Source of the DNA: Butyricimonas sp. Marseille-P3923
GTDB lineage: Bacteria; Bacteroidota; Bacteroidia; Bacteroidales; Marinifilaceae
Reading direction: 5' to 3'
Length of the DNA: 64,000 bases
NCBI RefSeq assembly: GCF_900184685.1
Contig: NZ_FXXL01000006.1
Coordinates: 1 to 64,000, forward strand
Positions 1 to 64,000 of this stretch are shown here, piece after piece; within the stretch, counting starts at the first letter, position 1, and each line of letters starts with the position of its first letter. The translations under genes were made by a program, and so were the position numbers. The notes under the pieces were generated by a model that saw only the letters and a program-made list of their open reading frames with translations, was not told where the DNA came from and made no database searches.

Positions 1-211
1 TAAAATCAAGACCATGCGGTCTTGAAGTATCATGGGGTGTTAGTCCACGTTTCCGCGGGTTATCTCCCGGTACGGGGTTGGTTGCACACGTGTTACTCAC
101 CCGTGCGCCGGTCGCCGGCGAAGTATTACTACTCCCCGCTGCCCCTCGACTTGCATGTGTTAAGCCTGTCGCTAGCGTTCATCCTGAGCCAGGATCAAAC
201 TCTTCATTGTA
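1..211 (-). rRNA. 16S ribosomal RNA, 5' end (partial)
   Basis: Read on the minus strand, this stretch contains the conserved start of bacterial 16S rRNA: AGAGTTTGATCCTGGCTCAG at about 201-182, followed by the GATGAACGCTAGCGACAGGC region and the GGGTGAGTAACACGTG segment. The mature 5' end lies near 211. The rest of the gene is beyond the left edge. The sequence is of Bacteroidetes type. It is transcribed leftward from two promoters at 379-411 and 552-584. Confidence 0.97.
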
Positions 212-378
212 AAATATTATTCAGAAATTTTGTTCTGGCAGGGTCATGTGTTCATGAATCACGACTCTCGTCGTTCTTCGATTCACGCTCGCTACGTTGT
301 TTTGTTCACGTCAATATTTTAAAGAACTCTTCTTCTCTCGTCTTCACCCTCGCCCTTTTCTCGAGGCGAAAGCGGATG

Positions 379-411
379 CAAAGATAAAACGTTTTTCCCT
401 TCCCTTCCAAA
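379..411 (-). promoter_or_regulatory. rrn promoter, proximal copy
   Basis: On the minus strand a TTTGG (-33 box, 411-407) is followed after exactly 20 bp by TATCTTTG (-7 box, 386-379). This matches the Bacteroidetes housekeeping promoter consensus. It points toward the 16S gene and lies about 170 bp upstream of its mature end. The layout matches the distal copy at 552-584. Confidence 0.85.
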
Positions 412-551
412 TCTTTTTCAAAGTTTTTTCAAACTTTTTTCGCGGGGTGTCGTTACAACTAACTTTTACCCCCCTCGCTTCATCTCTACAACATCTAAAG
501 AACTTCGCCAACCTCTCTCTTCACTCGCCCCCCCTTCCGGTTTAGCGGGTG

Positions 552-584
552 CAAAGATAACAGCATAAAATCCCCTTTTCCAAA
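552..584 (-). promoter_or_regulatory. rrn promoter, distal copy
   Basis: On the minus strand a TTTGG (584-580) is followed after 20 bp by TATCTTTG (559-552). Box sequences and spacing are identical to the proximal copy 173 bp downstream. Tandem promoters are usual for rRNA operons. Confidence 0.85.
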
Positions 585-821
585 TTTTTTACCCTCTTTT
601 TTTTAACTTTTTTACAAGACACTAGAAAACAAATATTTAAAAACAACACCACACGCCATTCCAAGTCTCAAAGTATTCCCGGTACTTGTCTTTTCAGGAA
701 ATTTCAATAAAATAGCTTCAGCCAACACGCGAATAAAATGGATTCTTCACTCCTTTTCATATCGATTTCATTTTTGACAAAAGAATGAAAATATCTTTTC
801 ACTATCCATTTTAGACTATCT

Positions 822-854
822 ATTTTAGATAATCTAAAGTAGATTATCTAAAAT
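822..854. repeat. 15-bp perfect palindrome with 3-base loop
   Basis: ATTTTAGATAATCTA (822-836) and its exact reverse complement (840-854) are separated by AAG. The palindrome lies between the last gene of the lysis cassette and the distal rrn promoter. It could end transcription of the cassette or serve as an operator. The stem is AT-rich and lacks the GC base of a classic terminator, so the role is open. Confidence 0.6.
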
Positions 855-932
855 ATTTCATCAATCCCTATTAAAAATAGGGAACCGGCCTACTTGACCG
901 ATCCCCCTCTTGGCATAGCAAAACGAAACAAA

Positions 933-1571
933 TTAGGATTCCCCTATCGTCAAGACTCTACTATCTGATGCTTGTCGCCCGTTTTTCGACGTGGCGAAGC
1001 AATACGCCTTCACGTTTTCGTTGTTCCAGTCCTCCGGTAACGCGTAACTCGTGCTACCACTTTCGCCGCGGTCCCGCAAGGTCACCAATCTCGCGCGCCC
1101 CAGTACCGTTTCGTAAAGCACCCCGTAAACCCTGTCATCCTGCAAAGCGAATCCATCTTCCTCTCCTTGCATCTCTTGCTCGAACGTGTACTTCTGGCTA
1201 CCCGTGCTGTACGCGACTGTGACCTTGGGAGGGTAAAGTATCCCCGCGGCCAGCTTCAACAGGTCGAGATCTACCGTTCCCACGTGTTTCTCGTCCACGT
1301 TTACCGCCCCCATGTTTCGCGCCACGAAGGCGTTCGAGGTCGTTCCGTTACCGATTCCCACGAATCCTTTCCGGATCACGGGTATAATCTTCCGGGACAA
1401 GGATACCAACGCTTTCATTCTCGCCCGTTGGTCAAGAATCTCCGGTGTCGGGTTATCTTTCCTTGAAAACACCTTCGCTTTGGCGATGTTTTTACTTCTC
1501 GTGTAACACAACGTGATGTTACCCACTGATCTTCTCGCTTTACCTAACAAATAAGAATTAAATTCTGCCAT
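933..1571 (-). CDS. DUF6266 family protein (copy B)
   Basis: This 212-residue protein has no signal peptide or membrane segment and resembles the DUF6266 family of Bacteroidetes, whose function is unknown. It starts MAEFNSYLLGKARRSVGN and carries an NPTPEILDQRARM segment near residue 40. It ends in a beta-rich part with VKAYCFATSKNGRQASDS. The protein at 2672-3301 has the same plan (NPNTEKQQAVRDRF near the N-terminus, VHVYCFFVSPS near the C-terminus), so the two look paralogous. It is the last gene of the cassette and is separated from the amidase gene by a tract of 7-bp repeats. That tract leaves open whether it shares the cassette transcript. Assignment rests on remembered family features. 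Confidence 0.75.
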   Translation of the reverse strand: MAEFNSYLLGKARRSVGNITLCYTRSKNIAKAKVFSRKDNPTPEILDQRARMKALVSLSRKIIPVIRKGFVGIGNGTTSNAFVARNMGAVNVDEKHVGTVDLDLLKLAAGILYPPKVTVAYSTGSQKYTFEQEMQGEEDGFALQDDRVYGVLYETVLGRARLVTLRDRGESGSTSYALPEDWNNENVKAYCFATSKNGRQASDSRVLTIGES

Positions 1572-1573
1572 AA

Positions 1574-1680
1574 TAATTGAAAATTAAAAGTTGAAAATTG
1601 AAAATGAAATCACTTGATTACAAAATCCACGAATCATAAATCATAAATCATAAATCATAAATCATAAATCATAAATCTAA
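1574..1680. repeat. Heptamer repeat tracts
   Basis: Two 7-bp periodic tracts sit between the amidase gene and the downstream DUF6266 gene. At 1574-1610 there are variants of AATTGAA. At 1632-1673 there are six exact tandem copies of AATCATA, followed by the variant AATCTAA, whose last bases overlap the stop codon of the amidase gene. Similar heptamers recur in many intergenic spaces of this window. Confidence 0.9.
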
Positions 1681-2270
1681 AATGCTTCCCTCAAGGCGAA
1701 TTCCAGCGCCAGTCCCGGGTCTATCTTCCGGTTCGTGATGTCCGAGTGCCCTACCACGTCGCGAATCGGGTAATTGGATTCCAGCAACTTGCACACCTCG
1801 ACCAACGTCCTCACCTGTACACTCGTGTAACGATGCCAGTATGTCAATTCCTCTCCCGAGCAATCGGCATGTACATCTTCCGGCTTCACTTTCCGTCCAC
1901 ACTCCGCCACGAACGTGTTCCCTTCCACGCGAAGTTTTCCAAGGTTATCCAATTCGATACCGATTGAATAATGATTCAACTCGGCACGTCCCGCGTACCA
2001 GCTTCTCCCCGCGTGCCACGCCTCTATATTAAACGGCACGAGTTGAACCAGTTCCCCTTCCCGCCCGATCACCAGATGTGCCGAAGCGGTCACGTCCGGT
2101 CTGGTCAAGAAAAGAGCCGATGACATCGGACTCGTTCCCCCGGTATAGTGCAAAACAATCATATCCGGGCCTACCAACTTGCGCGTGTTTTTCGCACATT
2201 GCAAGTGAACCACACCGTTCCCCGTCAACCGATGGTTGACGATTGAAATTTGAGAATTAAAAATCATCAT
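1677..2270 (-). CDS. N-acetylmuramoyl-L-alanine amidase (Amidase_2, endolysin-like)
   Basis: This predicted zinc amidase of 197 residues should cleave the bond between N-acetylmuramic acid and L-alanine in peptidoglycan. The first zinc ligand sits in VLHYTGGT (His41) and a WHAGRSWYAG motif follows (His86). The C-terminal GHSDITNRKIDPG motif (His175, then the Lys-x-Asp signature at 182-184) is typical of the T7 lysozyme/PGRP fold. No signal peptide is visible, as in phage endolysins that leave the cell through a holin. The gene lies 24 bp downstream of the holin-like gene. Single-domain amidases of this size are common in Bacteroidetes prophage remnants and toxin loci. Confidence 0.93.
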   Translation of the reverse strand: MMIFNSQISIVNHRLTGNGVVHLQCAKNTRKLVGPDMIVLHYTGGTSPMSSALFLTRPDVTASAHLVIGREGELVQLVPFNIEAWHAGRSWYAGRAELNHYSIGIELDNLGKLRVEGNTFVAECGRKVKPEDVHADCSGEELTYWHRYTSVQVRTLVEVCKLLESNYPIRDVVGHSDITNRKIDPGLALEFALREAF

Positions 2271-2294
2271 GTTTATACATTTAAAAATCTAAAA

Positions 2295-2675
2295 TTAACA
2301 TCGTTTTCGCGTGACAGCCTCTATGATTTTCTCCCCGCTTCTACCCACCACGTACCCGCCCAACCCGATTTCCAGCAAATCCCAGAAACGGGAGGTTTCC
2401 GCCAGAATCGGCAAGCTGGTGAACGTCCCGACAAGAATAATCACGGCAAATATCAACATCACGAGCGGGCGCCACGAGCGTTGCAGCCAGTTTCCCCGGG
2501 CTTCCTCCCCGACCACGGCAGCACTCGACTCCAAACGCTGTCGCTCGCGTTCGGCGATCACCCGCAGGATATCTGTTTCCAGCTTCTTTTTCTCCCGGGC
2601 GGGAAGCGTCAAGCGGTCGATCACCTCCCCGACCGAGTTGACGAGCCCCGCCACGGGTTTTCTTCCCCCGCTCAT
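2295..2675 (-). CDS. Holin-like membrane protein (Holin_3TMs-like)
   Basis: The protein has 126 residues. A charged, helical N-terminal half with PAREKKKLETDILRVIAERE (26-44) leads into SWRPL (67-71). Hydrophobic stretches follow at about 71-87 and 98-113, and then GGYVVGRSGEKIIEA. The WRP motif before the first membrane segment and the GGYxxGRxxEK end are characteristic of the 3TM holin superfamily (PF11351), whose members form inner-membrane lesions that let an endolysin reach the wall. The start codon overlaps the stop of the upstream DUF6266 gene (ATGA), indicating translational coupling. The amidase follows directly, giving a holin-endolysin pair. Confidence 0.85.
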   Translation of the reverse strand: MSGGRKPVAGLVNSVGEVIDRLTLPAREKKKLETDILRVIAERERQRLESSAAVVGEEARGNWLQRSWRPLVMLIFAVIILVGTFTSLPILAETSRFWDLLEIGLGGYVVGRSGEKIIEAVTRKRC

Positions 2676-3301
2676 ACCACCACGTGTTGAGAGTTAGAGA
2701 AAGCAGAAAACGACGGTGACACGAAAAAACAATACACGTGCACCGGCACATCTTTCACCCGGTATAGCGGGAACACGGCCATTCCCTCTCCTCGCGTGAC
2801 TTGCACTTCCTCTACCACTTCCGGCGAGAACGCGCGATCGCCTCGCAACAAGACAACCATCAAGCGATCATTCTGATCCAAGTAGGCACTATCGTCGGCA
2901 CCCGCCCAGCGAAGGGTTACCCGGCTCCCGTCGTCCACGGAAGCCGACAAGTCGTACACCCCGTCCCGGTTTCCCGTTGCAAGGCGTAAACCGTCATAAT
3001 CAACAATTTTACCCCGGTGATCGAACATTTTCAGGTTCTCCCTCATGAACAGGGCGAACCCCGTGAGTTTAGCATTCTTGCCGGAACGACGCCAAACCTC
3101 TTCCAAGGGTGTTTCTTTCAAACGCTGGTAAAAACGAACCGCCACCCGGAAGCGATCACGAACCGCCTGTTGTTTCTCCGTGTTCGGGTTGCTCACCGAT
3201 GCCGGTACCGCCCGGGCGTAATACTTGCCGTTCCGTCCGCTAAAAATCGTGTTACCGATTCGCCCTTTAATCTTGAAAATACTGCTTATTTCTGCCATCA
3301 T
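2672..3301 (-). CDS. DUF6266 family protein (copy A)
   Basis: This 209-residue protein has the same layout as the product of 933-1571. The N-terminal part has GRIGNTIFSGRNGKYYARA (about 13-31) and a SNPNTEKQQAVRDRFRVAV segment. The C-terminal beta-rich part ends VHVYCFFVSPSFSAFSNSQ. No signal peptide or membrane segment is seen. The gene is coupled on both sides by ATGA overlaps, upstream to the small ORF at 3298-3561 and downstream to the holin gene. The function of the family is unknown. Tight coupling to lysis genes suggests an accessory or regulatory role in lysis, or a released cargo. Confidence 0.8.
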   Translation of the reverse strand: MMAEISSIFKIKGRIGNTIFSGRNGKYYARAVPASVSNPNTEKQQAVRDRFRVAVRFYQRLKETPLEEVWRRSGKNAKLTGFALFMRENLKMFDHRGKIVDYDGLRLATGNRDGVYDLSASVDDGSRVTLRWAGADDSAYLDQNDRLMVVLLRGDRAFSPEVVEEVQVTRGEGMAVFPLYRVKDVPVHVYCFFVSPSFSAFSNSQHVVV

Positions 3302-3561
3302 CCTGCATTTTTAAGTGAATAAATTGTTTTTACTTGATTCCCGCCACGTGCAAAAAGCGGACGGGAAGAGATAAAGCCCGACCAAGGATACACGATCACG
3401 ATAACGACCGTGCCACGCTTGTCCGGCAAGATGTTGTACAATACCCGTGTTGGAGTTGTGCCGGAGTTGTGGCTTGTTCTCGCCCTTTCCCCGCCTCCTC
3501 TTCGCCTTGTTCTCCCCGGGTCCCTCTCTTGTTCTTTAGTCCTGTCAAATAATAATTCCAT
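3298..3561 (-). CDS. Small hypothetical protein, first gene of the lysis cassette
   Basis: This is a possible 87-residue protein starting MELLFDRTKEQERDPGRTRR. The N-terminal half is Arg-rich and a short hydrophobic run (TVVIVIVYPWSGF) follows near residues 51-63. I recognise no family. Two observations support translation. The stop overlaps the next start as ATGA, the same arrangement as at the DUF6266/holin junction. A well-formed promoter (TTG, 20 bp, TATTTTTG at 3616-3586) would start transcripts about 18 bases upstream of the ATG at 3561. The odd composition argues for caution, since it could be an untranslated leader. An upstream in-frame start is possible but falls inside the promoter. 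Confidence 0.45.
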   Translation of the reverse strand: MELLFDRTKEQERDPGRTRRRGGGERARTSHNSGTTPTRVLYNILPDKRGTVVIVIVYPWSGFISSRPLFARGGNQVKTIYSLKNAG

Positions 3562-3585
3562 ATCGTTTAATTTTTGATTACACGA

Positions 3586-3616
3586 CAAAAATAGTATGCC
3601 CACACACCACGCACAA
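3586..3616 (-). promoter_or_regulatory. Promoter of the lysis cassette
   Basis: On the minus strand TTG (3616-3614) is followed by a 20-bp spacer and TATTTTTG (3593-3586), a good match to the Bacteroidetes -33/-7 consensus. The expected start of transcription is near 3580, about 18 bases before the ATG at 3561. Confidence 0.7.
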
Positions 3617-3669
3617 CTAATTTATCCCGTACACCCGATCCACTGATCCCCCGTCCCGTTCAACTGACC

Positions 3670-3692
3670 GAACAGCCAAACCGGAACAGCCA
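3670..3692 (-). repeat. 9-bp direct repeat upstream of the cassette promoter
   Basis: On the minus strand TGGCTGTTC occurs twice (3692-3684 and 3678-3670), 14 bp apart start to start. The repeat is about 55 bp upstream of the cassette's -33 box and just downstream of the LytTR gene. LytTR regulators typically bind direct repeats, so this is a candidate operator. That role is an inference. Confidence 0.5.
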
Positions 3693-3738
3693 TTCCACGA
3701 AACGGTTTATAAATAATGTTACTTAAGCGTGTTCTTCT

Positions 3739-4155
3739 CTACTTGTGCAAGCCCTTCACGCTTCCTAAAAAATGGAAACGGGCGAGAAAGCCCTCCCGGT
3801 AGGGTTGTCCTAGCGGGATTTCCTGTTTGCCGATATAAATCGTGTTCCCCCGTACACGTTCCACGTGCTCCAAATTCACCATGTAACCGCGATGCACCCG
3901 CGTGAACAGTCCCGCCGGAAGACCTTTTTCGAGGGTTAACAGCGGGTGCCCAACAAGAATTTTCGGGCGATCCTTCAAGTGCATGCAACAATAATTACGA
4001 CTGGCTTCCAACCAAAGGATTTCCGCGTGAAAAACCCGGTCATAAGAATCTTTATTCCAAACGAAGAGCCGGTCTTTTTTGAAATCTATTATCTCCGCGA
4101 CAGCGTTTTCTGTCGCGGACGTGTTTCCCGTCCCCGGGATGTATCTGTTTTCCAT
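3739..4155 (-). CDS. LytTR-domain DNA-binding protein
   Basis: This 138-residue protein consists mainly of a LytTR DNA-binding domain (about 30-130). It shows the usual run of features: FHAEILWLEASRNYCCMHLK, then LTLEKGLPAGLFTRVHRGYMVNLEHV, then GNTIYIGKQEIPLGQPYREG. There is no receiver domain or membrane segment, so the signal is not obvious. I chose the ATG at 4155 because the longer frame would begin with TTG. The gene is on the same strand and 177 bp upstream of the lysis cassette. LytTR proteins often control autolysis, secretion or competence genes, which fits control of the neighbouring holin and amidase. No direct evidence of that link is visible. Confidence 0.9.
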   Translation of the reverse strand: MENRYIPGTGNTSATENAVAEIIDFKKDRLFVWNKDSYDRVFHAEILWLEASRNYCCMHLKDRPKILVGHPLLTLEKGLPAGLFTRVHRGYMVNLEHVERVRGNTIYIGKQEIPLGQPYREGFLARFHFLGSVKGLHK

Positions 4156-4215
4156 GATTATCAAGTGTTAGGTTTCATGAAATGACCATCCCGATAGATT
4201 TTATATATCTCCACG

Positions 4216-4263
4216 AAAAAACCGGGGTATACACTCCCTTCACGCACAAAAGAGGTACCCCGG
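4216..4263 (-). terminator. Terminator after the TlpA-like gene
   Basis: On the minus strand CCGGGGTA (4263-4256) pairs with TACCCCGG (4229-4222) across a loop of 26 bases and is followed by TTTTTT (4221-4216). It lies 26 bp after the stop of the TlpA-like gene and separates it from the LytTR gene. Confidence 0.7.
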
Positions 4264-4289
4264 CTGAATAAAAACGAGTAATCTTGATA

Positions 4290-5372
4290 TTATTTTTTCT
4301 TTAACAACTCGTTGATTTTCTTTTGAAGAACTTTGTTTTCAAGATTTTTAGCAATGATGCGATTCTCCTCATCCAGCAATATCGTGTAAGGAAGCGCTTT
4401 CGCCCCGTAAAGATGAAAAACTCGAGCCTCCTGATCCAGACCGTTTTTCCAAAACATCCCGTCCGTGTTTATGGCCTTCATCCACGCCTGCTCGTTTTCA
4501 TCCCTCGACACGCTAATAATTTCCAATCCTTTCAGGTGGAAGCGCTGGTAAAGATTGAGGATATTCACGTTATCCCGACGGCAGACAGGATCATTCGATG
4601 TCCAAAAATGTAACAATTTCAACTTACCTTTTACCGAGTGAAGGGAAAGCGAGTCTCCTTGCAGGGAAGCCACCGTGAAATCCGGGGCAACGTTTCCCTC
4701 CTTGACGTTTTCCCACATGGATATCAACGTTGCAACTGCACGTCCCGGTACTGATGTTCTAGCATTTTTACCTAGCAAATCATACCTTACTTTTAATGTA
4801 TCCAATTCCAGTTGATACATATCGCTCGCCACGACATAAGCAACCGCATAAGTGTCAGCATATTTCTCCAACAACTCTTTTTCCTGTTCACGGGTAATTG
4901 CTATCGTTTCTTCAAACAAATTAGACAAAGACTGCATTTTCTCTTTATTATCAACTTGTTCTGCCAACTGATACTCTTTCTGTATACGTTCACATGTTTG
5001 CACAAGTAAGGTTTTAATTCGACTAAAATACCCCAAAATATCCTGTTGTTCACCTCCTTTTATTAACATCTCATTCTTTCTCACATTAATCATGAATTGA
5101 GTGTTTTCAAGTATCAGTGGTATCTCTACTTCCTCGCCTGTCATAACGATATTTACAGCCACCGCTCTCTCCACTTTTCCATGGAAAACAAAAGCACCAT
5201 TTTCAACTTTGGTTATAGCCAAGGTGTCCGGAATATCACCTTCATTAGTCAGCAACAAAAGAGAACCATTAGCAACACCGTCAATTTTCCCACTGATCCT
5301 ATAACCTTCTTGAGCTTTACAAATGACAGAACAAACTATCATTGTAAATAATGTTATAAACTTCTTCGTCAT
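4290..5372 (-). CDS. DUF4369/TlpA-like thioredoxin-fold protein with degenerate active site
   Basis: A 360-residue exported protein with a signal peptide (MTKKFITLFTMIVCSVICKAQ). A DUF4369-like N-terminal domain (YRISGKIDGVANGSLLLL) is followed by a helical middle and a C-terminal TlpA/AhpC-like thioredoxin fold (VAPDFTVASLQGDSLSL, then LKLLHFWTSNDPVCRRDN). Family members with reductase activity carry WCxxC. Here the first cysteine position holds Asp and only the second Cys remains, so classical thiol-disulfide exchange is unlikely. The cis-proline loop (ALPYTILLD) is kept. I chose the start at 5372 because it places the signal peptide at the N-terminus. A strong terminator upstream separates it from the SusCD operon. 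Confidence 0.88.
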   Translation of the reverse strand: MTKKFITLFTMIVCSVICKAQEGYRISGKIDGVANGSLLLLTNEGDIPDTLAITKVENGAFVFHGKVERAVAVNIVMTGEEVEIPLILENTQFMINVRKNEMLIKGGEQQDILGYFSRIKTLLVQTCERIQKEYQLAEQVDNKEKMQSLSNLFEETIAITREQEKELLEKYADTYAVAYVVASDMYQLELDTLKVRYDLLGKNARTSVPGRAVATLISMWENVKEGNVAPDFTVASLQGDSLSLHSVKGKLKLLHFWTSNDPVCRRDNVNILNLYQRFHLKGLEIISVSRDENEQAWMKAINTDGMFWKNGLDQEARVFHLYGAKALPYTILLDEENRIIAKNLENKVLQKKINELLKKK

Positions 5373-5441
5373 ATGATATATTGTAAACAAGAATCCCAGG
5401 AAGAAACTTCTGGGAGCTTCTTTTTCAAATTTACACGTATT

Positions 5442-5485
5442 AAAAAAAAGTAAAAATTCAAGGCTCCATGAAAAAGCCTTGAATT
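5442..5485 (-). terminator. Terminator of the SusC/SusD operon
   Basis: On the minus strand AATTCAAGGCT (5485-5475) pairs perfectly with AGCCTTGAATT (5465-5455) around a 9-base loop. The stem is followed by TTTTTAC and a run of eight T. It lies 12 bp past the stop of the last lipoprotein gene and is a strong intrinsic terminator. Confidence 0.88.
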
Positions 5486-5497
5486 CCCTAATCTACT

Positions 5498-7018
5498 TTA
5501 ATAAGCTACAATATCAGCAAGTTTCACCCTAGCAACAGAACCATTTACCCCATCAACTAAAGTTACTTTGATGAATTTCACACTCCGAGTTCCCTCGGCA
5601 ATCGGAAGAAGGGTGCTTTCCCCAGAACCTTGTCCCAAAGTATTCTCTTCCATAAAAGTAACATTCTGCCAACTTCTCTCGTCCACCGATGTTTTAATTT
5701 TAATCGAACTCGGTATATAATACTTCGAATCTCTATCTTTAGTCGGATCGTACAGAGCTTGTACGATTTTAATTCCATGTATCGGTTGTTCCTCTTTCAA
5801 AACAATAGTCAATTCATACGTCCGCACGACATCGGATTGCAAAGTGGACTCCCACCACGTGGCCATATCGTTATCCAACAGTTCCTCTAAATAAGACTCC
5901 TGATCTTCGATAGAACAAGTAATTGTATCTATCATCGACGGCAAGATGTAACTCAAATTATCTGGTAACTCGGTAGCACCTCTGTTTTCCAAAGAATTCA
6001 ATTCACTCTCATTACCAAAATAATGATCGTTATACCTCTCGATAACAACTCCCCGTAAATCTATCGCAGCGTTTAGCGCTTTTATACTCCGTTCCTCATC
6101 ATAAAGAATGCTTTTATCCTTAGTTGTTGGATAGATCCCCACGAGATAACGATTCTTACCGAGTATAATTTTCTTTAACTTGGAACAATACAAAACATCC
6201 TCGAATGTGGTCATATCATAGTCAAATTCCAACATAGTTACCGTGTCTATAAAATGTTCAAATTCAATCTTTTCGACATCTGATTTATCAGAAAAGCCAT
6301 AACGCATTTGTATCGCACTTTTAAAATCAGAAGTATAGATTCGAGTGTCTTCTAATTCAATAGGTTCAAATTTCAATGTATCCGGACATCCCTCCAACTT
6401 TCCTTCTCTCTCGATGTAAATTTTCTCACGTGTATCGACATTTTTCAAAATATCAAAACCTTTCTTGAATATCTCTTTTGTCAACGTCATTTGTTTCTTC
6501 CCTCCATTAAGGCTACTCGTGTAGTGAAGAGTTATATCAATAATATTATCGTTCCATGTATCCATAAAGAATACCAAATGCTCCCCGACTTTATAGAATT
6601 TCGTGATCGCTTTCGTGAATGTCCGCACGATCTCATGGTCTTCCGTGTAAGGTCGAGCATAATTTGTTATCACAAATGATTCATTACCATTTTTATCCAC
6701 GGCACATACCTCCAAAAAATATGTGCCATCAGCCAAATCAAGAAGCTCACACGAAGTTGTGCCTCTAGGTAACAAAGAATCCCGTTTCACGTCTTTCACT
6801 GTCCACGAAACCTTTACAGACTCAATGTCTGCATCGACACTATTTTTCCATTCTAAATGCAATCGTTTCCATCCCACCGTGACACTCAAATCCTTACACT
6901 TACCCAAATAACGGATTCTTCCGTTACCGGCGTCGTAAGTATCTTCAAGGCTTTCACCGCACCCTATCAATATCGCAGTGACAATCAATAAATTTATTAT
7001 ATATGATATTCTTCTCAT
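5498..7018 (-). CDS. DUF4998/discoidin-like surface lipoprotein
   Basis: A 506-residue predicted lipoprotein (MRRISYIINLLIVTAILIGC, Cys20 as lipidation site). The N-terminal region (about 20-215) resembles DUF4998, with GNGRIRYLGKCKDLSVTVGW and a fibronectin-like SVDADIESVKVSW part. The C-terminal region (about 360-506) is discoidin/F5-8C-like, with MATWWESTLQSDVV, PIHGIKIVQAL and VKFIKVTLVDG. Such proteins sit next to SusC/SusD pairs and probably bind the substrate at the cell surface. It is the last gene of the operon, 3 bp after the preceding lipoprotein gene. Family naming is from memory. The lipoprotein and operon calls are firm. Confidence 0.88.
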   Translation of the reverse strand: MRRISYIINLLIVTAILIGCGESLEDTYDAGNGRIRYLGKCKDLSVTVGWKRLHLEWKNSVDADIESVKVSWTVKDVKRDSLLPRGTTSCELLDLADGTYFLEVCAVDKNGNESFVITNYARPYTEDHEIVRTFTKAITKFYKVGEHLVFFMDTWNDNIIDITLHYTSSLNGGKKQMTLTKEIFKKGFDILKNVDTREKIYIEREGKLEGCPDTLKFEPIELEDTRIYTSDFKSAIQMRYGFSDKSDVEKIEFEHFIDTVTMLEFDYDMTTFEDVLYCSKLKKIILGKNRYLVGIYPTTKDKSILYDEERSIKALNAAIDLRGVVIERYNDHYFGNESELNSLENRGATELPDNLSYILPSMIDTITCSIEDQESYLEELLDNDMATWWESTLQSDVVRTYELTIVLKEEQPIHGIKIVQALYDPTKDRDSKYYIPSSIKIKTSVDERSWQNVTFMEENTLGQGSGESTLLPIAEGTRSVKFIKVTLVDGVNGSVARVKLADIVAY

Positions 7019-7021
7019 AAC

Positions 7022-8365
7022 TTATTTTTTTACGTAGACCTCTAACTCATGCATGGTAACATAATTTTTCACATTCGGGTAACTTGTCTGTATTTCCGAC
7101 ATCGAAGCATTAAACACCTCGTTGATTACCAATTTCAAATAACGATATTTTTGTCCCGAGTAAGCAAAAAAAACTTCCATGAAAGCAGGATCAGCCTTTT
7201 CTAGCTCTCTCGGATCCGAGATATAATCATAAGTTTCATCAAGGCAAGAAGCAGACCATCTATCTTTAAAATAAGTGTCTGGATCTTGTTCAAATTTACC
7301 TACTCTAATCCATGAATCATCATCCCCATTTTTATCATTGCTTGCATATACCGTCACTTTACACGGTAATTTATTGGCATAATAATACTCCCACAAATAG
7401 TAATTATATCCATACATAGTAAAATATGCATCAATATTTAACATTCCATAAATTCGGAGACTGGCAGGCACGATCTCTTCTCCCAAATCAATAATAAAAG
7501 GCTTACCTATCGCATTAGGTCCAGCAAGGAATGTATACGCCTCGTCAGTTTGGGAAGATAAAGCTTTCTCACCTCTCAAATCCCCATCAAAAAGGTATTC
7601 TATTCCCATTTTATCATCTTCATCATCAACCGAAAGATTGGCAATATCGAAAAAATTCTCACTTGTCAAGGCAAATTTTTTCTTTTCTAATGCTTCAATG
7701 TTTTCCCACACCTTCTGCCTCACGCGATAACCTTTATAATCTTCCGTGCGCAGGACAATCGTGTTAATAGCTGATTCCTGTTGTAACTGAAATACAAGAG
7801 TATCTCCACCTTTTGTTATCGGCAAAGTTTTCAACAATAATGTATCTGATTGTTTTGTCAGCGGATCTTCTCCCAAATATAGAACGTGGACAAAACCAGC
7901 AACATATTCAGGAGCCTTGTAAATAACCTGAAAGCCGCCCCACGAAGAAGAAACGTCTGCCCCGTCAAAAAAGGCGTAGGGAGCAGAATCATCCGTAGAA
8001 AATGTCACATCAATAGGTTCCGACTCCACGTTTTGGTTATTAACAAATGTCACCCGAGCGAGAACATTTTCTCTTGCCTCGTTGAACCCGTCCAAAACAA
8101 GTGAATCGCACCCGTAATCATTCACTTTCAACACCTCTTTTCCCCTGCAATCCCTGTAACGTACATTAATACCATATACCCCAGCGTTCGAGGGTAAAAC
8201 ATAACGCATTACTGCCCCTCCCGCAATCTTTTCAAAATTTACCTTGAAAGCATCTTCAGGCACGATAAAAACGTTATCATCTTCGTTTTTACACCCGAAG
8301 ATTCCCATGAATATAATCAACACTAGTAATTTATATTTCATAATCAAATGTATTATTTTATTCAT
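7022..8365 (-). CDS. DUF4959/DUF5126/DUF5000-like surface lipoprotein
   Basis: A 447-residue predicted lipoprotein with lipobox IFGC near residue 25. Three parts can be followed: an N-terminal Ig-like part (FEKIAGGAVMRYVLPSN, typical of DUF4959), a middle part (GGFQVIYKAPEYVAGFVHV, like DUF5126), and a C-terminal discoidin-like part (IEYLFDGDLRGEKAL, then FIIDLGEEIVPASLRIYG, like DUF5000). The family accompanies SusC/SusD pairs and likely helps bind substrate. The ATG at 8365 follows the SusD stop directly. An in-frame ATG at 8341 would give a shorter but still good lipoprotein signal, so the start is uncertain by eight residues. Confidence 0.88.
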   Translation of the reverse strand: MNKIIHLIMKYKLLVLIIFMGIFGCKNEDDNVFIVPEDAFKVNFEKIAGGAVMRYVLPSNAGVYGINVRYRDCRGKEVLKVNDYGCDSLVLDGFNEARENVLARVTFVNNQNVESEPIDVTFSTDDSAPYAFFDGADVSSSWGGFQVIYKAPEYVAGFVHVLYLGEDPLTKQSDTLLLKTLPITKGGDTLVFQLQQESAINTIVLRTEDYKGYRVRQKVWENIEALEKKKFALTSENFFDIANLSVDDEDDKMGIEYLFDGDLRGEKALSSQTDEAYTFLAGPNAIGKPFIIDLGEEIVPASLRIYGMLNIDAYFTMYGYNYYLWEYYYANKLPCKVTVYASNDKNGDDDSWIRVGKFEQDPDTYFKDRWSASCLDETYDYISDPRELEKADPAFMEVFFAYSGQKYRYLKLVINEVFNASMSEIQTSYPNVKNYVTMHELEVYVKK

Positions 8366-8366
8366 T

Positions 8367-10322
8367 TCACCAACCCAAATTCTGTATCACACTAGAAATC
8401 AATACTTCTTCCGATTGAATAGGATAGAGATAATCTCGTGGCACTGTAAATTTACACCCGCTCCACACTTCCACGGGACCTTCAAAATTATTGTAAAACT
8501 TTTGGGCTGATTCCCCAAGCACGTTCCATCCCATTTGTTTGCAATTCAATTCCTCGTGTGCTATTTTCCAACGACGAAGATTCCAATATCGTTGCCCCTC
8601 AAAAGCTAACTCTATATTGATTTCCCTACGAATAATATCACGCATACCTATCTTACTATCTACCCTTCCAGGATCTTTCGAGTAAGATTTCCATGCAGTC
8701 ACCACATCCACAATACCAGCACGTTCCCGCACTTTATTTAACGGGGCGTACACTTTTTCCTCGTTAGGAACTTCCAGATACTCGTTCCACGCTTCAGCCT
8801 GCATCAAATAGAGTTCTGCCATACGAATGACGGGCAAAGTTTGATTATCGGACACATTACCAGCATACCCTTTCAACGGCCATCTGGAATTAAGGTGCTT
8901 TTTTAACCAATAACCATTAATATTCTGATAATCATTGCTAGTGATAATATCGTATTGCGTACCAAAATCCTCGTCTTTATAAGCTTCTATCGTTAAATTA
9001 TCTGTCGACTTCGGTCCCAATTGCCATTTAAGCCGATCTGCCGCAATACAAGCATAAAAGCGAGGTTCCCTACGCAAATGCAGTTTCAGTATTTGAATTC
9101 CGGTAGGTACAACATCCTTGTACAAAGGGCTACTTTCCATTGCCATTTGATAACGACCATTATAATCCCACGTGTTGTCCAAATCTATAGGTAGCCCATG
9201 TTCCGTGTAGTACATTTCTACCATTTTCATCGAAGGTGCAAGACACCCAAATACCGCAGTCGACAGATAATTCGTTTTTTGTACCCTAGGCAAACACAAT
9301 GCATGAAAAGTAGCATTCCTGCTGCTTGCATCTTTCCATTCTAACAATACCTCCGAATTAGTGAACGCAGAAAGTACACTTCCTTCAATATCACCCATCG
9401 TATTTAACAATTCACTACCTCGTCCAGCCGTCGTATTATACAAGGGATGGGAAACCTCGCATATCATAATCGCACTATCGGCAGCTTCTGCTGCCAATTT
9501 CCACTTTTCATGATCATATTCCTCGCTAAAAAGTGTTTCTCCATTCTTTCCTTTAAAATTTGAATAATATTCGTTTCCATTGAAAAGGGGAGAAGCCGCA
9601 TAAAGTAAAACCCGGGCTTTAAGTGCCCATGCTGATTCTTTACTAAAAAAAGCAACACGCTCTGTCCCCCTATTCATAGCAAGAGGCAAATCTCGAATAG
9701 ATTCGTCAAGTAGGCGAACCATCTCGTTGAAACATGTATCTACATGAGCACGAGGTTGCTGCATGAGTGATATATCCACATCCACATCAATATTTCGAGG
9801 AACCAAAACAATCGGTCCGTAACGACGTACTAACTCGAAATAAGTATAAGCTTTTAATGCTTTGATCTCTGCAGCCCATTGACGTTTTTCCCAATCTTCC
9901 ATGTTATAAACGTTGTTAATATTTTCTAGAAAAATATTACAAGATCGAATGGTTTCATAAAAGGAAGTATAATGGTTAAATACTCCACCTTGATTCCAAA
10001 TATTTCCATAAGGTTTATGTGCCATTTGAGCTCCCTCTGCAATTTTAAATCCGGGGAAATTATACTCTCCTCCTTGATAAAAATTTCTCATATATTCACC
10101 AGAAACGAACTCATCCGCTCCCAAGTAAGCTTCATTTTCACTAAGACTAGACACTATTCCTATAACTTGAGTATATATTCCACGAAGCCAAGTATCTGCA
10201 TTCGCCCGTTGTTCAAAAACCGATTCCACGGTTTCAATATCTTTTTCCGGCACCATATCTAGATAATCACATCCATAGAATAGTAAAGCCATCCAAAGAA
10301 ATGTCGATATTACATGTTTCAT
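8367..10322 (-). CDS. SusD/RagB family nutrient-binding outer-membrane lipoprotein
   Basis: A 651-residue SusD-like lipoprotein with signal MKHVISTFLWMALLFYGC, a typical YLDMVPEKD sequence after the cysteine, and an N-terminal TPR-like region. The SusD C-terminal signature is present: NQTLPVIRMAELYLMQAEAW, INIELAFEGQRYWNLRRW and YLYPIQSEEVL. SusD proteins close over the SusC barrel and capture the substrate. The gene starts 19 bp after the susC-like gene, as usual for these pairs. No glycosidase is encoded nearby, so the substrate cannot be read from the locus. Confidence 0.97.
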   Translation of the reverse strand: MKHVISTFLWMALLFYGCDYLDMVPEKDIETVESVFEQRANADTWLRGIYTQVIGIVSSLSENEAYLGADEFVSGEYMRNFYQGGEYNFPGFKIAEGAQMAHKPYGNIWNQGGVFNHYTSFYETIRSCNIFLENINNVYNMEDWEKRQWAAEIKALKAYTYFELVRRYGPIVLVPRNIDVDVDISLMQQPRAHVDTCFNEMVRLLDESIRDLPLAMNRGTERVAFFSKESAWALKARVLLYAASPLFNGNEYYSNFKGKNGETLFSEEYDHEKWKLAAEAADSAIMICEVSHPLYNTTAGRGSELLNTMGDIEGSVLSAFTNSEVLLEWKDASSRNATFHALCLPRVQKTNYLSTAVFGCLAPSMKMVEMYYTEHGLPIDLDNTWDYNGRYQMAMESSPLYKDVVPTGIQILKLHLRREPRFYACIAADRLKWQLGPKSTDNLTIEAYKDEDFGTQYDIITSNDYQNINGYWLKKHLNSRWPLKGYAGNVSDNQTLPVIRMAELYLMQAEAWNEYLEVPNEEKVYAPLNKVRERAGIVDVVTAWKSYSKDPGRVDSKIGMRDIIRREINIELAFEGQRYWNLRRWKIAHEELNCKQMGWNVLGESAQKFYNNFEGPVEVWSGCKFTVPRDYLYPIQSEEVLISSVIQNLGW

Positions 10323-10341
10323 ATTCTAAACATTTAATAAA

Positions 10342-13300
10342 TTAAAAACTAACATTTACCCCTAACGAGAACGTACGTTGTATTGGGTAATTGAACCCAC
10401 TATTCCCCAACTCTACGTCCCACACTTTAAAGTTTGTGATCAAGAATGGATTATTGACACGTGCATAAAATTTCACATTTTGCATTCTTAACTTTGTTCT
10501 CAACGCACTCGGCAAATTATAAGCCAATTCTATCGATGTGCAACGCAAGAATCGACATTCACGCATAAAATAAGTACTTTTACGCTCTTCCACTCCTGAA
10601 CTCCAATCTTCTTGTGGATTATGAGTACTGATAGCATACGTGGAAAGACGCGGCCAAAAAGGATTATCCGTCATATTATCTTCACTCCAATGATCATCAT
10701 AAATGGCCTTTAACATGGCTTGTCCGCCGACAAAAGGATTGATCTGCATGGGATCCATAAAAAATGAACGTTTACCAGATCCTTGGAAAGCAAAACTAAA
10801 TTCCCAATTTTTATAATTCAAGAAACCGCTAAAACCGTAGATTACTCGAGGTGTTTCGGGAAAACCTATATAAGTGGCATCGTTCACGTCGATTTTTCCA
10901 TCTCCGTTAAGATCCCGGTAACGAATATCCCCTGGTTTAAGTTGACCGTCTTGCATCGGAGCATTATCAATTTCCGATTGCCCGCGGAATAAACCATCGG
11001 CAATATACCCCACGGCTTGCGAAATTTCATGCCCTTTCTTGCGTTGCCATTCTGGCTTATCTATTGCCTCTTCTATTTCCAAATAAATAGCCTTACTATA
11101 AGTAAACGTACCGTTAAGAATAACCCAAAAATCGGAAGAAAAAGCATGCTGAATTTTACCGGCAAGATCAATACCTCGGGAGCGAGCTTTACCGACATTC
11201 GCCAATTGATACTCCTCCAACCCCACTGTAGCCGGTACTGCAATCCGGTAGTCTAATATATTATGGCGTATCTCTTGATATATATCAGCCGTTACATCCA
11301 ATAATCCATCAAATAATTTTGTCTCAATTCCTAAATTCATTTGCTCTGCGACTTCCCACTTTATCTTCGTGTTCGGGTAAGAAGATAATTTATACCTATT
11401 AGTCGCATTTCCGTTAGGTCTCGGATCTGTTTCATTCTCTTTCTCAAGTACCGGAAGATGAGTGAAACGGGGAGATGAGATAATACCATCATTCCCTACT
11501 TGTCCCCATGAAAACCTGAATTTCAGGAAAGATAACCACTGGGCGGTATGGTTAGCTAAAAAATTCTCTTTGGAAGCCACCCATGCCATACCGATAGACG
11601 GAAAAAATCCCCACTGGTGATTTTTGTCAAAGCGTTCCGAGCCATTGTAACCAAAGCTACCTTCAAAAAAATATTTATCCCTAAAACCATATGTACCACG
11701 CATGGAAAGACTCATGTTGCGTTGAGGGATTCCCCCCAAGACACTACCACCGACATCATCCGTCGTTGTTTCTTGTGCATTGAACACTCCTGTCAAACTG
11801 GTTTGATGCTCTCCCCAAGCCGCCGAATGTAACGCACGAATCTCATAACTTAACTGAGTAGCTTGAGTCGAATTTTTACCTTTATAGTCTAAAGTTCTTC
11901 GAGCATCTTCTTCATTTAAAGCCACTAATGTATGTTTTCCTGTTTCAAAATCATAGTTCCCCAATGCATACATGAAAGGTTTGGTTTCATAAGAAACTGC
12001 ATAATATCCCTCTTTATTCAAAGATAAGCTGGCACGCAACTCTAAACCTTTCAATAAAGATGAAAGATTGTGCATATACTCCACCCTGCTGGTTGCCGAA
12101 TAACGACTACGATCCTTATACCCACTATGCAGACTCTTGTATGGATTGGTTGTTTCACTATTTATTCCTCCAAATCGCAAATGAGGCCAGGAATATTTTT
12201 CATCTCCCGGATACGTCGGGGCAAAATCCACCGGAGAAGCGTTAAAAGCCAAATAATAAGCTTCCGTCACGTCAGTTAACGGTCCATGATATTTATCCAA
12301 ATTAGCAGAAGCATTAACCAATAATCTAATTCCCGCCGACAAATCAATATTAATATTAGTACGGAAAGTAAAAGTATTACTTTTGATATTGCAATCAAAC
12401 TGATTTAATCTATCAGTTTTTAACATACCTTCGTCTTGATTATAATTGAAAGAAGCATAATATTGCACCATGCTCGACCCACCCCGCATGTTCAACCCCA
12501 TGTGGTGATTAACCGTATAATCTTTAAACAAAATGTCGTACCAATCATTAGCAGGATATACCCACGAGGGATACTTTCCAGAAGCAGTACGTTCGATACG
12601 CTCCACGCTATATTGAGGAGTTGCACTTGGATTTCGAGCTAAAAGAGCCTGGTTATACATTTTCATGTAAGTAACAGCATCTACAACTTCGATCTCTCGC
12701 GTAGGCATAGAGGCAATCGCCTCGTAACGTACAGAAGTATAAACAGAACCTTCTTCTCCTTTTTTAGTTTCAATAAGAATAACCCCATTCGCCCCACGAG
12801 CGCCATACATAGCCGTGGCAGAAGCATCTTTCAACACACTAAAACTCTCAATATCTTCTGGAGCAATACGAGATAAATCCAATTTAGAAGATTCCACCCC
12901 GTCAATCAAAATCAATGGATCAATATTTGCTCCGGTCTGGAATGAAGTGATACCCCGAATATAGAATTTCGTATTCATTTCGTCCTCAGTCAACGCTCCC
13001 GGAAGTCCTCCTGTCTGCCAAGCGATCATACCGGGAATCTTTCCAGCAAATTGTGTCGTCAAATCGCTACTCGAAGATTTTAAAGTTTTAGCATCAACAG
13101 TTGTGATAGAAGCAACCACACTTTCCTTTTTCTGTGTACCAAATGCAACGACTACCGTTTCATCCAATACCTGACTGTCTTCCTTCAATGTAATCCGAAG
13201 AGTGTCTTTAGCTGTTTTCTCGAAAAATTCCATCGTTTCCCTTTTAAATCCGATGAAAGAAAACTCCAAGGTCCCCTTCGCCATGGGCAATTCCAAAGCA

Positions 13301-13800
13301 AACCATCCTTTCTCGTTCGTTGATGTACCTAATGCCAATCCACTCACTTTTACCGTTACTCCCGGGATTGGCTGTTTTTGCGTGTCATACACGAACCCTT
13401 TCAAGCGAACTGATTTTTTCTCCGGCTCATCCGAACCCACCACAGGCTTAATAATAACCATTTTGTCAACATATTCCCACGTGAATCTCCTCCCTAGCAT
13501 TTGCCGTAATACCTCATCAACCTTCGCATTTTTCACGTTGAGCGAGATCGCTTGATTCACGTCCACCTCGTCAAAACTGTAAAAGAAATCCAGTTGTGTC
13601 TGCCGTTTCAGTTCAGAGATTACCTTGGTAAAAGGCATCCCCTCGACTTTCAGTGTCACCATCTGATCCTGTGCTCGCACGGACGCAGAAAGCGAAAAGA
13701 CAAAACCACACATCAATAAAAAAGTCAATTTCATAACCATTAAAATTTTCGCACGTGATTTTTTTAACGGGAACCACGTGCCCGTTCGTTTTTTTTTCAT
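10342..13800 (-). CDS. SusC/RagA family TonB-linked outer-membrane transporter with STN domain
   Basis: A TonB-dependent outer-membrane transporter of 1152 residues from the ATG at 13800. After a long signal (MKLTFLLMCGFVFSLSASVRAQ) comes a secretin/TonB N-terminal domain (STN, about 45-120). This is the mark of transporters that signal to an anti-sigma factor, and FecR is encoded just upstream. A carboxypeptidase-like domain follows (LKGFVYDTQKQPIPGVTVKV), then the plug (VVVAFGTQKKESVVASITTV, NTKFYIRGITSF, VLKDASATAMYGARGANGVI). The 22-strand barrel ends in FSLGVNVSF. A start at 13824 is possible, but it abuts a hairpin and gives an unusual N-terminus. Confidence 0.97.
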   Translation of the reverse strand: MKKKRTGTWFPLKKSRAKILMVMKLTFLLMCGFVFSLSASVRAQDQMVTLKVEGMPFTKVISELKRQTQLDFFYSFDEVDVNQAISLNVKNAKVDEVLRQMLGRRFTWEYVDKMVIIKPVVGSDEPEKKSVRLKGFVYDTQKQPIPGVTVKVSGLALGTSTNEKGWFALELPMAKGTLEFSFIGFKRETMEFFEKTAKDTLRITLKEDSQVLDETVVVAFGTQKKESVVASITTVDAKTLKSSSSDLTTQFAGKIPGMIAWQTGGLPGALTEDEMNTKFYIRGITSFQTGANIDPLILIDGVESSKLDLSRIAPEDIESFSVLKDASATAMYGARGANGVILIETKKGEEGSVYTSVRYEAIASMPTREIEVVDAVTYMKMYNQALLARNPSATPQYSVERIERTASGKYPSWVYPANDWYDILFKDYTVNHHMGLNMRGGSSMVQYYASFNYNQDEGMLKTDRLNQFDCNIKSNTFTFRTNINIDLSAGIRLLVNASANLDKYHGPLTDVTEAYYLAFNASPVDFAPTYPGDEKYSWPHLRFGGINSETTNPYKSLHSGYKDRSRYSATSRVEYMHNLSSLLKGLELRASLSLNKEGYYAVSYETKPFMYALGNYDFETGKHTLVALNEEDARRTLDYKGKNSTQATQLSYEIRALHSAAWGEHQTSLTGVFNAQETTTDDVGGSVLGGIPQRNMSLSMRGTYGFRDKYFFEGSFGYNGSERFDKNHQWGFFPSIGMAWVASKENFLANHTAQWLSFLKFRFSWGQVGNDGIISSPRFTHLPVLEKENETDPRPNGNATNRYKLSSYPNTKIKWEVAEQMNLGIETKLFDGLLDVTADIYQEIRHNILDYRIAVPATVGLEEYQLANVGKARSRGIDLAGKIQHAFSSDFWVILNGTFTYSKAIYLEIEEAIDKPEWQRKKGHEISQAVGYIADGLFRGQSEIDNAPMQDGQLKPGDIRYRDLNGDGKIDVNDATYIGFPETPRVIYGFSGFLNYKNWEFSFAFQGSGKRSFFMDPMQINPFVGGQAMLKAIYDDHWSEDNMTDNPFWPRLSTYAISTHNPQEDWSSGVEERKSTYFMRECRFLRCTSIELAYNLPSALRTKLRMQNVKFYARVNNPFLITNFKVWDVELGNSGFNYPIQRTFSLGVNVSF

Positions 13801-13825
13801 AGTTTTGTGATAAGAGTTAAACATT

Positions 13826-13895
13826 CATCCTCGGGAAATCGCAAGTTTCCCGGGATGGTTTCGCTACACCGGGAGTTGTTGCTGCAATTCCCGGT
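13826..13895 (-). promoter_or_regulatory. Two tandem stem-loops between fecR-like and susC-like genes
   Basis: On the minus strand ACCGGGA (13895-13889) pairs with TCCCGGT (13874-13868). Directly after it, CATCCCGGGAAA (13857-13846) pairs with TTTCCCGAGGATG (13838-13826), with one bulge. Neither stem is followed by a T run, so simple termination is unlikely. The position, just before the susC start, suggests an effect on mRNA stability, processing or attenuation. That is an inference. Confidence 0.6.
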
Positions 13896-13907
13896 TTATT
13901 TTTAGAT

Positions 13908-15065
13908 TCATCTATTCAGTTCAGTCACGACAACCGTCCTACCGTTCACGGTAAATTTCACCCGCGTGGTTTTCTCTATTATCGAGAATATCTCGTTTGC
14001 CGTGTACTCCTTCTTGATTACCCCGGCAAAGACAAAACGCTTCACACGCTCGGAAGCAAAGAAGAAATCAACATCATACCAACGCTGCAATTGCGCCGCA
14101 ATTTCTTCCAATGTCGCACCTTCCTCGAAATAGAATTTTCCGTCTACCCAAGCAGAAACTGCTGCCGCATCCACTTCTTTCGTCGAGATTCTACCTTCTT
14201 CCCACACGGCTTGCTGTCCGGGTGCAAGAATGGTTGACGCTCTATCTTTTCGATCGCTTACCCGCACCTTTCCGGATACCAACGTCGTACGAATCACTTC
14301 GTCCGGAGTATAAGCATTCACGTTAAACCGGGTACCCAGTACCCGCACATCCACTTCACCAACGTCAACGATAAAAGGTTTCCCGGCATCGGGTGCCACC
14401 TCGAAGAAGGCTTCTCCCTTAAGATACACTTTGCGTTCCTCACCCGAGAAGAATGTCGGGAAGCGAATTTCCGATTCGGAATTCAAGTAAACCCTAGAAC
14501 CGTCTGCCAGTGTCAACTGATACTCTCCTTTACGCGGGACTACAATCGTGTTGTATTCCACCTCGGTCGATTGCCCCTCTCCCTGTTCATAGGTCACGCT
14601 TCGAGCCGAATCCAAGCGAACACGCACGCCTCCTTTAGTTGTTAAAGTATCAACTTGGACGGATGCCAAATTTATCCGTTCTCCTTTCGCCATAATCAAC
14701 ACGGCTTGAGGACTGCCCGCCTCCAGTACCGGAACTTGTGCCACGGGAATCTCTTTTGTTTCCCGTAACGAGAACCATATCGTGCCACCCACGAATAACG
14801 GGATCATTACCGCCGCAACCCAACGCCACAACATTGCCACCCGACGCCGATTCTGACCTTCACCCCGGTATCCCTCGACAACTCTCCACATTTTCTCCCG
14901 GTCGAACACCACATCACTCCGCTCCATCATCCCCACTTCCCGCAACACGCCCCGCACCCTCGCGAAATCCGCATCCCGCCAAATTTTCCGCCACTCGGCA
15001 TCACCCGGCTTCACTCTCCCTTCCAGCACCGCTCGTAACCATTCTTTTTCGTCTTTTATGCTCAT
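13908..15065 (-). CDS. FecR family anti-sigma factor
   Basis: A 385-residue single-pass membrane protein. The cytoplasmic N-terminal part (about 1-78) should bind the ECF sigma factor. A membrane segment lies near 79-103 (AMLWRWVAAVMIPLFVGGTI). The periplasmic FecR domain follows (YNTIVVPRKGEYQLTLADGS, VYLNSESEIRFP, KVYLKGEAFFEVAPD, VLGTRFNVNAY). A C-terminal DUF4974-like domain (YFEEGATLEEIAAQLQRWYDVDF) should contact the STN domain of the transporter. The product fits the STN-bearing SusC encoded downstream. Its expected sigma partner (18198-18764) is unusually separated by two unrelated genes. Confidence 0.96.
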   Translation of the reverse strand: MSIKDEKEWLRAVLEGRVKPGDAEWRKIWRDADFARVRGVLREVGMMERSDVVFDREKMWRVVEGYRGEGQNRRRVAMLWRWVAAVMIPLFVGGTIWFSLRETKEIPVAQVPVLEAGSPQAVLIMAKGERINLASVQVDTLTTKGGVRVRLDSARSVTYEQGEGQSTEVEYNTIVVPRKGEYQLTLADGSRVYLNSESEIRFPTFFSGEERKVYLKGEAFFEVAPDAGKPFIVDVGEVDVRVLGTRFNVNAYTPDEVIRTTLVSGKVRVSDRKDRASTILAPGQQAVWEEGRISTKEVDAAAVSAWVDGKFYFEEGATLEEIAAQLQRWYDVDFFFASERVKRFVFAGVIKKEYTANEIFSIIEKTTRVKFTVNGRTVVVTELNR

Positions 15066-15217
15066 AGTTTTTCTGTTTTCTACCCTCTAAGCGAGAAGGG
15101 GTGAAAAAAGGGTGAAAAGAAAATGAGATTTTTTCAGAAAAATTGAAAAAAATCTTCGGCAAGCACAAAATTCTAAGACCAATATAGCACTAAATGTCTA
15201 TAATAACATACTAATTC

Positions 15218-16750
15218 TTATTCACCACCTTGTTGCTCTTTGATTATCCAATGCCCATAAGTCTTTCCACCTTCACGTATAAGATTAATGCCAAGTTTCC
15301 TAATCGCAGAAAAATCACGCTGCACAGTTTTTTCTGATACTCGAAGTCTTTCAGACATTTCCTGTCCAGTCATCGTTGGCGTACAATAGATAAATTCTAA
15401 TATAGATTTCTGACGATCAGTAAGTTCCTTTAGGACATCCTTTGAGACATTCTTTAAGACATTCTTCAAGACATCCGACATGTCATTAGGCTTCTCTTCT
15501 ACAAGAGTTTCTATATGCAGTATCAATTTTACCTGCATTAATTCCGGTTGCTCAATGAGTTCCGGCTTCAACCAATGCTTCTCATTCCACGCACTAAGGA
15601 TAAGCGGGAAGCCTGACCCAAGATTCTCCCCGTAACCAATCGCACGAAGCATTGCTTGCATACGCTGATTACGAGCTCTTGACTCTCCACCTGCATAAAT
15701 TTGTTCTACAGGAAGTTTTAGTAAGCCCGGATTTGTAAGAACAAAACGATCATCATATTTTTCTACTTTCAATACACCATTAAGCATTAGGTCTGCATGA
15801 ATGATAGCATTGGTCAAAGCTTCACGCACAGCCTTATGTTGAGGTGTATCATCTTTCCTGATAACCCCCTCCATCCTGAATGGTCGTGGTAGATCTTTTG
15901 TCAATTTAGGCAACACATTTTGTATGAAATTAAAAAGGTTATTTTCCCAAGTTCCATCGTATGTAAGGCGGTCACTATAACGTTGCTCTCCTATAAGATT
16001 GGTTTTATCAATATAATCCATACGAAGATTATCAAAACGGTCACGTACGGGTAAGCCCTTACCAAACATCAACAATCCTGCCATAGTCAATCCTTCAGTC
16101 TGTTCTTTACGATTCACCACATAGCCACCAATCTGCACTAGGAATTCCTTATGTTCAAGGCTATTCCATACATGCTCTGGATGATCTGTCCTGAACAACA
16201 TACGATACCGTTCCAAAGAAGGAATGTCAATATCATCCATCGTATAATATTCTAAGAACATACGATCATTGCCTGTTTCATTAGAATCACGCACCATCAT
16301 TCTTAGTTCTTGTTCCGTGCAATGATAATCACCTTCGTGATTTCGCTTGTAAGTTCCTCTTGAAAGATTATTGTTAATGTACACAGGGCGAATAGTATAA
16401 TCTGCTCGTGGTACATTTATTACTATCACGTTCTTCCCCTCCACAGACACAACTTGCACATCCTCGTCACGCAACAAATTGATACTTACCTTCTCATGAC
16501 TATTTATCGTGTTCCACAAGTCCTTACGCATCCTATCCGCCTCTCCCACACCGGTAATGACAAATCTCTTTGCCTGGCCCTCCCCTACCATGTTCTCGTC
16601 AACACCAAGAAGAATGGTACCACCATATGTATTAGCAAAAGCAGAATACGTTTCCCATAAAGAACTTGGCACACCTTTCTGTGCTTTCTTACATTCCAAT
16701 GTCACACACTCTCCATCCGCAAGTAGTTTATATATATCTTGTTCTTTCAT
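15218..16750 (-). CDS. AlbA_2/HATPase_c_4 putative transcriptional regulator
   Basis: A 510-residue soluble protein. It has an N-terminal Schlafen AlbA_2 domain (ECKKAQKGVPSSLWETYSAF then ANTYGGTILLGVDE, about 18-55), a middle section, and a GHKL ATPase-like C-terminal domain (about 290-400: KAVREALTNAIIHADL, FVLTNPG, RNQRMQAMLRAIGYGENLGS). A winged helix-turn-helix lies near the end (TGQEMSERLRVSEKTVQRDFSAIRKLG). A short internal repeat (VLKNVLKNVSKDVLKEL) precedes the HTH. Proteins of this architecture are widespread and poorly understood. Some act in stress or defence contexts. It sits with the ATPase at 16781-18133 between the sigma and FecR genes, which suggests insertion. Confidence 0.88.
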   Translation of the reverse strand: MKEQDIYKLLADGECVTLECKKAQKGVPSSLWETYSAFANTYGGTILLGVDENMVGEGQAKRFVITGVGEADRMRKDLWNTINSHEKVSINLLRDEDVQVVSVEGKNVIVINVPRADYTIRPVYINNNLSRGTYKRNHEGDYHCTEQELRMMVRDSNETGNDRMFLEYYTMDDIDIPSLERYRMLFRTDHPEHVWNSLEHKEFLVQIGGYVVNRKEQTEGLTMAGLLMFGKGLPVRDRFDNLRMDYIDKTNLIGEQRYSDRLTYDGTWENNLFNFIQNVLPKLTKDLPRPFRMEGVIRKDDTPQHKAVREALTNAIIHADLMLNGVLKVEKYDDRFVLTNPGLLKLPVEQIYAGGESRARNQRMQAMLRAIGYGENLGSGFPLILSAWNEKHWLKPELIEQPELMQVKLILHIETLVEEKPNDMSDVLKNVLKNVSKDVLKELTDRQKSILEFIYCTPTMTGQEMSERLRVSEKTVQRDFSAIRKLGINLIREGGKTYGHWIIKEQQGGE

Positions 16751-16780
16751 TTTTCCAATTTTATAAACATACCCAGAAAA

Positions 16781-18133
16781 CTACATATCCTCCAAAGAGA
16801 AGAATTTCGTTTCAATGGAATATTTCGCCATTTCCTTTTGCTTCACGTGTTCCACTTTCTCCATGAACAACTTATGATTATAGTTATTCACATTTCGTTT
16901 CACCTCTGCCACCAATGCCTCGTTGCCTCGTGCCCGTAAAGCAATAATATCAATCTCAAAAGCCTCTATCTTTTGTTTACCGGACATACTTTTCATTTCC
17001 CACCATGAGCCGATTTCTTTGAAACCTCCGGCTTCCGCGAGTTTTTGCCTGAAATACTTTTCCAATACCCGTCCGGAATAAGTCGGATAATCAGCCTGCG
17101 CCAAGTGATACAAATCATCAAAATTTTGTAATTCGATATAGGAACGATTACCCTCTATATATTTGAACCAGAAACTCAAAAAATTATCTATTATAATATA
17201 GCGAACATTTTTTTTACTACCCGGCTTCGCGAAAATAGGACGTTCACGTGTGATCAAATGATAAACATTTTCCAGTTTATTCAAATGTCCCCCGATGGCT
17301 ATTCCTCCCAAACGAGCTTCAATCTCGCCCTGCGTGTAATACCCGTTAGCCAATTCTTGGAGTATAGAAAAATATGTCCCGTAATTCTTCCCGAATTCCG
17401 TGATTAACAAATTCCGCCCCTCATCTAAAAAAGGCGACATTTCAGAGAAAACAAAACGATACATCTTCTCGACAGTCAATCGATCGTTATCACAAAACAA
17501 CTCCACGTATTTAGGGACTCCCCCGGTAATCGTGTACAGAGCAAGTAAATCATCGTTACTATAACCGGGAGCGTATTCTTCCATAATCTGTTTCAAAACT
17601 TCCACTTTGAACGGACGCAACTGTAAGATATTATCCGCCCGCCCGAACAGGGGTTCACTATGCTCCGTGAATATCTTCTGCATCAAAGAAAAAACGGAAC
17701 CACAAATGACCAGATTTACACGTGTATCCTGCCGATATGAATCCCACAAATTTTGCAAATCACTGAAAACTGTTTCATTAATATTATAGAACTCTTGAAA
17801 TTCATCTATCACGAGATTGAAGGAACGTGTTTTACCCAATTCAAAAAGATATTGCATCAAATTTGAAAACGAAATCATCCCTTCCGGTACAAACACGGAT
17901 AACACTTCACGCACATGTCCCGCAAATTCGGAAACCAAAACACTTTCCGACTTCCGACCGACAAAGAAATAAAGCGTCACAGAACCATCATCCTGAAATG
18001 CCTGCTTTATCAAACTGGTCTTCCCGATACGCCTCCGCCCTGTTACAACAAGCATTCGGGAATTTCGCGTGAAAGCAAGTCCCTGCACCCGCTTCAATTC
18101 TTCAATTTCCTTTTCTCGATTATAAAACTTCAT
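16781..18133 (-). CDS. ATP-binding protein (archaeal-type ATPase with DUF234-like C-terminus)
   Basis: A 450-residue protein of the family common in Bacteroidetes and archaea. The start MKFYNREKEIEELKRVQ is typical. The Walker A motif is VTGRRRIGKTSLI (about 30-42), the Walker B region is FNLVIDEFQEF and a sensor-like VICGS follows. The C-terminal region has SFWFKYIEGNRSYIE and a nuclease-like DUF234 part (FEIDIIALRARGNEALVAEVK), resembling a PD-(D/E)xK core. I chose the ATG at 18133. A longer frame would begin with GTG inside the neighbouring palindrome. The function is unknown. The gene lies 30 bp upstream of the AlbA_2 gene on the same strand. Confidence 0.9.
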   Translation of the reverse strand: MKFYNREKEIEELKRVQGLAFTRNSRMLVVTGRRRIGKTSLIKQAFQDDGSVTLYFFVGRKSESVLVSEFAGHVREVLSVFVPEGMISFSNLMQYLFELGKTRSFNLVIDEFQEFYNINETVFSDLQNLWDSYRQDTRVNLVICGSVFSLMQKIFTEHSEPLFGRADNILQLRPFKVEVLKQIMEEYAPGYSNDDLLALYTITGGVPKYVELFCDNDRLTVEKMYRFVFSEMSPFLDEGRNLLITEFGKNYGTYFSILQELANGYYTQGEIEARLGGIAIGGHLNKLENVYHLITRERPIFAKPGSKKNVRYIIIDNFLSFWFKYIEGNRSYIELQNFDDLYHLAQADYPTYSGRVLEKYFRQKLAEAGGFKEIGSWWEMKSMSGKQKIEAFEIDIIALRARGNEALVAEVKRNVNNYNHKLFMEKVEHVKQKEMAKYSIETKFFSLEDM

Positions 18134-18140
18134 TTGAACT

Positions 18141-18199
18141 AAAATTATTATTTTTGCAACCACGGTTGATTCAACCGCTGTTGCAAAAATAATAATTTT
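18141..18199. repeat. 19-bp perfect inverted repeat with nested inner palindrome
   Basis: AAAATTATTATTTTTGCAA (18141-18159) has its exact reverse complement at 18181-18199. Inside lies a second palindrome, GGTTGATTCAACC (18164-18176). The element starts at the stop codon of the sigma gene and ends 8 bp before the ATPase start. It could form a cruciform or an RNA hairpin. It may mark the edge of an inserted gene pair or regulate the ATPase gene. Confidence 0.9.
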
Positions 18200-18764
18200 A
18201 CTCGAAAGCGACTAAAAGAATCATCATAAATCTCTTGTCCTTATCGCCGAATTCATCCTTAATTTTCTTATACGCTGTTTTCATCTGTGTCTTTACCGTG
18301 TTCACGGAAATATCCAGTTGCTCGGCGATTTCTTTATAACTCATGCTTTCCATGCATCCCAAGATAAAAATTTCCCTACATTTCGGGGGGAGGGTTTCCA
18401 TAATGGATTGCAAACGGTCATAAAGTTCCTCGAAATTATCATTCTCGTCAGAATCATCCACTCCGGTCATCATCATTTCCTGACGATAACGTTCCTCGAC
18501 CTTCTCGTGAAGTTTGTAATCGATACATGAATTTTTAACGGAACGGCAAAGATAGGCATAAACGGAACCCGTGTAAGTAATTTTATCCCGATTCGTCCAC
18601 AAGTAAATAAAAACTTCCTGCACAATATCCTCCGCCTCTTCCCGATGCTTCACGAATCCCAAGGCATAATGAAATAATTGTTCCGCATAACGGTCAAAAA
18701 AGGAGTTGAAAGCACTCCAGTCACCCTCTTGCATTTTCCGGAATAATATGTCCTCTCTTATCAT
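18198..18764 (-). CDS. ECF-type RNA polymerase sigma-70 factor (Bacteroidetes FecI-like)
   Basis: A 188-residue ECF sigma factor. Region 2 includes FNSFFDRYAEQLFHYALGFV and AEDIVQEVFIYLWTN. Region 4 includes LPPKCREIFILGCMESMSYK and the helix-turn-helix EIAEQLDISVNTVKTQMKTAYKKI. I use the ATG at 18764 because the longer frame starts with GTG. The factor most likely drives the SusC/SusD operon and is held by the FecR protein at 13908-15065. In the usual order the FecR gene follows the sigma gene directly. Here about 3.1 kb lies between them. Confidence 0.96.
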   Translation of the reverse strand: MIREDILFRKMQEGDWSAFNSFFDRYAEQLFHYALGFVKHREEAEDIVQEVFIYLWTNRDKITYTGSVYAYLCRSVKNSCIDYKLHEKVEERYRQEMMMTGVDDSDENDNFEELYDRLQSIMETLPPKCREIFILGCMESMSYKEIAEQLDISVNTVKTQMKTAYKKIKDEFGDKDKRFMMILLVAFE

Positions 18765-18877
18765 CACACTAAACCACTGGTCCACGAAACAAATATCAGA
18801 AAATTCTATCTAATAAACAACCTCAAAATCCGAAATCAACAATCATAAATCTAAAATCAATTAATTCCCCGAAGAAG

Positions 18878-18908
18878 TTTCAAAAGAAATTAGAATCGTT
18901 TATATTTG
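18878..18908 (+). promoter_or_regulatory. hisS promoter
   Basis: TATATTTG (18901-18908) matches the Bacteroidetes -7 box. A weak -33 element (TTTC, 18878-18881) lies 19 bp upstream. The start of transcription would be about 27 bases before the hisS ATG. Confidence 0.6.
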
Positions 18909-18942
18909 CAACACATTTAAATCTAAAGCTTAAAAACGAAAA

Positions 18943-20304
18943 ATGGCACAGACTCCATCTATTCCTAAAGGGACAAGAGATTATTCACCGGAAATTATGG
19001 TGAAAAGAAATTATATATTCGACACGATTAAATCCGTATTCAAACTGTATGGCTATTTGCCACTGGAAACTCCTGCCATGGAGAACCTTTCCACGTTGAT
19101 GGGTAAATACGGGGAAGAGGGTGATAAATTACTTTTCAAGATACTAAATTCCGGCGATTTTCTTTCCTCTGTTACCGATAGCGAAATGACGGAGCGCAAC
19201 ATTCCTCGCCTGACAAACAAAATTTGCGAGAAGGGCTTGCGTTACGATTTGACGGTACCTTTCGCCCGTTTCGTGGTGCAACACCAGAACGAAATCACGT
19301 TCCCGTTCAAGCGTTACCAGATACAACCCGTGTGGCGTGCCGACCGTCCGCAAAAGGGACGTTACCGGGAGTTTTACCAATGCGACGTGGATGTCGTGGG
19401 TAGCGACTCCCTGTTAAACGAGGTGGAAATAGTGCAAATCGTGGACGAGGTCTACAAACGCTTGAAGATAAATGTCCGCCTGTTGATGAACAACCGGAAA
19501 GTGTTAGCCGGAATTGCCGAAACCATCGGTCACCCGGAAAAATTGGTTGACATCACCGTGGCTATCGACAAAATGGATAAAATCGGGGCAGAGAATGTAA
19601 ACGCCGAATTACGGGAAAAAGGAGTATCGGAAGAGGCCATCGAAAAATTACAACCTATCCTGCATCTGGAAGGAACGAACGAAGAGAAATTAGCCCGCCT
19701 GCAAGAAATACTGCAAGGAAGCGAAATCGGTTTAAAAGGCGTGGCAGAATTAAGTACCGTGTTCCGTTACCTGCAACAACTCGATATCCGAATTGAAGTA
19801 AAATTAGACCTCACGCTTGCCCGCGGGTTAAGCTATTACACGGGGGCCATTTTCGAGGTCAAGGCATTAGACGTGGAAATCGGAAGTATCACCGGGGGAG
19901 GACGTTATGACGACCTGACCGGAATATTCGGGATGAAAAATATGTCGGGCGTGGGAATCTCGTTCGGTGCCGACCGTATCTTCGACGTGATGAACCAATT
20001 GGATATCTTCCCGAAAGACGCCACGGCAACCACTCGTATCCTGTTCGTCAACTTCGGGGAAAAAGAAGAGGCTTTCTGCCTCCCGCTCTTGAAAAATTTA
20101 CGGGCAGCAGGCATTAACGCCGAGATATACCCGGAAGCCGCCAAGATGAAAAAACAAATGACGTACGCCGATAAGAAAAATATCCCGTACGTGGCATTAG
20201 TAGGGGAAAACGAAATCGCCAACAACATGGTAACCCTGAAAAATATGCTCACGGGAGAACAAGAAAGTGTTGCAATCATCGAATTGGCAGAGAAATTAAA
20301 ATAA
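18943..20304 (+). CDS. hisS: Histidyl-tRNA synthetase
   Basis: A 453-residue class II synthetase that charges tRNA-His. Visible motifs are [13 protein letters not shown] at the start, the [19 protein letters not shown] motif 2 region (about 128-146), the histidine-specific [15 protein letters not shown] (about 289-303), and the motif 3 region [16 protein letters not shown]-terminal anticodon-binding domain follows ([20 protein letters not shown]). The length is normal for the family. It begins a plus-strand block with hutH, divergent from the sigma factor gene. Confidence 0.98.
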
Positions 20305-20386
20305 AAGCGTATGCAACTATACCGCAAAGAACAACGCCCGCTAAAAAACCACGGCTTCGATACTCGTTTTCCCTGACGGGAAAAGA

Positions 20387-20480
20387 GTTCATAAAGTTTA
20401 TAAAGTTCATAAGGTTTATAAAGTAAAAAACTTTCAGAACCGCAGGTTCAACTTTATGAACCTTACGAACCTTATAAACC
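20387..20480. repeat. 9-bp periodic inverted-repeat element (copy 1)
   Basis: Between hisS and hutH, units such as GTTCATAAA, GTTTATAAA and GGTTTATAA run in tandem (20387-20422). They recur in reverse complement at 20451-20480 (CTTTATGAACCTTACGAACC, then TTATAAACC), giving an imperfect stem of about 28 bp with a loop near 30 bases. Related elements lie at 40781-40864 and 51467-51582. Peptides such as FINFMN in some frames are products of the repeat and not genes. Confidence 0.85.
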
Positions 20481-20542
20481 AAGGGGACCTCGTCCCCGCA
20501 TGTGTGCAATCTAAAATCTAAAATTTAAAATCTAAAATTCCA

Positions 20543-22039
20543 ATGACTCATTATATTACCCCGGAGTATTTAACCTTCGATCAAATAGAGAAAATCATTA
20601 ATAAAAAATATAAACTCGCTTTATCTGACGAGAGCAAGAAGTTAATTAATGACTGTAAGGCATATCTGGATCACAAGATTGCCACTTCCGAAAAGCCGTT
20701 GTACGGCATCACGACCGGATTCGGTTCTTTATGCAAGATCACCATTTCGCCCGAAGACCTGAGTCAACTGCAAGCCAATCTCGTGATGTCACACGCTTGT
20801 AGCGTGGGAAAACCCGTGCATCAGGATATTATCCGTTTAATGTTGTTACTGAAGGCTCACGCTCTTTCCTTGGGTAAATCAGGAGTACAACTGGTGACCG
20901 TGGAGCGTATCATCGATATGTTCAACAAAGACGTGCTTCCCGTGGTAAAAGAATTAGGCTCATTGGGTGCATCCGGTGACCTTGCCCCGCTTGCCAACTT
21001 ATTTTTACCGCTGATTGGAGAGGGTGAAGTATTCTATAAAAACAAAATCTATCCCGCCAAAGAGATCAACCAAAAATTCGGTTGGGAACCTATCCAATTG
21101 GGTGCAAAAGAAGGCTTGGCCTTGTTGAACGGGACTCAATTCATGAGCTCACATGCCGTTTACGCTCTATTGAACGCTTTCAAGGTGGTTAAATATGCCG
21201 ATATTATCGGTGCCCTTTCTTTGGAAGCATACGACGGACGCATCGACCCGTTCTTGCCACAAATTCACGAGGCCCGTCCTCATCCGGGACAAATCGAAAC
21301 GGCACGCAATATCCGCACTTTACTCGAAGGCTCTGAATTCCAAAAGGTGGAAAAAACTCACGTGCAAGACCCGTATTCTTTCCGCTGCATGCCGCAAGTA
21401 CACGGTGCAGTGAAAGATACCGTGAATTACGTGGCTTCCGTGGTGGAACGCGAAATCAACTCCGTGACCGACAACCCGACCATTTTCATGGACGATGACC
21501 TGATTATCTCCGGTGGTAACTTCCACGGCGAACCGTTGGCACTGGTTCTCGACTTCCTTAGTATAGCTATCGCCGAGTTAGGCAGTATATCTGAAAGACG
21601 GGTATACCGTTTGATTGCCGGTGACCGCAAGACTCCCGAATTCTTGGTTGCCAATTCCGGTTTGAACTCCGGTTTCATGATCCCGCAATACGCCGCAGCC
21701 GCTATCGTGAGCAAGAACAAACAACTGTGCAGCCCGTGTTCCGTTGACTCTATCCCCTCTTCCAACGAGCAGGAAGACCACGTCAGCATGGGTGGTAACG
21801 CCGCCGTGAAGACGGTACAAGTAATCGAAAACGTGGAACGCGTACTGGCTATCGAGTTAATGAACGCCGCACAAGCTATCGACATGCAACGCCCAACCAA
21901 AACTTCCGAGTATTTGGAAAACTTCCTGTCTGAATTCCGCACTATCGTGCCGTTCAACAGCGAGGACCGCGTGATGTATCAAGATATTGAAGCTGCCGTT
22001 GAGTTCCTGAAACAAGGCGAATTCGCAAACTTCAAATAA
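20543..22039 (+). CDS. hutH: Histidine ammonia-lyase
   Basis: A 498-residue lyase that deaminates L-histidine to urocanate. The Ala-Ser-Gly triad that cyclises to the MIO cofactor is in GSLGASGDLAPLANL (about 141-155). Other family motifs are YGITTGFGSLC, QANLVMSHACSVGKPV (the Ser-His pair favours histidine over aromatic substrates), QDPYSFRCMPQVHGA and SSNEQEDHVSMG. No other hut genes (urocanase, imidazolonepropionase) are in the window. The ATG follows a heptamer-repeat tract (about 20508-20541). Confidence 0.97.
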   Translation: MTHYITPEYLTFDQIEKIINKKYKLALSDESKKLINDCKAYLDHKIATSEKPLYGITTGFGSLCKITISPEDLSQLQANLVMSHACSVGKPVHQDIIRLMLLLKAHALSLGKSGVQLVTVERIIDMFNKDVLPVVKELGSLGASGDLAPLANLFLPLIGEGEVFYKNKIYPAKEINQKFGWEPIQLGAKEGLALLNGTQFMSSHAVYALLNAFKVVKYADIIGALSLEAYDGRIDPFLPQIHEARPHPGQIETARNIRTLLEGSEFQKVEKTHVQDPYSFRCMPQVHGAVKDTVNYVASVVEREINSVTDNPTIFMDDDLIISGGNFHGEPLALVLDFLSIAIAELGSISERRVYRLIAGDRKTPEFLVANSGLNSGFMIPQYAAAAIVSKNKQLCSPCSVDSIPSSNEQEDHVSMGGNAAVKTVQVIENVERVLAIELMNAAQAIDMQRPTKTSEYLENFLSEFRTIVPFNSEDRVMYQDIEAAVEFLKQGEFANFK

Positions 22040-22105
22040 AGTTGTCCAAAAAGCACTCATCTGCCGCGTTCCTACCTTGCATCTAAGTACTTTTTGAACA
22101 ACTTT
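22038..22105. repeat. 20-bp imperfect inverted repeat after hutH
   Basis: AAAGTTGTCCAAAAAGCACT (22038-22057) and AGTACTTTTTGAACAACTTT (22086-22105) are reverse complements except for two positions. They are separated by 28 bases, and the left arm begins in the hutH stop codon. A terminator follows at once. Confidence 0.75.
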
Positions 22106-22117
22106 CTAAAATGAAAA

Positions 22118-22145
22118 AAAGGCTGTCCCTGAAAAGACAGCCTTT
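22118..22145 (+). terminator. Intrinsic terminator after hutH
   Basis: AAAGGCTGTC (22118-22127) pairs perfectly with GACAGCCTTT (22136-22145) around an 8-base loop. The T run is short, so strength is moderate. Confidence 0.75.
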
Positions 22146-22482
22146 CGCATATAAAATACTAGAAATCAGCACAACAAACCTACAAAATCCCTTCAACTCC
22201 TTCCCTTCATTCGTTCTTCTCTCGTTTATCTTTCGTTCTTCAAACACTCCCGCATGTAGAAAGAACGACATAAAACGAACTGAAATTCATTCACCGGAAC
22301 TTATTTCAACTGCAATTCGACAGAAACATTCCGGCAATAATCTATTTCCTCCAAAGATACATTAAAGAATTTTATTCGTACTTTTATGGAATTTCTGTTC
22401 CGTTTGCATCTATGTAATAACTTTCCCGTTGGGAATTGCGAATAACATAGGATGAAAAAGTATAATTCAAACAGATAACGAT
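22146..22482. other. Gap upstream of the macroglobulin gene
   Basis: No convincing gene is seen in this stretch. The short open frames begin inside the preceding terminator and have no recognisable features. A Bacteroidetes promoter with both boxes could not be assigned confidently, although the DNA from about 22370 is AT-rich. Confidence 0.5.
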
Positions 22483-25400
22483 ATGATAAAAAGACTACTA
22501 ATTATTACGGTATTATTATTCGGAGTACATGTTGCGTTCAGTCAGCAGAATCTCTCCGACAAAGAAAACGAGGCAGCCCCGAAAATGGCCTTGCTTCAAG
22601 CACAGAAAGACTATCGACAAGCGGTAAAAGAAAAAAACTCCCCGCTACTGATACAATCTCTGATTCGCCAAATCAAGTATCAGGCTTTGATTGACATGGA
22701 TAGTATCCCTCCCATGTTACAGGATCTGGAAAAATACATCGGAGAAGACCGGAATACGGTGGAAAAAAGCATTCTTCATTCATTGATAGCGGAACTCTAC
22801 CAAATGTATTACATGAGTCAACTCTCCCAAATATACAACAGGACTCCCGTTACCGGATATATCCCCCGCAACATGGCGGAATGGACCGGTAACATATATA
22901 TCGAGAAAATATTTCAGCACGCACTGGACGCAGTGAAAGCGCAACCGCAACTTGCAGAAGTAAATTGTCTGGATTACAAGGAAATAATGATTCTCGGGAA
23001 AAACTCCCCGGCTCTTCGACCGACAATGTACGATTTTCTGGTATATCGCAGTATTGATATATTAAACGGCCTCTATAATATTTCACAATATTACAAACAG
23101 AGTCCGGTCACCGATAATCAATTATTTGCTCCAGTAGCGGATTTCGTGGGAATGACTATCGAGGCTAAAACCTTCGACGTTTCTTCAAATATCATCAAAC
23201 TCTATCAATCTCTATTACAATCGGAACTGACAGCCAAACGTGTGGATGCCGTTCTCATTTCCGATCTGGATCGTCTGGAATATATTCGTAGAGTAATCAA
23301 CACGAACGACAGCGATTCACTATATACAAGCGCTTTAGAACAATTGGCTCACCAGTATAACAAAAGCCCTTACAACACGGAAGTTCTTTACAAACTCGCG
23401 CTGACTTATTATGAACCCGCCAGATTCAATTATGCCAATCCCGGCACCACGGAAAAACCTGAATACAAAAAAGCACTGGATATATGCAATAAAGGTATTC
23501 GCCAATACCCGAATTATTTCCGGATCAACATCTTGAAACAAATGGCTCAAGAGATAACACGAACGAACGTATTTTATACGCTTGAACCCAATGTCTATCC
23601 GGGACACACTCAAAACATAAAACTCTCGTTCAAAAATTTATCCGACATTTCGTTCACGCTATATAAAGTTGATGAAACCACATTAGACTATTTGCATCTT
23701 GACAAAAAAACACCGAAACTGAAAAAGATATCTACCCACACGTACCGCCTCCCCAAAGAACTGTATTCACAGGATACCGTTTTACAGATTCCCGTGACAA
23801 GTACCGGGCGTTATCAACTGACAGTTTCTTACGGAACGGCAAAACAGCAAGCGGATTCCTCTTATTTCAGTTCCAGTCGTCTGTCAACCATTGCCAGCAA
23901 AACGAGTGACAAAAACTACAATGTACTTGTATGCGATCTCGTCAGCGGAAAACCGATTCAAGGGGCAAAAGTGAAAATTTACAGCAGAAGCGGACGTAAA
24001 TATGTTCTGGATACAGAATTCACTTCCGATGCGAATGGAATTGCCTCTATAAAAAACGTCCCCCAAGACCGTCTCTATCAAGTTACTTTAGGGAGTGACG
24101 ACCACGGGGTAGTAACCCGCCTCCCGAATCAATATTTCAGTTCCTCGAAACCGATAGTAAAAGAAACCAGTCTTTTTACCGATCGGGCAATATATCGACC
24201 GGGACAAATCGTCTATTTCAGCGGAATTTCTTGGGAAGCAACCGCCGAAGCCTCAAAAGCCGTCACAGGAAAGAAATACACGGTAACGTTATCGGATGTC
24301 AATAACCAAGTCGTGGCGAAAGAAGAAGTACAAACCAATGAGTTCGGTTCCTTTGCCGGTAAATTCACGTTACCGCAAGACGTACTGAACGGACTTTTCT
24401 TCATTACCGCAGGCGAAGCCAATCACACCATTACCGTAGCCGAATACAAACGCCCGAAGTTCGAAATCACCTTTAACCCGATAAAAGGAGCTTACAAAGC
24501 TGGTGACCGACTTACGGTTTCCGGTATCGCCAAGAACTATTCCGGCGCCAATGCGGGCAATAGTAAAGTCACCTACTCCATCCAAAGCCGCTCTTTCGCG
24601 TGGAGATTCCAAGAAAATACAATTGCCGCCGGGAAAACTCAAACAAACGAGAAAGGCGAATTCAGTGTTTCATTCGACACGGAAAAAACAACAGACAATT
24701 CTCCCGGGGCTCTTTATAGAAATTTCGTCACGTACACGGTTTCGGTCACGGTCACCACTCCCAACGGGGAAACACAAGAGTCCAATTATTCGGTACAAGT
24801 AACACCCCAAAACTATCGGTTGAATTCTTCCGTTTATCCTTACATGAATAAAGAGAAACCGAATAGTATTACAGTCACGACGCTAAACTATAACGAATAT
24901 CCATTAACCGAAAATATCACTTACGAGTTATCCGCGTTAAAACCGCTACAAAAACTCGGGGAAGAATATGACCGGAGTAATTTACCTGTGGATAAAAAAG
25001 TATTGGAAGGCACATTTACCACCAATACGGACAAAGCATTGGAGTTGAATCTATCTTCACTGCCTTCCGGAGCGTATCTGTTGAAACTTTCCGGCACGGG
25101 AGACAATAGTAACATTACCAACGAAAATATCATATATCTTTATTCCCCTCAGGATAAACGCCCGCCTTATCTCACCTATTTCTGGAGCGTGGAAGAGAAA
25201 ACAACTTGCATCCCGGGAGAAGATGCCAGAATCTTATTAGGCTCATCCGCTAAAGACGTGTATGTATTATATGAAATATACTCCGACCAGAAACTCATGG
25301 AGCAAAAACGATTGGTACTAAACAACTCCAATACGACTTTGGCTATACCGTATAAAGAGGATTTCGGGAAGAAGGCAGAGGTAATTGTCAGCTTTATCAA

Positions 25401-28266
25401 AGACGGCGAATTTTTCACGAATAATTTCATGCTGACTCGGGAAGAAGCTGACAAAAAACTGGATATTATCACGAAAACATTCCGGGATCATCTTACTCCC
25501 GGACAAAAAGAAGAATGGTCATTCATCATTAAAAACGGACAGGGAAAAGCTGTCATTGCAGAGATGATGGCAGGTATGTATGATGCTTCTCTGGACAAAA
25601 TCCGTCCAAACATTTGGAATTTCAACCCGGTTTACTACAATTACAGCACAACGCCCCGGTGGAGGTTTGAGAACTATCCGTTAAGGGGAACTCTCGGCTA
25701 TAATCAGAAACGCATGGAGGTACCCGGATTTGAATTTAATAGATTAAACCTCTACGGATTAAGCCAATCCACATTCCTCGGTTGGGATAATGCTGTTGTC
25801 GCGGGATATGGCCATTCCAGAGGAGGGGCAAAACAAGAAATGATGGTAGAAGCAATGGCAGAAGAAGAAATAGTATTGCCCAGAAAGGTTGCCGGTATTG
25901 CGGAAGATAATGATAACACGAAATTTTATATCAGAGGGTTGAGTTCATTCAAAGCATCAGCCGATTCCGGTGTTCCGGGAGTCTTATCGGAAGAAAGTGT
26001 TATTGACGCGACTCCGCAAATCAGACAAAATTTCCAAGAAACAGCATTCTTCTACCCGCAACTTTTAACGGACTCAACGGGTAACGTGGTAATCAAATTC
26101 ACGGTACCGGAATCTACCACGACGTGGAAATTCATGGCACTGGCACATACCCGGGATATGCAATTCGGACAAATTGAAAGATCGGTTATCACGAGCAAAG
26201 AGTTTATGGTCAATACCAATCTGCCCCGATTCGTACGCACGGGGGATAAGGTCGTGCTGCAAGCGACAATCAATAATCTCACGACAACCGCACAACAAGG
26301 TGAAGCATACCTCGAACTGTTCATTCCCTCGACGGATGTCGTGATCAGGAAACAACAACAACCGTTCAACGTGAATGCACAAGAGAACCAAACCGTAAGT
26401 TTCGAGTTTACCGCCCCGGAAGACACGGATCTACTCGGGTGTCGTATTGTTGCATCTTCAACACAATTCAGTGACGGAGAACAACATGTGCTTCCCGTGG
26501 TTCCCGATGCCACACTGGTGACTCAAACCTTACCGATATTCGCGAGCAAACAAGGGCAACAAACGTTCAAGTTGAATGCACCGAAAGGAATTACCCCATA
26601 TCGCCTGACGCTGGAACTCACCGCCAACCCGGTATGGTACGCCGTTCTCGCCCTGCCGACGATAAACACGCCGCAAACCGAGAATGTAACCGAAATCACG
26701 GCGTCCTATTATGTCAGTACATTGGCGACGGCTATCGCTAACGCGAATCCGCGAATCACGGATGCCATCCGGCAATGGATGCAAAAACCGGATGCAGCAC
26801 TAACTTCTCCGCTGGAAAAGAATCAGGAATTAAAATCCATTCTGCTACAACTTTCCCCGTGGGTAACCGAAGCACAGAGTGAAACACAACAAATGCACTC
26901 CTTAGGTGAACTTCTGGACGTGAACCGCCAGACCTATATCGCCCGGCAAGCCATCAAAAAATTGGCTGAACTGCAAAACGAAGATGGTGGTTGGTCATGG
27001 TTCAAGGGATTCTATTCCAGTACCTTCATGACTGAAAATGTCCTTGAGGCAATGGCACGGCTTGTCTCGTTAAACGCCACAAGCCACCCGGAAGAAGTAA
27101 AGATGATGCAAATCAAAGCGTTGAACTTCCTCGATAAACAAATCCAAGAATCCTACAAGGACATCAAAACTGCCGGATATTCCCAAATATTATACCTGTA
27201 CACCCGCAGTTCATACCGGGATATCCCGTTGACCGATGCTCTGGAAGCTCACAAGTTCTATCTGGGACAACTGGAAACTTCATGGACCAAACTTTCACTG
27301 TACGAGAAAGCCTTGTCAGCCATCACTCTTTATCGATACGGTAAAACGGATGCGGCGAAACAAATCATACATTCTTTGAAAGAATACTCCACCACCACAC
27401 CTGAAATGGGTATGTACTGGGCGAACAACCGTTCAACCCTTTTCACCAACTCCGCTATCCAGACTCACGTGGCGATCATGAGTGCTTTCCGTGAAATTGA
27501 AGGCAATTCCACGGATACCGAAGGGATGAAACAATGGTTATTGCGCCAGAAACAAACTCAAAACTGGGGCTCAACACCCACGACGGTCGACGCTATCTAC
27601 GCTTTACTCCTCACGGGAAATAATCAATTGGCATCCCAAGAAGAACTGGCGGTAAAACTCGGTAACAAGAAATTGAATATTACCCCGGAAGAATCCAAAT
27701 TGGGATACATCAAACAAAGTTTCACGGGCAAAGAGATTACCCCGAAAATGCTGAATGTAACGCTCTCAAAACAACAACAGCAAGCAAGCTGGGGTGGTTT
27801 ATACCTGCAATATTTCGAGAAACTGGACAAAATCACCAGTCATTCGGGCGGAATCTCTGTCAAGAAACAGCTATTCATCCAACAAGAAGAAGATACCGGA
27901 AGTACGTTAATCCCGCTGGCCGGACAAGAATTAAAAGTCGGTGATAGAATCTGTATCCGTATCACGGTATCCAACGATCAGGATATGCAATTCGTGCATC
28001 TGAAAGATTTAAGAGCCGGATGTTTTGAACCGACGGAACAACTTTCCGGCAACCGTTGGCAAGAGGCTCTCGTGTATTATCAGGAAACGACAGATGTTGC
28101 TACCAACTTCTTCTTCGACTTCCTCCCGAAAGGTACGCATGTATTCGAGTACACGGTATGGATCGCGCAAAGCGGAACCTATCAAGACGGTATCAGTACT
28201 CTACAATGTGTATACGCCCCACAATATTCGGCAAACAGTGATGCAGGAACCATTACCGTACACTGA
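22483..28266 (+). CDS. Alpha-2-macroglobulin family protein with plug-like insert
   Basis: A very large exported protein (1927 residues; signal MIKRLLIITVLLFGVHVAFS). After an N-terminal helical region the macroglobulin domains begin. MG2 is marked by LFTDRAIYRPGQIVYFSG (about 562-579), and the A2M domain by FFYPQLLTDSTGNVVIKF followed by VPESTTTWKFMALAHT. A terpenoid-cyclase-like helical part follows (LAELQNEDGGWSWFKGF). The thioester motif (CxEQ) expected before that part is not seen, so covalent trapping of proteases is unlikely. An unusual insert (about 1115-1170) contains NTKFYIRGLSSF, nearly the same as the plug sequence of the SusC protein in this window. Such proteins probably protect the envelope from proteases. 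Confidence 0.93.
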   Translation: MIKRLLIITVLLFGVHVAFSQQNLSDKENEAAPKMALLQAQKDYRQAVKEKNSPLLIQSLIRQIKYQALIDMDSIPPMLQDLEKYIGEDRNTVEKSILHSLIAELYQMYYMSQLSQIYNRTPVTGYIPRNMAEWTGNIYIEKIFQHALDAVKAQPQLAEVNCLDYKEIMILGKNSPALRPTMYDFLVYRSIDILNGLYNISQYYKQSPVTDNQLFAPVADFVGMTIEAKTFDVSSNIIKLYQSLLQSELTAKRVDAVLISDLDRLEYIRRVINTNDSDSLYTSALEQLAHQYNKSPYNTEVLYKLALTYYEPARFNYANPGTTEKPEYKKALDICNKGIRQYPNYFRINILKQMAQEITRTNVFYTLEPNVYPGHTQNIKLSFKNLSDISFTLYKVDETTLDYLHLDKKTPKLKKISTHTYRLPKELYSQDTVLQIPVTSTGRYQLTVSYGTAKQQADSSYFSSSRLSTIASKTSDKNYNVLVCDLVSGKPIQGAKVKIYSRSGRKYVLDTEFTSDANGIASIKNVPQDRLYQVTLGSDDHGVVTRLPNQYFSSSKPIVKETSLFTDRAIYRPGQIVYFSGISWEATAEASKAVTGKKYTVTLSDVNNQVVAKEEVQTNEFGSFAGKFTLPQDVLNGLFFITAGEANHTITVAEYKRPKFEITFNPIKGAYKAGDRLTVSGIAKNYSGANAGNSKVTYSIQSRSFAWRFQENTIAAGKTQTNEKGEFSVSFDTEKTTDNSPGALYRNFVTYTVSVTVTTPNGETQESNYSVQVTPQNYRLNSSVYPYMNKEKPNSITVTTLNYNEYPLTENITYELSALKPLQKLGEEYDRSNLPVDKKVLEGTFTTNTDKALELNLSSLPSGAYLLKLSGTGDNSNITNENIIYLYSPQDKRPPYLTYFWSVEEKTTCIPGEDARILLGSSAKDVYVLYEIYSDQKLMEQKRLVLNNSNTTLAIPYKEDFGKKAEVIVSFIKDGEFFTNNFMLTREEADKKLDIITKTFRDHLTPGQKEEWSFIIKNGQGKAVIAEMMAGMYDASLDKIRPNIWNFNPVYYNYSTTPRWRFENYPLRGTLGYNQKRMEVPGFEFNRLNLYGLSQSTFLGWDNAVVAGYGHSRGGAKQEMMVEAMAEEEIVLPRKVAGIAEDNDNTKFYIRGLSSFKASADSGVPGVLSEESVIDATPQIRQNFQETAFFYPQLLTDSTGNVVIKFTVPESTTTWKFMALAHTRDMQFGQIERSVITSKEFMVNTNLPRFVRTGDKVVLQATINNLTTTAQQGEAYLELFIPSTDVVIRKQQQPFNVNAQENQTVSFEFTAPEDTDLLGCRIVASSTQFSDGEQHVLPVVPDATLVTQTLPIFASKQGQQTFKLNAPKGITPYRLTLELTANPVWYAVLALPTINTPQTENVTEITASYYVSTLATAIANANPRITDAIRQWMQKPDAALTSPLEKNQELKSILLQLSPWVTEAQSETQQMHSLGELLDVNRQTYIARQAIKKLAELQNEDGGWSWFKGFYSSTFMTENVLEAMARLVSLNATSHPEEVKMMQIKALNFLDKQIQESYKDIKTAGYSQILYLYTRSSYRDIPLTDALEAHKFYLGQLETSWTKLSLYEKALSAITLYRYGKTDAAKQIIHSLKEYSTTTPEMGMYWANNRSTLFTNSAIQTHVAIMSAFREIEGNSTDTEGMKQWLLRQKQTQNWGSTPTTVDAIYALLLTGNNQLASQEELAVKLGNKKLNITPEESKLGYIKQSFTGKEITPKMLNVTLSKQQQQASWGGLYLQYFEKLDKITSHSGGISVKKQLFIQQEEDTGSTLIPLAGQELKVGDRICIRITVSNDQDMQFVHLKDLRAGCFEPTEQLSGNRWQEALVYYQETTDVATNFFFDFLPKGTHVFEYTVWIAQSGTYQDGISTLQCVYAPQYSANSDAGTITVH

Positions 28267-28270
28267 ACAA

Positions 28271-28328
28271 ATTGAAATAAAAAAATAGAAGTGAGGAAAA
28301 ATCCTCACTTCTATTTTTTTATTTCAAT
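28271..28328. terminator. Bidirectional terminator, 27-bp perfect stem
   Basis: A 27-base arm (28271-28297) and its exact reverse complement (28302-28328) are separated by AAAA. The GC part is GAAGTGAGGA/TCCTCACTTC, flanked by seven A and seven T. It serves the macroglobulin gene on the plus strand and the response regulator gene on the minus strand. Confidence 0.93.
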
Positions 28329-28334
28329 TACCGG

Positions 28335-29021
28335 CTATTCAAGAATCAGACGGAATCCGGAACCATGCACGTTCTCGATCTTAATGGATGAGTCGTCTTT
28401 AAAATACTTTCTCAATTTCGTCACGTACACATCCATACTACGAGCCGTGAAATAATCGCTGGCACCCCAGATTTCATTCAAAGCCTTGTCCCGTTGCAAC
28501 AGACCATCCTTGTGATAGTACAACAATTCCAACAACCGGGATTCTTTCGGAGTCAATTTAATCACTTCATCCCCTTTCGTGATCGTGCGCAATTCCGTGT
28601 TGAACAGATAAGCTCCCAACTCGATCATTTTCGGTTTAACCTCCGTATCCTCGTGTTCGCAACGGCTAAGGATTGCTTTGATTTTAAAAATCAACAATTC
28701 GGAATCAAAGGGTTTTATAATATAGTCATCCGCTCCAATCTCGTATCCCTGCTTCATATCATCTTTCATACTCTTTGCCGTGATATAAACAAAGGGCACG
28801 GTTACATCCAGTTCTCTGATTTTTTTCCCTAATGTAAAACCATCCATCTCGGGCATCATGACATCCAAAAGACACAAATCGAACTTCTCTTTGCGAAATG
28901 CCTCGAATCCATCCACCCCGTTCGTGCAATGCACTACATCATAATCGGATAATTCCAGATAGGATTTCAATACTGATCCGAAACAAGGATCGTCTTCTAC
29001 TAAAAGTATTTTATGTCCCAT
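28335..29021 (-). CDS. OmpR-family response regulator (RprY-like)
   Basis: A 228-residue two-component regulator. The receiver domain has the acidic pair in LLVEDDPCFG (Asp10, Asp11), the phospho-acceptor in CLLDVMMPEMDG (Asp53), the Thr in YITAKS and the Lys in IIKPFD. The C-terminal winged helix (about 130-228) shows IKLTPKESRLLELLYYHKDG and RSMDVYVTKLRKYF. It lies 10 bp downstream of the kinase gene and resembles RprY of Bacteroides fragilis. The targets are not visible. Confidence 0.96.
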   Translation of the reverse strand: MGHKILLVEDDPCFGSVLKSYLELSDYDVVHCTNGVDGFEAFRKEKFDLCLLDVMMPEMDGFTLGKKIRELDVTVPFVYITAKSMKDDMKQGYEIGADDYIIKPFDSELLIFKIKAILSRCEHEDTEVKPKMIELGAYLFNTELRTITKGDEVIKLTPKESRLLELLYYHKDGLLQRDKALNEIWGASDYFTARSMDVYVTKLRKYFKDDSSIKIENVHGSGFRLILE

Positions 29022-29031
29022 ATATTCAATT

Positions 29032-30639
29032 TTAATTTTCCATTTTAAAAATAATCTCTACCAAAGTACCTTTATTCTTTTTCGAGGTCAAGTGAATCTC
29101 ACCCCCGTGCAATTCCACGATCGATCTGGCGTAACTCAACCCCAACCCGAATCCCTTTACATTATGCACGTTACCGCTCGGCACGCGATAGAATCGCTTA
29201 AACACCTTATCCTGAGCCTCTTTCGGTATCCCGATTCCGGTATCCCGAACTCCGATGATAAAACGATTCCCCTCCCGCTTTGTAAATATATATATATTCA
29301 ACGAATCATGCGAATATTTTATCGCATTATCTACCAGATTACATACCACGTTGAGCATATGTACCTCGTCGGCTTGCATCACGTATCCTTCCGGATCAAG
29401 GTCAGCCTTGATAACTCCGCCCCGTTCTTCTACCTGCAAACGAAAATGCTCAACCGTTTCATCCACCAGCACGTTCAGATTTACATTCACTTTCTTCAAA
29501 TGTACTTCCCGACGATCAAGTTTAGCCTGCAACAGAATACGCTCCACGTACTTATTCATACGTTCATTCTCGTTCCGGATCATCGAGTTGAATTTCAGCA
29601 ATTGGTTTTTATCGTTTAGCACCTTTTCTTTCTCGATAGCAGCCGTTGCCAAAGAAATCGTGGCTAACGGTGTCTTAAACTCGTGTGTCATGTTATTAAT
29701 AAAGTCATTCTTGATCACGGAAAGCTTCTGTTGCCTCATAATCACGACGATCGTTATAATAAACACGGACATCAAACCGATAATACAAAAACCGGAAGCA
29801 ATGAACATCCACCCGATATTATTATAGAAGAGCGAATCTTTCGTGTCGAACATGATACACAAGTTAGCGTCTTTCTTGATTTGATCATTCGGGAAAAGAT
29901 CCGTGTAATAGAACCCCTTCTTGCCGTGTTCCTTGATATATTTCAGCAATTCCTCGCCTTTCATCACCTTCCATTTGAAATGATTCTTTATTCCCGTACT
30001 CGCCATCTCATCTTTCAAATAGATATCCAAATCCACCCCCTCAAGCCGTTTGGCTACATCGGCATTATGCGGATCTTCCTCTTTCATATAACGGATCACC
30101 ACTTTCCGAATCATATCCGACAAACGCTGTCCGTCCAATGAATCCGTCTGTTGTTTTACCTCTTCCTCTTCCGATTTTATCAACTGATGCGGAAAACTCC
30201 TGTCTGTGGCTTCCCTTATCGTTCTGGAGATTTCTTGAAGATATCTTGAATACCCCTCTAAAGGATCCTGATACCCGACACTCATATGCCTTATCGTCAC
30301 CTGCCCGTTCGCCTGCTGCATCTCAAACGAAAGACTCGCGGAATTTGTTCGCAAGCGCTGCTCTTTTCCTTTTTCCAAAGAATCCAACATCTGGTCTGTG
30401 GCCGCAATCTGTTCCTCCAGAATATTGTATTGTTCTTTGACCTCCTGATAAAGTTTTCGTTCACTGACCTGATCTACTAAACTGACAGCTTTACCTAACA
30501 CGTCATACACTTTCGAGGTAAAACGTGCTTCTCCTTCCCGCATACTGTATTTCATCCAAATCCACTGCACGCTTACCACAGCAATAAAAGCAATAAGCAT
30601 GACAATAGACAGTATCCTGATAATAATTTTCTTAATCAT
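29032..30639 (-). CDS. Sensor histidine kinase (RprX-like)
   Basis: A 535-residue inner-membrane kinase. I chose the ATG at 30639 because MIKKIIIRILSIVMLIAFIA gives a proper first membrane segment. The longer frame adds 46 unusual residues. A periplasmic sensor part of about 250 residues is closed by a second membrane segment (IGWMFIASGFCIIGLMSVFI). HisKA contains FINNMTHEFKTPLATISLAT with the phosphorylated His. The ATPase domain shows LVDNAIKYSHDS, VRDTGIGIP and GFGLGLSYA. It forms a pair with the response regulator encoded 10 bp downstream. Confidence 0.95.
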   Translation of the reverse strand: MIKKIIIRILSIVMLIAFIAVVSVQWIWMKYSMREGEARFTSKVYDVLGKAVSLVDQVSERKLYQEVKEQYNILEEQIAATDQMLDSLEKGKEQRLRTNSASLSFEMQQANGQVTIRHMSVGYQDPLEGYSRYLQEISRTIREATDRSFPHQLIKSEEEEVKQQTDSLDGQRLSDMIRKVVIRYMKEEDPHNADVAKRLEGVDLDIYLKDEMASTGIKNHFKWKVMKGEELLKYIKEHGKKGFYYTDLFPNDQIKKDANLCIMFDTKDSLFYNNIGWMFIASGFCIIGLMSVFIITIVVIMRQQKLSVIKNDFINNMTHEFKTPLATISLATAAIEKEKVLNDKNQLLKFNSMIRNENERMNKYVERILLQAKLDRREVHLKKVNVNLNVLVDETVEHFRLQVEERGGVIKADLDPEGYVMQADEVHMLNVVCNLVDNAIKYSHDSLNIYIFTKREGNRFIIGVRDTGIGIPKEAQDKVFKRFYRVPSGNVHNVKGFGLGLSYARSIVELHGGEIHLTSKKNKGTLVEIIFKMEN

Positions 30640-30708
30640 AAGCTGACATATACAATTAGCGAAGTTAGTGTTTTTTATGTCATCATGCAACGCCTGACAC
30701 AAAAAATT

Positions 30709-30741
30709 AAAAAGAGGTACCCGGGTAGGTACCTCTAAAAA
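30709..30741 (-). terminator. Terminator after the DUF4369 lipoprotein gene
   Basis: AGAGGTACC (30713-30721) pairs with GGTACCTCT (30728-30736) around CGGGTA. The stem has A/T runs on both sides, so it may work in either direction. It lies between the DUF4369 lipoprotein gene and the kinase gene. Confidence 0.8.
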
Positions 30742-30793
30742 ACAACTAAGTAATAAAAACGGGAAAATAAAAACCAATTAATGGTTTTATACT

Positions 30794-31477
30794 TTATTGC
30801 AATTTGGTTTCCAATACTTTATAAATATTGCTTTCTTTATTTTCGATCTTCATTTTCTTGAAAAGACGCTTTTGCAACGCTAAACTATCTTGTAACTCAT
30901 CTTTAAGCAAGAACAAAGACAATTCTTTACCGGGATTCGCTTCAATCAATTGTTTCGTCCAATTAGCACGTTGTCTCAGGAAACGTTGTTTCTGTAACTG
31001 GTGGATACCCAACATCACCTCGTCGTCCTTCGACAGCTTCTCTTTCTTGCTGATCTTCTCTATCAACCGATCTACTTTTCCAAGATCCTTTCCGTATCTC
31101 TCTTTATATTGCTTTTTCAGGTCATCATACTCGTCCATCAAGCCGGAACCTTTAGCTTCAATCTGATCCGGGAACTTTATTTTTCCTTGAATCCAAATCA
31201 TATCCTTGGTGTCCAGTATAGCTTCAACCGTGGTTTTCCCATCAATATCCACCCATACCCTACCCGGGATTTGGAATTGCTCTGTCCTCAAATCAATCTT
31301 TCCATCCGTAACATCCTGCTCGGCTAAAATCGTCAACCCGGGTTCTCCCGGCATTTCTGCCAATAACTTAACCTTCCCTTTTAATCCTTCAACCTCACCT
31401 CGCACTTTTACCGTATTACTGTCACAAGCACCCAGTAAAAATGTCACAAGCACTAAAAATAAACCAATTCTTTTCAT
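30794..31477 (-). CDS. DUF4369-like lipoprotein
   Basis: A 227-residue predicted lipoprotein (MKRIGLFLVLVTFLLGAC; Cys18). The N-terminal domain resembles DUF4369 (VKVRGEVEGLKGKVKLLAEM, then GRVWVDIDGKTTVEAILD), usually found in front of a thioredoxin domain. Here the thioredoxin domain is missing. A charged helical part follows (DDLKKQYKERYGKDLGKVDR). It may be a scaffold or a remnant of the larger family. The neighbouring gene at 31620-32921 encodes a related thioredoxin-like lipoprotein on the same strand. Confidence 0.82.
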   Translation of the reverse strand: MKRIGLFLVLVTFLLGACDSNTVKVRGEVEGLKGKVKLLAEMPGEPGLTILAEQDVTDGKIDLRTEQFQIPGRVWVDIDGKTTVEAILDTKDMIWIQGKIKFPDQIEAKGSGLMDEYDDLKKQYKERYGKDLGKVDRLIEKISKKEKLSKDDEVMLGIHQLQKQRFLRQRANWTKQLIEANPGKELSLFLLKDELQDSLALQKRLFKKMKIENKESNIYKVLETKLQ

Positions 31478-31619
31478 ACTAACTAAATTTTATACACCAT
31501 TTGTGACCATAGCCACAAGTGTAAATTTCATCTGTTATTATACTTGCTCTAATAATTAACCTAACATTACAGCAAATAAATTTACCTGCCGTAAACATCG
31601 ACAAATATACAAAAATAAA

Positions 31620-32921
31620 TTATAACCCAATATTCTGCAAAAGTAATTTCATCGATCCTGAAGGTTTTGACGCATCAGCATCGGTAATCCTGCCGTCCGG
31701 GTTGATTAATATGAATCTGGGAGAATTGGTTATCATGTAAGAACGATAAAAATCAGGATCTTTTAACAGGAAATGTTCACCCGGAATGTTTTTTACACGC
31801 GAAAATGCTTCCTCATCCGTGGCAAATGTCAGGAACCGTATATTTTTTTCTTTATATTCTTCAACAAGTTCTTTCCACGCTGTTGTTTCTTTTTCTTCCC
31901 CCATCGTACCGAAACTTGGCGTCAAGACACAAATATAAAGATATTTCCCGCGCATATCCTTCAACTGCACGTCCTTGCCCGAAGCATCGGTTAAAAGGAT
32001 ATTCGGTGCTGTTGCCCCGGCGGACAATTTTCTCCAACGATCAACCAACTGACGAACTTTTACCAATTTACTGGTATCGGAGACCTCGTTCCAACATACC
32101 GAAAGCAAGTAATCAGAATCTTTCAATCCGTTTTGGGCAAAATAGACATACACCACCTCCGATAACAAGAAATCCCGTACTTTAAGATTCGTCACGTTGT
32201 TTAAAATATAATTCACGAGCCTTCTGCCACTCATATTTTTCCCTCTGTAATAATAGAAATAATTCAGCAGGAATTGTCTATAAAAAGGGAACGACAACAG
32301 TTCCTCGTTGTTAAAATCAAAACCGGTAATAAAATCCGTGAACGCGATTCCCGGTTCATATTTCACGGAATCAGGGACTTGGTGCATACTCGGATATCCC
32401 ACTGCCTGCAAGGCGATCTTATATCTTATTCTTTCTCTTTCCTTGTTCGTGAAATCATCACCAAGATTTTTGGCTTCCAGCAAAAGAATATTCATGTTAA
32501 GCATGTCCTGCATTCGCTGTATAAATTCTTCTTCTCCCAACTGATATACTTCATAAGGAAGATAAGACATCGTTCGCCCCTGCTCTCTCAAGTAATTATT
32601 AATCGCACTCAACGTTCCCTTAAATTGCGGAGACACAGTATTACGAACAATATTCACTTCCAAATCTTCTCCCGGGGAAAGATACACGTCAAAAGAGTTA
32701 GGCCTGTATACTCTTGCATAGACCCCTTTTTCCAGTGGTATTTTACCGGAAAAAAAGTATTTATTGTCCAACTTGAACTCGTACGACGTCCCGTTCACGT
32801 CAAAAGATATGACGGAATCACGAGTCATTCCGGTTTCTACACGCCCCGATACCTGTACACTTTTATTATGGACGCATGCAGCCAGAAGAACAATAAATAA
32901 TATACCTACAAAACTCCTCAT
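31620..32921 (-). CDS. Thioredoxin-like lipoprotein lacking catalytic cysteines
   Basis: A 433-residue predicted lipoprotein (MRSFVGILFIVLLAAC). The C-terminal third has a TlpA-like fold: LTDASGKDVQLKDMRGKYL, then YICVLTPSFGTMGEEKETT where WCxxC is expected, and SPRFILINPDGRI for the cis-proline region. Both catalytic cysteines are absent, so it cannot act as a thiol oxidoreductase. I use the ATG at 32921 because a longer frame starts with TTG. With the proteins of 4290-5372 and 30794-31477 it makes a third related protein in the window with lost redox chemistry. Confidence 0.85.
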   Translation of the reverse strand: MRSFVGILFIVLLAACVHNKSVQVSGRVETGMTRDSVISFDVNGTSYEFKLDNKYFFSGKIPLEKGVYARVYRPNSFDVYLSPGEDLEVNIVRNTVSPQFKGTLSAINNYLREQGRTMSYLPYEVYQLGEEEFIQRMQDMLNMNILLLEAKNLGDDFTNKERERIRYKIALQAVGYPSMHQVPDSVKYEPGIAFTDFITGFDFNNEELLSFPFYRQFLLNYFYYYRGKNMSGRRLVNYILNNVTNLKVRDFLLSEVVYVYFAQNGLKDSDYLLSVCWNEVSDTSKLVKVRQLVDRWRKLSAGATAPNILLTDASGKDVQLKDMRGKYLYICVLTPSFGTMGEEKETTAWKELVEEYKEKNIRFLTFATDEEAFSRVKNIPGEHFLLKDPDFYRSYMITNSPRFILINPDGRITDADASKPSGSMKLLLQNIGL

Positions 32922-32996
32922 GCTCAATCACGTTAACTTTTGGAGTACAAAGATATGCATTCAAAACAAAAGTATGTGTTAAAGAAAAGGTAAATA

Positions 32997-33024
32997 AAAA
33001 AGGCGACCGAAGGGTCGCCTTTTT
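32997..33024 (-). terminator. Terminator after the TPR lipoprotein gene
   Basis: AAAAAGGCGACC (32997-33008) and GGTCGCCTTTTT (33013-33024) form a perfect 12-bp stem with loop GAAG. It lies 19 bp past the stop of the gene at 33043-34764. Confidence 0.92.
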
Positions 33025-33042
33025 AGATATATTAACAATCGC

Positions 33043-34764
33043 TTATTTTACGATAGAAGTGAAATCACTGTTTTCGAAATATTTAGCGAACTCCATATCG
33101 GTAGCAGCTAATTGTTTGAATGAAGCGTCCATAGCGCATGCTTTGCTCAGATTACTCATTACAGCGTTAGCGTCATTGGTTCTCGCACCAATTACAGCTT
33201 TCAAGTAATAAGACATCGGGCATTCTTTGCTCTCTGCATTCAATTTCTTCAAAGCCTCGTTATTATTTCCGGCAAGTACGTTAGCCAAAGCGGCATTCAC
33301 GCAATTGCATTTTCCAAAATAATTTACAGCCGCAGCGTAGTCACCACTCTTGATAGCGATGATACCTTTGTTGTAGTCCACTTCCGGACCGACACCGGTA
33401 GCGGCACCGAAATAAACTTCAGCTTGTTTCAAATCACCATTCTTCAAGGCCACTGCACCCAAGTTGTTTTGTACAACGGGATTGTTAGCTGACAAAGAAT
33501 TAGCTTTATTGAAGTTTGCTTGAGCCTCTGCAACATTACCCATTTCGAATTGAACCATACCGGCGTCGTTGAAACCTCTCCAATCACTCGGGAATTGTTT
33601 CATGCAAGCCTGATAGATAGCCAACTTATCATTGTTATTATCAAACAAAGTAGCGGAATAAAGCAATTCGTCAACATTCAATTCAGCAGGATTGGATTTA
33701 GCCAATGCTTTCAACTCGTCGTCTGATTTACCAATCAATTCGGTATTTACCACGAACAAAGATCTTCTCAATTTCGGAAGGATTTGATCAGCCACAACGG
33801 CAAACACAGAAGCGATGTTCTTGATTTCTCTTTCTCTCACTTCAGGATCCGAATGCATTTCCAATACGCGAAGGATCAATTCTTTATCTTGGATATTTGA
33901 TTCTTCCATAGCTTTCTTGAATCCGTCCCAGTCTTCAGCAACCACAAATTTCTTGAAGAAATTCTCGTCTTTGTATTGCTCAACTTTACCTTTTCTCATT
34001 TGTTTTTTCAAGAAATCGGAAGAACCGGCTTCACGTTTGTTGGCCAATTTATCATTCCAGTCATAAGAACCGTCGGGTGAAGCGTATGATCTGATATCAA
34101 TACCATTCAAGTTCATGTTTTCTTTAGAAGCAGCTTCTTTGATATATGCTTCCAACTTCTTCATTTCTTCAGAAGTCATTTGTTTTGAACGGATATTAGC
34201 TGAATTAATCAAATAATAAATAGCAGCTTCTTCTTGTTGTTTGATAATTCTTTGGAATTTATCTTCACCGATAGTAGTAGCCGGAGCGTTAACAACCAGC
34301 ATTTCGGTAGCAATCACACCGTCACCGATCTTTCTCGGCTCGAATTTCACCACTTTAGCGCCTTTAGATCCGGTAATATCAATCTCCAAATCAGAAAGTC
34401 TCATCGCATCCTCAAAAGGAACACGGCTTACATAAGTAATCGTCTTTCCTGCTTCGTAAGGAATAACCTCTGCATTTCCCTGAACTTTCTCTCCTTGGAT
34501 GGCTTTCATCTCGTAAGCTTTCTCTCCACCTTTAAATCTTAACACGGGAGTAGCCTCGATAGCCACTTTCTTGTTAAAATATTTGGCAGGGAATGTCACG
34601 TCGATTTTCAAATCTACCATTCCACCTTTAGCCACTAATGTTTCCGGAGTTACAGAGTACGAAATTTCTCCTGCACGCTTCTTCATCTTGTTTAATGAAG
34701 AACAGGAAACAGTTATTAACCCAGACAAGGCAACAACAGCAACCAGACCTAATGTTCTTTTCAT
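33043..34764 (-). CDS. TPR lipoprotein with OmpA-like segment
   Basis: A 573-residue predicted lipoprotein (MKRTLGLVAVVALSGLITVSC; Cys21). The N-terminal beta-rich part (about 30-170) is followed by a segment that resembles an OmpA-like peptidoglycan-binding core: GIDIRSYASPDGSYDWNDKL, then ANKREAGSSDFLKKQ. The C-terminal third contains TPR repeats (DWRGFNDAGMVQFEMGNVAE, ANNPVVQNNLGAVALKNGD, DYNKGIIAIKSGDYAAAVNY). It is probably an abundant outer-membrane or periplasmic protein. It has its own terminator. The exact role is not known to me. Confidence 0.85.
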   Translation of the reverse strand: MKRTLGLVAVVALSGLITVSCSSLNKMKKRAGEISYSVTPETLVAKGGMVDLKIDVTFPAKYFNKKVAIEATPVLRFKGGEKAYEMKAIQGEKVQGNAEVIPYEAGKTITYVSRVPFEDAMRLSDLEIDITGSKGAKVVKFEPRKIGDGVIATEMLVVNAPATTIGEDKFQRIIKQQEEAAIYYLINSANIRSKQMTSEEMKKLEAYIKEAASKENMNLNGIDIRSYASPDGSYDWNDKLANKREAGSSDFLKKQMRKGKVEQYKDENFFKKFVVAEDWDGFKKAMEESNIQDKELILRVLEMHSDPEVREREIKNIASVFAVVADQILPKLRRSLFVVNTELIGKSDDELKALAKSNPAELNVDELLYSATLFDNNNDKLAIYQACMKQFPSDWRGFNDAGMVQFEMGNVAEAQANFNKANSLSANNPVVQNNLGAVALKNGDLKQAEVYFGAATGVGPEVDYNKGIIAIKSGDYAAAVNYFGKCNCVNAALANVLAGNNNEALKKLNAESKECPMSYYLKAVIGARTNDANAVMSNLSKACAMDASFKQLAATDMEFAKYFENSDFTSIVK

Positions 34765-34880
34765 AATGATTTCTTAATTTTATTTGTAATACTCAAATTA
34801 GTTCACATGTTTTTTCACAAAACAAATGTATAAAAATTTATCTATATACGAAATCCTTCGCACAAATTTTGTACCAAACT

Positions 34881-37508
34881 CTAATTAATTTTGTCCAAAA
34901 TTAATTTTTCTGCTCTTTCAAGTGCGCGAGACACCCCATTCGGATCAGATCCCCCTGCTGTAGCGAAGAATGGTTGACCACCGCCGCCACCTTTGATTTC
35001 CACCGCCGCATCTTTCACGATCTGTCCGGCATGCAATCCATAATCCTTCACTAAAGTATCGTTAATCATCACTGTCAAGTGAGGTTTTCCGTTAAATACT
35101 CCTCCTAACACGAGTACCAGATTATCCAACTCACCCTTTAACTGGAACGCGACATCTTTTGCCGCCGCCGGAGCCATACCGACCGTCCTCACGATCATGT
35201 TGATATCCCGAATCACGCGCTTTTCATTCTTCAACGCTTCCTTGAGTATTTTCAAACTCTCTTGAGTGAATTTCTCCACGTCCTTTTTCAGTCCCTCGTT
35301 CTCGTCCATCAATTCCTTGATATTCTCCAATATTCCGCGATTGGATTTGAACATGCTATCCATTTGTTTCAGCATCTTGAACGTGTTCAGTATATAACTT
35401 TCTGCTTTAGCCGCGGTAATTGCCTCTATACGACGAACTCCGGCAGACACTGAACTTTCGGACATGATCTTAAAGAAACCGATCTGTCCCGTGGCATGGG
35501 CATGTGTACCTCCACACAATTCCACAGATTCCCCAAATTTCACCACACGTACCAGATCGCCATACTTCTCTCCGAATATTGCCATCGCCCCCATTTTCTT
35601 TGCCTGACCAATCGGAATTGCCCGACTCTCCTCCAGCGGATAGTTTTTCCGTATCTCCTCGTTCACGATTGCTGCCACTTTGTCCAACTCCTCGTCTGTC
35701 ACTTTCTGGAAATGCGAAAAGTCAAAACGCAGATACTCGTCGCTCACGAACGATCCTTTCTGTTCCACGTGAGTTCCCAACACTTTTCTCAAAGCATAAT
35801 GCAACAAATGCGTGGATGTATGATTATTCTCCGTGGCAACCCGTTTATCCAAATCGACCTTGGCAGTAAAAACCTGAGTCAGGTCTTCCGGCAAACGATC
35901 GGTGAGATGCACCGTCAACCCGTTTTCTTTCTGCGTATCCAGAATATTTATCTTTTCGGTTTCGGAAATCAACCAACCGCGATCACCTACCTGTCCCCCG
36001 CTCTCTCCATAGAAAGGTGTTATATTGAATATCAACTGATAAAACGCCTTCCCTTTCGTACTCACCCGGCGATAGCGTGTAATCTGTACTTCCGTTTCCG
36101 TGTAATCATATCCCACGAACTCCTGCGTGTCGTCTGAAATCAACTCCACCCAATCATCCGTATTTACAGCCGCGGCTGAACGCGAACGCTCTTTCTGCGC
36201 CTCCATTTCCGCCTTAAACTCCCTGCGATTCACCACCAGCCCGTGTTCTTTCAAAATTAATTCGGTCAAATCCAACGGGAAACCGTAAGTATCATACAAC
36301 TCGAAAGCCACGTTACCCGGCACGGTCAAATAATCCTCCGCCTTGGTTTTCTCTATAATCTTATCCAATAACTTGATACCCTTATCCAAGGTGCGCAAGA
36401 ATGCATTTTCCTCTTCTTGAATCACACGCTCGATCAGTACCCGTTGTGACACTAACTCGGGGAAATGCTGTCCCATTACTTCAATCAGCACCGGAACCAA
36501 TTTATACATGAAAGCATCTTTCTGATCCAAGAATGTATACGCGTAGCGTACGGCTCTCCGCAAAATACGACGGATCACGTATCCGGCTTTCACGTTCGAG
36601 GGCAACTGCCCGTCCGTGATAGAAAAAGCAATCGTTCGCAAGTGATCGGCAATTACGCGCATAGCCACGTCCGCCGCACTATCCTTCCCGTATTCTTTAC
36701 CGCTCAACCGAGCTATCTCCCCAATAATCGGGGTAAATACATCGGTATCGTAATTGGACGTTTTCCCTTGTACCGCCATGCATAAACGCTCGAAGCCCAT
36801 CCCCGTATCCACGTGATGGCTCGGCAAGTTCTCCAGATTGCCATCCGCTTTCCGGTTATACTGCATAAACACAAGATTCCATATCTCGATCACCAAAGGA
36901 TTGTCCTTGTTAACCAAGTCACGCCCCGGCTTAATCTTGCGTTCTTCGTCAGGGCGCAAATCAATATGTATCTCGGAACAGGGACCGCAGGGTCCCATTT
37001 CTCCCATTTCCCAGAAATTATCTTTTTTATTCCCGTACAATATTTGTTCCTTGGGCAAATACTGCAACCAATACTCCAAGGCTTCATTATCCGCGTCAAG
37101 ATGATCCTCCTTGTTCCCCTCGAAAACCGTGGCGTACAATCGGTTTTTATCCAACTTCATCTCTTCCGTCAGAAACTCCCACGCGTAAGCTATTGCCTCT
37201 TTCTTGAAATAATCCCCGAATGACCAGTTCCCCAACATCTCGAACATCGTGTGATGATAAGTATCATGCCCTACCTCTTCCAAATCGTTATGTTTTCCCG
37301 ATACCCGCAGACATTTCTGCGAATCCGCCACCCGAGTCGCTTTCGGACGAACATTACCTAATATAATATCCTTGAACTGGTTCATTCCGGCATTCGTGAA
37401 CATCAACGTGGGATCCCCCTTGATGACCATCGGTGCCGAAGGTACTATCGTATGTGATTTCTTCTCAAAAAAATCTAAAAATTTCTGTCTAATCTCTGCC
37501 GACTTCAT
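34881..37508 (-). CDS. alaS: Alanyl-tRNA synthetase
   Basis: An 875-residue class II synthetase for alanine. I chose the ATG at 37508 because [20 protein letters not shown] matches the usual N-terminus. The catalytic domain includes [20 protein letters not shown]. The editing domain has the zinc-site motifs [11 protein letters not shown] and [13 protein letters not shown]. The C-terminal C-Ala domain has [17 protein letters not shown]. The length is normal. The upstream M23 gene is divergent. Confidence 0.98.
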
Positions 37509-37608
37509 ACACTCAATATTTAGTAAATCCACCATTAAACAACGAATGTTACTTCTCACATTCAAACGGAAATATCATGTAATCATATTGATTGCCTGAT
37601 TTCCCAAG

Positions 37609-37638
37609 TTGCAAAATTAGATTTTTTCTTTAACTTTG
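37609..37638 (+). promoter_or_regulatory. Promoter of the M23 peptidase gene
   Basis: TTG (37609-37611) is followed by a 19-bp spacer and TAACTTTG (37631-37638), a good Bacteroidetes promoter. Transcription would start about 25 bases before the ATG at 37670. On the opposite strand TAATTTTG (37619-37612) is a possible -7 box for alaS. Confidence 0.75.
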
Positions 37639-37669
37639 CATCGGAAATACTATTTTTTATTGAGTAACT

Positions 37670-38638
37670 ATGCGAAAAGCAGGGTATCATTTTAATTCGG
37701 ACACACTATCTTTTGATAAAATAGAATCAACTCTAAGGAAAAAAACTTGGCGGTTGTTCAAAAAATTCTTCTCCAGCTTCTCGTTGGCCATCGTCATGCT
37801 ATACCTCGTGTATGCATTCATTGATTCCCCGAAAGAGAAACAGTTAAAACGCAAATACGAAGAAGTTCTTACCCAATACAGCCTTCTCAGCAACAAGGTA
37901 GAATACCTTGATAATGTTCTGAAAGACATGGAATCAAGAGATGACAATATCTATCGGGTGATTTTCGAGACAGAACCGATACCGTCCACCATCAGGCGTG
38001 CCGGCTCAGGTGGAGTGGACCAATACGAACATCTGAAACATCTGGATAACTCCGATCTGATTATCGGGACAGCTAAAAAAATCGACGAACTGTCCAAAGC
38101 CATTTTTGTCCAGAGCAAATCTTTTGATGCCATCGAAAATCTGGCTAAAAACAAAATAGAAATGCTGGCATCCATTCCGGCAATCTTACCCGTGTCGTTA
38201 AAAGAAGCTCATCAAGTAAGCTCCTCATACGGCTACAGGATGCACCCTATATACAAAACGATGAAGTTTCACGCCGGCATGGATTTCACAGGAGCCATAG
38301 GCACACCGATTTATGCCACGGGGAACGGCCTTGTCGTGGAAAGCCAGTTTGACAAAGGGTACGGTCGTCACGTTATCATTGATCATGGGTTCAGCTACCA
38401 AACGATGTACGCCCACATGGAAAAAATTGTCGTGAAGAAAGGACAAACTGTCAAGAGAGGGGATGTCATCGGCTACCTCGGTAATACCGGACTCTCTACC
38501 GGACCTCATTTACATTACGAAGTCCGGAAAAACGAAAAACCCGTAGATCCTATCAATTTCTACTTCAACGACCTCTCCCCTGACGAGTTCGAAAAGTTAG
38601 TAGAGATAGCGAACAACACGGGACAAAGCATGGACTAA
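37670..38638 (+). CDS. M23 family metallopeptidase (membrane-anchored)
   Basis: A 322-residue peptidoglycan hydrolase or regulator. A membrane segment lies near 36-50 (FSLAIVMLYLVYAFI). A coiled-coil stretch follows (KEKQLKRKYEEVLTQYSLLS). The M23/LytM domain (about 180-300) has YGYRMHPIYKTMKFHAGMDF, with His and Asp zinc ligands, and GPHLHYEVRKN with the catalytic HxH. All metal ligands are present, so it should be an active D,D-endopeptidase. It heads a plus-strand run with the MerR, Nif3 and zinc-ribbon genes. Confidence 0.95.
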   Translation: MRKAGYHFNSDTLSFDKIESTLRKKTWRLFKKFFSSFSLAIVMLYLVYAFIDSPKEKQLKRKYEEVLTQYSLLSNKVEYLDNVLKDMESRDDNIYRVIFETEPIPSTIRRAGSGGVDQYEHLKHLDNSDLIIGTAKKIDELSKAIFVQSKSFDAIENLAKNKIEMLASIPAILPVSLKEAHQVSSSYGYRMHPIYKTMKFHAGMDFTGAIGTPIYATGNGLVVESQFDKGYGRHVIIDHGFSYQTMYAHMEKIVVKKGQTVKRGDVIGYLGNTGLSTGPHLHYEVRKNEKPVDPINFYFNDLSPDEFEKLVEIANNTGQSMD

Positions 38639-38742
38639 CAAATTGTAGATTTACGATTTTAGATTTAAAGATTGTATAACACTGGTATTGAAATCTGAAA
38701 ATAATCTCATTTTCAATTTCCAATTTTCAACTTTCAATTATT

Positions 38743-39075
38743 ATGGTGGAAGAAGAAGCATTAAAACTGTATTACTCTATCGGAGAAGTAGCCGAGATGT
38801 TTGGGGTTAATACTTCCCTCATCCGGTTTTGGGAAAAAGAGTTTGATGTAATCAAACCCCACAAGACCAAAAAAGGGAACCGCCAGTTCACGAAAGCAGA
38901 TATAGACAACTTTCATCTGATCTACCACCTCGTGAAGGAAAAAGGAATGACACTGAAAGGTGCGCAACAACAGTTGAAAAACCGCAAAGAAGAAACCGAG
39001 CTTCATTTCGAAGTCGTGAAACGGCTGAAAAACATAAAAGAAGAACTGTTATCTATCAAAAATCAACTGCCATAA
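38743..39075 (+). CDS. MerR family transcriptional regulator
   Basis: A 110-residue regulator with a MerR-type winged helix: YYSIGEVAEMFGVNTSLIRF, then WEKEFDVIKPHKTKKGNRQF and ADIDNFHLIYHLVKEKGMTL. A short coiled coil (LKNRKEETELHFEVVKRLKN) should make the dimer. There is no effector domain. This compact form is common in Bacteroidetes next to the M23 peptidase gene. Confidence 0.95.
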   Translation: MVEEEALKLYYSIGEVAEMFGVNTSLIRFWEKEFDVIKPHKTKKGNRQFTKADIDNFHLIYHLVKEKGMTLKGAQQQLKNRKEETELHFEVVKRLKNIKEELLSIKNQLP

Positions 39076-39141
39076 TAATTTTAGATTTATGATTTTAGAT
39101 TTATGAATTTCACAAGCTAATATCATAAAAACAGCAAGACC

Positions 39142-39927
39142 ATGTACATTAAAGAAATTATTGCGCTAATAGAAGAATATGCCCCCCTAAAATTCCAAGC
39201 GAGTTTTGATAACTCCGGGTTACTTTGTGGAGATCCCAAACGGGAATTAACTTCCGTGCTTTTATGCATTGACGTAACAGAGGAAGTCGTGAACGAGGCC
39301 ATTACCCACGGTCACAACTTAATCATCTCGCACCACCCGCTTATCTTCAGCGGGTTGAAACACATTACACCTGCCACGTACGTGGAACGCTGCGTGATCT
39401 CCGCTATCAAACATGATATCACGATCTACGCCGCCCACACGAACATGGATGTCGTTGCCAATGGTGTCAGCGGGCGCATGGCGGATAAATTACACTTGCA
39501 TAACAGGCAAATATTACAACCGGAAGGCGACCTCTCGGAAGGCAACGGCTTCGGCATTATCGGGGAACTTGAAACTCCGGTCGAAAGCATGGCATTTCTC
39601 CGACAAGTGAAAGCAACATTCCACTGTGACAGGCTACGCTACACGCGACCTCATACTCCCTCTATCCATAAAGTTGCTGTTTGTGGCGGAGCCGGAGCCT
39701 CTTTTTTCAACCGGGCTCTAGCGAATGCCGCGGATATCTATATCTCCGGTGATTTCAAATATCATGATTTCTTTCTCACGGAAAACCGGATTATGATAGC
39801 AGACATAGGACATTATGAAAGCGAACAATTCACAAAAGAGATATTTTATGAGATACTTACAAAAAAAATATCTACATTTGCGGTTCAGTTTTCAGAGATT
39901 AATACAAATCCGATTAAGTATTTATAA
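39142..39927 (+). CDS. Nif3-like dinuclear metal centre protein
   Basis: A 261-residue member of the Nif3/YbgI (GTP cyclohydrolase I type 2-like) family, which forms toroidal hexamers with two metals per subunit. Metal-binding motifs are NLIISHHPLIFSGLKH (about 56-71), AAHTNMDVV and the C-terminal DIGHYESEQF. The length matches the short form, without the inserted PII-like domain that makes other family members about 365 residues. The cellular role of the family is unsettled. It is followed after 3 bp by the zinc-ribbon gene. Confidence 0.95.
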   Translation: MYIKEIIALIEEYAPLKFQASFDNSGLLCGDPKRELTSVLLCIDVTEEVVNEAITHGHNLIISHHPLIFSGLKHITPATYVERCVISAIKHDITIYAAHTNMDVVANGVSGRMADKLHLHNRQILQPEGDLSEGNGFGIIGELETPVESMAFLRQVKATFHCDRLRYTRPHTPSIHKVAVCGGAGASFFNRALANAADIYISGDFKYHDFFLTENRIMIADIGHYESEQFTKEIFYEILTKKISTFAVQFSEINTNPIKYL

Positions 39928-39930
39928 TAT

Positions 39931-40773
39931 ATGGTGACGAATAACAATGAGAAAATGCAAGAGCTGACAGTTGAAGAAAAACTGCAGAACCTGTATGAAT
40001 TACAACGAATTGACACCGAGATCGATAAAATCAAAACTCTTCGAGGAGAATTACCTTTGGAAGTTCAAGACCTTGAAGATGAGATCGCGGGGCTAGAAAC
40101 ACGTATCGAAAACTTGAAGGCTGAATTAAGCGAACTTGATAAAACGACTTCCACGAGGAAGCAAGAAATCAAGAAAGCAGAAGAAGCGATAAAAAAATAT
40201 AGCGAGCAACTCGACAACGTACGTAACAACCGTGAATACGACGCGTTGAGCAAAGAAATCGAATTCCAAAAACTCGAAATCGAATTACAAGAAAAAAGAA
40301 TCCGTGAAGCGACCAAAGCCAAAGCGGAAAAAGACGCGTTAATGGAAGAATCCAAAAAGCGTTACGAGGATAAGGTTTCCGACCTCGAAGCCAAGAAAAA
40401 CGAGTTGAACGACATTATCAACGAAACACACAAGGACGAGGAATCCTTACAAATAAAATCCGAACAATTGGCTGCAACTATCGACGATCGTCTATTGACC
40501 GCTTATCGTCGTATTCGTTCCAACGCACGCAACGGTCTGGCTGTTGTAACCGTGGATCGTGACGCTTGCGGCGGATGTTTCAACAAAATTCCGCCACAAA
40601 GACAATTGGATATCCGTTCCCGGAAGAAAATTATCGTCTGTGAATACTGTGGTCGTATCCTCATCGATAAATACATCTGTGATTACGACGGCTCGCAACA
40701 AAAAGCAGACCTTGACGCTCTCCTTGATGCACAAAAGAAAAAAGGACGAAGAATTAGAAAATCAGAAGAATAA
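39931..40773 (+). CDS. C4-type zinc-ribbon coiled-coil protein
   Basis: A 280-residue protein with a long antiparallel coiled coil (about 25-180, for example LEDEIAGLETRIENLKAELS) and a C-terminal zinc ribbon with CGGCFNKIPPQ and CEYCGRILID. It belongs to the CT398-like family, which is often next to nif3 as it is here. Members are suggested to bind nucleic acid or link protein complexes. An internal Met at residue 9 is an alternative start. Confidence 0.93.
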   Translation: MVTNNNEKMQELTVEEKLQNLYELQRIDTEIDKIKTLRGELPLEVQDLEDEIAGLETRIENLKAELSELDKTTSTRKQEIKKAEEAIKKYSEQLDNVRNNREYDALSKEIEFQKLEIELQEKRIREATKAKAEKDALMEESKKRYEDKVSDLEAKKNELNDIINETHKDEESLQIKSEQLAATIDDRLLTAYRRIRSNARNGLAVVTVDRDACGGCFNKIPPQRQLDIRSRKKIIVCEYCGRILIDKYICDYDGSQQKADLDALLDAQKKKGRRIRKSEE

Positions 40774-40780
40774 ATAAAAG

Positions 40781-40864
40781 TCAAAGGTCCATAAGGTCCA
40801 TAAAGTCCATAAGGTCAACAATTGACACGAGGGCATAAACCTATAAACATTGACTTTACGGACC
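40781..40864. repeat. 9-bp periodic inverted-repeat element (copy 2)
   Basis: Tandem units GGTCCATAA, GGTCCATAA, AGTCCATAA (from 40786) are followed by an inverted copy at 40852-40864 (GACTTTACGGACC). That copy is complementary to 40795-40807 at 12 of 13 positions. It belongs to the family also seen at 20387-20480 and 51467-51582, with CC in place of TC. Confidence 0.8.
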
Positions 40865-40865
40865 A

Positions 40866-40893
40866 AAGGGGGCTTTTTGAAAAGCCCCTTTTT
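40866..40893 (+). terminator. Terminator after the zinc-ribbon gene
   Basis: GGGGCTTTT (40869-40877) pairs with AAAAGCCCC (40880-40888) and is followed by TTTTT. It separates the M23-MerR-Nif3-zinc-ribbon run from valS. Confidence 0.85.
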
Positions 40894-40922
40894 ACGAATC
40901 TAAAATTTTAATTTAAAACAAA

Positions 40923-43544
40923 ATGATTCCAACAAACTACGATCCGCGAAAAAGCGAAGAGAAATGGTATCAATACTGGATGGAACATCGTTTTTTCCAT
41001 TCCGTTGTTGATAAAAAGAGAACTCCGTATTGTATTGTTATTCCCCCGCCTAACGTCACGGGAGTCCTGCACATGGGACATATGTTGAACAACACGATAC
41101 AGGATGTACTCGTCAGACGGGCTCGCTTGCAAGGAAAGAACGCTTGTTGGGTTCCCGGAACAGACCATGCCTCTATCGCCACGGAAGCCAAAGTGGTTGC
41201 CAAATTGAAAAGCGAAGGCATAGAGAAACGGGACCTTACCCGGGAAGAATTTTTGAAACATGCTTGGGCATGGACAGAGAAACACGGGGGAATCATCCTT
41301 GAACAATTGAAACGCCTCGGTGCCTCTTGCGATTGGGACAGAACCTGCTTCACGATGGATGAAATCCGTTCGGAAAGCGTGATTCGCGTATTTGTAGACC
41401 TTTACAACAAAGGATTGATCTACCGGGGTATCCGAATGGTGAATTGGGACCCGTCAGCCAAAACAGCCGTGTCTGATGAAGAAGTAATCTACAAAGAGGA
41501 ACACAGCAAACTGTATTACCTCCGCTACAAAATAGAAGGCTCGGACAACGAGTACATCACCATTGCCACCACCCGACCGGAAACCATTCTCGGGGATAGC
41601 GCCGTGTGCGTGAACCCGAATGACGAACGTTTCCGCCATCTGGCAGGTAAAAAATGTATCGTGCCGCTCGTGAATCGTGTCATCCCGATTATCCAAGACG
41701 AGTACGTGGATATGGAATTCGGTACCGGTGCGTTGAAAATCACACCCGCCCACGATATTAACGACTATGAAATCGGTTTCAAGCATCATCTTGAATCCAT
41801 CGATATTTTCAACGACGACGGGACACTGAACGAGAACGCCCAACTTTTCGTGGGCAAAGATCGTTTTGTCGTGCGTCAGGAAATCATCCCGGCATTGGAA
41901 CAAGCAGGTAATCTGGTAAAAATCGAGGACTACAATAATAAAGTAGGCTACTCCGAACGTACCAACGTGGTTATCGAGCCGAAGCTCTCCATGCAATGGT
42001 TCCTGAAAATGAAAGATTTGGCTCAACCGGCATTAAACGCCGTGATGAACGACGACATTCGTTTGACACCATCGAAATTCAAGAACACCTATCGTTACTG
42101 GATGGAGAACGTGAAAGACTGGTGCATCAGCCGTCAATTATGGTGGGGACACCAGATTCCGGTGTACTATCTGCCGGATAGCAACGATTACGTGGTAGCC
42201 AATACTAGAGAAGAAGCGGCAAAACTGGTAAGAGAAAAATTCGGGAAAGACATCCCCGCCGATCAATTGCGTCAAGATGAAGACTGTCTTGATACTTGGT
42301 TCTCCTCGTGGTTATGGCCGATCTCCGTTTTCAACGGCATATTGGAGCCGGACAACGAGGACATCAATTACTATTACCCGACCACGGATCTAGTTTCCGG
42401 ACCGGATATTCTTTTCTTCTGGATGGCACGCATGATTATGGCAGGCTACGAGTACAGGCACGAGAAACCGTTCAAAAATCTTTACCTAACAGGTATCGTA
42501 CGCGACAAATTACATCGCAAAATGTCCAAATCACTCGGTAATTCACCCGACCCTCTTGACCTCATCAATCAATACGGGGCAGACGGTGTACGGGTAGGTA
42601 TGCTTTTATGCGCACCCGCCGGTGGTGATTTATTATTTGACGAGAGTCTGCCGGAGCAAGGACGCAATTTCACGACGAAAGTGTGGAACGCCTTCCGTCT
42701 GGTAAGCAACTGGAAAGTAGCGGACATCGAACAACCGCAACATTCCAAGCTGGCACTCGATTGGTTTGAACAATACCTTAACAAGTGTAAGGAAACATTG
42801 AACAACCAATTCGACCAATATCGCTTGTCGGAAGCTCTAATGACGGTATATACCGGATTTCGCGACGAGTTTTCATCTTGGTTGTTGGAAATCATCAAAC
42901 CGGGATTCGAACAACCCATTGACCGGACAACTTACGAGAAGACTATTTATCTCTTCGAAGAGATGTTGCAATTACTCCATCCCTTCATGCCGTTTATCAC
43001 GGAAGAAATATGGCAAAACTTACGGGAACGCAAAGAAGGCGAGAGCATCATGATTTCCGTGCAACCTCAACCCGGCAGCTATGATGAAAACTTCCTGAGC
43101 GAATTTGAAAACACCAAAGAAGTTATCGCAGGTATCCGTACCATCCGCAAACAAAATAACGTTGCTTTCAAAGATGCCATCTCGTTAAGAGTAAAAAGCA
43201 ACGACCGCTACCCGCTACGCTTCGAAAGCGTAATCATTAAAATGGGTAACATCAGCGACGTTGAAATGGTGGACGAAACCGTCAAAGGCGCATGGAGTTT
43301 TATCAGCAACACCGTTGAATACTTCATCCCCGCCGTGGGCGAAGTAGACACGGAAGAAAAAAGAGCCAAACTGGAAGCCGATCTGGCTTACGCCCAAGGG
43401 TTCCTCGCTTCCGTCATGAAGAAACTGAATAACGAAAAATTCATGAGCGGAGCCCCCGCACAAGTCATCGAAAACGAACGCAAAAAACAAGCTGACGCCG
43501 AAGCCAAAATCAAAGCTATCGAGCAACAGTTAGCTGAACTGTAA
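40923..43544 (+). CDS. valS: Valyl-tRNA synthetase
   Basis: An 873-residue class I synthetase for valine. The HIGH motif is HMGH in [17 protein letters not shown] (about 39-55). The editing domain includes [18 protein letters not shown]. The KMSKS loop is [16 protein letters not shown] (about 525-540). The anticodon-binding domain and the C-terminal valyl coiled coil ([20 protein letters not shown]) are complete. Confidence 0.98.
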
Positions 43545-43551
43545 AAATCCG

Positions 43552-43597
43552 AAAAAAAGTCCCGGGAATCATATTCGCATTTCCGGGACTTTTTTTT
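43552..43597 (+). terminator. Terminator after valS
   Basis: AGTCCCGG (43558-43565) pairs with CCGGGACT (43583-43590), flanked by seven A on the left and a run of eight T on the right. The loop is 17 bases. Confidence 0.87.
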
Positions 43598-43907
43598 ACA
43601 TCAAACAGAATAATCGCCCAATTCAAGAAAAATATAAACAGAAATCAAACACCCGCACATATATTCCAATTCCATCACTATGCAACAACATTACTCCCCT
43701 CCGGTCCTATATAAAACACGGTCGGGAGTTGATCTGGCGTTGTTGCCCGTTCTCACCCTCATCACATCCCATTTTCATCTAAACTTCTCCGGATACGCTC
43801 CACTCGCTCCCTCCTTACATCAAATTCCGCAAACTGAAGATTATTTCTTATATTTGCACAAGAACCACAAATCTATTCGTCAGTGAATTTATTAAAGATG
43901 ATAAAAC
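43598..43907. other. Gap upstream of the M48 peptidase gene
   Basis: No convincing gene is seen. A 68-residue open frame at 43680-43886 runs through the promoter and has no signal or family feature. The only clear element is the -7 box at 43849-43856. Confidence 0.5.
43849..43856 (+). promoter_or_regulatory. -7 box of the M48 peptidase gene
   Basis: TATATTTG is a perfect Bacteroidetes -7 match 51 bp before the ATG at 43908. The -33 region is weak. Confidence 0.6.
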
Positions 43908-44714
43908 ATGAAAACATTAATTTCACGTATCGCATTACCGGTAATAATATTGCTACTTTTCGCGCAATGCGCCACCGTACCTATCACGGGACGTCGTCAG
44001 CTTATCCTTTTCCCCGAAAACGAAATGGTATCCATGAGCCTGACCTCATACAGTAGCTTTTTAAAGGAAAACAAACTATCCACTGACGCGGTAAACAAAA
44101 AACGCATCAAAGACGTGGGGGCACGAATCTCGAAAGCGGTAGAACAATATCTTGCCGCTAACGGCATGCAGGATCAGATCGCCAACTTTCAATGGGAATT
44201 TAACCTTGTTGCCAGCAACGAACCGAACGCATGGTGCATGCCGGGCGGGAAAGTCGTGTTTTACGAGGGCATCCTTCCCTATTGCAAGACAGACGCGGGG
44301 ATAGCGGTCGTCATGGGACACGAGATCGCTCACGCCGTGGCACATCACAGCAACGAGCGAATGAGCCAGCAAACCTTGCTACAATACGGTCAAGCTGCCG
44401 CAACGGAAATTCTCGGGCACGACCAATCCGATACACGCAAAGCATTGCTCGCCGCGGCAATCGGCATGGGCACGAATTTAGGCGTCACTCTGCCCTTCTC
44501 CCGGAAACACGAGTATGAAGCCGATCGCTTGGGCTTGATCTTCATGACCATGGCAGGCTACGATCCTAACGAGGCTGTGGCATTCTGGAGTAGAATGGCA
44601 AGCTCGGGAAGTGCCAAACAACCCGAATTTCTCTCTACCCATCCCGCTGACCAGAACCGTATCGCAAAATTGAAGGCCACGATCCCCGAGGCATTGAAAT
44701 ATAAACCTCAATAA
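43908..44714 (+). CDS. M48 family metallopeptidase lipoprotein (LoiP/BepA-like)
   Basis: A 268-residue zinc peptidase. The signal MKTLISRIALPVIILLLFAQC gives a lipoprotein (Cys21), followed by TVPITGRRQLILFPENEM, the usual start of this family. The active site is GHEIAHAVAHHSNER (HExxH, about 140-144), and the third zinc ligand is in EYEADRLGLIFMTMAGYDP. There is no TPR extension. It is probably an outer-membrane or periplasmic quality-control peptidase. Confidence 0.96.
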   Translation: MKTLISRIALPVIILLLFAQCATVPITGRRQLILFPENEMVSMSLTSYSSFLKENKLSTDAVNKKRIKDVGARISKAVEQYLAANGMQDQIANFQWEFNLVASNEPNAWCMPGGKVVFYEGILPYCKTDAGIAVVMGHEIAHAVAHHSNERMSQQTLLQYGQAAATEILGHDQSDTRKALLAAAIGMGTNLGVTLPFSRKHEYEADRLGLIFMTMAGYDPNEAVAFWSRMASSGSAKQPEFLSTHPADQNRIAKLKATIPEALKYKPQ

Positions 44715-44755
44715 CCCCCGGGCTACCCGAAGGCTACCCCTTCCTGCCCCCATGG

Positions 44756-44788
44756 ACGTAGCATGAACGTAGCACGAACGTAGCATCA
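44756..44788. repeat. 11-bp tandem repeat, three copies
   Basis: ACGTAGCATGA, ACGTAGCACGA and ACGTAGCATCA follow each other directly. The same gap holds GGCTACCCGA/AGGCTACCCC just upstream and a TTTTCAA heptamer tract at 44917-44950. Nothing else is seen between the M48 gene and cysS apart from the cysS promoter. Confidence 0.85.
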
Positions 44789-44960
44789 TCGACGAGAAGC
44801 GAATATGCTGGCAAGTTGCTACATTTATGTTGTCATCATAAGAGCGGGAAGAGGTAGGCAATCCATCAGGAACATAGGAAGGAAGACAGGAAATCGGGCA
44901 ATAATTCACGATTTTCTTCATTTTCAATTTTCAATTTTCAATTTTCAATTATAAAATTCA

Positions 44961-44968
44961 TACTTTTG
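44961..44968 (+). promoter_or_regulatory. -7 box of cysS
   Basis: TACTTTTG matches TAnnTTTG. A weak -33 (TTTTC) lies 21 bp upstream inside a heptamer-repeat tract (44917-44950). Transcription would start about 25 bases before the ATG at 45000. Confidence 0.55.
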
Positions 44969-44999
44969 TTGAATCATATCAATATAGTACTTTAGAATT

Positions 45000-46469
45000 A
45001 TGGAAAACAAGTTGACGATATACAACACGCTAAGTCGAAAGAAAGAGTTGTTTGAACCGTTGAACCCCCCGTTCGTGGGGTTATATGTCTGCGGGCCTAC
45101 CGTATACGGGGACGCACATTTAGGACACGCCCGCCCCGGCATCACGTTCGACTTGTTGTTTCGTTATCTCAAATATTTAGGTTATCGGGTGAGATACGTC
45201 CGCAATATCACGGACGTGGGACACCTCGTGAATGACGAGGATGACGGAGAAGACAAGATCGCGAAGAAAGCAAAGCTGGAACAGTTGGAACCCATGGAAG
45301 TCGTGCAATTGTACACGAACCGTTATCACAAGAACATGGAACAACTGAACACGCTCCCTCCCAGTATAGAACCTCACGCGTCGGGACATATCATCGAACA
45401 GCAGGAATTAATCAAAACCCTGATCGACAAAGGATATGCCTACGAGAGCGAAGGGAATATCTATTTCGACGTGGAGCGTTACAGTAAAAAATACCATTAC
45501 GGGATTCTTTCCGGACGAAAAATAGACGAGTTGCTGGTAAATACAAGACAACTCAGCGGACAGGAAGAAAAACGGAACTCCGTGGATTTCGCCCTATGGA
45601 AAAAAGCGACTCCCGAACATATTATGCGCTGGCCTTCCCCGTGGGGAGTGGGCTTCCCGGGGTGGCATCTGGAATGTTCCTGCATGAGCCAGAAATACCT
45701 TGGCAACACGTTTGACATTCACGGGGGCGGTCTTGACCTGCAATTCCCTCATCACGAGTGCGAGATCGCGCAAAGCACTGCCGCGCAAGGACATCCTGCC
45801 GTGAGATACTGGATGCATAATAATATGGTAACGATCAACGGACAGAAAATGGGTAAATCACTCGGCAATTTCATTACCTTGGACCAACTCTTTGCCGGAG
45901 ATAATGCCGTTTTGGAACAAGCCTACTCGCCCATGACCGTGCGTTTCTTTATCCTTCAAGCTCACTACCGTAGTCCGCTTGACTTCTCGAACGAAGCACT
46001 GAAAGCAGCAGAAAAAGGATACGAACGCCTGATGTCCGCCATCGTGCAATTGCATAAATTGAAAGCATCAAACGAGAATACCGTGGATGTAAAAACATTA
46101 CGGGACAATTGTTTCAATGCCATGAACGACGACTTGAACACGCCCATTCTGATCGCACACTTGTTCGACGGGGTACGCGTGATTAACTCTATCGCCGCCG
46201 GAAGTGAAAAAATAGATGCTGAAAACCTGCAAATCTTAACGGAATTATTTGACAGCTTCGTGTTCGACATCCTCGGGTTGAAGGGTGAAACGGATTCCAG
46301 CGCCAGCAATCAAGCCCTTGGTAAGGTAATCGACGCCATGATGAATGTCAGAAAGGCGGCACGGGCAAACAAAGATTGGGCAACTTCGGATAAAATCAGG
46401 GACGAATTGAAGAATGCCGGGATTCAGATCAAGGACACGAAGGACGGTTACGAATGGGAACTAGAATAA
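45000..46469 (+). CDS. cysS: Cysteinyl-tRNA synthetase
   Basis: A 489-residue class I synthetase. The N-terminal zinc and HIGH regions are in [20 protein letters not shown] (Cys29; HLGH). Further zinc ligands lie in [15 protein letters not shown] and [11 protein letters not shown]. The KMSKS loop is [13 protein letters not shown]. The C-terminal helical domain is complete. The next gene starts 7 bp after the stop, suggesting co-transcription. Confidence 0.98.
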
Positions 46470-46476
46470 TTCAACG

Positions 46477-47607
46477 ATGCATATTATGACTTCTTGCTAC
46501 TATTACATATTATTATCCATTCTTCTGGTTGCTGCCTGTCAGGGGACAAATAAAGCCAAAAACACCGGGGACACGGCTGTTTCTTCCACCACGGAAGAAG
46601 CACGCGGCACGGGTCCGAAATACGTGAAAAGCGTACAATTTGTCTATCCCATGAAAGGTGATACCTGTCAATTTAACCAAGAGTTGAAAATAGTGTACGC
46701 CAATAACAAACGCTACAAGATCGACTCGGCACACCTTTTTTTTAACCAGAAAAAGATTGCCACGCTTGACAGTACCACGAAAGAATACATATTCAAGCTC
46801 CCGAAAGAAAAGTGCGGTACGAACACGCTGAAAATTATCGCCTTCCACCCGGATAGCAAGCAAGGAGTCGCCACCCAGTCATTTATCGTGAAACCGGATA
46901 AAGCACCGAAAAGACTGAATTACAAATTAGTCAAGACATACAACCACGCGACAGACGCCTCCACCCAAGGTTTGGTCTACATCGACGGAATCATGTACGA
47001 GGGAACCGGGATAAAAGGTCAGTCCACGCTACGCAAGATTGATTTGGAAAGCAACAAAACGTTAGCATCCCTGAGCTTGGATGCCCGTTATTTCGGGGAA
47101 GGAATCACCGTGTACAAGGATAAAATTTATCAACTCACGTGGACATCCAAAAAAGCGTTCGTGTACGATTTGGCAACCTTCACGTTATTGACCACCTTCG
47201 ACTATTCCATGCAGGAAGGTTGGGGACTTACCACCATGGGTGACAAACTCGTCATGAGCGACGGGACACACCGATTGTATCACCTAGACCCGGAACTGTT
47301 CACCGTGATAAAAACAGTAGAGGTATACGATAGCAAAGGTCCGGTCACCAACCTGAATGAATTGGAATATATCAACGGTTATATCTGGGCAAACGAATGG
47401 CTCACGGATCGCATCGTGATTATCGACCCGGAAACAGGGGAAGTAACAGAAGAACTATTGTTACCGAATATGCTGACTCCCGCGGAGAAAGCCAAGTTAG
47501 ACGAAAACGACGACGTGTTGAACGGTATCGCTTACAATGAAAAGAAGGGCACGATTTACGTTACCGGAAAACACTGGCCGAAATTATTTGAGATAAAAAC
47601 TTACTAA
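46477..47607 (+). CDS. Glutaminyl-peptide cyclotransferase (bacterial QC-type) lipoprotein
   Basis: A 376-residue exported protein with a lipoprotein signal (MTSCYYYILLSILLVAAC). An Ig-like N-terminal part (about 45-135) precedes a five-bladed beta-propeller of the plant/bacterial glutamine cyclotransferase family. Motifs are DASTQGLVYIDGIMYEGTG, FGEGITVYKDKIYQLTWTSK, EGWGLTTMGDKLVMSDGT and NELEYINGYIWANEWLTD. The enzyme would convert N-terminal Gln to pyroglutamate on exported proteins, which is common in Bacteroidetes. An ATG at 46486 is an alternative start. Confidence 0.92.
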   Translation: MHIMTSCYYYILLSILLVAACQGTNKAKNTGDTAVSSTTEEARGTGPKYVKSVQFVYPMKGDTCQFNQELKIVYANNKRYKIDSAHLFFNQKKIATLDSTTKEYIFKLPKEKCGTNTLKIIAFHPDSKQGVATQSFIVKPDKAPKRLNYKLVKTYNHATDASTQGLVYIDGIMYEGTGIKGQSTLRKIDLESNKTLASLSLDARYFGEGITVYKDKIYQLTWTSKKAFVYDLATFTLLTTFDYSMQEGWGLTTMGDKLVMSDGTHRLYHLDPELFTVIKTVEVYDSKGPVTNLNELEYINGYIWANEWLTDRIVIIDPETGEVTEELLLPNMLTPAEKAKLDENDDVLNGIAYNEKKGTIYVTGKHWPKLFEIKTY

Positions 47608-47700
47608 TTTACGATTTATGATTTCAGATTTACGATTGTATGAAAAGCGTTCGCCTCATGCGATAGAAATCTAAAATCTTAAATCATTAAATCTAAAATT
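47608..47700. repeat. Heptamer repeat tracts before ung
   Basis: Two tracts (47608-47638, variants of ATTTACGATTTATG; 47668-47700, variants of TCTAAAA) flank a 29-base unique stretch. The two are roughly reverse complements, so the gap could form a long weak hairpin. The same arrangement occurs in other spaces of the window. Confidence 0.7.
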
Positions 47701-47708
47701 GAATTGTT

Positions 47709-48377
47709 ATGGTTGACGTGAAAATCGAGCCCTCTTGGAAGGAATTATTAAAAGATGAATTTGAAAAGCCTTATTTTTCAGAATTGATTCGATTCGTGAA
47801 ACAAGAATATAGCACCACGAAAATATACCCTCCCGGCAAACTCATTTTTAACGCTTTCGACCACTGTCCTGCCGACCGGACAAAGGTTGTCATTCTAGGA
47901 CAAGATCCTTATCATGGGCCCGGACAGGCACACGGGCTTTGTTTTTCCGTACCCGAGGGAATCGAGCAACCACCCTCTTTGCAAAATATCTTCAAAGAGA
48001 TACAAAACGACTTGGGTACCCCTATTCCTACCTCGGGAAATCTGGAACGCTGGGCAGAACAAGGAGTACTCCTGCTCAACGCCACGTTGACCGTGAGGGC
48101 ACATCAAGCCGGCTCGCACCAGAACAAAGGTTGGGAAACATTCACGGACGCCGTTATCAGAGTCATCGCGGAGCGCAAAGACAATCTGGTGTTTTTCCTC
48201 TGGGGCTCATACGCGCAACGTAAAGGTGCTTTCATCGACACGAACCGTCATCTGGTATTAAAATCCGTCCACCCTTCCCCCTTATCGGCAAACCGGGGCG
48301 GTTGGTTCGGCAACCACCAATTCAGCCGGGCGAATGATTATTTGAAGTCACACGGGCTGCAAGAAATAGAGTGGTAA
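47709..48377 (+). CDS. ung: Uracil-DNA glycosylase, family 1
   Basis: A 222-residue DNA repair enzyme that removes uracil. The water-activating loop is [19 protein letters not shown] (about 64-82, with the catalytic Asp). The uracil-binding region is [20 protein letters not shown]. The Leu-intercalation loop is [14 protein letters not shown]. Length and motifs are standard. The stop codon lies inside its terminator hairpin. Confidence 0.98.
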
Positions 48378-48393
48378 ACCACTCTATTTTTTT
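48364..48393 (+). terminator. Terminator overlapping the ung stop codon
   Basis: AAATAGAGTGG (48364-48374) pairs with CCACTCTATTT (48379-48389) around TAAA, which contains the stop codon. A T run follows. The last codons of ung thus form the left arm of the stem. Confidence 0.9.
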
Positions 48394-48409
48394 GTCCGTG
48401 TGACTTCAA

Positions 48410-48447
48410 CCTACGACTCTGCAACTTGTAACTTGCAGAGCCGTAGG
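48410..48447. repeat. 15-bp inverted repeat between ung and aldolase gene
   Basis: CCTACGACTCTGCAA (48410-48424) and TTGCAGAGCCGTAGG (48433-48447) are reverse complements except for one position, with an 8-base loop. There is no T run, so it is probably not a terminator. Confidence 0.75.
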
Positions 48448-48518
48448 CTCAACCCGCAACTTGAAAATTCAAAGAATTTTCAATCTCCGCAAACGTTTGA
48501 AATTTTTCTCTCATTTCC

Positions 48519-48550
48519 TTGTGAAAGTCTGTTTTTAATATATAACTTTG
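48519..48550 (+). promoter_or_regulatory. Promoter of the aldolase gene
   Basis: TTG (48519-48521) is followed by a 21-bp spacer and TAACTTTG (48543-48550). The expected start is about 23 bases before the ATG at 48580. This supports that ATG over a longer in-frame start that would lie upstream of the promoter. Confidence 0.78.
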
Positions 48551-48579
48551 ATGCACGAAATATAAACAACATATCAGCT

Positions 48580-49575
48580 ATGGTTAATTACAAAGACTTA
48601 GGACTGGTTAATTCCAGAGAAATGTTCAAGAAAGCAATGGAAGGCAAATACGCTATCCCGGCTTTCAATTTCAATAACATGGAGCAAATGCAGGCTATCA
48701 TCGGTGCTTGCGTGGAAACGAAATCACCTGTTATCTTACAAGTATCAAGCGGTGCGCGTAAATACGCCAATCAAACGCTTCTACGCTACATGGCACAAGG
48801 AGCGGTAGAATACGCTAAAGAATTAGGATGTAATATCCCCATCTGTCTTCACCTTGACCATGGCGATACATACGAATTGTGCGTTTCCTGTATCGAGATG
48901 GGTTTCTCGTCCGTGATGATTGACGGTTCAGCCCTCCCGTATGAAGAAAACGTGGCACTCACCAAAAAAGTAGTAGAGTACGCTCATAAATATGACGTTA
49001 CCGTGGAAGGAGAGCTCGGGGTATTGGCAGGAATCGAGGACGACGTGGTTGCCGCCGCAAGCGTGTACACCAGCCCGGACTTAGTGGAAGATTTCGTGAA
49101 GAAAACGGGTGTTGACTCGTTAGCTATTTCCATCGGTACCTCTCACGGGGCGAACAAATTCAAACCGGAACAATGTACCCGCAACGCTGACGGTATATTA
49201 GTACCCCCTCCATTACGTTTTGACATACTGGAAGAAATCGAAAGAAGAATCCCCGGATTCCCCATCGTTCTTCACGGTTCATCATCCGTTCCGCAAGATC
49301 AAGTTGCCAAGATCAACAAATACGGCGGTGCGTTGAAAGACGCGGTAGGTATCCCGGAAGAACAATTACGTAAAGCAGCCACTTCCGCTGTCTGCAAAAT
49401 CAATATCGACTCGGATGGTCGTCTTGCCATGACCGCAGCCGTTCGCGAAGTGTTCGCCAACAAACCGGCAGAGTTCGATCCCCGCAAATATTTGGGACCG
49501 GCAAGAGATGCTTTAAAAGAATTATACAAGCACAAAACCATTAACGTTTTGGGAAGTGCCAACAGGGTAGAATAA
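48580..49575 (+). CDS. fba: Class II fructose-1,6-bisphosphate aldolase
   Basis: A 331-residue zinc aldolase of glycolysis. It starts MVNYKDLGLVNSREMFKKAM. Zinc and catalytic features are HLDHGDTYELCVSCIEMGFS (about 86-105), VTVEGELGVLAGIEDD, SIGTSHGANKFKP and IVLHGSSSVPQDQVA with a zinc-binding His. The phosphate-binding KINIDSDGRLA follows. The upstream extension of the frame has no homologous look and precedes the promoter. Confidence 0.96.
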   Translation: MVNYKDLGLVNSREMFKKAMEGKYAIPAFNFNNMEQMQAIIGACVETKSPVILQVSSGARKYANQTLLRYMAQGAVEYAKELGCNIPICLHLDHGDTYELCVSCIEMGFSSVMIDGSALPYEENVALTKKVVEYAHKYDVTVEGELGVLAGIEDDVVAAASVYTSPDLVEDFVKKTGVDSLAISIGTSHGANKFKPEQCTRNADGILVPPPLRFDILEEIERRIPGFPIVLHGSSSVPQDQVAKINKYGGALKDAVGIPEEQLRKAATSAVCKINIDSDGRLAMTAAVREVFANKPAEFDPRKYLGPARDALKELYKHKTINVLGSANRVE

Positions 49576-49576
49576 A

Positions 49577-49603
49577 AAAAGGGGCTCAATGAGCCCCTTT
49601 TCT
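49577..49603 (+). terminator. Terminator after the aldolase gene
   Basis: AAAAGGGGCTCA (49577-49588) pairs with TGAGCCCCTTTT (49590-49601). The loop is a single base in strict pairing, so in practice the stem would open to about four loop bases. Confidence 0.82.
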
Positions 49604-49616
49604 ATGAAAAAAACAC

Positions 49617-49624
49617 TACCTTTG
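49617..49624 (+). promoter_or_regulatory. -7 box of typA
   Basis: TACCTTTG matches TAnnTTTG and lies 33 bp before the ATG. No clear -33 element is seen because the terminator stem occupies that position. Confidence 0.5.
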
Positions 49625-49657
49625 CGCCCTATTTGGATTTAATACCATAGGAGCAAA

Positions 49658-51466
49658 ATGCAGAAAATTAGAAACATCGCGATTATCGCACACGTTGACC
49701 ACGGAAAAACAACTTTGGTTGACAAGATGATCTTTCAAGGAAACCTTTTCAGAGAAAAAGAAAACACGGGAGATTTAATCCTTGACAACAATGACTTAGA
49801 AAGAGAGAGAGGAATTACCATTCTGGCAAAGAACGTTTCAGTTCATTACAAAGATTACAAGATAAATATTATTGATACCCCCGGACATGCTGACTTTGGT
49901 GGAGAAGTGGAGCGGGTATTAAATATGGCTGACGGAGTTTTATTGTTAGTTGATGCTTTCGAGGGAACGATGCCGCAAACACGCTTCGTACTTCAAAAAG
50001 CTCTCGCATTAGGTAAAAAACCGATTGTAGTTGTAAACAAAGTTGACAAAACAAATTGCCGCCCGGACTTCGTGTACGAGCAAGTGTTCGACTTGATGTT
50101 CTCGTTGGATGCCACCGAAGAACAATTGGATTTCACGGTTGTTTACGGTAGCGCGAAACAAGGTTGGATGTCCACGGATTGGCGCAAACCGACAACAGAC
50201 ATTACTTCATTGCTGGACGCTATCATCAAAGATATTCCCGCCCCGAAAGTACAGGAAGGGACACCCCAAATGTTAATCACTTCTTTGGAGTATTCTTCAT
50301 ACGTGGGACGGATTGCCATCGGTAAATTAACCCGGGGCACGTTGAAATCCGGTATGCCCGTCACACTTTGCAAAAGAGACGGCGTCACCAAAATAAAAAC
50401 CCGTATTAAAGATCTGATGACCTTCGAAGGGATGGGCAAACAAAAAGTAGAAGAAGTTGAATGTGGAGAAATTTGCGCACTCGTGGGAATCGAAGGCTTT
50501 GAAATCGGGGACACCATCGCGGACTTCGAGAACCCGGAAGCTCTTGCTCCCATCGCCATTGACGAACCGACCATGAGTATGTTGTTCACAATCAACGACT
50601 CGCCATTCTTCGGACGGGACGGAAAATTCGTGACTTCCCGCCATATCAAAGATCGTTTAGACCGGGAATTGGAAAAAAACCTTGCTTTACGGATTGAGCC
50701 GGGGCAATCAGCCGATTCATTTATTGTATTCGGGCGAGGCGTTCTTCATTTGAGCGTATTGATCGAAACCATGCGTCGCGAAGGTTATGAATTACAAGTC
50801 GGACAACCGAAAGTAATCATCAAAGAAATCAACGGCGTGAAATGTGAACCCGTGGAAGAATTAACCATCGACCTCCCGGAAGAGGTTTCCGGCAAGGCCA
50901 TCGAGATGGTCAACCGCCGCAAAGGAACTATGACAAACATGGAGCACCGTGACGAACGGGTACACCTGACTTTTGATATCCCTTCCAGAGGCATCATCGG
51001 TTTAAGAAGCAACTTGCTGACCGCTACCGCGGGAGAAGCTGTCATGGCACATCGTCTGAAAGGTTTCGAGCCCTACGCCGGAGATATCGAGATGCGCATC
51101 AACGGGTCGCTGATTGCCATGGAAACAGGAGATTCGTTTGCCTATGCGATCAACAAATTGCAGGATAGAGGTAAATTCTTCATTACCCCGGGCGACGAAG
51201 TATATGCCGGACAAGTAATCGGCGAAAGTTCACGTCAAGACGATATTGTTATCAACGTCTGCAAATCCAAGAAATTAACGAATATGCGTGCCAGCGGTTC
51301 GGACGAGAAAACGAACATCGCTCCCCCGGTATTATTCAGCTTGGAAGAAGCACTGGAATATATCAAAGAAGACGAATACGTGGAAGTCACCCCTAAAGCT
51401 ATGCGTCTTCGCAAGATTTACTTGGACGAAAACGAACGTAAAAGAAGAAGTAAAACGATAGAATAA
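49658..51466 (+). CDS. typA: Ribosome-associated GTPase TypA/BipA
   Basis: A 602-residue translational GTPase. G1 is [14 protein letters not shown] (about 10-23), G3 is [14 protein letters not shown] and G4 is [15 protein letters not shown]-like domains and the TypA-specific C-terminal domain ([19 protein letters not shown]) follow. It binds 70S ribosomes and acts in subunit assembly and stress adaptation in other bacteria. Length and motifs are normal. Confidence 0.98.
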
Positions 51467-51582
51467 GTTCATAAGGTTCATAAGGTTTATAAAGTTTATA
51501 AAGTATATAAGTTTTTTCAGTAAGATGCTTGTGGCGGTAAAGACTTTATGAACTTTATGAACTTTATAAACCTTATAACTTA
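51467..51582. repeat. 9-bp periodic inverted-repeat element (copy 3)
   Basis: Starting directly after the typA stop, tandem units GTTCATAAG, GTTCATAAG, GTTTATAAA, GTTTATAAA (51467-51502) are followed by an inverted set (51541-51582: ACTTTATGA, ACTTTATGA, ACTTTATAA and so on). Apart from small differences this is the hisS/hutH element at 20387-20480. The stem is about 36 bp and the loop about 40 bases. Confidence 0.88.
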
Positions 51583-51594
51583 ACAAACCCACAT

Positions 51595-52644
51595 ATGTTG
51601 ACAAACATCCGTCTGCAATGCCAACAATTGACAAATTCACGATTCGAAACACCGAAAGAACTCGTGACATGGATGGGTGCGATACAAGCACAAAACTACC
51701 CGATGGTAAAATGGGCTATCGGAATAAGACTAAAATCAGGTTCTTTATCTGCCGTTGAAGAGGCTCTACAAAAAGGAGAAATCATCCGCACCCATGTCAT
51801 GCGTCCCACGTGGCACATTGTCGCAGCAGAAGATTTACGCTGGATGCTGAAACTATGCAAACAACGTAATATAGCAGCATTCAAATCATGGTGTAGCCAA
51901 ATAAATATCGGCGAGAAAGAATACCAAAAATGTAAACAGGACATAGAGAAAATTCTTGAAGGTAAGAGTCTAACCAAGGAAGAACTGGAGAAAACTCTTG
52001 TGCAAATGAGCCATAGCGGAGATCCTATATTCTTGAAATATTGTTTAAACCGCTCAGAATCGGAAGGCATCATTTGCAGCGGCGTTGATAAGAAACAAAA
52101 ACCGACTTACGCTCTCTTGGAAGAACGCATTCCCCCTGTAAAAGAACTAAACAAAGAAGAATCTTTGGCTAAATTAGCTACTTATTATTTCAGAAGCCAT
52201 TCTCCTGCCAGCCTAGAAGATTTCACTTGGTGGTCCGGTTTGCTCATCTCGGAAGCCAAACAAGCGATAGAAACCATCAAATCGGAGTTGCACGTGGAAA
52301 AATACGACTCTTTCGAGTTATACGTGCATGAATCCTGCTCTAACGCACTTTCCCCGCGAACACAACTTCATCTCTTGCCTTCCTATGACGAATACCTTAT
52401 CAGCTATAAGGAGCGAGGCACGGTAATAGACCCCGTTCACCACCCGAAAGCATTCTCTAACAATGGCATATTCTATCCCGTCATCTTGTATAACGGCAGA
52501 ATTGTCGGGAATTGGAAAAAGATTGCTCAAAAAAGTCAGATAAAAATAGAAACCACTTTCTTTGAACGTCAACCGAAAATCGAAAAAGCATTGCTTGAGG
52601 ATGCAATTGAAAGATACCGAGAATTCTACAACACACGGGAATAA
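51595..52644 (+). CDS. AlkZ-like winged-helix DNA-binding protein (HTH_42)
   Basis: A 349-residue protein of the HTH_42/AlkZ family. The QxQ motif near residue 32 (MGAIQAQNYPMVKWAIG) matches the catalytic pair of AlkZ-type glycosylases, which unhook DNA interstrand crosslinks. A second conserved block is RTHVMRPTWHIVAAEDLRWM. The C-terminal end includes LLPSYDEYLISYKERG and PVILYNGRIVGNWKK. Many family members are annotated only as winged-helix proteins. The enzymatic role is an inference from the QxQ motif. Confidence 0.9.
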   Translation: MLTNIRLQCQQLTNSRFETPKELVTWMGAIQAQNYPMVKWAIGIRLKSGSLSAVEEALQKGEIIRTHVMRPTWHIVAAEDLRWMLKLCKQRNIAAFKSWCSQINIGEKEYQKCKQDIEKILEGKSLTKEELEKTLVQMSHSGDPIFLKYCLNRSESEGIICSGVDKKQKPTYALLEERIPPVKELNKEESLAKLATYYFRSHSPASLEDFTWWSGLLISEAKQAIETIKSELHVEKYDSFELYVHESCSNALSPRTQLHLLPSYDEYLISYKERGTVIDPVHHPKAFSNNGIFYPVILYNGRIVGNWKKIAQKSQIKIETTFFERQPKIEKALLEDAIERYREFYNTRE

Positions 52645-52722
52645 GTGAATTTCACGTGATTGATATCTAAAATTAATTTCATACCTTTACAGAAATATAA
52701 TTACGCACTAAACCACAAGGTC

Positions 52723-53001
52723 ATGAAAACAGAAAAGGAATCTTCCGATAATGACATCATTGCTTCCACGGAAAAGAAGCTGCGGAATGTACGCACGTGT
52801 CTGTATATATTGATCTTGGCCGCAATCGCTAAATTTGCCATGACGGACTTCTACGAGTCCAGTTTCCGCACGTGGCTCAACGTTGCGATACTATTTCTAA
52901 TCGTCTTCCTTGTACTTGCCGTCGAGAAAGGATTGCGCAAAAAACTCCGTGCAGAAAAAAAGAAAGCAAAGAATAGCGCATACGAACACTCCTCTCTATA
53001 A
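52723..53001 (+). CDS. Small membrane protein, two predicted segments
   Basis: A 92-residue protein with membrane segments near 27-41 ([14 protein letters not shown]) and 52-68 ([16 protein letters not shown]), then a basic tail ([20 protein letters not shown]). I recognise no family. I chose the ATG at 52723 because the longer frame runs into the promoter region (a TACCTTTA-like -7 box near 52683). The stop codon abuts that of the convergent kinase gene, and the two coding regions overlap by 6 bp. Confidence 0.72.
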
Positions 53002-55800
53002 TCTCGGCACGGTAAACCAGAACGTGGAACCTAGTCCCTCTTCCGATTTTACACCAATCTGTCCTTTCCATTTCTCCACGATAGTGGAACATATTGAAAG
53101 TCCCAGTCCCGTACCTTGTTTGAAAGAATCCAATTTCACGAAACGCTGAAAGATAGACTCCTGTTTCTCCCGCGGTATTCCGGTACCTGTATCCTCGACA
53201 AAGAAATACACGTCATTCTCCCGGACTTCATACCCGAAATAAATATGTCCTTTCGCGGTAAATTTCAAGGCATTATTCAAATAATTACATATCACTTGAC
53301 TCAACCGGTTTTTATCTACAAACAAAAACTGCAATCCGGTATGTTTACTCACAAACTCAACATTCACATTTTCCCTGACTTTCATCTTGTATAAAGCCTC
53401 GATGCCCGACAAAAGTAACTCCAAATCCACTTTCTCCGGGACAAAATCCAACACTCCGGCTTCAATTTTCGACAGATCGAGAATATCGTTTATCAACTGC
53501 AACAATAAATCCGTGTTCGTCCGTATCAACTTGATATACTCGTCCCTCTCCTCTTTTTCCACCTCCTCGTCCGTGGTAAGCAACTCGGAAAAACCGACGA
53601 TAGCATTCAAGGGAGTCCGTATCTCGTGCGACATATTGGCAATAAAAGCAGATTTCAAACGGTCGGACTCTTCGGCCTTCGCCCTCGCCTCCACCAGTAC
53701 CGTGTTATCAATCCAAACCATCATATACCCGAGAGTATTATCAACCTCATCTTTCAGTTCTTTCACGTGAACCGTGAAATAACAGGAAGAAACCCGACGG
53801 GAATAAATCCCGTACGCCTCTTTCCATGCCTTGGGAGAGAACACGTAATCCATTACCAATTGTCCCGTTCCGTCCAGCACTTTCCAACGCTCATCGGAAA
53901 GGAAACGAAGAGAATAGAGAGATAGTCCCAACAAATCTTTTTTGTTCATGATTCCCGTCGCCTCGAGGAAACACTCGTTCACTTCCTGCAAAACCCCTTT
54001 AGTGTCAAAAAGGCATATCGCCAAGGAGGTATTGCGATAAAGATAACCGAAACGCAATTCACTCTCTTTTTGAAGTATTTCCGAACGATAATGGGACATG
54101 CCGATACACAAAACATGCGACAACGTGCTGAGATACAATTTATCCTGTTCCGTCCACACCTTCTTTTCCCGCACGAAATCGACCCCCACGAATCCCCATG
54201 TACGATTATTCGAATGCAAAGGAGCCACGAGAATAGACTGAATACCCTGATTCGCCAATATCTGCCATTCCTCCTCCGGTATGCTTCCGCGGGTAGCCTC
54301 TAAATCATCCACGGCAAGCAACTCATTCTGCCATACCATGGAATAAAAATTTCCCGAGTTTGCCAAAAGTATATGTTGCAAGTATTCTTTTTGAGGTTCA
54401 ATACCTTCCGCCACAATCTCGTACGTGTTGTCACAATATTGCCCGGAACGGTCCAGTTCGAATATATACGCCCGGTCGGCATTATATTCCTCCAACATCC
54501 GCAACAACATTTGATTCACCGCTTCCGCTTCGGTTTTCTCCTGTAAAAAAGTTTCCAGTGTCTCTGAAACATGAAGCTGGTTCTCCAAAGAACTCTTCAA
54601 ACTCTCGCTTAACTTCTGTTGCCACTTCAAATAGTTCTTTGTCCGGTAAAAATAGAAACCGATCATTACCACCAAGACAAAAACCAACGAACCGATCAAC
54701 GCATTTAGCAGTACTCTCCTGTTCTCTTCCCAGAAAGAAAGAGGAACGTTGAAATAAGTCACCGGTTCTCCCACGACTGCCGGGTCCAAGTTATACTTCA
54801 CGACCAAACTCTTGTTCAGATGCGCCCCGAAATCATCACTGGCATTGTGTAACGGTATATCTTCCGGTTCAACCCCATGCAACAGTTCGACAGCAATTCC
54901 GGCTAACCGTTGCCCGTAATTCATGGACGAATAATAATAACCACCTATAAAATCGTCGCCTTTCCCGCCCCAATCGGAAAGAGAAAACACAGGCTGCCCC
55001 ACCAGCGAGAGAATGTTGTCGTTCATTCTCTCGAAATCATTCGTCTGTCCGGTAACATCCTGCAACCATGACGCGTACACGATACCCGTGTGTTCCGGTA
55101 ATTGCCGTAAACGCCGCAACAAAGAATCCGTCGTGAGGAAACGACCGTCCAACGGTATATAATTCAATTCCGGATGCTCTCCCGAAATAAACTTCTGGGC
55201 AAGTAAAGAGGCAAATATCCCGTAAAAACAATTATCCCCGATAAGGGCAACATTCTTCGTATCCGGGAACAATCGTTTCATCATATGTATCGTCCTATTC
55301 ACCCCCATGCGCTCCGTCAATCCTGTTGCGTTATACCGCTTGCACAAATCGGCCGTTGCCACGAAATCATTCGCGGACAAATGTTGTTTGTCACAATAAC
55401 GGTCAAAATCCATTCCCCAATCCTTGACCCCGCCAAGCAGTACTTTTACATCCCCCCATTCCCCGGAATAGGCTTTCCGGTAAGCCATCCAAGCCCCGTC
55501 GGCTATCAGTACGACAATTTTAGGAGGACGGGAAGTATGATTCCGAATAATCATCCTCATCCTCTCCAACCATATTTCAGAGGAAGAAAACCTGTCGCAA
55601 TTCAGATACTCGCTATACACTTTAACCCTTCTTTCCACTCTTCCCACCTCGTCACGAAAAGTATTCTCTATCATCTTCGGCCAAGGATAGCGACTACTAT
55701 ACGAACTAATCAATAGAATATATTCATCCTCTTTTTCTTTCTGTTCACCAAAAAGATTCACCGTGAATAACAGGCATAAAACAATAACAATATTTCTCAT
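52996..55800 (-). CDS. Sensor histidine kinase with periplasmic-binding-like, GAF and PAS domains
   Basis: A 934-residue membrane kinase. After a signal peptide ([20 protein letters not shown]) comes a periplasmic domain (about 25-360) that resembles ABC substrate-binding proteins ([50 protein letters not shown]). A membrane segment ([18 protein letters not shown]) is followed by GAF-like (about 425-570) and PAS-like (about 590-705) regions. HisKA contains [20 protein letters not shown] with His725. The ATPase domain has [21 protein letters not shown] and GTGLGLSIC. No receiver domain is attached and no regulator gene is adjacent. The start is coupled by ATGA to the upstream phosphatase gene. 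Confidence 0.95.
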
Positions 55801-56324
55801 ATTGTTATCCTGATTTGAGAACCGTAATCCACATCGTCCGTGAAAGCTTGATTAAAATTGTACTTCCCGGCATAAATCAATGCCGCCCGGATTGTTCCCC
55901 CGTGAGTGAACACGCAGACATTCCGACTTTTCGTTTCTTTCAAATCATCCATGAAACTTGAAACCCGGTTGTATTGTTGTAAAAAACTTTCAGCCCCTCC
56001 CGCCGGCATACTTAACCAATCGTCATACCACTCCTGCAACCGGGGATCCTGAATCTCGTCCCAACGCTGTCCTTCCCAACTCCCGAAATTCAATTCTTTC
56101 AACCGCTCGTCCAACAGCATATTCTCGTACCCGCAATAAAGAGCCAGTTTACGACACCTTTGCAAAGGACTCGAATAAATAGCGTCAAACTCATGCTTTA
56201 ATAATGCCAGCCGTACACGCTCCGCCTCTTCTTCAAACGAAGAAGCCACATCCACATCCGTATTCCCGTAACACATGCCCGGCACGACATTCACTTTCGT
56301 ATGTCTTACCAAAATTACTTCCAT
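55797..56324 (-). CDS. cobC: Histidine phosphatase, alpha-ribazole phosphatase-like
   Basis: A 175-residue phosphoglycerate-mutase-like enzyme. The RHG-type motif is [20 protein letters not shown] with the nucleophilic His. YGNTDVDV after it is typical of CobC, which dephosphorylates alpha-ribazole 5'-phosphate or adenosylcobalamin phosphate. Further motifs are [32 protein letters not shown] and [13 protein letters not shown] chose the ATG at 56324, since it puts the catalytic motif at the usual place. The gene ends in an ATGA overlap with the kinase gene. The cobS, cobT and cobU genes follow on the same strand at higher coordinates, with the WG-repeat gene between them and cobC on the other strand. 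Confidence 0.88.
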
Positions 56325-56429
56325 AATACAATCTTTCACTTTGTAAAAATCGTCTTTTTTTTCCTATCCTGCTAGAATTTTGCCAATTAATTTATATTTT
56401 TGATTCGATTAGAAGTAAATCTAACTACA

Positions 56430-57839
56430 ATGAAAAGTTCTATTTTATTTATACTAAGCGTCTGTTACATAGTAATTGTATGTTCATGCCAAAATAATTA
56501 CAACTTCACGGGATACGCCCACCAGCTTGCCAACGGCAAATGGGGGTTCATCAACGAGAAGGGGGAAGAAATCATTTCCTACAAATATGACCACGCTCTT
56601 GACTTCCAAGAAGGTTTGGCGGCAGTCAAAATGGGCAGCAAATACGGGTACATCAATATGTCCGGCGATATCGTTATCCCGTTGAAATACGATGCCGCAG
56701 AATCTTTCCAAAACAACGTGGCAAAAGTCTATTTCAACCGCTGCCAAGGAATTATCGCGACTACCGGCGAAGAAATTATTCCCTGCCTGTATGATGAAAT
56801 CGAATTTCCGGGAGAAGACACGATTATCAAAGCGAAAAAACTGAATAAATACGGCTATATCACCCTTACTGATCAAACCGTTATTCCCTTCCTGTACGAC
56901 GACATCGAAGAGTTCGATTCTACAGGTATCGCTCTCGCGAAACGGGAACAAAAATTCGGGTTCATCAACAAAAAAGGGAAAGAAATCCTTCCTTGCCAAT
57001 ACGATAAAATCCGTAAATTCGGTCCAATTCTATACCTCACGACACAAGATTCCCTTCATGGACTTCTCGATATAAACAGGAAAGAAATTCTTCCCTGCCA
57101 ATATACCTCCCTCACGCTATGCGACGGGAGAGTGAACCTATTCAAGGGCAAACTGATACGCGTGGAACGGGACAATAAATTCGGGCTTATGAGCGGGGAC
57201 GGCAGGGAACTGACCGAATGTAAATATGATCGGATAGAAGACTTCCAGAATTACGAAACCGCTCCCGTCAAACGAAACGGGAAATACGGGTACATGAATC
57301 GTTCCGGAAGAGAAATCGTCCCTGCCGAGTACGAGGATATTCAAGATTTCGGGAACGGACTATTTCGCGTGAAAAAAAGTCAAAAATACGGGCTTGTCGA
57401 TAGTTCGGGCAACGAATTACTCTCTTGTATTTACGAATCCGTCGGAAAATTGGGAGGTAACCTGTACCGCATGTCTCAAAACAAACACTTCGGCATGGTC
57501 AATATCAGGGGAGAAGTCATGCTTCCATGTAAATACAAAGACATCTATTGGCTAAGTCTGAACCTCGGACGCCTGCTCGTCATGGATGACGAATTCATGG
57601 TCGGCTTACGAGATAGCGAAGGCAAAGAACTTGTTCCTTGCAAGTACACCTATATCGGAGAATTTACCCCCGAGGGACACGCTATTGTCAGGCATCAAAA
57701 CACAGAGGGCTATATCAACACGGACGGAAAAGAGATTGTTCCCTGCAAGTACAAAACCGTCTACCCAATCGGAGAAGACGGCACCTTGCAAGTTCAACAA
57801 ACAGACGGACACATTATCCGAATCAAAATAGAGGACTAA
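56430..57839 (+). CDS. WG-repeat lipoprotein
   Basis: A 469-residue predicted lipoprotein (MKSSILFILSVCYIVIVCSC). The rest consists of about twelve WG repeats of 30-35 residues, each with a core such as GKWGFINEKGEEIISYKYD or KYGYMNRSGREIVPAEYED. The repeats probably fold into a beta-rich solenoid or propeller for protein or glycan contacts. The longer frame starts with TTG inside a TATTTTTG -7 box (56395-56402), so the ATG at 56430 is preferred. The function of the family is unknown. Confidence 0.93.
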   Translation: MKSSILFILSVCYIVIVCSCQNNYNFTGYAHQLANGKWGFINEKGEEIISYKYDHALDFQEGLAAVKMGSKYGYINMSGDIVIPLKYDAAESFQNNVAKVYFNRCQGIIATTGEEIIPCLYDEIEFPGEDTIIKAKKLNKYGYITLTDQTVIPFLYDDIEEFDSTGIALAKREQKFGFINKKGKEILPCQYDKIRKFGPILYLTTQDSLHGLLDINRKEILPCQYTSLTLCDGRVNLFKGKLIRVERDNKFGLMSGDGRELTECKYDRIEDFQNYETAPVKRNGKYGYMNRSGREIVPAEYEDIQDFGNGLFRVKKSQKYGLVDSSGNELLSCIYESVGKLGGNLYRMSQNKHFGMVNIRGEVMLPCKYKDIYWLSLNLGRLLVMDDEFMVGLRDSEGKELVPCKYTYIGEFTPEGHAIVRHQNTEGYINTDGKEIVPCKYKTVYPIGEDGTLQVQQTDGHIIRIKIED

Positions 57840-57914
57840 ATATCAATCCTTAAACTTGATCTTCAAGAATTGAAGACCTTATTATTCGGCGAGTTGTACA
57901 ATACATGAGAAAAT

Positions 57915-58676
57915 CTAAAACAAAAATTGATAGCGACACCAGATCACGAGTACTCCCAAGTAAAATACCTGTTCGATAATCAAGACGGAAGCCCCGCAAC
58001 AATCGCCGGTATAGCCTCCTATCTTTGCCTTAAAGAAGAAGCGTAGAGCAACAGCCGCCAATATAGCGGGAACCACTGCCCAACAGAATGACGCATCTTT
58101 TAGAAAAAAGAAGGGAATCATCGTGATAGCCCCCACGAGAACAAAAATAAGTATTCGTACCTTACTGTAAATCACCTTTGTTTTACTCTCTTCTTCCTTG
58201 CGGACATAAGATAACGTGTTTATCATTACCGCTGTACACAATTTGGAAAAACAATCGGCGGCTATCACGATAGGAAAAATCATCGCGGGGTCGAAACTCG
58301 ATAATAAAACATAATACAACATGAAATAAAGCACCAAACCTATGGTCCCGTAACACCCGATATGGGAATCTTTCATAATTGCCAGAATCTTCTCTTTAGA
58401 AGTTCCTCCCCCAAAGCCGTCAAAGAAATCTGCTAACCCGTCCTCGTGCAAAGCCCCAGTCAATAATATTCTGGCTATAATCGCCAACACACAAGCCACC
58501 CCCAACGGCAACACCTGTGCCGCCAACCACAGCACACCGCCGGTTGTCGCCCCCGTCAAAAATCCCACCAACGGCCAGAACTTAATCACATCCGCAAAAT
58601 AGCGTTTATCCACGTTGACCAATCTCCATAATGGTAAACGCGTAAACATCATCACTGCCGCCAAAAGAGAACGCAT
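57915..58676 (-). CDS. cobS: Adenosylcobinamide-GDP ribazoletransferase
   Basis: A 253-residue integral membrane enzyme that joins adenosylcobinamide-GDP with alpha-ribazole (or its phosphate) in the last step of the nucleotide loop pathway. Motifs are MMFTRLPLW near the start, FWPLVGFLTGATTGGVLWLA, LLTGALHEDGLADFFDGFGG with the acidic metal-binding residues, and KDSHIGCYGTIGLVLYF. Several membrane segments are visible. It is separated from cobT by a mosaic repeat (58679-58804). Confidence 0.97.
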   Translation of the reverse strand: MRSLLAAVMMFTRLPLWRLVNVDKRYFADVIKFWPLVGFLTGATTGGVLWLAAQVLPLGVACVLAIIARILLTGALHEDGLADFFDGFGGGTSKEKILAIMKDSHIGCYGTIGLVLYFMLYYVLLSSFDPAMIFPIVIAADCFSKLCTAVMINTLSYVRKEEESKTKVIYSKVRILIFVLVGAITMIPFFFLKDASFCWAVVPAILAAVALRFFFKAKIGGYTGDCCGASVLIIEQVFYLGVLVIWCRYQFLF

Positions 58677-58678
58677 AG

Positions 58679-58804
58679 TAATTTATGATTTTAGATTTAT
58701 GATTTATGATTTATGATTCCAGCCGCACGAACCAACGCTTATTCTGTGATTTCAGATTCCGTGATTCACTCTCATTTTCAATTTTCAACTTTCAATTTTC
58801 AATT
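58679..58804. repeat. Mosaic repeat with 37-bp core (copy 1)
   Basis: A heptamer tract (58682-58718, based on ATTTATG) is followed by a 37-bp core (58715-58751, beginning GATTCCAGCCGCACGAACC) and a second heptamer tract (58774-58804, based on TTTTCAA). The core occurs again in inverted orientation at 62864-62900 with two differences, and the flanking tracts have the same order. The element fills the space between cobS and cobT. Confidence 0.9.
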
Positions 58805-59843
58805 ATTTAAAGTACTTCGTCACCGCCGCGGACTTAAAAGAAGCCATTTCGTTTATCATGTTCACGGCTGAAACCAGTAAAGGATAAGCACAGATTGCCC
58901 CGGTTCCCTCCCCCAAGCGTAAACCGAGATTCAACAGAGGTTCCGCCTTCAGGTAATCCAGCACAAGTTTATGACCGCACTCGTCGCCCTGATGCCCGTA
59001 GATGCAATAATCCGTCAATGCCGGGTACAAAGCCCGTCCCGCCAACACGCAATTCGTCATGATAAAACCGTCCACGATAATAATCATCCCCAATTCGGCA
59101 GCCCGAAGCATTCCTCCCACGGCAGCCAGCATCTCGAATCCGCCGAAATAACGAAGAATATCTTTAGCAGAACCGTCACCCTTGTAATTCTCCATGCAGC
59201 GACGCAAGACATTGTACTTGTGTTCCACACCTTCACGTGACAACCCGCTACCCGCTCCCACGCAATCCGATAAAGGAATCCCCGTCAAATAAGTCATCCA
59301 CAGGGAAGAAGTAGAAGTATTCGCGATTCCCATTTCCCCGAAACTCACCACATTCGTCCCCTCAGCATACACCATATCCACGATCTCCGCACCAATCTCT
59401 ATTGCCCGGTCAAACTCCTCTTCCGTCATGGCTGCCTCGTGCAAATAATTCGAAGTAATCTTCCGAATCTTCCGGTCAATCAATCCTTCCATAGGTCCGA
59501 AATCACAGTTCACCCCACAATCCACCAACTTAATCCCGAAACCGTGTTGACGGGCAAACATATTCACCCCGGCGCCCCCTTTGATGAAATTGGAAATCAT
59601 CTGTGCTGTCACCTCGGGAGCGGAAAAACTAACCCCTTCCGTCACGATACCGTGATCAGCGGCAAAAATGATATTCTGTGGTTTTCTAAACTCCGGGGAA
59701 AGAGTTTGCTGTATCAAACCGATTTGAGCCGCAACCTTCTCCAACAATCCCAACGACCCTTTCGGTTTCGTCAAATTATTTATCTTATCAATCAAATCAG
59801 GCAAAATCGCCTTATCCGTTTCTTTTATAACAAAACTTCTCAT
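58803..59843 (-). CDS. cobT: Nicotinate-nucleotide-dimethylbenzimidazole phosphoribosyltransferase
   Basis: A 346-residue soluble enzyme that makes alpha-ribazole 5'-phosphate from nicotinate mononucleotide and dimethylbenzimidazole or a related base. Motifs are [74 protein letters not shown] and [16 protein letters not shown] with the catalytic Glu. It lies 22 bp downstream of cobU. Confidence 0.97.
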
Positions 59844-59865
59844 ACAATTAAAAATTATATTTTAT

Positions 59866-60381
59866 TTACTTCACTCTCATGGCAATACCGGACACCATCA
59901 ACACCACCTCATCGGCTGCACGACCGATATACTGGTTCACCCATCCCTGCAAATCCGTGAAACGGCGCTGCACGGGCTCAACAGCTATTCCCCCCATCCC
60001 AATCTCGTTGGTCACGAATATAAACGTCGCCTCTTGCCGGGTAAACCGGTCGAACTCTTCTTTTATCTCTTCCAACGATTTATCCACGTCCGAATCATTA
60101 TCAAAAAAGAAATTCGTGCTCCACAAAGTCACACAATCAATGACAACCACTCTCCCCCGCACGTCACATTTACTTATAAACTTCTCCTCTTCCAGATTCG
60201 TCCATTGCGCTCCCCGGTCTTGTTGATGACGCTTTACCCGCTCTTTAAATTCCTCGTCCCACACCCTTGAAGTAGCCAGATAAACCGGGTTTTCGGACAA
60301 ATGCAACGCTAATTCTTGCGCGTACCTGCTTTTCCCGGAACGCTGTCCGCCCGTAACCAATATTAGTTTTCTTTTCATCAT
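59866..60381 (-). CDS. cobU: Adenosylcobinamide kinase/guanylyltransferase
   Basis: A 171-residue bifunctional enzyme that phosphorylates adenosylcobinamide and transfers GMP to it. The P-loop is VTGGQRSGKSRYAQELAL (about 7-24). Other motifs are VYLATSRVWDEEFKERVKRH, VVIDCVTLWSTN and FVTNEIGMGGIAVEPVQRRF. The frame has two adjacent Met codons at the start. Either may be used. Confidence 0.97.
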   Translation of the reverse strand: MMKRKLILVTGGQRSGKSRYAQELALHLSENPVYLATSRVWDEEFKERVKRHQQDRGAQWTNLEEEKFISKCDVRGRVVVIDCVTLWSTNFFFDNDSDVDKSLEEIKEEFDRFTRQEATFIFVTNEIGMGGIAVEPVQRRFTDLQGWVNQYIGRAADEVVLMVSGIAMRVK

Positions 60382-60443
60382 AGCGACAAATTTCTCTGTT
60401 TTTTCAAGAAATTCAAAACATTATTCCGGAAAATATAAAACAT

Positions 60444-60833
60444 TTATTTTCGCCCCCATCCCGGCAAGGAATCCACCCAAAATCCAAGAGTCACTCCCAC
60501 CGTATAGCACGCGATATCACTCCACAGGAAACCGAACCCCAAAACCAACCCTCCCAACGTCGTCGCCCGGATAGAGTCTATCCAAGGTGCATGATATAAC
60601 TGACTAACCTCTATCAAGTAAGAAAAACTCAACGCCCCCCAAAAAGACACACTTTTCTTCAAACTCACGAACAACAACCGACAACCGAAATACACCATCA
60701 TCGCCCAAAGTACATCCCCGACATACATTCTCACGAAGTCAATCGAGCAGATACTCGTCTTCCGGGAAAGCAATCCCAACACAACAATCCCCAATGTCAA
60801 TAATAAATATCTTAACCGCACACTTTTTTCCAT
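60444..60833 (-). CDS. DUF2809 family membrane protein
   Basis: A 129-residue membrane protein with four predicted segments. It shows the features of DUF2809: LGLLSRKTSICSIDFVRMYV near the N-terminus, DVLWAMMVYFGCRLLF, and FSYLIEVSQLYHAPWIDSIR. The function is unknown. It lies 62 bp upstream of cobU on the same strand and may share its transcript. An ATG at 60848 is a possible alternative start. Confidence 0.88.
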   Translation of the reverse strand: MEKSVRLRYLLLTLGIVVLGLLSRKTSICSIDFVRMYVGDVLWAMMVYFGCRLLFVSLKKSVSFWGALSFSYLIEVSQLYHAPWIDSIRATTLGGLVLGFGFLWSDIACYTVGVTLGFWVDSLPGWGRK

Positions 60834-60980
60834 ATTACATCTTTTCATTTCCTTCCGGGAAACACCGAAAGACTTAACAAGACAACAAATCTCTCTATTT
60901 TTTCAAGAAAAGCAAAGTATTACCCCGAAAAATATACAATATTTTCTATAACTTTGACCAAACCAATATCCTGAATCACA

Positions 60981-61475
60981 ATGAACATCACATTTGAAAA
61001 ACTAGGAAATACACACCAGAAAGAGGTTATGGACATCTTCAATTACTACGTTGAAAACAGTTTCGCGGCCTTTTCCGAAACCCGATTGCCGGACATCTTC
61101 TTTGAAAAAATAATGGAGAAAATACAAGACTATCCCGCCTACGCCATAAAAGATTCAGACACGGGAGCCATCGCGGGGTTCTGCTATTTAAGTGCTTATC
61201 ACCCATTCCCCACGTTCAAACACACGGCACAAATCAGTTATTTTATCCTCCCCCATTACACGCATGCCGGGGCAGGCAAAATGAGTCTGGATATACTGGA
61301 AACCGACGCGAAAAAACGGGGTATCCGGATAATCCTCGCCGACATTTCATCCAAGAATCCTCAAAGCATATCGTTTCACGAGAAATACGGGTTTAAACGT
61401 TGCGCGCAACTTGAAAAAGTGGGACATAAATTCGGGGAAGACTTCGACGTCATTATCATGCAGAAAGAACTGTAA
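60981..61475 (+). CDS. GNAT family N-acetyltransferase (phosphinothricin acetyltransferase-like)
   Basis: A 164-residue acetyltransferase. It begins MNITFEKLGNTHQKEVMDIF, with the NYYVENSFAAFSE stretch typical of the PAT-like subfamily. The acetyl-CoA site is ILPHYTHAGAGKMSLDILE, with HAGAGK as the Q/RxxGxG/A-like loop, followed by NPQSISFHEKYGFKRCAQLE. The substrate is unknown. A -7 box (TAACTTTG, 60949-60956) lies upstream. The gene is divergent from the DUF2809 gene. Confidence 0.92.
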   Translation: MNITFEKLGNTHQKEVMDIFNYYVENSFAAFSETRLPDIFFEKIMEKIQDYPAYAIKDSDTGAIAGFCYLSAYHPFPTFKHTAQISYFILPHYTHAGAGKMSLDILETDAKKRGIRIILADISSKNPQSISFHEKYGFKRCAQLEKVGHKFGEDFDVIIMQKEL

Positions 61476-61490
61476 TCCTTGGGTTATCCC

Positions 61491-61610
61491 ACGGTAATCC
61501 TACCTCATGGTGCTTACACCCCACATTTCACCCGCTTACACCTCCACCGGAAAAGGGCAAAATAACGGTGCAACAAGAGAGTTGTAAGCGTGTAAAGGTA
61601 GTATTACGGT
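61491..61610. repeat. Imperfect inverted repeat after the GNAT gene
   Basis: ACGGTAATCCTACCT (61491-61505) and AGGTAGTATTACGGT (61596-61610) are reverse complements at 13 of 15 positions and enclose 90 bases that contain two GCTTACACC units. No start codon context or cobalamin-riboswitch core was recognised here. Confidence 0.5.
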
Positions 61611-61683
61611 AGAATCACCCCGGGAATACCGTGAGAAATGAAATTGTTTACTATTTTTGTATCGTGGATAATAAAAAATAGTG

Positions 61684-62199
61684 ATGATTGAACTTATACT
61701 CTCCCGACACGGGGAAACACTGGAAAATCAACAACATATCCTGCAAGGACAACTTCCCGGCACTCTCTCCCCTTTGGGCAAAGCGCAAGCGGAGAATCTG
61801 GCGGAAGACTTAAAGGATGAACAACTTGACGCTGTCGTGTGCAGTGATTTGGCACGAAGCTATGATACCGCCCTCGCCGTGGCAAAACGTCACGGACTAA
61901 CACCCCTGCAAACTCCCTTACTACGGGAAATGGATTGGGGTGTATATACCGGGAAGCAATTGAACGATGTCGATTGGCTGCATCTTCCCCCCAGCGTGGA
62001 ATCCGTCGAGGCACTCTTTCAACGTGCCATCAACTTTATCCATTACCTGCAAGAAAACTTCCCGAATCAACGCATCGTTGCCATCGGTCACGGGGCATTC
62101 AACCGGGCTATCATCGCGTACCTTGAAGGGAAACACCCTATCGACATGATAGACCTCCCTATCATGGAAAACACAACCCGTGTCTATTATAAAATATAA
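61684..62199 (+). CDS. Histidine phosphatase family protein
   Basis: A 171-residue phosphoglycerate-mutase-like phosphatase. The motif MIELILSRHGETLENQQHIL carries the nucleophilic His. Further motifs are GQLPGTLSPLGKAQAENLAE, AVVCSDLARSYDTALAVA, EMDWGVYTGKQLNDV and IVAIGHGAFNRAIIAYLEG. The ATG at 61684 is preferred to the GTG at 61681. It lies among cobalamin genes and could also act on alpha-ribazole phosphate. The other CobC-like enzyme of the window is the better candidate. Confidence 0.92.
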   Translation: MIELILSRHGETLENQQHILQGQLPGTLSPLGKAQAENLAEDLKDEQLDAVVCSDLARSYDTALAVAKRHGLTPLQTPLLREMDWGVYTGKQLNDVDWLHLPPSVESVEALFQRAINFIHYLQENFPNQRIVAIGHGAFNRAIIAYLEGKHPIDMIDLPIMENTTRVYYKI

Positions 62200-62225
62200 A
62201 CAATAATCGAGAATTGGAAATCCCC

Positions 62226-62256
62226 ATTTTCAATTTTCAACTTTCAATTTTCAATT
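62226..62256. repeat. Heptamer repeat tract before the adenosyltransferase gene
   Basis: Four TTTTCAA-type heptamers (with one CTTTCAA variant) end 4 bp before the ATG at 62260. The same tract, with the same variant order, lies at 58774-58804 and, in reverse, at 62828-62858. Confidence 0.85.
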
Positions 62257-62259
62257 ATT

Positions 62260-62832
62260 ATGAGGATATACACGAAAGGAGGAGATAAAGGAACCACCGG
62301 AATACACGGGGGTAGCCGGGTAGATAAAGATGACATCCGCATCGAGGCAAACGGAACGCTCGACGAACTGAACGCGTCGTTGGGGGTCATCCGGGCTCTT
62401 TTGAACAAAGAGGACGAACGCCAAGAAGTATTAGCGTACCTTCAACGCTCGTTGATGACCGTCATGTCACAAGTGGCAACCCCTTCCGCTATCCGGGCAC
62501 AGAACCCGAACAAACTCCCGGAGGCTCTGGATACATTTTGCGAGCAACAAATTGACCGGATGAATAACGAGATGCAACACCCCTCTACACATTTCGTGTT
62601 ACCGGGTGGAACAATGATTTCCGCCCAATGCCACGTGGCACGCACCATCGCACGGAGAGCCGAAAGACGTTTATGGACACTAAACCGCACGGATGAAGTT
62701 CCCCCTCTCATCCTTCGCTTCATGAATCGCCTGTCCGATTTGCTTTTCACCATGGCACGCTGGGATATGGATAAAGAAGGCTCGGAAGAGGAAAAATGGA
62801 AAGCCTTTCTTTACAAGAAAAAAAGCAATTGA
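62260..62832 (+). CDS. Cob(I)yrinic acid a,c-diamide adenosyltransferase, PduO type
   Basis: A 190-residue ATP:corrinoid adenosyltransferase that adds the 5'-deoxyadenosyl ligand to cobalt. Motifs are MRIYTKGGDKGTTGIHGGSR at the N-terminus (ATP-binding), IRIEANGTLDELNASLGVIR, VLPGGTMISAQCHVARTIAR and RRAERRLWTLNRTDEVPP. It lies 60 bp after the phosphatase gene and 101 bp before cobQ. Confidence 0.96.
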   Translation: MRIYTKGGDKGTTGIHGGSRVDKDDIRIEANGTLDELNASLGVIRALLNKEDERQEVLAYLQRSLMTVMSQVATPSAIRAQNPNKLPEALDTFCEQQIDRMNNEMQHPSTHFVLPGGTMISAQCHVARTIARRAERRLWTLNRTDEVPPLILRFMNRLSDLLFTMARWDMDKEGSEEEKWKAFLYKKKSN

Positions 62833-62931
62833 AAATTGAAAGTTGAAAATTGAAAATGAAAAGAATCACGGAATAAGCGTCGGTTCGTGCGGCTGGAATC
62901 TAAAATCTAAAATTTAAAATCTAAAATTAAC
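62828..62931. repeat. Mosaic repeat with 37-bp core (copy 2, inverted)
   Basis: A heptamer tract (62828-62858, TTGAAAA type), the 37-bp core in inverted orientation (62864-62900) and a second tract (62896-62931, TCTAAAA type) end 2 bp before the ATG of cobQ. It is the reverse complement of the element at 58679-58804, although copy 1 carries an extra stretch of about 15 bases between the core and its TTTTCAA tract. Confidence 0.9.
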
Positions 62932-62933
62932 AC

Positions 62934-64000
62934 ATGTTTCTTCGCTCTATCATGTTTGTCGGTACCTGCTCGGACGCGGGAAAAAGCATCATCAACACGG
63001 CATTTTGCCGTATATTCAAGCAGGACGGTTATCATCCCGCCCCCTTCAAGGCACAAAACATGTCCTTGAACTCTTTCTCCACCCCCGACGGGTTGGAAAT
63101 AGGACGAGCCCAAGCCGTACAGGCGGAAGCGTGCGGTATAGCCCCGGAAAGCGACATGAATCCCGTGCTACTGAAACCCACGAATGACCAAAACTCGCAA
63201 GTGGTAGTAAACGGGAAGCCCGTCGGCAACATGTCCGCGAAAGCATACTTCATGTCCGACAACAAAGCCGGATTATTCAACGAAGCCTATGCCGCTTACG
63301 AGCGTTTGCGTGCCCGGTACAACCCGATAGTACTGGAAGGAGCCGGCAGCATATCCGAATTGAATCTCCGGGAACGGGATATCACCAACATGCGCATGGC
63401 ACTGCGCACCGATGCCGCCACCTATTTGGTCGCAGATATCGACCGGGGCGGCGTCTTCGGTTCCGTCTACGGTTCCATCGCCCTACTGTCGGAAGAAGAA
63501 AAACGCCAAATGAAAGGAATCATCATCAACAAGTTCCGGGGGGACAGCTCCCTTTTCGACGAAGGACGTCGCCTACTGCACGAATTGACAGGCATACCCG
63601 TCGTCGGGGTCATCCCTTACTTCCGGGATATCTATATCGAGGAGGAAGACTCCGTTTCCTTGGAAACCAAACACGTGAAAGCGGAAAGCGGGAAAATCAA
63701 CGTCGCTATCGTGCTGTTGAAAAGGATGTCCAACTTCACTGATTTCAACGTACTGGAAAGAGATGAGCGATTCCACGCTTATTACACGAACAACACGGAC
63801 GAAATCCGTAAAGCCGATATCATCATCCTGCCCGGCACCAAAAACACAATAGCGGATTTACAGAATATCCGGGCAAACGGCATCGCTGAGGCAATCATTC
63901 GTGCCCACAAAGACGGGAAAAAAGTAATCGGCATCTGCGGCGGCTACCAAATGCTGGGCGCCCGCATCGAGGACCCCGACCAGATTGAAGGCGACATACC
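62934..64000 (+). CDS. cobQ: Cobyric acid synthase (partial, cut by window edge)
   Basis: The first 355 residues of the glutamine-dependent amidase that converts adenosylcobyrinic acid a,c-diamide to adenosylcobyric acid. The reading frame is open to the window end. The P-loop is MFVGTCSDAGKSIINTAFCR (about 7-26). Other motifs are PFKAQNMSLNSFSTPDGLEI, VLEGAGSISELNL and VADIDRGGVFGSVYGSIALL. The glutaminase domain begins with IILPGTKNTIADL and has the nucleophile in GICGGYQMLGARI. The full protein should be near 490 residues. Confidence 0.96.
   Translation, partial: MFLRSIMFVGTCSDAGKSIINTAFCRIFKQDGYHPAPFKAQNMSLNSFSTPDGLEIGRAQAVQAEACGIAPESDMNPVLLKPTNDQNSQVVVNGKPVGNMSAKAYFMSDNKAGLFNEAYAAYERLRARYNPIVLEGAGSISELNLRERDITNMRMALRTDAATYLVADIDRGGVFGSVYGSIALLSEEEKRQMKGIIINKFRGDSSLFDEGRRLLHELTGIPVVGVIPYFRDIYIEEEDSVSLETKHVKAESGKINVAIVLLKRMSNFTDFNVLERDERFHAYYTNNTDEIRKADIIILPGTKNTIADLQNIRANGIAEAIIRAHKDGKKVIGICGGYQMLGARIEDPDQIEGDI

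Follow-up and report, generated by a model that had tools for sequence, protein, structure and literature searches.

LytTR-domain regulators with holin-like targets are known from LytSR-lrgAB, where the target is lrgAB. According to the available excerpt of one account, type 10 secretion systems (T10SS) comprise a holin, an endolysin and a spanin encoded outside phages, with an HTH regulator encoded immediately ahead of the holin gene, and release cargo without secretion signals through lysis of a subpopulation (PMC10847048). LytTR binding sites are presented, in the excerpt at hand on LytTR regulatory systems (LRS), as 9-bp direct repeats, mostly with 12-bp spacers, upstream of the -35 element (PMC6193735).

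We studied a cassette of lysis-type genes combining features of these systems, located in a 64,000-nucleotide stretch of the Butyricimonas sp. Marseille-P3923 genome (hereafter the window). ORF calls and profile searches bore out the gene set of a preliminary description of this DNA: in the negative strand, a LytTR gene, a small ORF, DUF6266a, a holin gene, an Amidase_2 gene and DUF6266b (Table 1), with two 4-bp ATGA overlaps, at 3298-3301 (small ORF stop and DUF6266a start) and 2672-2675 (DUF6266a and holin). The contig begins in a 16S rRNA gene, which limits the visible sequence beyond the cassette on this flank to 932 bases; the inverted repeat found there is a possible terminator. The motif TAnnTTTG, which we take to be the Bacteroidetes promoter consensus, is the basis for naming a cassette promoter element.

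Table 1 Features of the cassette locus and its surroundings in the window
Feature	Position	Strand	Evidence
16S rRNA 5' end, 3' neighbour of the cassette	1-210	-	Rfam RF00177, 126 bits
Inverted repeat, 35 bp, between cassette and rRNA leader	821-855		blastn reverse-orientation self-match, 91%
DUF6266b, 212 aa	933-1571	-	PF19781, 19.0 bits (cut-off 23.4)
Amidase_2, AmpD-like N-acetylmuramoyl-L-alanine amidase, 197 aa	1677-2270	-	PF01510, 89.3 bits; phrog_1794
Holin, 126 aa	2295-2675	-	PF11351 GTA_holin_3TM, 32.6 bits (cut-off 24.8); phrog_3427 holin, E 8.5e-21
DUF6266a, 209 aa	2672-3301	-	PF19781, 42.3 bits
Small ORF, 87 aa	3298-3561	-	matches no family
Presumed cassette promoter element, TAnnTTTG-type, TATTTTTG	3586-3593	-	match to Bacteroidetes consensus
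Direct repeat 2, GATCAGTGG, candidate LytTR half-site	3640-3648	-	period-21 analysis; conserved in L204 alignment
Direct repeat 1, GGTCAGTTG, candidate LytTR half-site	3661-3669	-	period-21 analysis; conserved in L204; 12-bp spacer to repeat 2
LytTR DNA-binding protein, stand-alone	3739-4155 (ATG; to 4164 with TTG)	-	PF04397 at residues 47-127 of 141, 41.3 bits
Upstream neighbours: thioredoxin/DUF4369 protein, DUF4998, DUF4959, SusD, SusC/TonB receptor	4290-13824	-	Pfam

The LytTR protein showed no further Pfam domain and no hydrophobic segment. The holin presented one strong hydrophobic segment (residues 72-90 in a 19-residue scan), and the small ORF product was basic in its N-terminal half and weakly hydrophobic at residues 52-70. 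The hydropathy scan revealed no hydrophobic N-terminus on the amidase or the DUF6266 proteins, and no spanin was recognised in the ORF lists of the cassette loci. Amidase residues H41, H175, K182 and D184, to which we assign presumed metal-ligand roles, were invariant in nine paralogues (alignment A2, with nine of the ten amidases of this genome). Among the aligned homologues of DUF6266b, 50 of 53 matched PF19781 at E <= 0.1. The C-terminal domain of DUF6266 (residues 110-209) matched the fibronectin type III fold in a predicted model, and such a domain was predicted in both proteins, with pLDDT values of 89.3 for DUF6266a and 87.3 for DUF6266b; in the latter, hairpins and helices are predicted ahead of it. 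Sequence searches gave no credible solved structural relative of DUF6266. Its viral structure matches were mostly fibronectin-III domains and tail proteins; DUF6266 was discarded as a phage structural family, its PHROG matches being scattered and weak (no more than 2 of 56 members, in six families).

The genome contained ten paralogous holin-amidase-DUF6266 cassettes, the window copy being one of them. The amidase adjoined the holin in all ten, one amidase carrying a nonsense codon, and the holin lay outside any phage, as judged by Pfam and PHROG on the upstream side of the window copy and by eye for the other cassettes. Eight of the ten had no in-frame stop within holin, amidase or DUF6266. 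Signs of decay were the amidase nonsense codon (L036), a shortened holin end (L039), fused HTH/membrane fragments (L035) and, on C4, a DUF6266 gene with a broken holin stretch. DUF6266 gave 45 matches in this genome, some of them fragments and 26 outside the ten cassettes, and DUF6266 pairs without lysis genes also occurred. The holin was found in all six genus genomes searched. Among the 29 other holin loci of Butyricimonas/Odoribacter type, DUF6266 was in every case no more than about 1 kb from the holin, and the amidase was present in 25; in the rest (L227, L229, L230 and L231) DUF6266 adjoined the holin. Outside this type, DUF6266 was near the holin in 1 of 51 loci, and 20 DUF6266 stretches fetched from other families contained no holin or amidase of the cassette type. 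The multi-copy state of the cassette had been missed in the preliminary description.

The window locus was orthologous to locus L204 of B. synergistica, which has the same 16S rRNA neighbour, and dN/dS values of 0.08-0.21 for five genes indicated purifying selection. Adjacency to rRNA, as first described, holds at the window and in this relative, but eight of the ten cassettes lie elsewhere or have no visible rRNA neighbour. Three more cassettes clearly had flanks in common with loci of other genomes, the DNA being 78-84% identical over 4.4-7.6 kb in the pairs L029/L213, L032/L232 and L040/L209; L031/L210 shared weakly similar flanks (63-66%) that may merely reflect similar Sus genes. In L204 the small ORF was unchanged in length, start and frame, without indels, and its pN of 0.25 against a pS of 0.44 is consistent with weak constraint; the idea that it is pure regulatory DNA, suggested by 11-bp repeats inside it, was dropped because of this conserved frame. 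Mean pairwise identity among seven of the ten cassettes was 39.8% for DUF6266a, 70.4% for the holin, 62.0% for the amidase and 69.4% for DUF6266b, a comparison that omits three cassettes with another gene order and includes the L036 amidase as one of two pieces; over all ten the values were 36.3, 59.3, 55.4 and 55.6%, respectively. By these alignments, DUF6266a is the variable, fastest-diverging member of the cassette.

The nine genes at 4290-18785, i.e., 14.6 kb upstream, also include FecR, Schlafen/AlbA, AAA and ECF sigma genes, and none had a Pfam match to virion, packaging or integrase functions. A PHROG search covered 37 of the 38 further window ORFs of at least 150 aa, all but one of 1927 aa; terminase, capsid, portal and integrase families were absent among the 25 listed of 45 families with E <= 1e-10. 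Single members matched families labelled tail length tape measure protein and endolysin. That no terminase, capsid, tail or integrase gene lies near, as originally stated, agrees with the upstream Pfam results, with one tape-measure label in the window. The same cassette was not encountered inside phages: DUF6266 was found at none of 80 viral holin loci (80 kept of 566) and none of 80 viral amidase loci (80 kept of 81), and phage records gave no match to the cassette. One 30% match over 63 residues in a viral contig (L407) was unsupported by DUF6266 profiles and was rejected. The DUF6266-free viral loci, the dN/dS values, the positions common to several species and the lack of upstream virion genes disfavour a plain prophage remnant. 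As initially proposed, these comparisons support a maintained chromosomal lysis-gene module, and the cassette resembles a domesticated release system more than a viral leftover.

Phage-like neighbours were seen at L234 and L257 (blastp or by eye), and on a Bacteroidetes contig, L253, two recombinase genes were close to DUF6266, a holin gene and an endolysin-like gene. An anti-phage defence system was rejected after a PADLOC search, in which the amidase drew weak CARF/Csx1 matches only and the holin and DUF6266 matched no model at E <= 1. Among the neighbours of other cassettes, an AAA/nuclease protein was Cas4-like (2.4e-4) and an HTH protein matched mads_1 mad1 (1.5e-7).

A LytTR gene was located within 700 bp upstream of 3 of the 10 cassettes of this genome and 6 of the 29 other loci, and within 2.3 kb of 6 of the former and 3 kb of 9 of the latter; the counts in L204-L232 are lower bounds because several loci stop at contig ends. 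Since LytTR is close at few cassettes, the cassette order without it is common, which the preliminary description had listed as an argument for a prophage remnant. Eleven of 12 close LytTR relatives in the genome were upstream of a DUF6266 gene (seven) or accompanied by DNA resembling the cassette leader (four). All five cassette-less LytTR genes (L377-L381) were beside SusC/SusD-type operons, as judged by eye or from blastp against window genes, and four of them (L377, L378, L380 and L381) had leader-like DNA. Direct repeats at lag 21, chosen after 37 lags had been tried, reached a z of 10.8 over the nine loci with LytTR within 700 bp. This set holds related copies (the window and L204; L032, L232 and L220), and we therefore kept one locus per group; the value of these six loci was reached in 0 of 500 shuffles. 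At this group level, the repeats agreed with the LRS pattern of 9-bp direct repeats with 11-13-bp spacers upstream of the regulated promoter. The window repeat alone was modest, with 9 of 11 positions matching at lag 21, a score reached by 2% of shuffles, and other lags there reached 10; the single-locus scores were reached by 6% of shuffles for L034, 9% for L381 and 0 of 100 for L032. No lag-21 repeat was found at L035, L038, L039, L040 or L377-L380, and the best lag was 22 at L205, L218 and L219. The 30 cassette loci without a near LytTR gene gave a z of 3.8 at lag 21, but lags 24 and 33 scored nearly as high (3.7 and 3.6, respectively). Upstream of the LytTR genes themselves, autoregulatory repeats were absent in 12 of 12 cases of this genome, the lag-21 score being reached by at least 18% of shuffles. 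The LytTR link is thus supported in part, by the group-level repeats and the setting of the LytTR relatives, but not by constant proximity to the cassette.

We tentatively propose that Butyricimonas and its relatives possess in this cassette a domesticated release module, based on lysis and present in multiple copies, with DUF6266 as cargo and LytTR control at some copies, a reading we consider plausible if somewhat short of probable. The window LytTR protein would bind the tandem 9-bp repeats that precede the cassette promoter, switching on a single operon of small ORF, DUF6266a, holin, amidase and DUF6266b. The DUF6266 pair would build up in the cytoplasm as putative cargo until the holin opened the inner membrane and let the amidase reach the peptidoglycan; the cell, probably one of a minority, would burst and free the DUF6266 proteins, whose fibronectin-III-like domains may bind something outside. 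Release would be lytic, as in type 10 secretion, but the lysis operon would itself encode the cargo, and the copies of the cassette would differ in it (DUF6266a). A more elaborate version, possible but rather doubtful, is that Butyricimonas/Odoribacter-type bacteria possess a diversified family of lytic secretion operons, with many paralogous cassettes per cell, all having a DUF6266 cargo of their own and some also a separate LytTR switch, by which a few bursting cells would deliver different fibronectin-III-type binding proteins, i.e., a Bacteroidota counterpart of T10SS, perhaps without spanins; a literature search retrieved no paper on such operons by title.

Lysis might instead be the output itself, altruistic or competitive (suicide on phage infection, fratricide, or release of DNA or vesicles), the DUF6266 proteins being regulators, timers or partners of the holin or amidase and not cargo. 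DUF6266 is indeed tied to the holin (29/29) more often than the amidase is (25/29), its pairs without lysis genes are what regulators or partners might leave, and the DUF6266a-holin overlap suggests coupled synthesis; nevertheless, we regard this as unlikely, given that holin and DUF6266 had no PADLOC match at E <= 1 and that DUF6266a has diverged while the holin has stayed steady, which ill suits a direct holin partner. The surroundings of the LytTR genes would fit a non-lethal remodelling of peptidoglycan, in which the holin passes little amidase to the wall for the insertion or release of large surface structures and LytTR ties this to the adjoining SusC/SusD operons, by which the five cassette-less LytTR genes and the window copy all sit. 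Yet four of those five keep leader-like DNA, so that the Sus neighbourhood may only mark a former place of the module, and we find this reading improbable. We give the same low credence to a remnant in decay, in which a formerly mobile element or a prophage lysis module would have spread and would now be subject to drift: the damage in L036, L035 and C4, the leaders without cassettes (L377, L378, L380 and L381) and the recombinases of L253 are consistent with it, but the purifying selection at the window locus, the positions common to several species, the eight cassettes without in-frame stops and the viral loci devoid of DUF6266 argue against it.

Should the release reading hold, a group of Bacteroidota would routinely free proteins by lysis, from multiple gene copies, and such release would be no rarity of a few enterobacteria; DUF6266, a family for which our literature search found no paper, would gain a testable role. 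For a Bacteroidota LytTR protein, the analysis also provides a specific promoter whose candidate sites are delimited.

Compared with phage holin/endolysin pairs with PF11351 holins, the cassette has the same holin family (phrog_3427) and an endolysin-type amidase (phrog_1794), but it is chromosomal, orthologous between species, flanked by DUF6266 on both sides and without virion genes by Pfam over 14.6 kb of upstream sequence. In Prolixibacteraceae, Reichenbachiella and Flavobacteriales (L237, L238, L240 and L241) the holin also adjoins an amidase in surroundings that look non-viral by eye; these pairs differ in having no DUF6266 or LytTR match and in occurring once per fetched stretch. With LytSR-lrgAB, the window cassette shares a LytTR-domain regulator and a holin-like target. 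With LRS, as far as the excerpt describes them, it shares the LytTR-domain regulator and direct repeats of the published period, although at the window 19 bp separate the repeat from a -33-like element, instead of 4-11 bp (PMC6193735). It differs in that no receiver domain was found and the LytTR gene has no such repeats ahead of it, in having a phage-type holin/amidase operon as target and in showing no membrane inhibitor of the LRS type, the LytTR neighbours being the thioredoxin protein and the basic 87-aa ORF with its weakly hydrophobic stretch. The T10SS of Yersinia entomophaga (YenLC) and Serratia marcescens (ChiWXYZ), as covered by the excerpt, resemble the cassette in a holin and peptidoglycan hydrolase outside a phage, at the window also in a DNA-binding regulator upstream, and in putative cargo without a signal sequence (here, without a hydrophobic N-terminus) (PMC10847048). 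In contrast to these systems, the cassette has LytTR in place of RoeA/ChiR, an amidase as the hydrolase and no recognised spanin; its putative cargo is encoded inside the operon, and up to ten diverged copies are present per genome.

The six genes that the preliminary description had named, a LytTR regulator, a small ORF, a holin, a zinc amidase and two DUF6266 genes, were all recovered on the minus strand by ORF and profile searches, in the places it had assigned to them. Profile searches identified the neighbours upstream of LytTR as genes for a thioredoxin/DUF4369 protein, DUF4998, DUF4959, SusD and SusC. The N-terminal half of the small ORF product is basic, and a weakly hydrophobic segment at residues 52-70 is placed alike in three loci; the product could be a membrane-active peptide or an antiholin.

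Features of the LytTR gene and lysis-gene cassette in the window, in order of transcription
Feature	Position	Strand	Remarks
LytTR gene	3739-4155	minus	first in order of transcription
Gap with putative promoter		minus	between LytTR and small ORF
Candidate LytTR half-site GGTCAGTTG	3661-3669	minus	period-21 analysis; kept in L204 (B. synergistica)
Candidate LytTR half-site GATCAGTGG	3640-3648	minus	period-21 analysis; kept in L204
Candidate promoter element TATTTTTG	3586-3593	minus	downstream of both repeats
Small ORF	3298-3561	minus	3' of the promoter gap
DUF6266a	2672-3301	minus	after small ORF
Holin	2295-2675	minus	after DUF6266a
Amidase	1677-2270	minus	after holin
DUF6266b	933-1571	minus	last cassette gene
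16S rRNA gene	start at 210	minus	beyond DUF6266b; contig begins within

The window opens contig C2 of a 5.30 Mb genome, probably a Butyricimonas to judge by its nearest named relatives. This genome contains 10 holins, plus one broken fragment on contig C4 (profiles built in this analysis), and 15 LytTR matches, 12 of them close relatives (E < 1e-40); profile searches gave 10 amidases. Inspection of the window and 16 further stretches of this genome revealed ten cassettes combining holin, amidase and DUF6266 genes: the window, L029, L031, L032, L034, L036, L038, L039, L040 and L041. Their order is DUF6266a-holin-amidase-DUF6266b or, in L031, L032 and L034, holin-amidase-DUF6266a-DUF6266b, and some cassettes are accompanied by genes for a MerR-like HTH protein, a small membrane protein or an AAA/PD-(D/E)XK protein. 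DUF6266 is greatly expanded in this genome (45 places by profile search, some matches partial), with a/b pairs often lacking lysis genes (e.g., L028, L030 and L033). An eleventh cassette may have left a relic at C4:15197-16005 (L382), where holin-like sequence containing two stops comes after a DUF6266 gene.

The window orthologue in B. synergistica (L204) has LytTR, small ORF, DUF6266a, holin, amidase, DUF6266b and 16S in identical order. Nei-Gojobori dN/dS values between the two were 0.17 for LytTR, 0.13 for DUF6266a, 0.21 for the holin, 0.12 for DUF6266b and 0.08 for the amidase, whose synonymous sites are near saturation. Three more cassettes have clear counterparts of their flanking DNA at loci in other genomes (L029/L213, L032/L232 and L040/L209); the flanks of L031/L210 are alike at 63-66% only. 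As judged from these sequences the cassette is maintained, and drift is not the whole story. Some copies show decay: the amidase gene of L036 carries a nonsense codon, the L039 holin is shortened, and L035 joins the start of the HTH gene directly to the 3' part of the small membrane gene, which looks like a deletion of the intervening genes. Mean pairwise identity among the seven cassettes of one order was 39.8% for DUF6266a, 62.0% for the amidase, 69.4% for DUF6266b and 70.4% for the holin (36.3, 55.4, 55.6 and 59.3%, respectively, among all ten). Such a pattern would be expected from variable cargo beside steady lysis genes, and likewise from paralogues under relaxed constraint; between the window and L204 the constraint on DUF6266a matches that on the other cassette genes.

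Holin matches numbered 3 to 11 per genome in 6/6 genomes searched in the genus (own genome counted), and the family sample presented a holin in 18/56 genomes and a DUF6266 match in 29/56. Among 29 holin loci of relatives (L204-L232; sources are B. synergistica, MAGs of Butyricimonas and Odoribacter, and a single MAG with the label Bacteroides sp.), DUF6266 was found in all 29, its distance to the holin ranging from 2 to 1,039 bp, with both types together in 27, the amidase in 25 and LytTR in nine (within 700 bp in six). The 51 other holin loci examined (L233-L283) had DUF6266 in one and a cassette-type amidase in four, and DUF6266 was not found in the 80 viral holin loci examined (of 566) or the 80 viral amidase loci examined (of 81). 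In the phylum sample (own genome counted) DUF6266 occurred in 21/296 genomes and the holin in 10/296; 20 DUF6266 stretches from these genomes contained no cassette-type holin or amidase. Two stretches from other Bacteroidota (L344:10455-11833 and L359:5647-7437) have a DUF6266 gene near a three-gene set, whose products are DUF5675, a small protein and one whose N-terminal motif looks similar by eye.

The holin shared 31-38% identity with proteins in 8 phage records (five of the matched places are labelled or annotated as holin or lack annotation, the others are hypothetical) and 37-49% with matches in the viral contigs examined. Holin-amidase pairs without DUF6266, with non-viral-looking neighbours, occur in Prolixibacteraceae, Reichenbachiella and Flavobacteriales; such pairs are L237, L241 and, with neighbours alike by eye in both MAGs, L238 and L240 of Prolixibacteraceae. 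On a Bacteroidetes contig (L253:5276-11232), DUF6266 occurs with a PF11351-like holin and an endolysin-like gene, together with two recombinase genes of the integrase family that lie side by side; virion genes were not seen by eye in this stretch. The likeness to phage holins, the pairs lacking DUF6266 and L253 with its recombinases fit an origin in which a phage lysis pair would have been taken up into a chromosome or an element and joined to DUF6266.

Seven of the 12 closely related LytTR genes have a DUF6266 gene downstream within 2.3 kb (those of the window, L032, L034, L035, L038, L039 and L040). The remaining five (L377-L381), without a cassette, adjoin SusC/SusD-type operons, as does the window copy, and four of them keep cassette-leader-like DNA: L377, L378 and L380 match the L035 gap and L381 the L032 gap. 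Since 11 of these 12 LytTR genes precede DUF6266 genes or keep leader-like DNA, LytTR appears to be part of the module, though many cassettes have no LytTR nearby. Three contig ends in this genome (window 1-4164; L038, C3:1-12000; L380, C2:1398000-1413503) have LytTR upstream of a 16S rRNA gene or leader-like DNA (16S-leader likeness 95% over 298 bp in L038 and 74% over 518 bp in L380), two of the three coming with a cassette.

Pooled over nine loci, the LytTR-cassette gaps show direct repeats recurring every 21 bp: z against dinucleotide shuffles was 10.8 at lag 21, 3.4 at lags 22 and 42, and at most 3.0 at the remaining lags of the 37 tried. When each group was represented by a single locus (6 loci), 0/500 shuffles reached the lag-21 sum. 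In 30 cassettes without LytTR within 700 bp, z at lag 21 was 3.8, barely above lags 24 (3.7) and 33 (3.6). Taken singly, the lag-21 score was reached by 0/100 shuffles in L032, 6% in L034, 9% in L381 and 2% in the window gap, where another lag scored higher (10 vs 9); in this test the signal was absent from the single gaps of L035, L038, L039, L040 and L377-L380. Published LytTR sites (PMC6193735) are 9-bp direct repeats with a spacer mostly of 12 bp, sometimes 11 or 13, located 4-11 bp from the -35 element, whereas the window repeat is 19 bp from the nearest -33-like element.

We infer that the cassette most likely serves the lytic release of DUF6266 proteins by a LytTR-switched holin/amidase operon. 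LytTR would switch the operon on, holin, amidase and DUF6266 proteins would be produced together, and the amidase, gated by the holin, would burst a minority of cells and so set the DUF6266 proteins free. The chief doubts about this reading are that 26 of the 45 DUF6266 matches of the genome lie outside the ten cassettes and that four of the 29 loci in relatives have holin and DUF6266 without the amidase. Type 10 secretion (PMC10847048) involves holin/endolysin/spanin clusters outside phages, a controlling regulator adjoining the holin and signal-less cargo freed by lysis. We do not class the cassette as a member, because no spanin was recognised in the ORF lists of the cassettes and lysis is only inferred; its predicted logic would be that of type 10 secretion.
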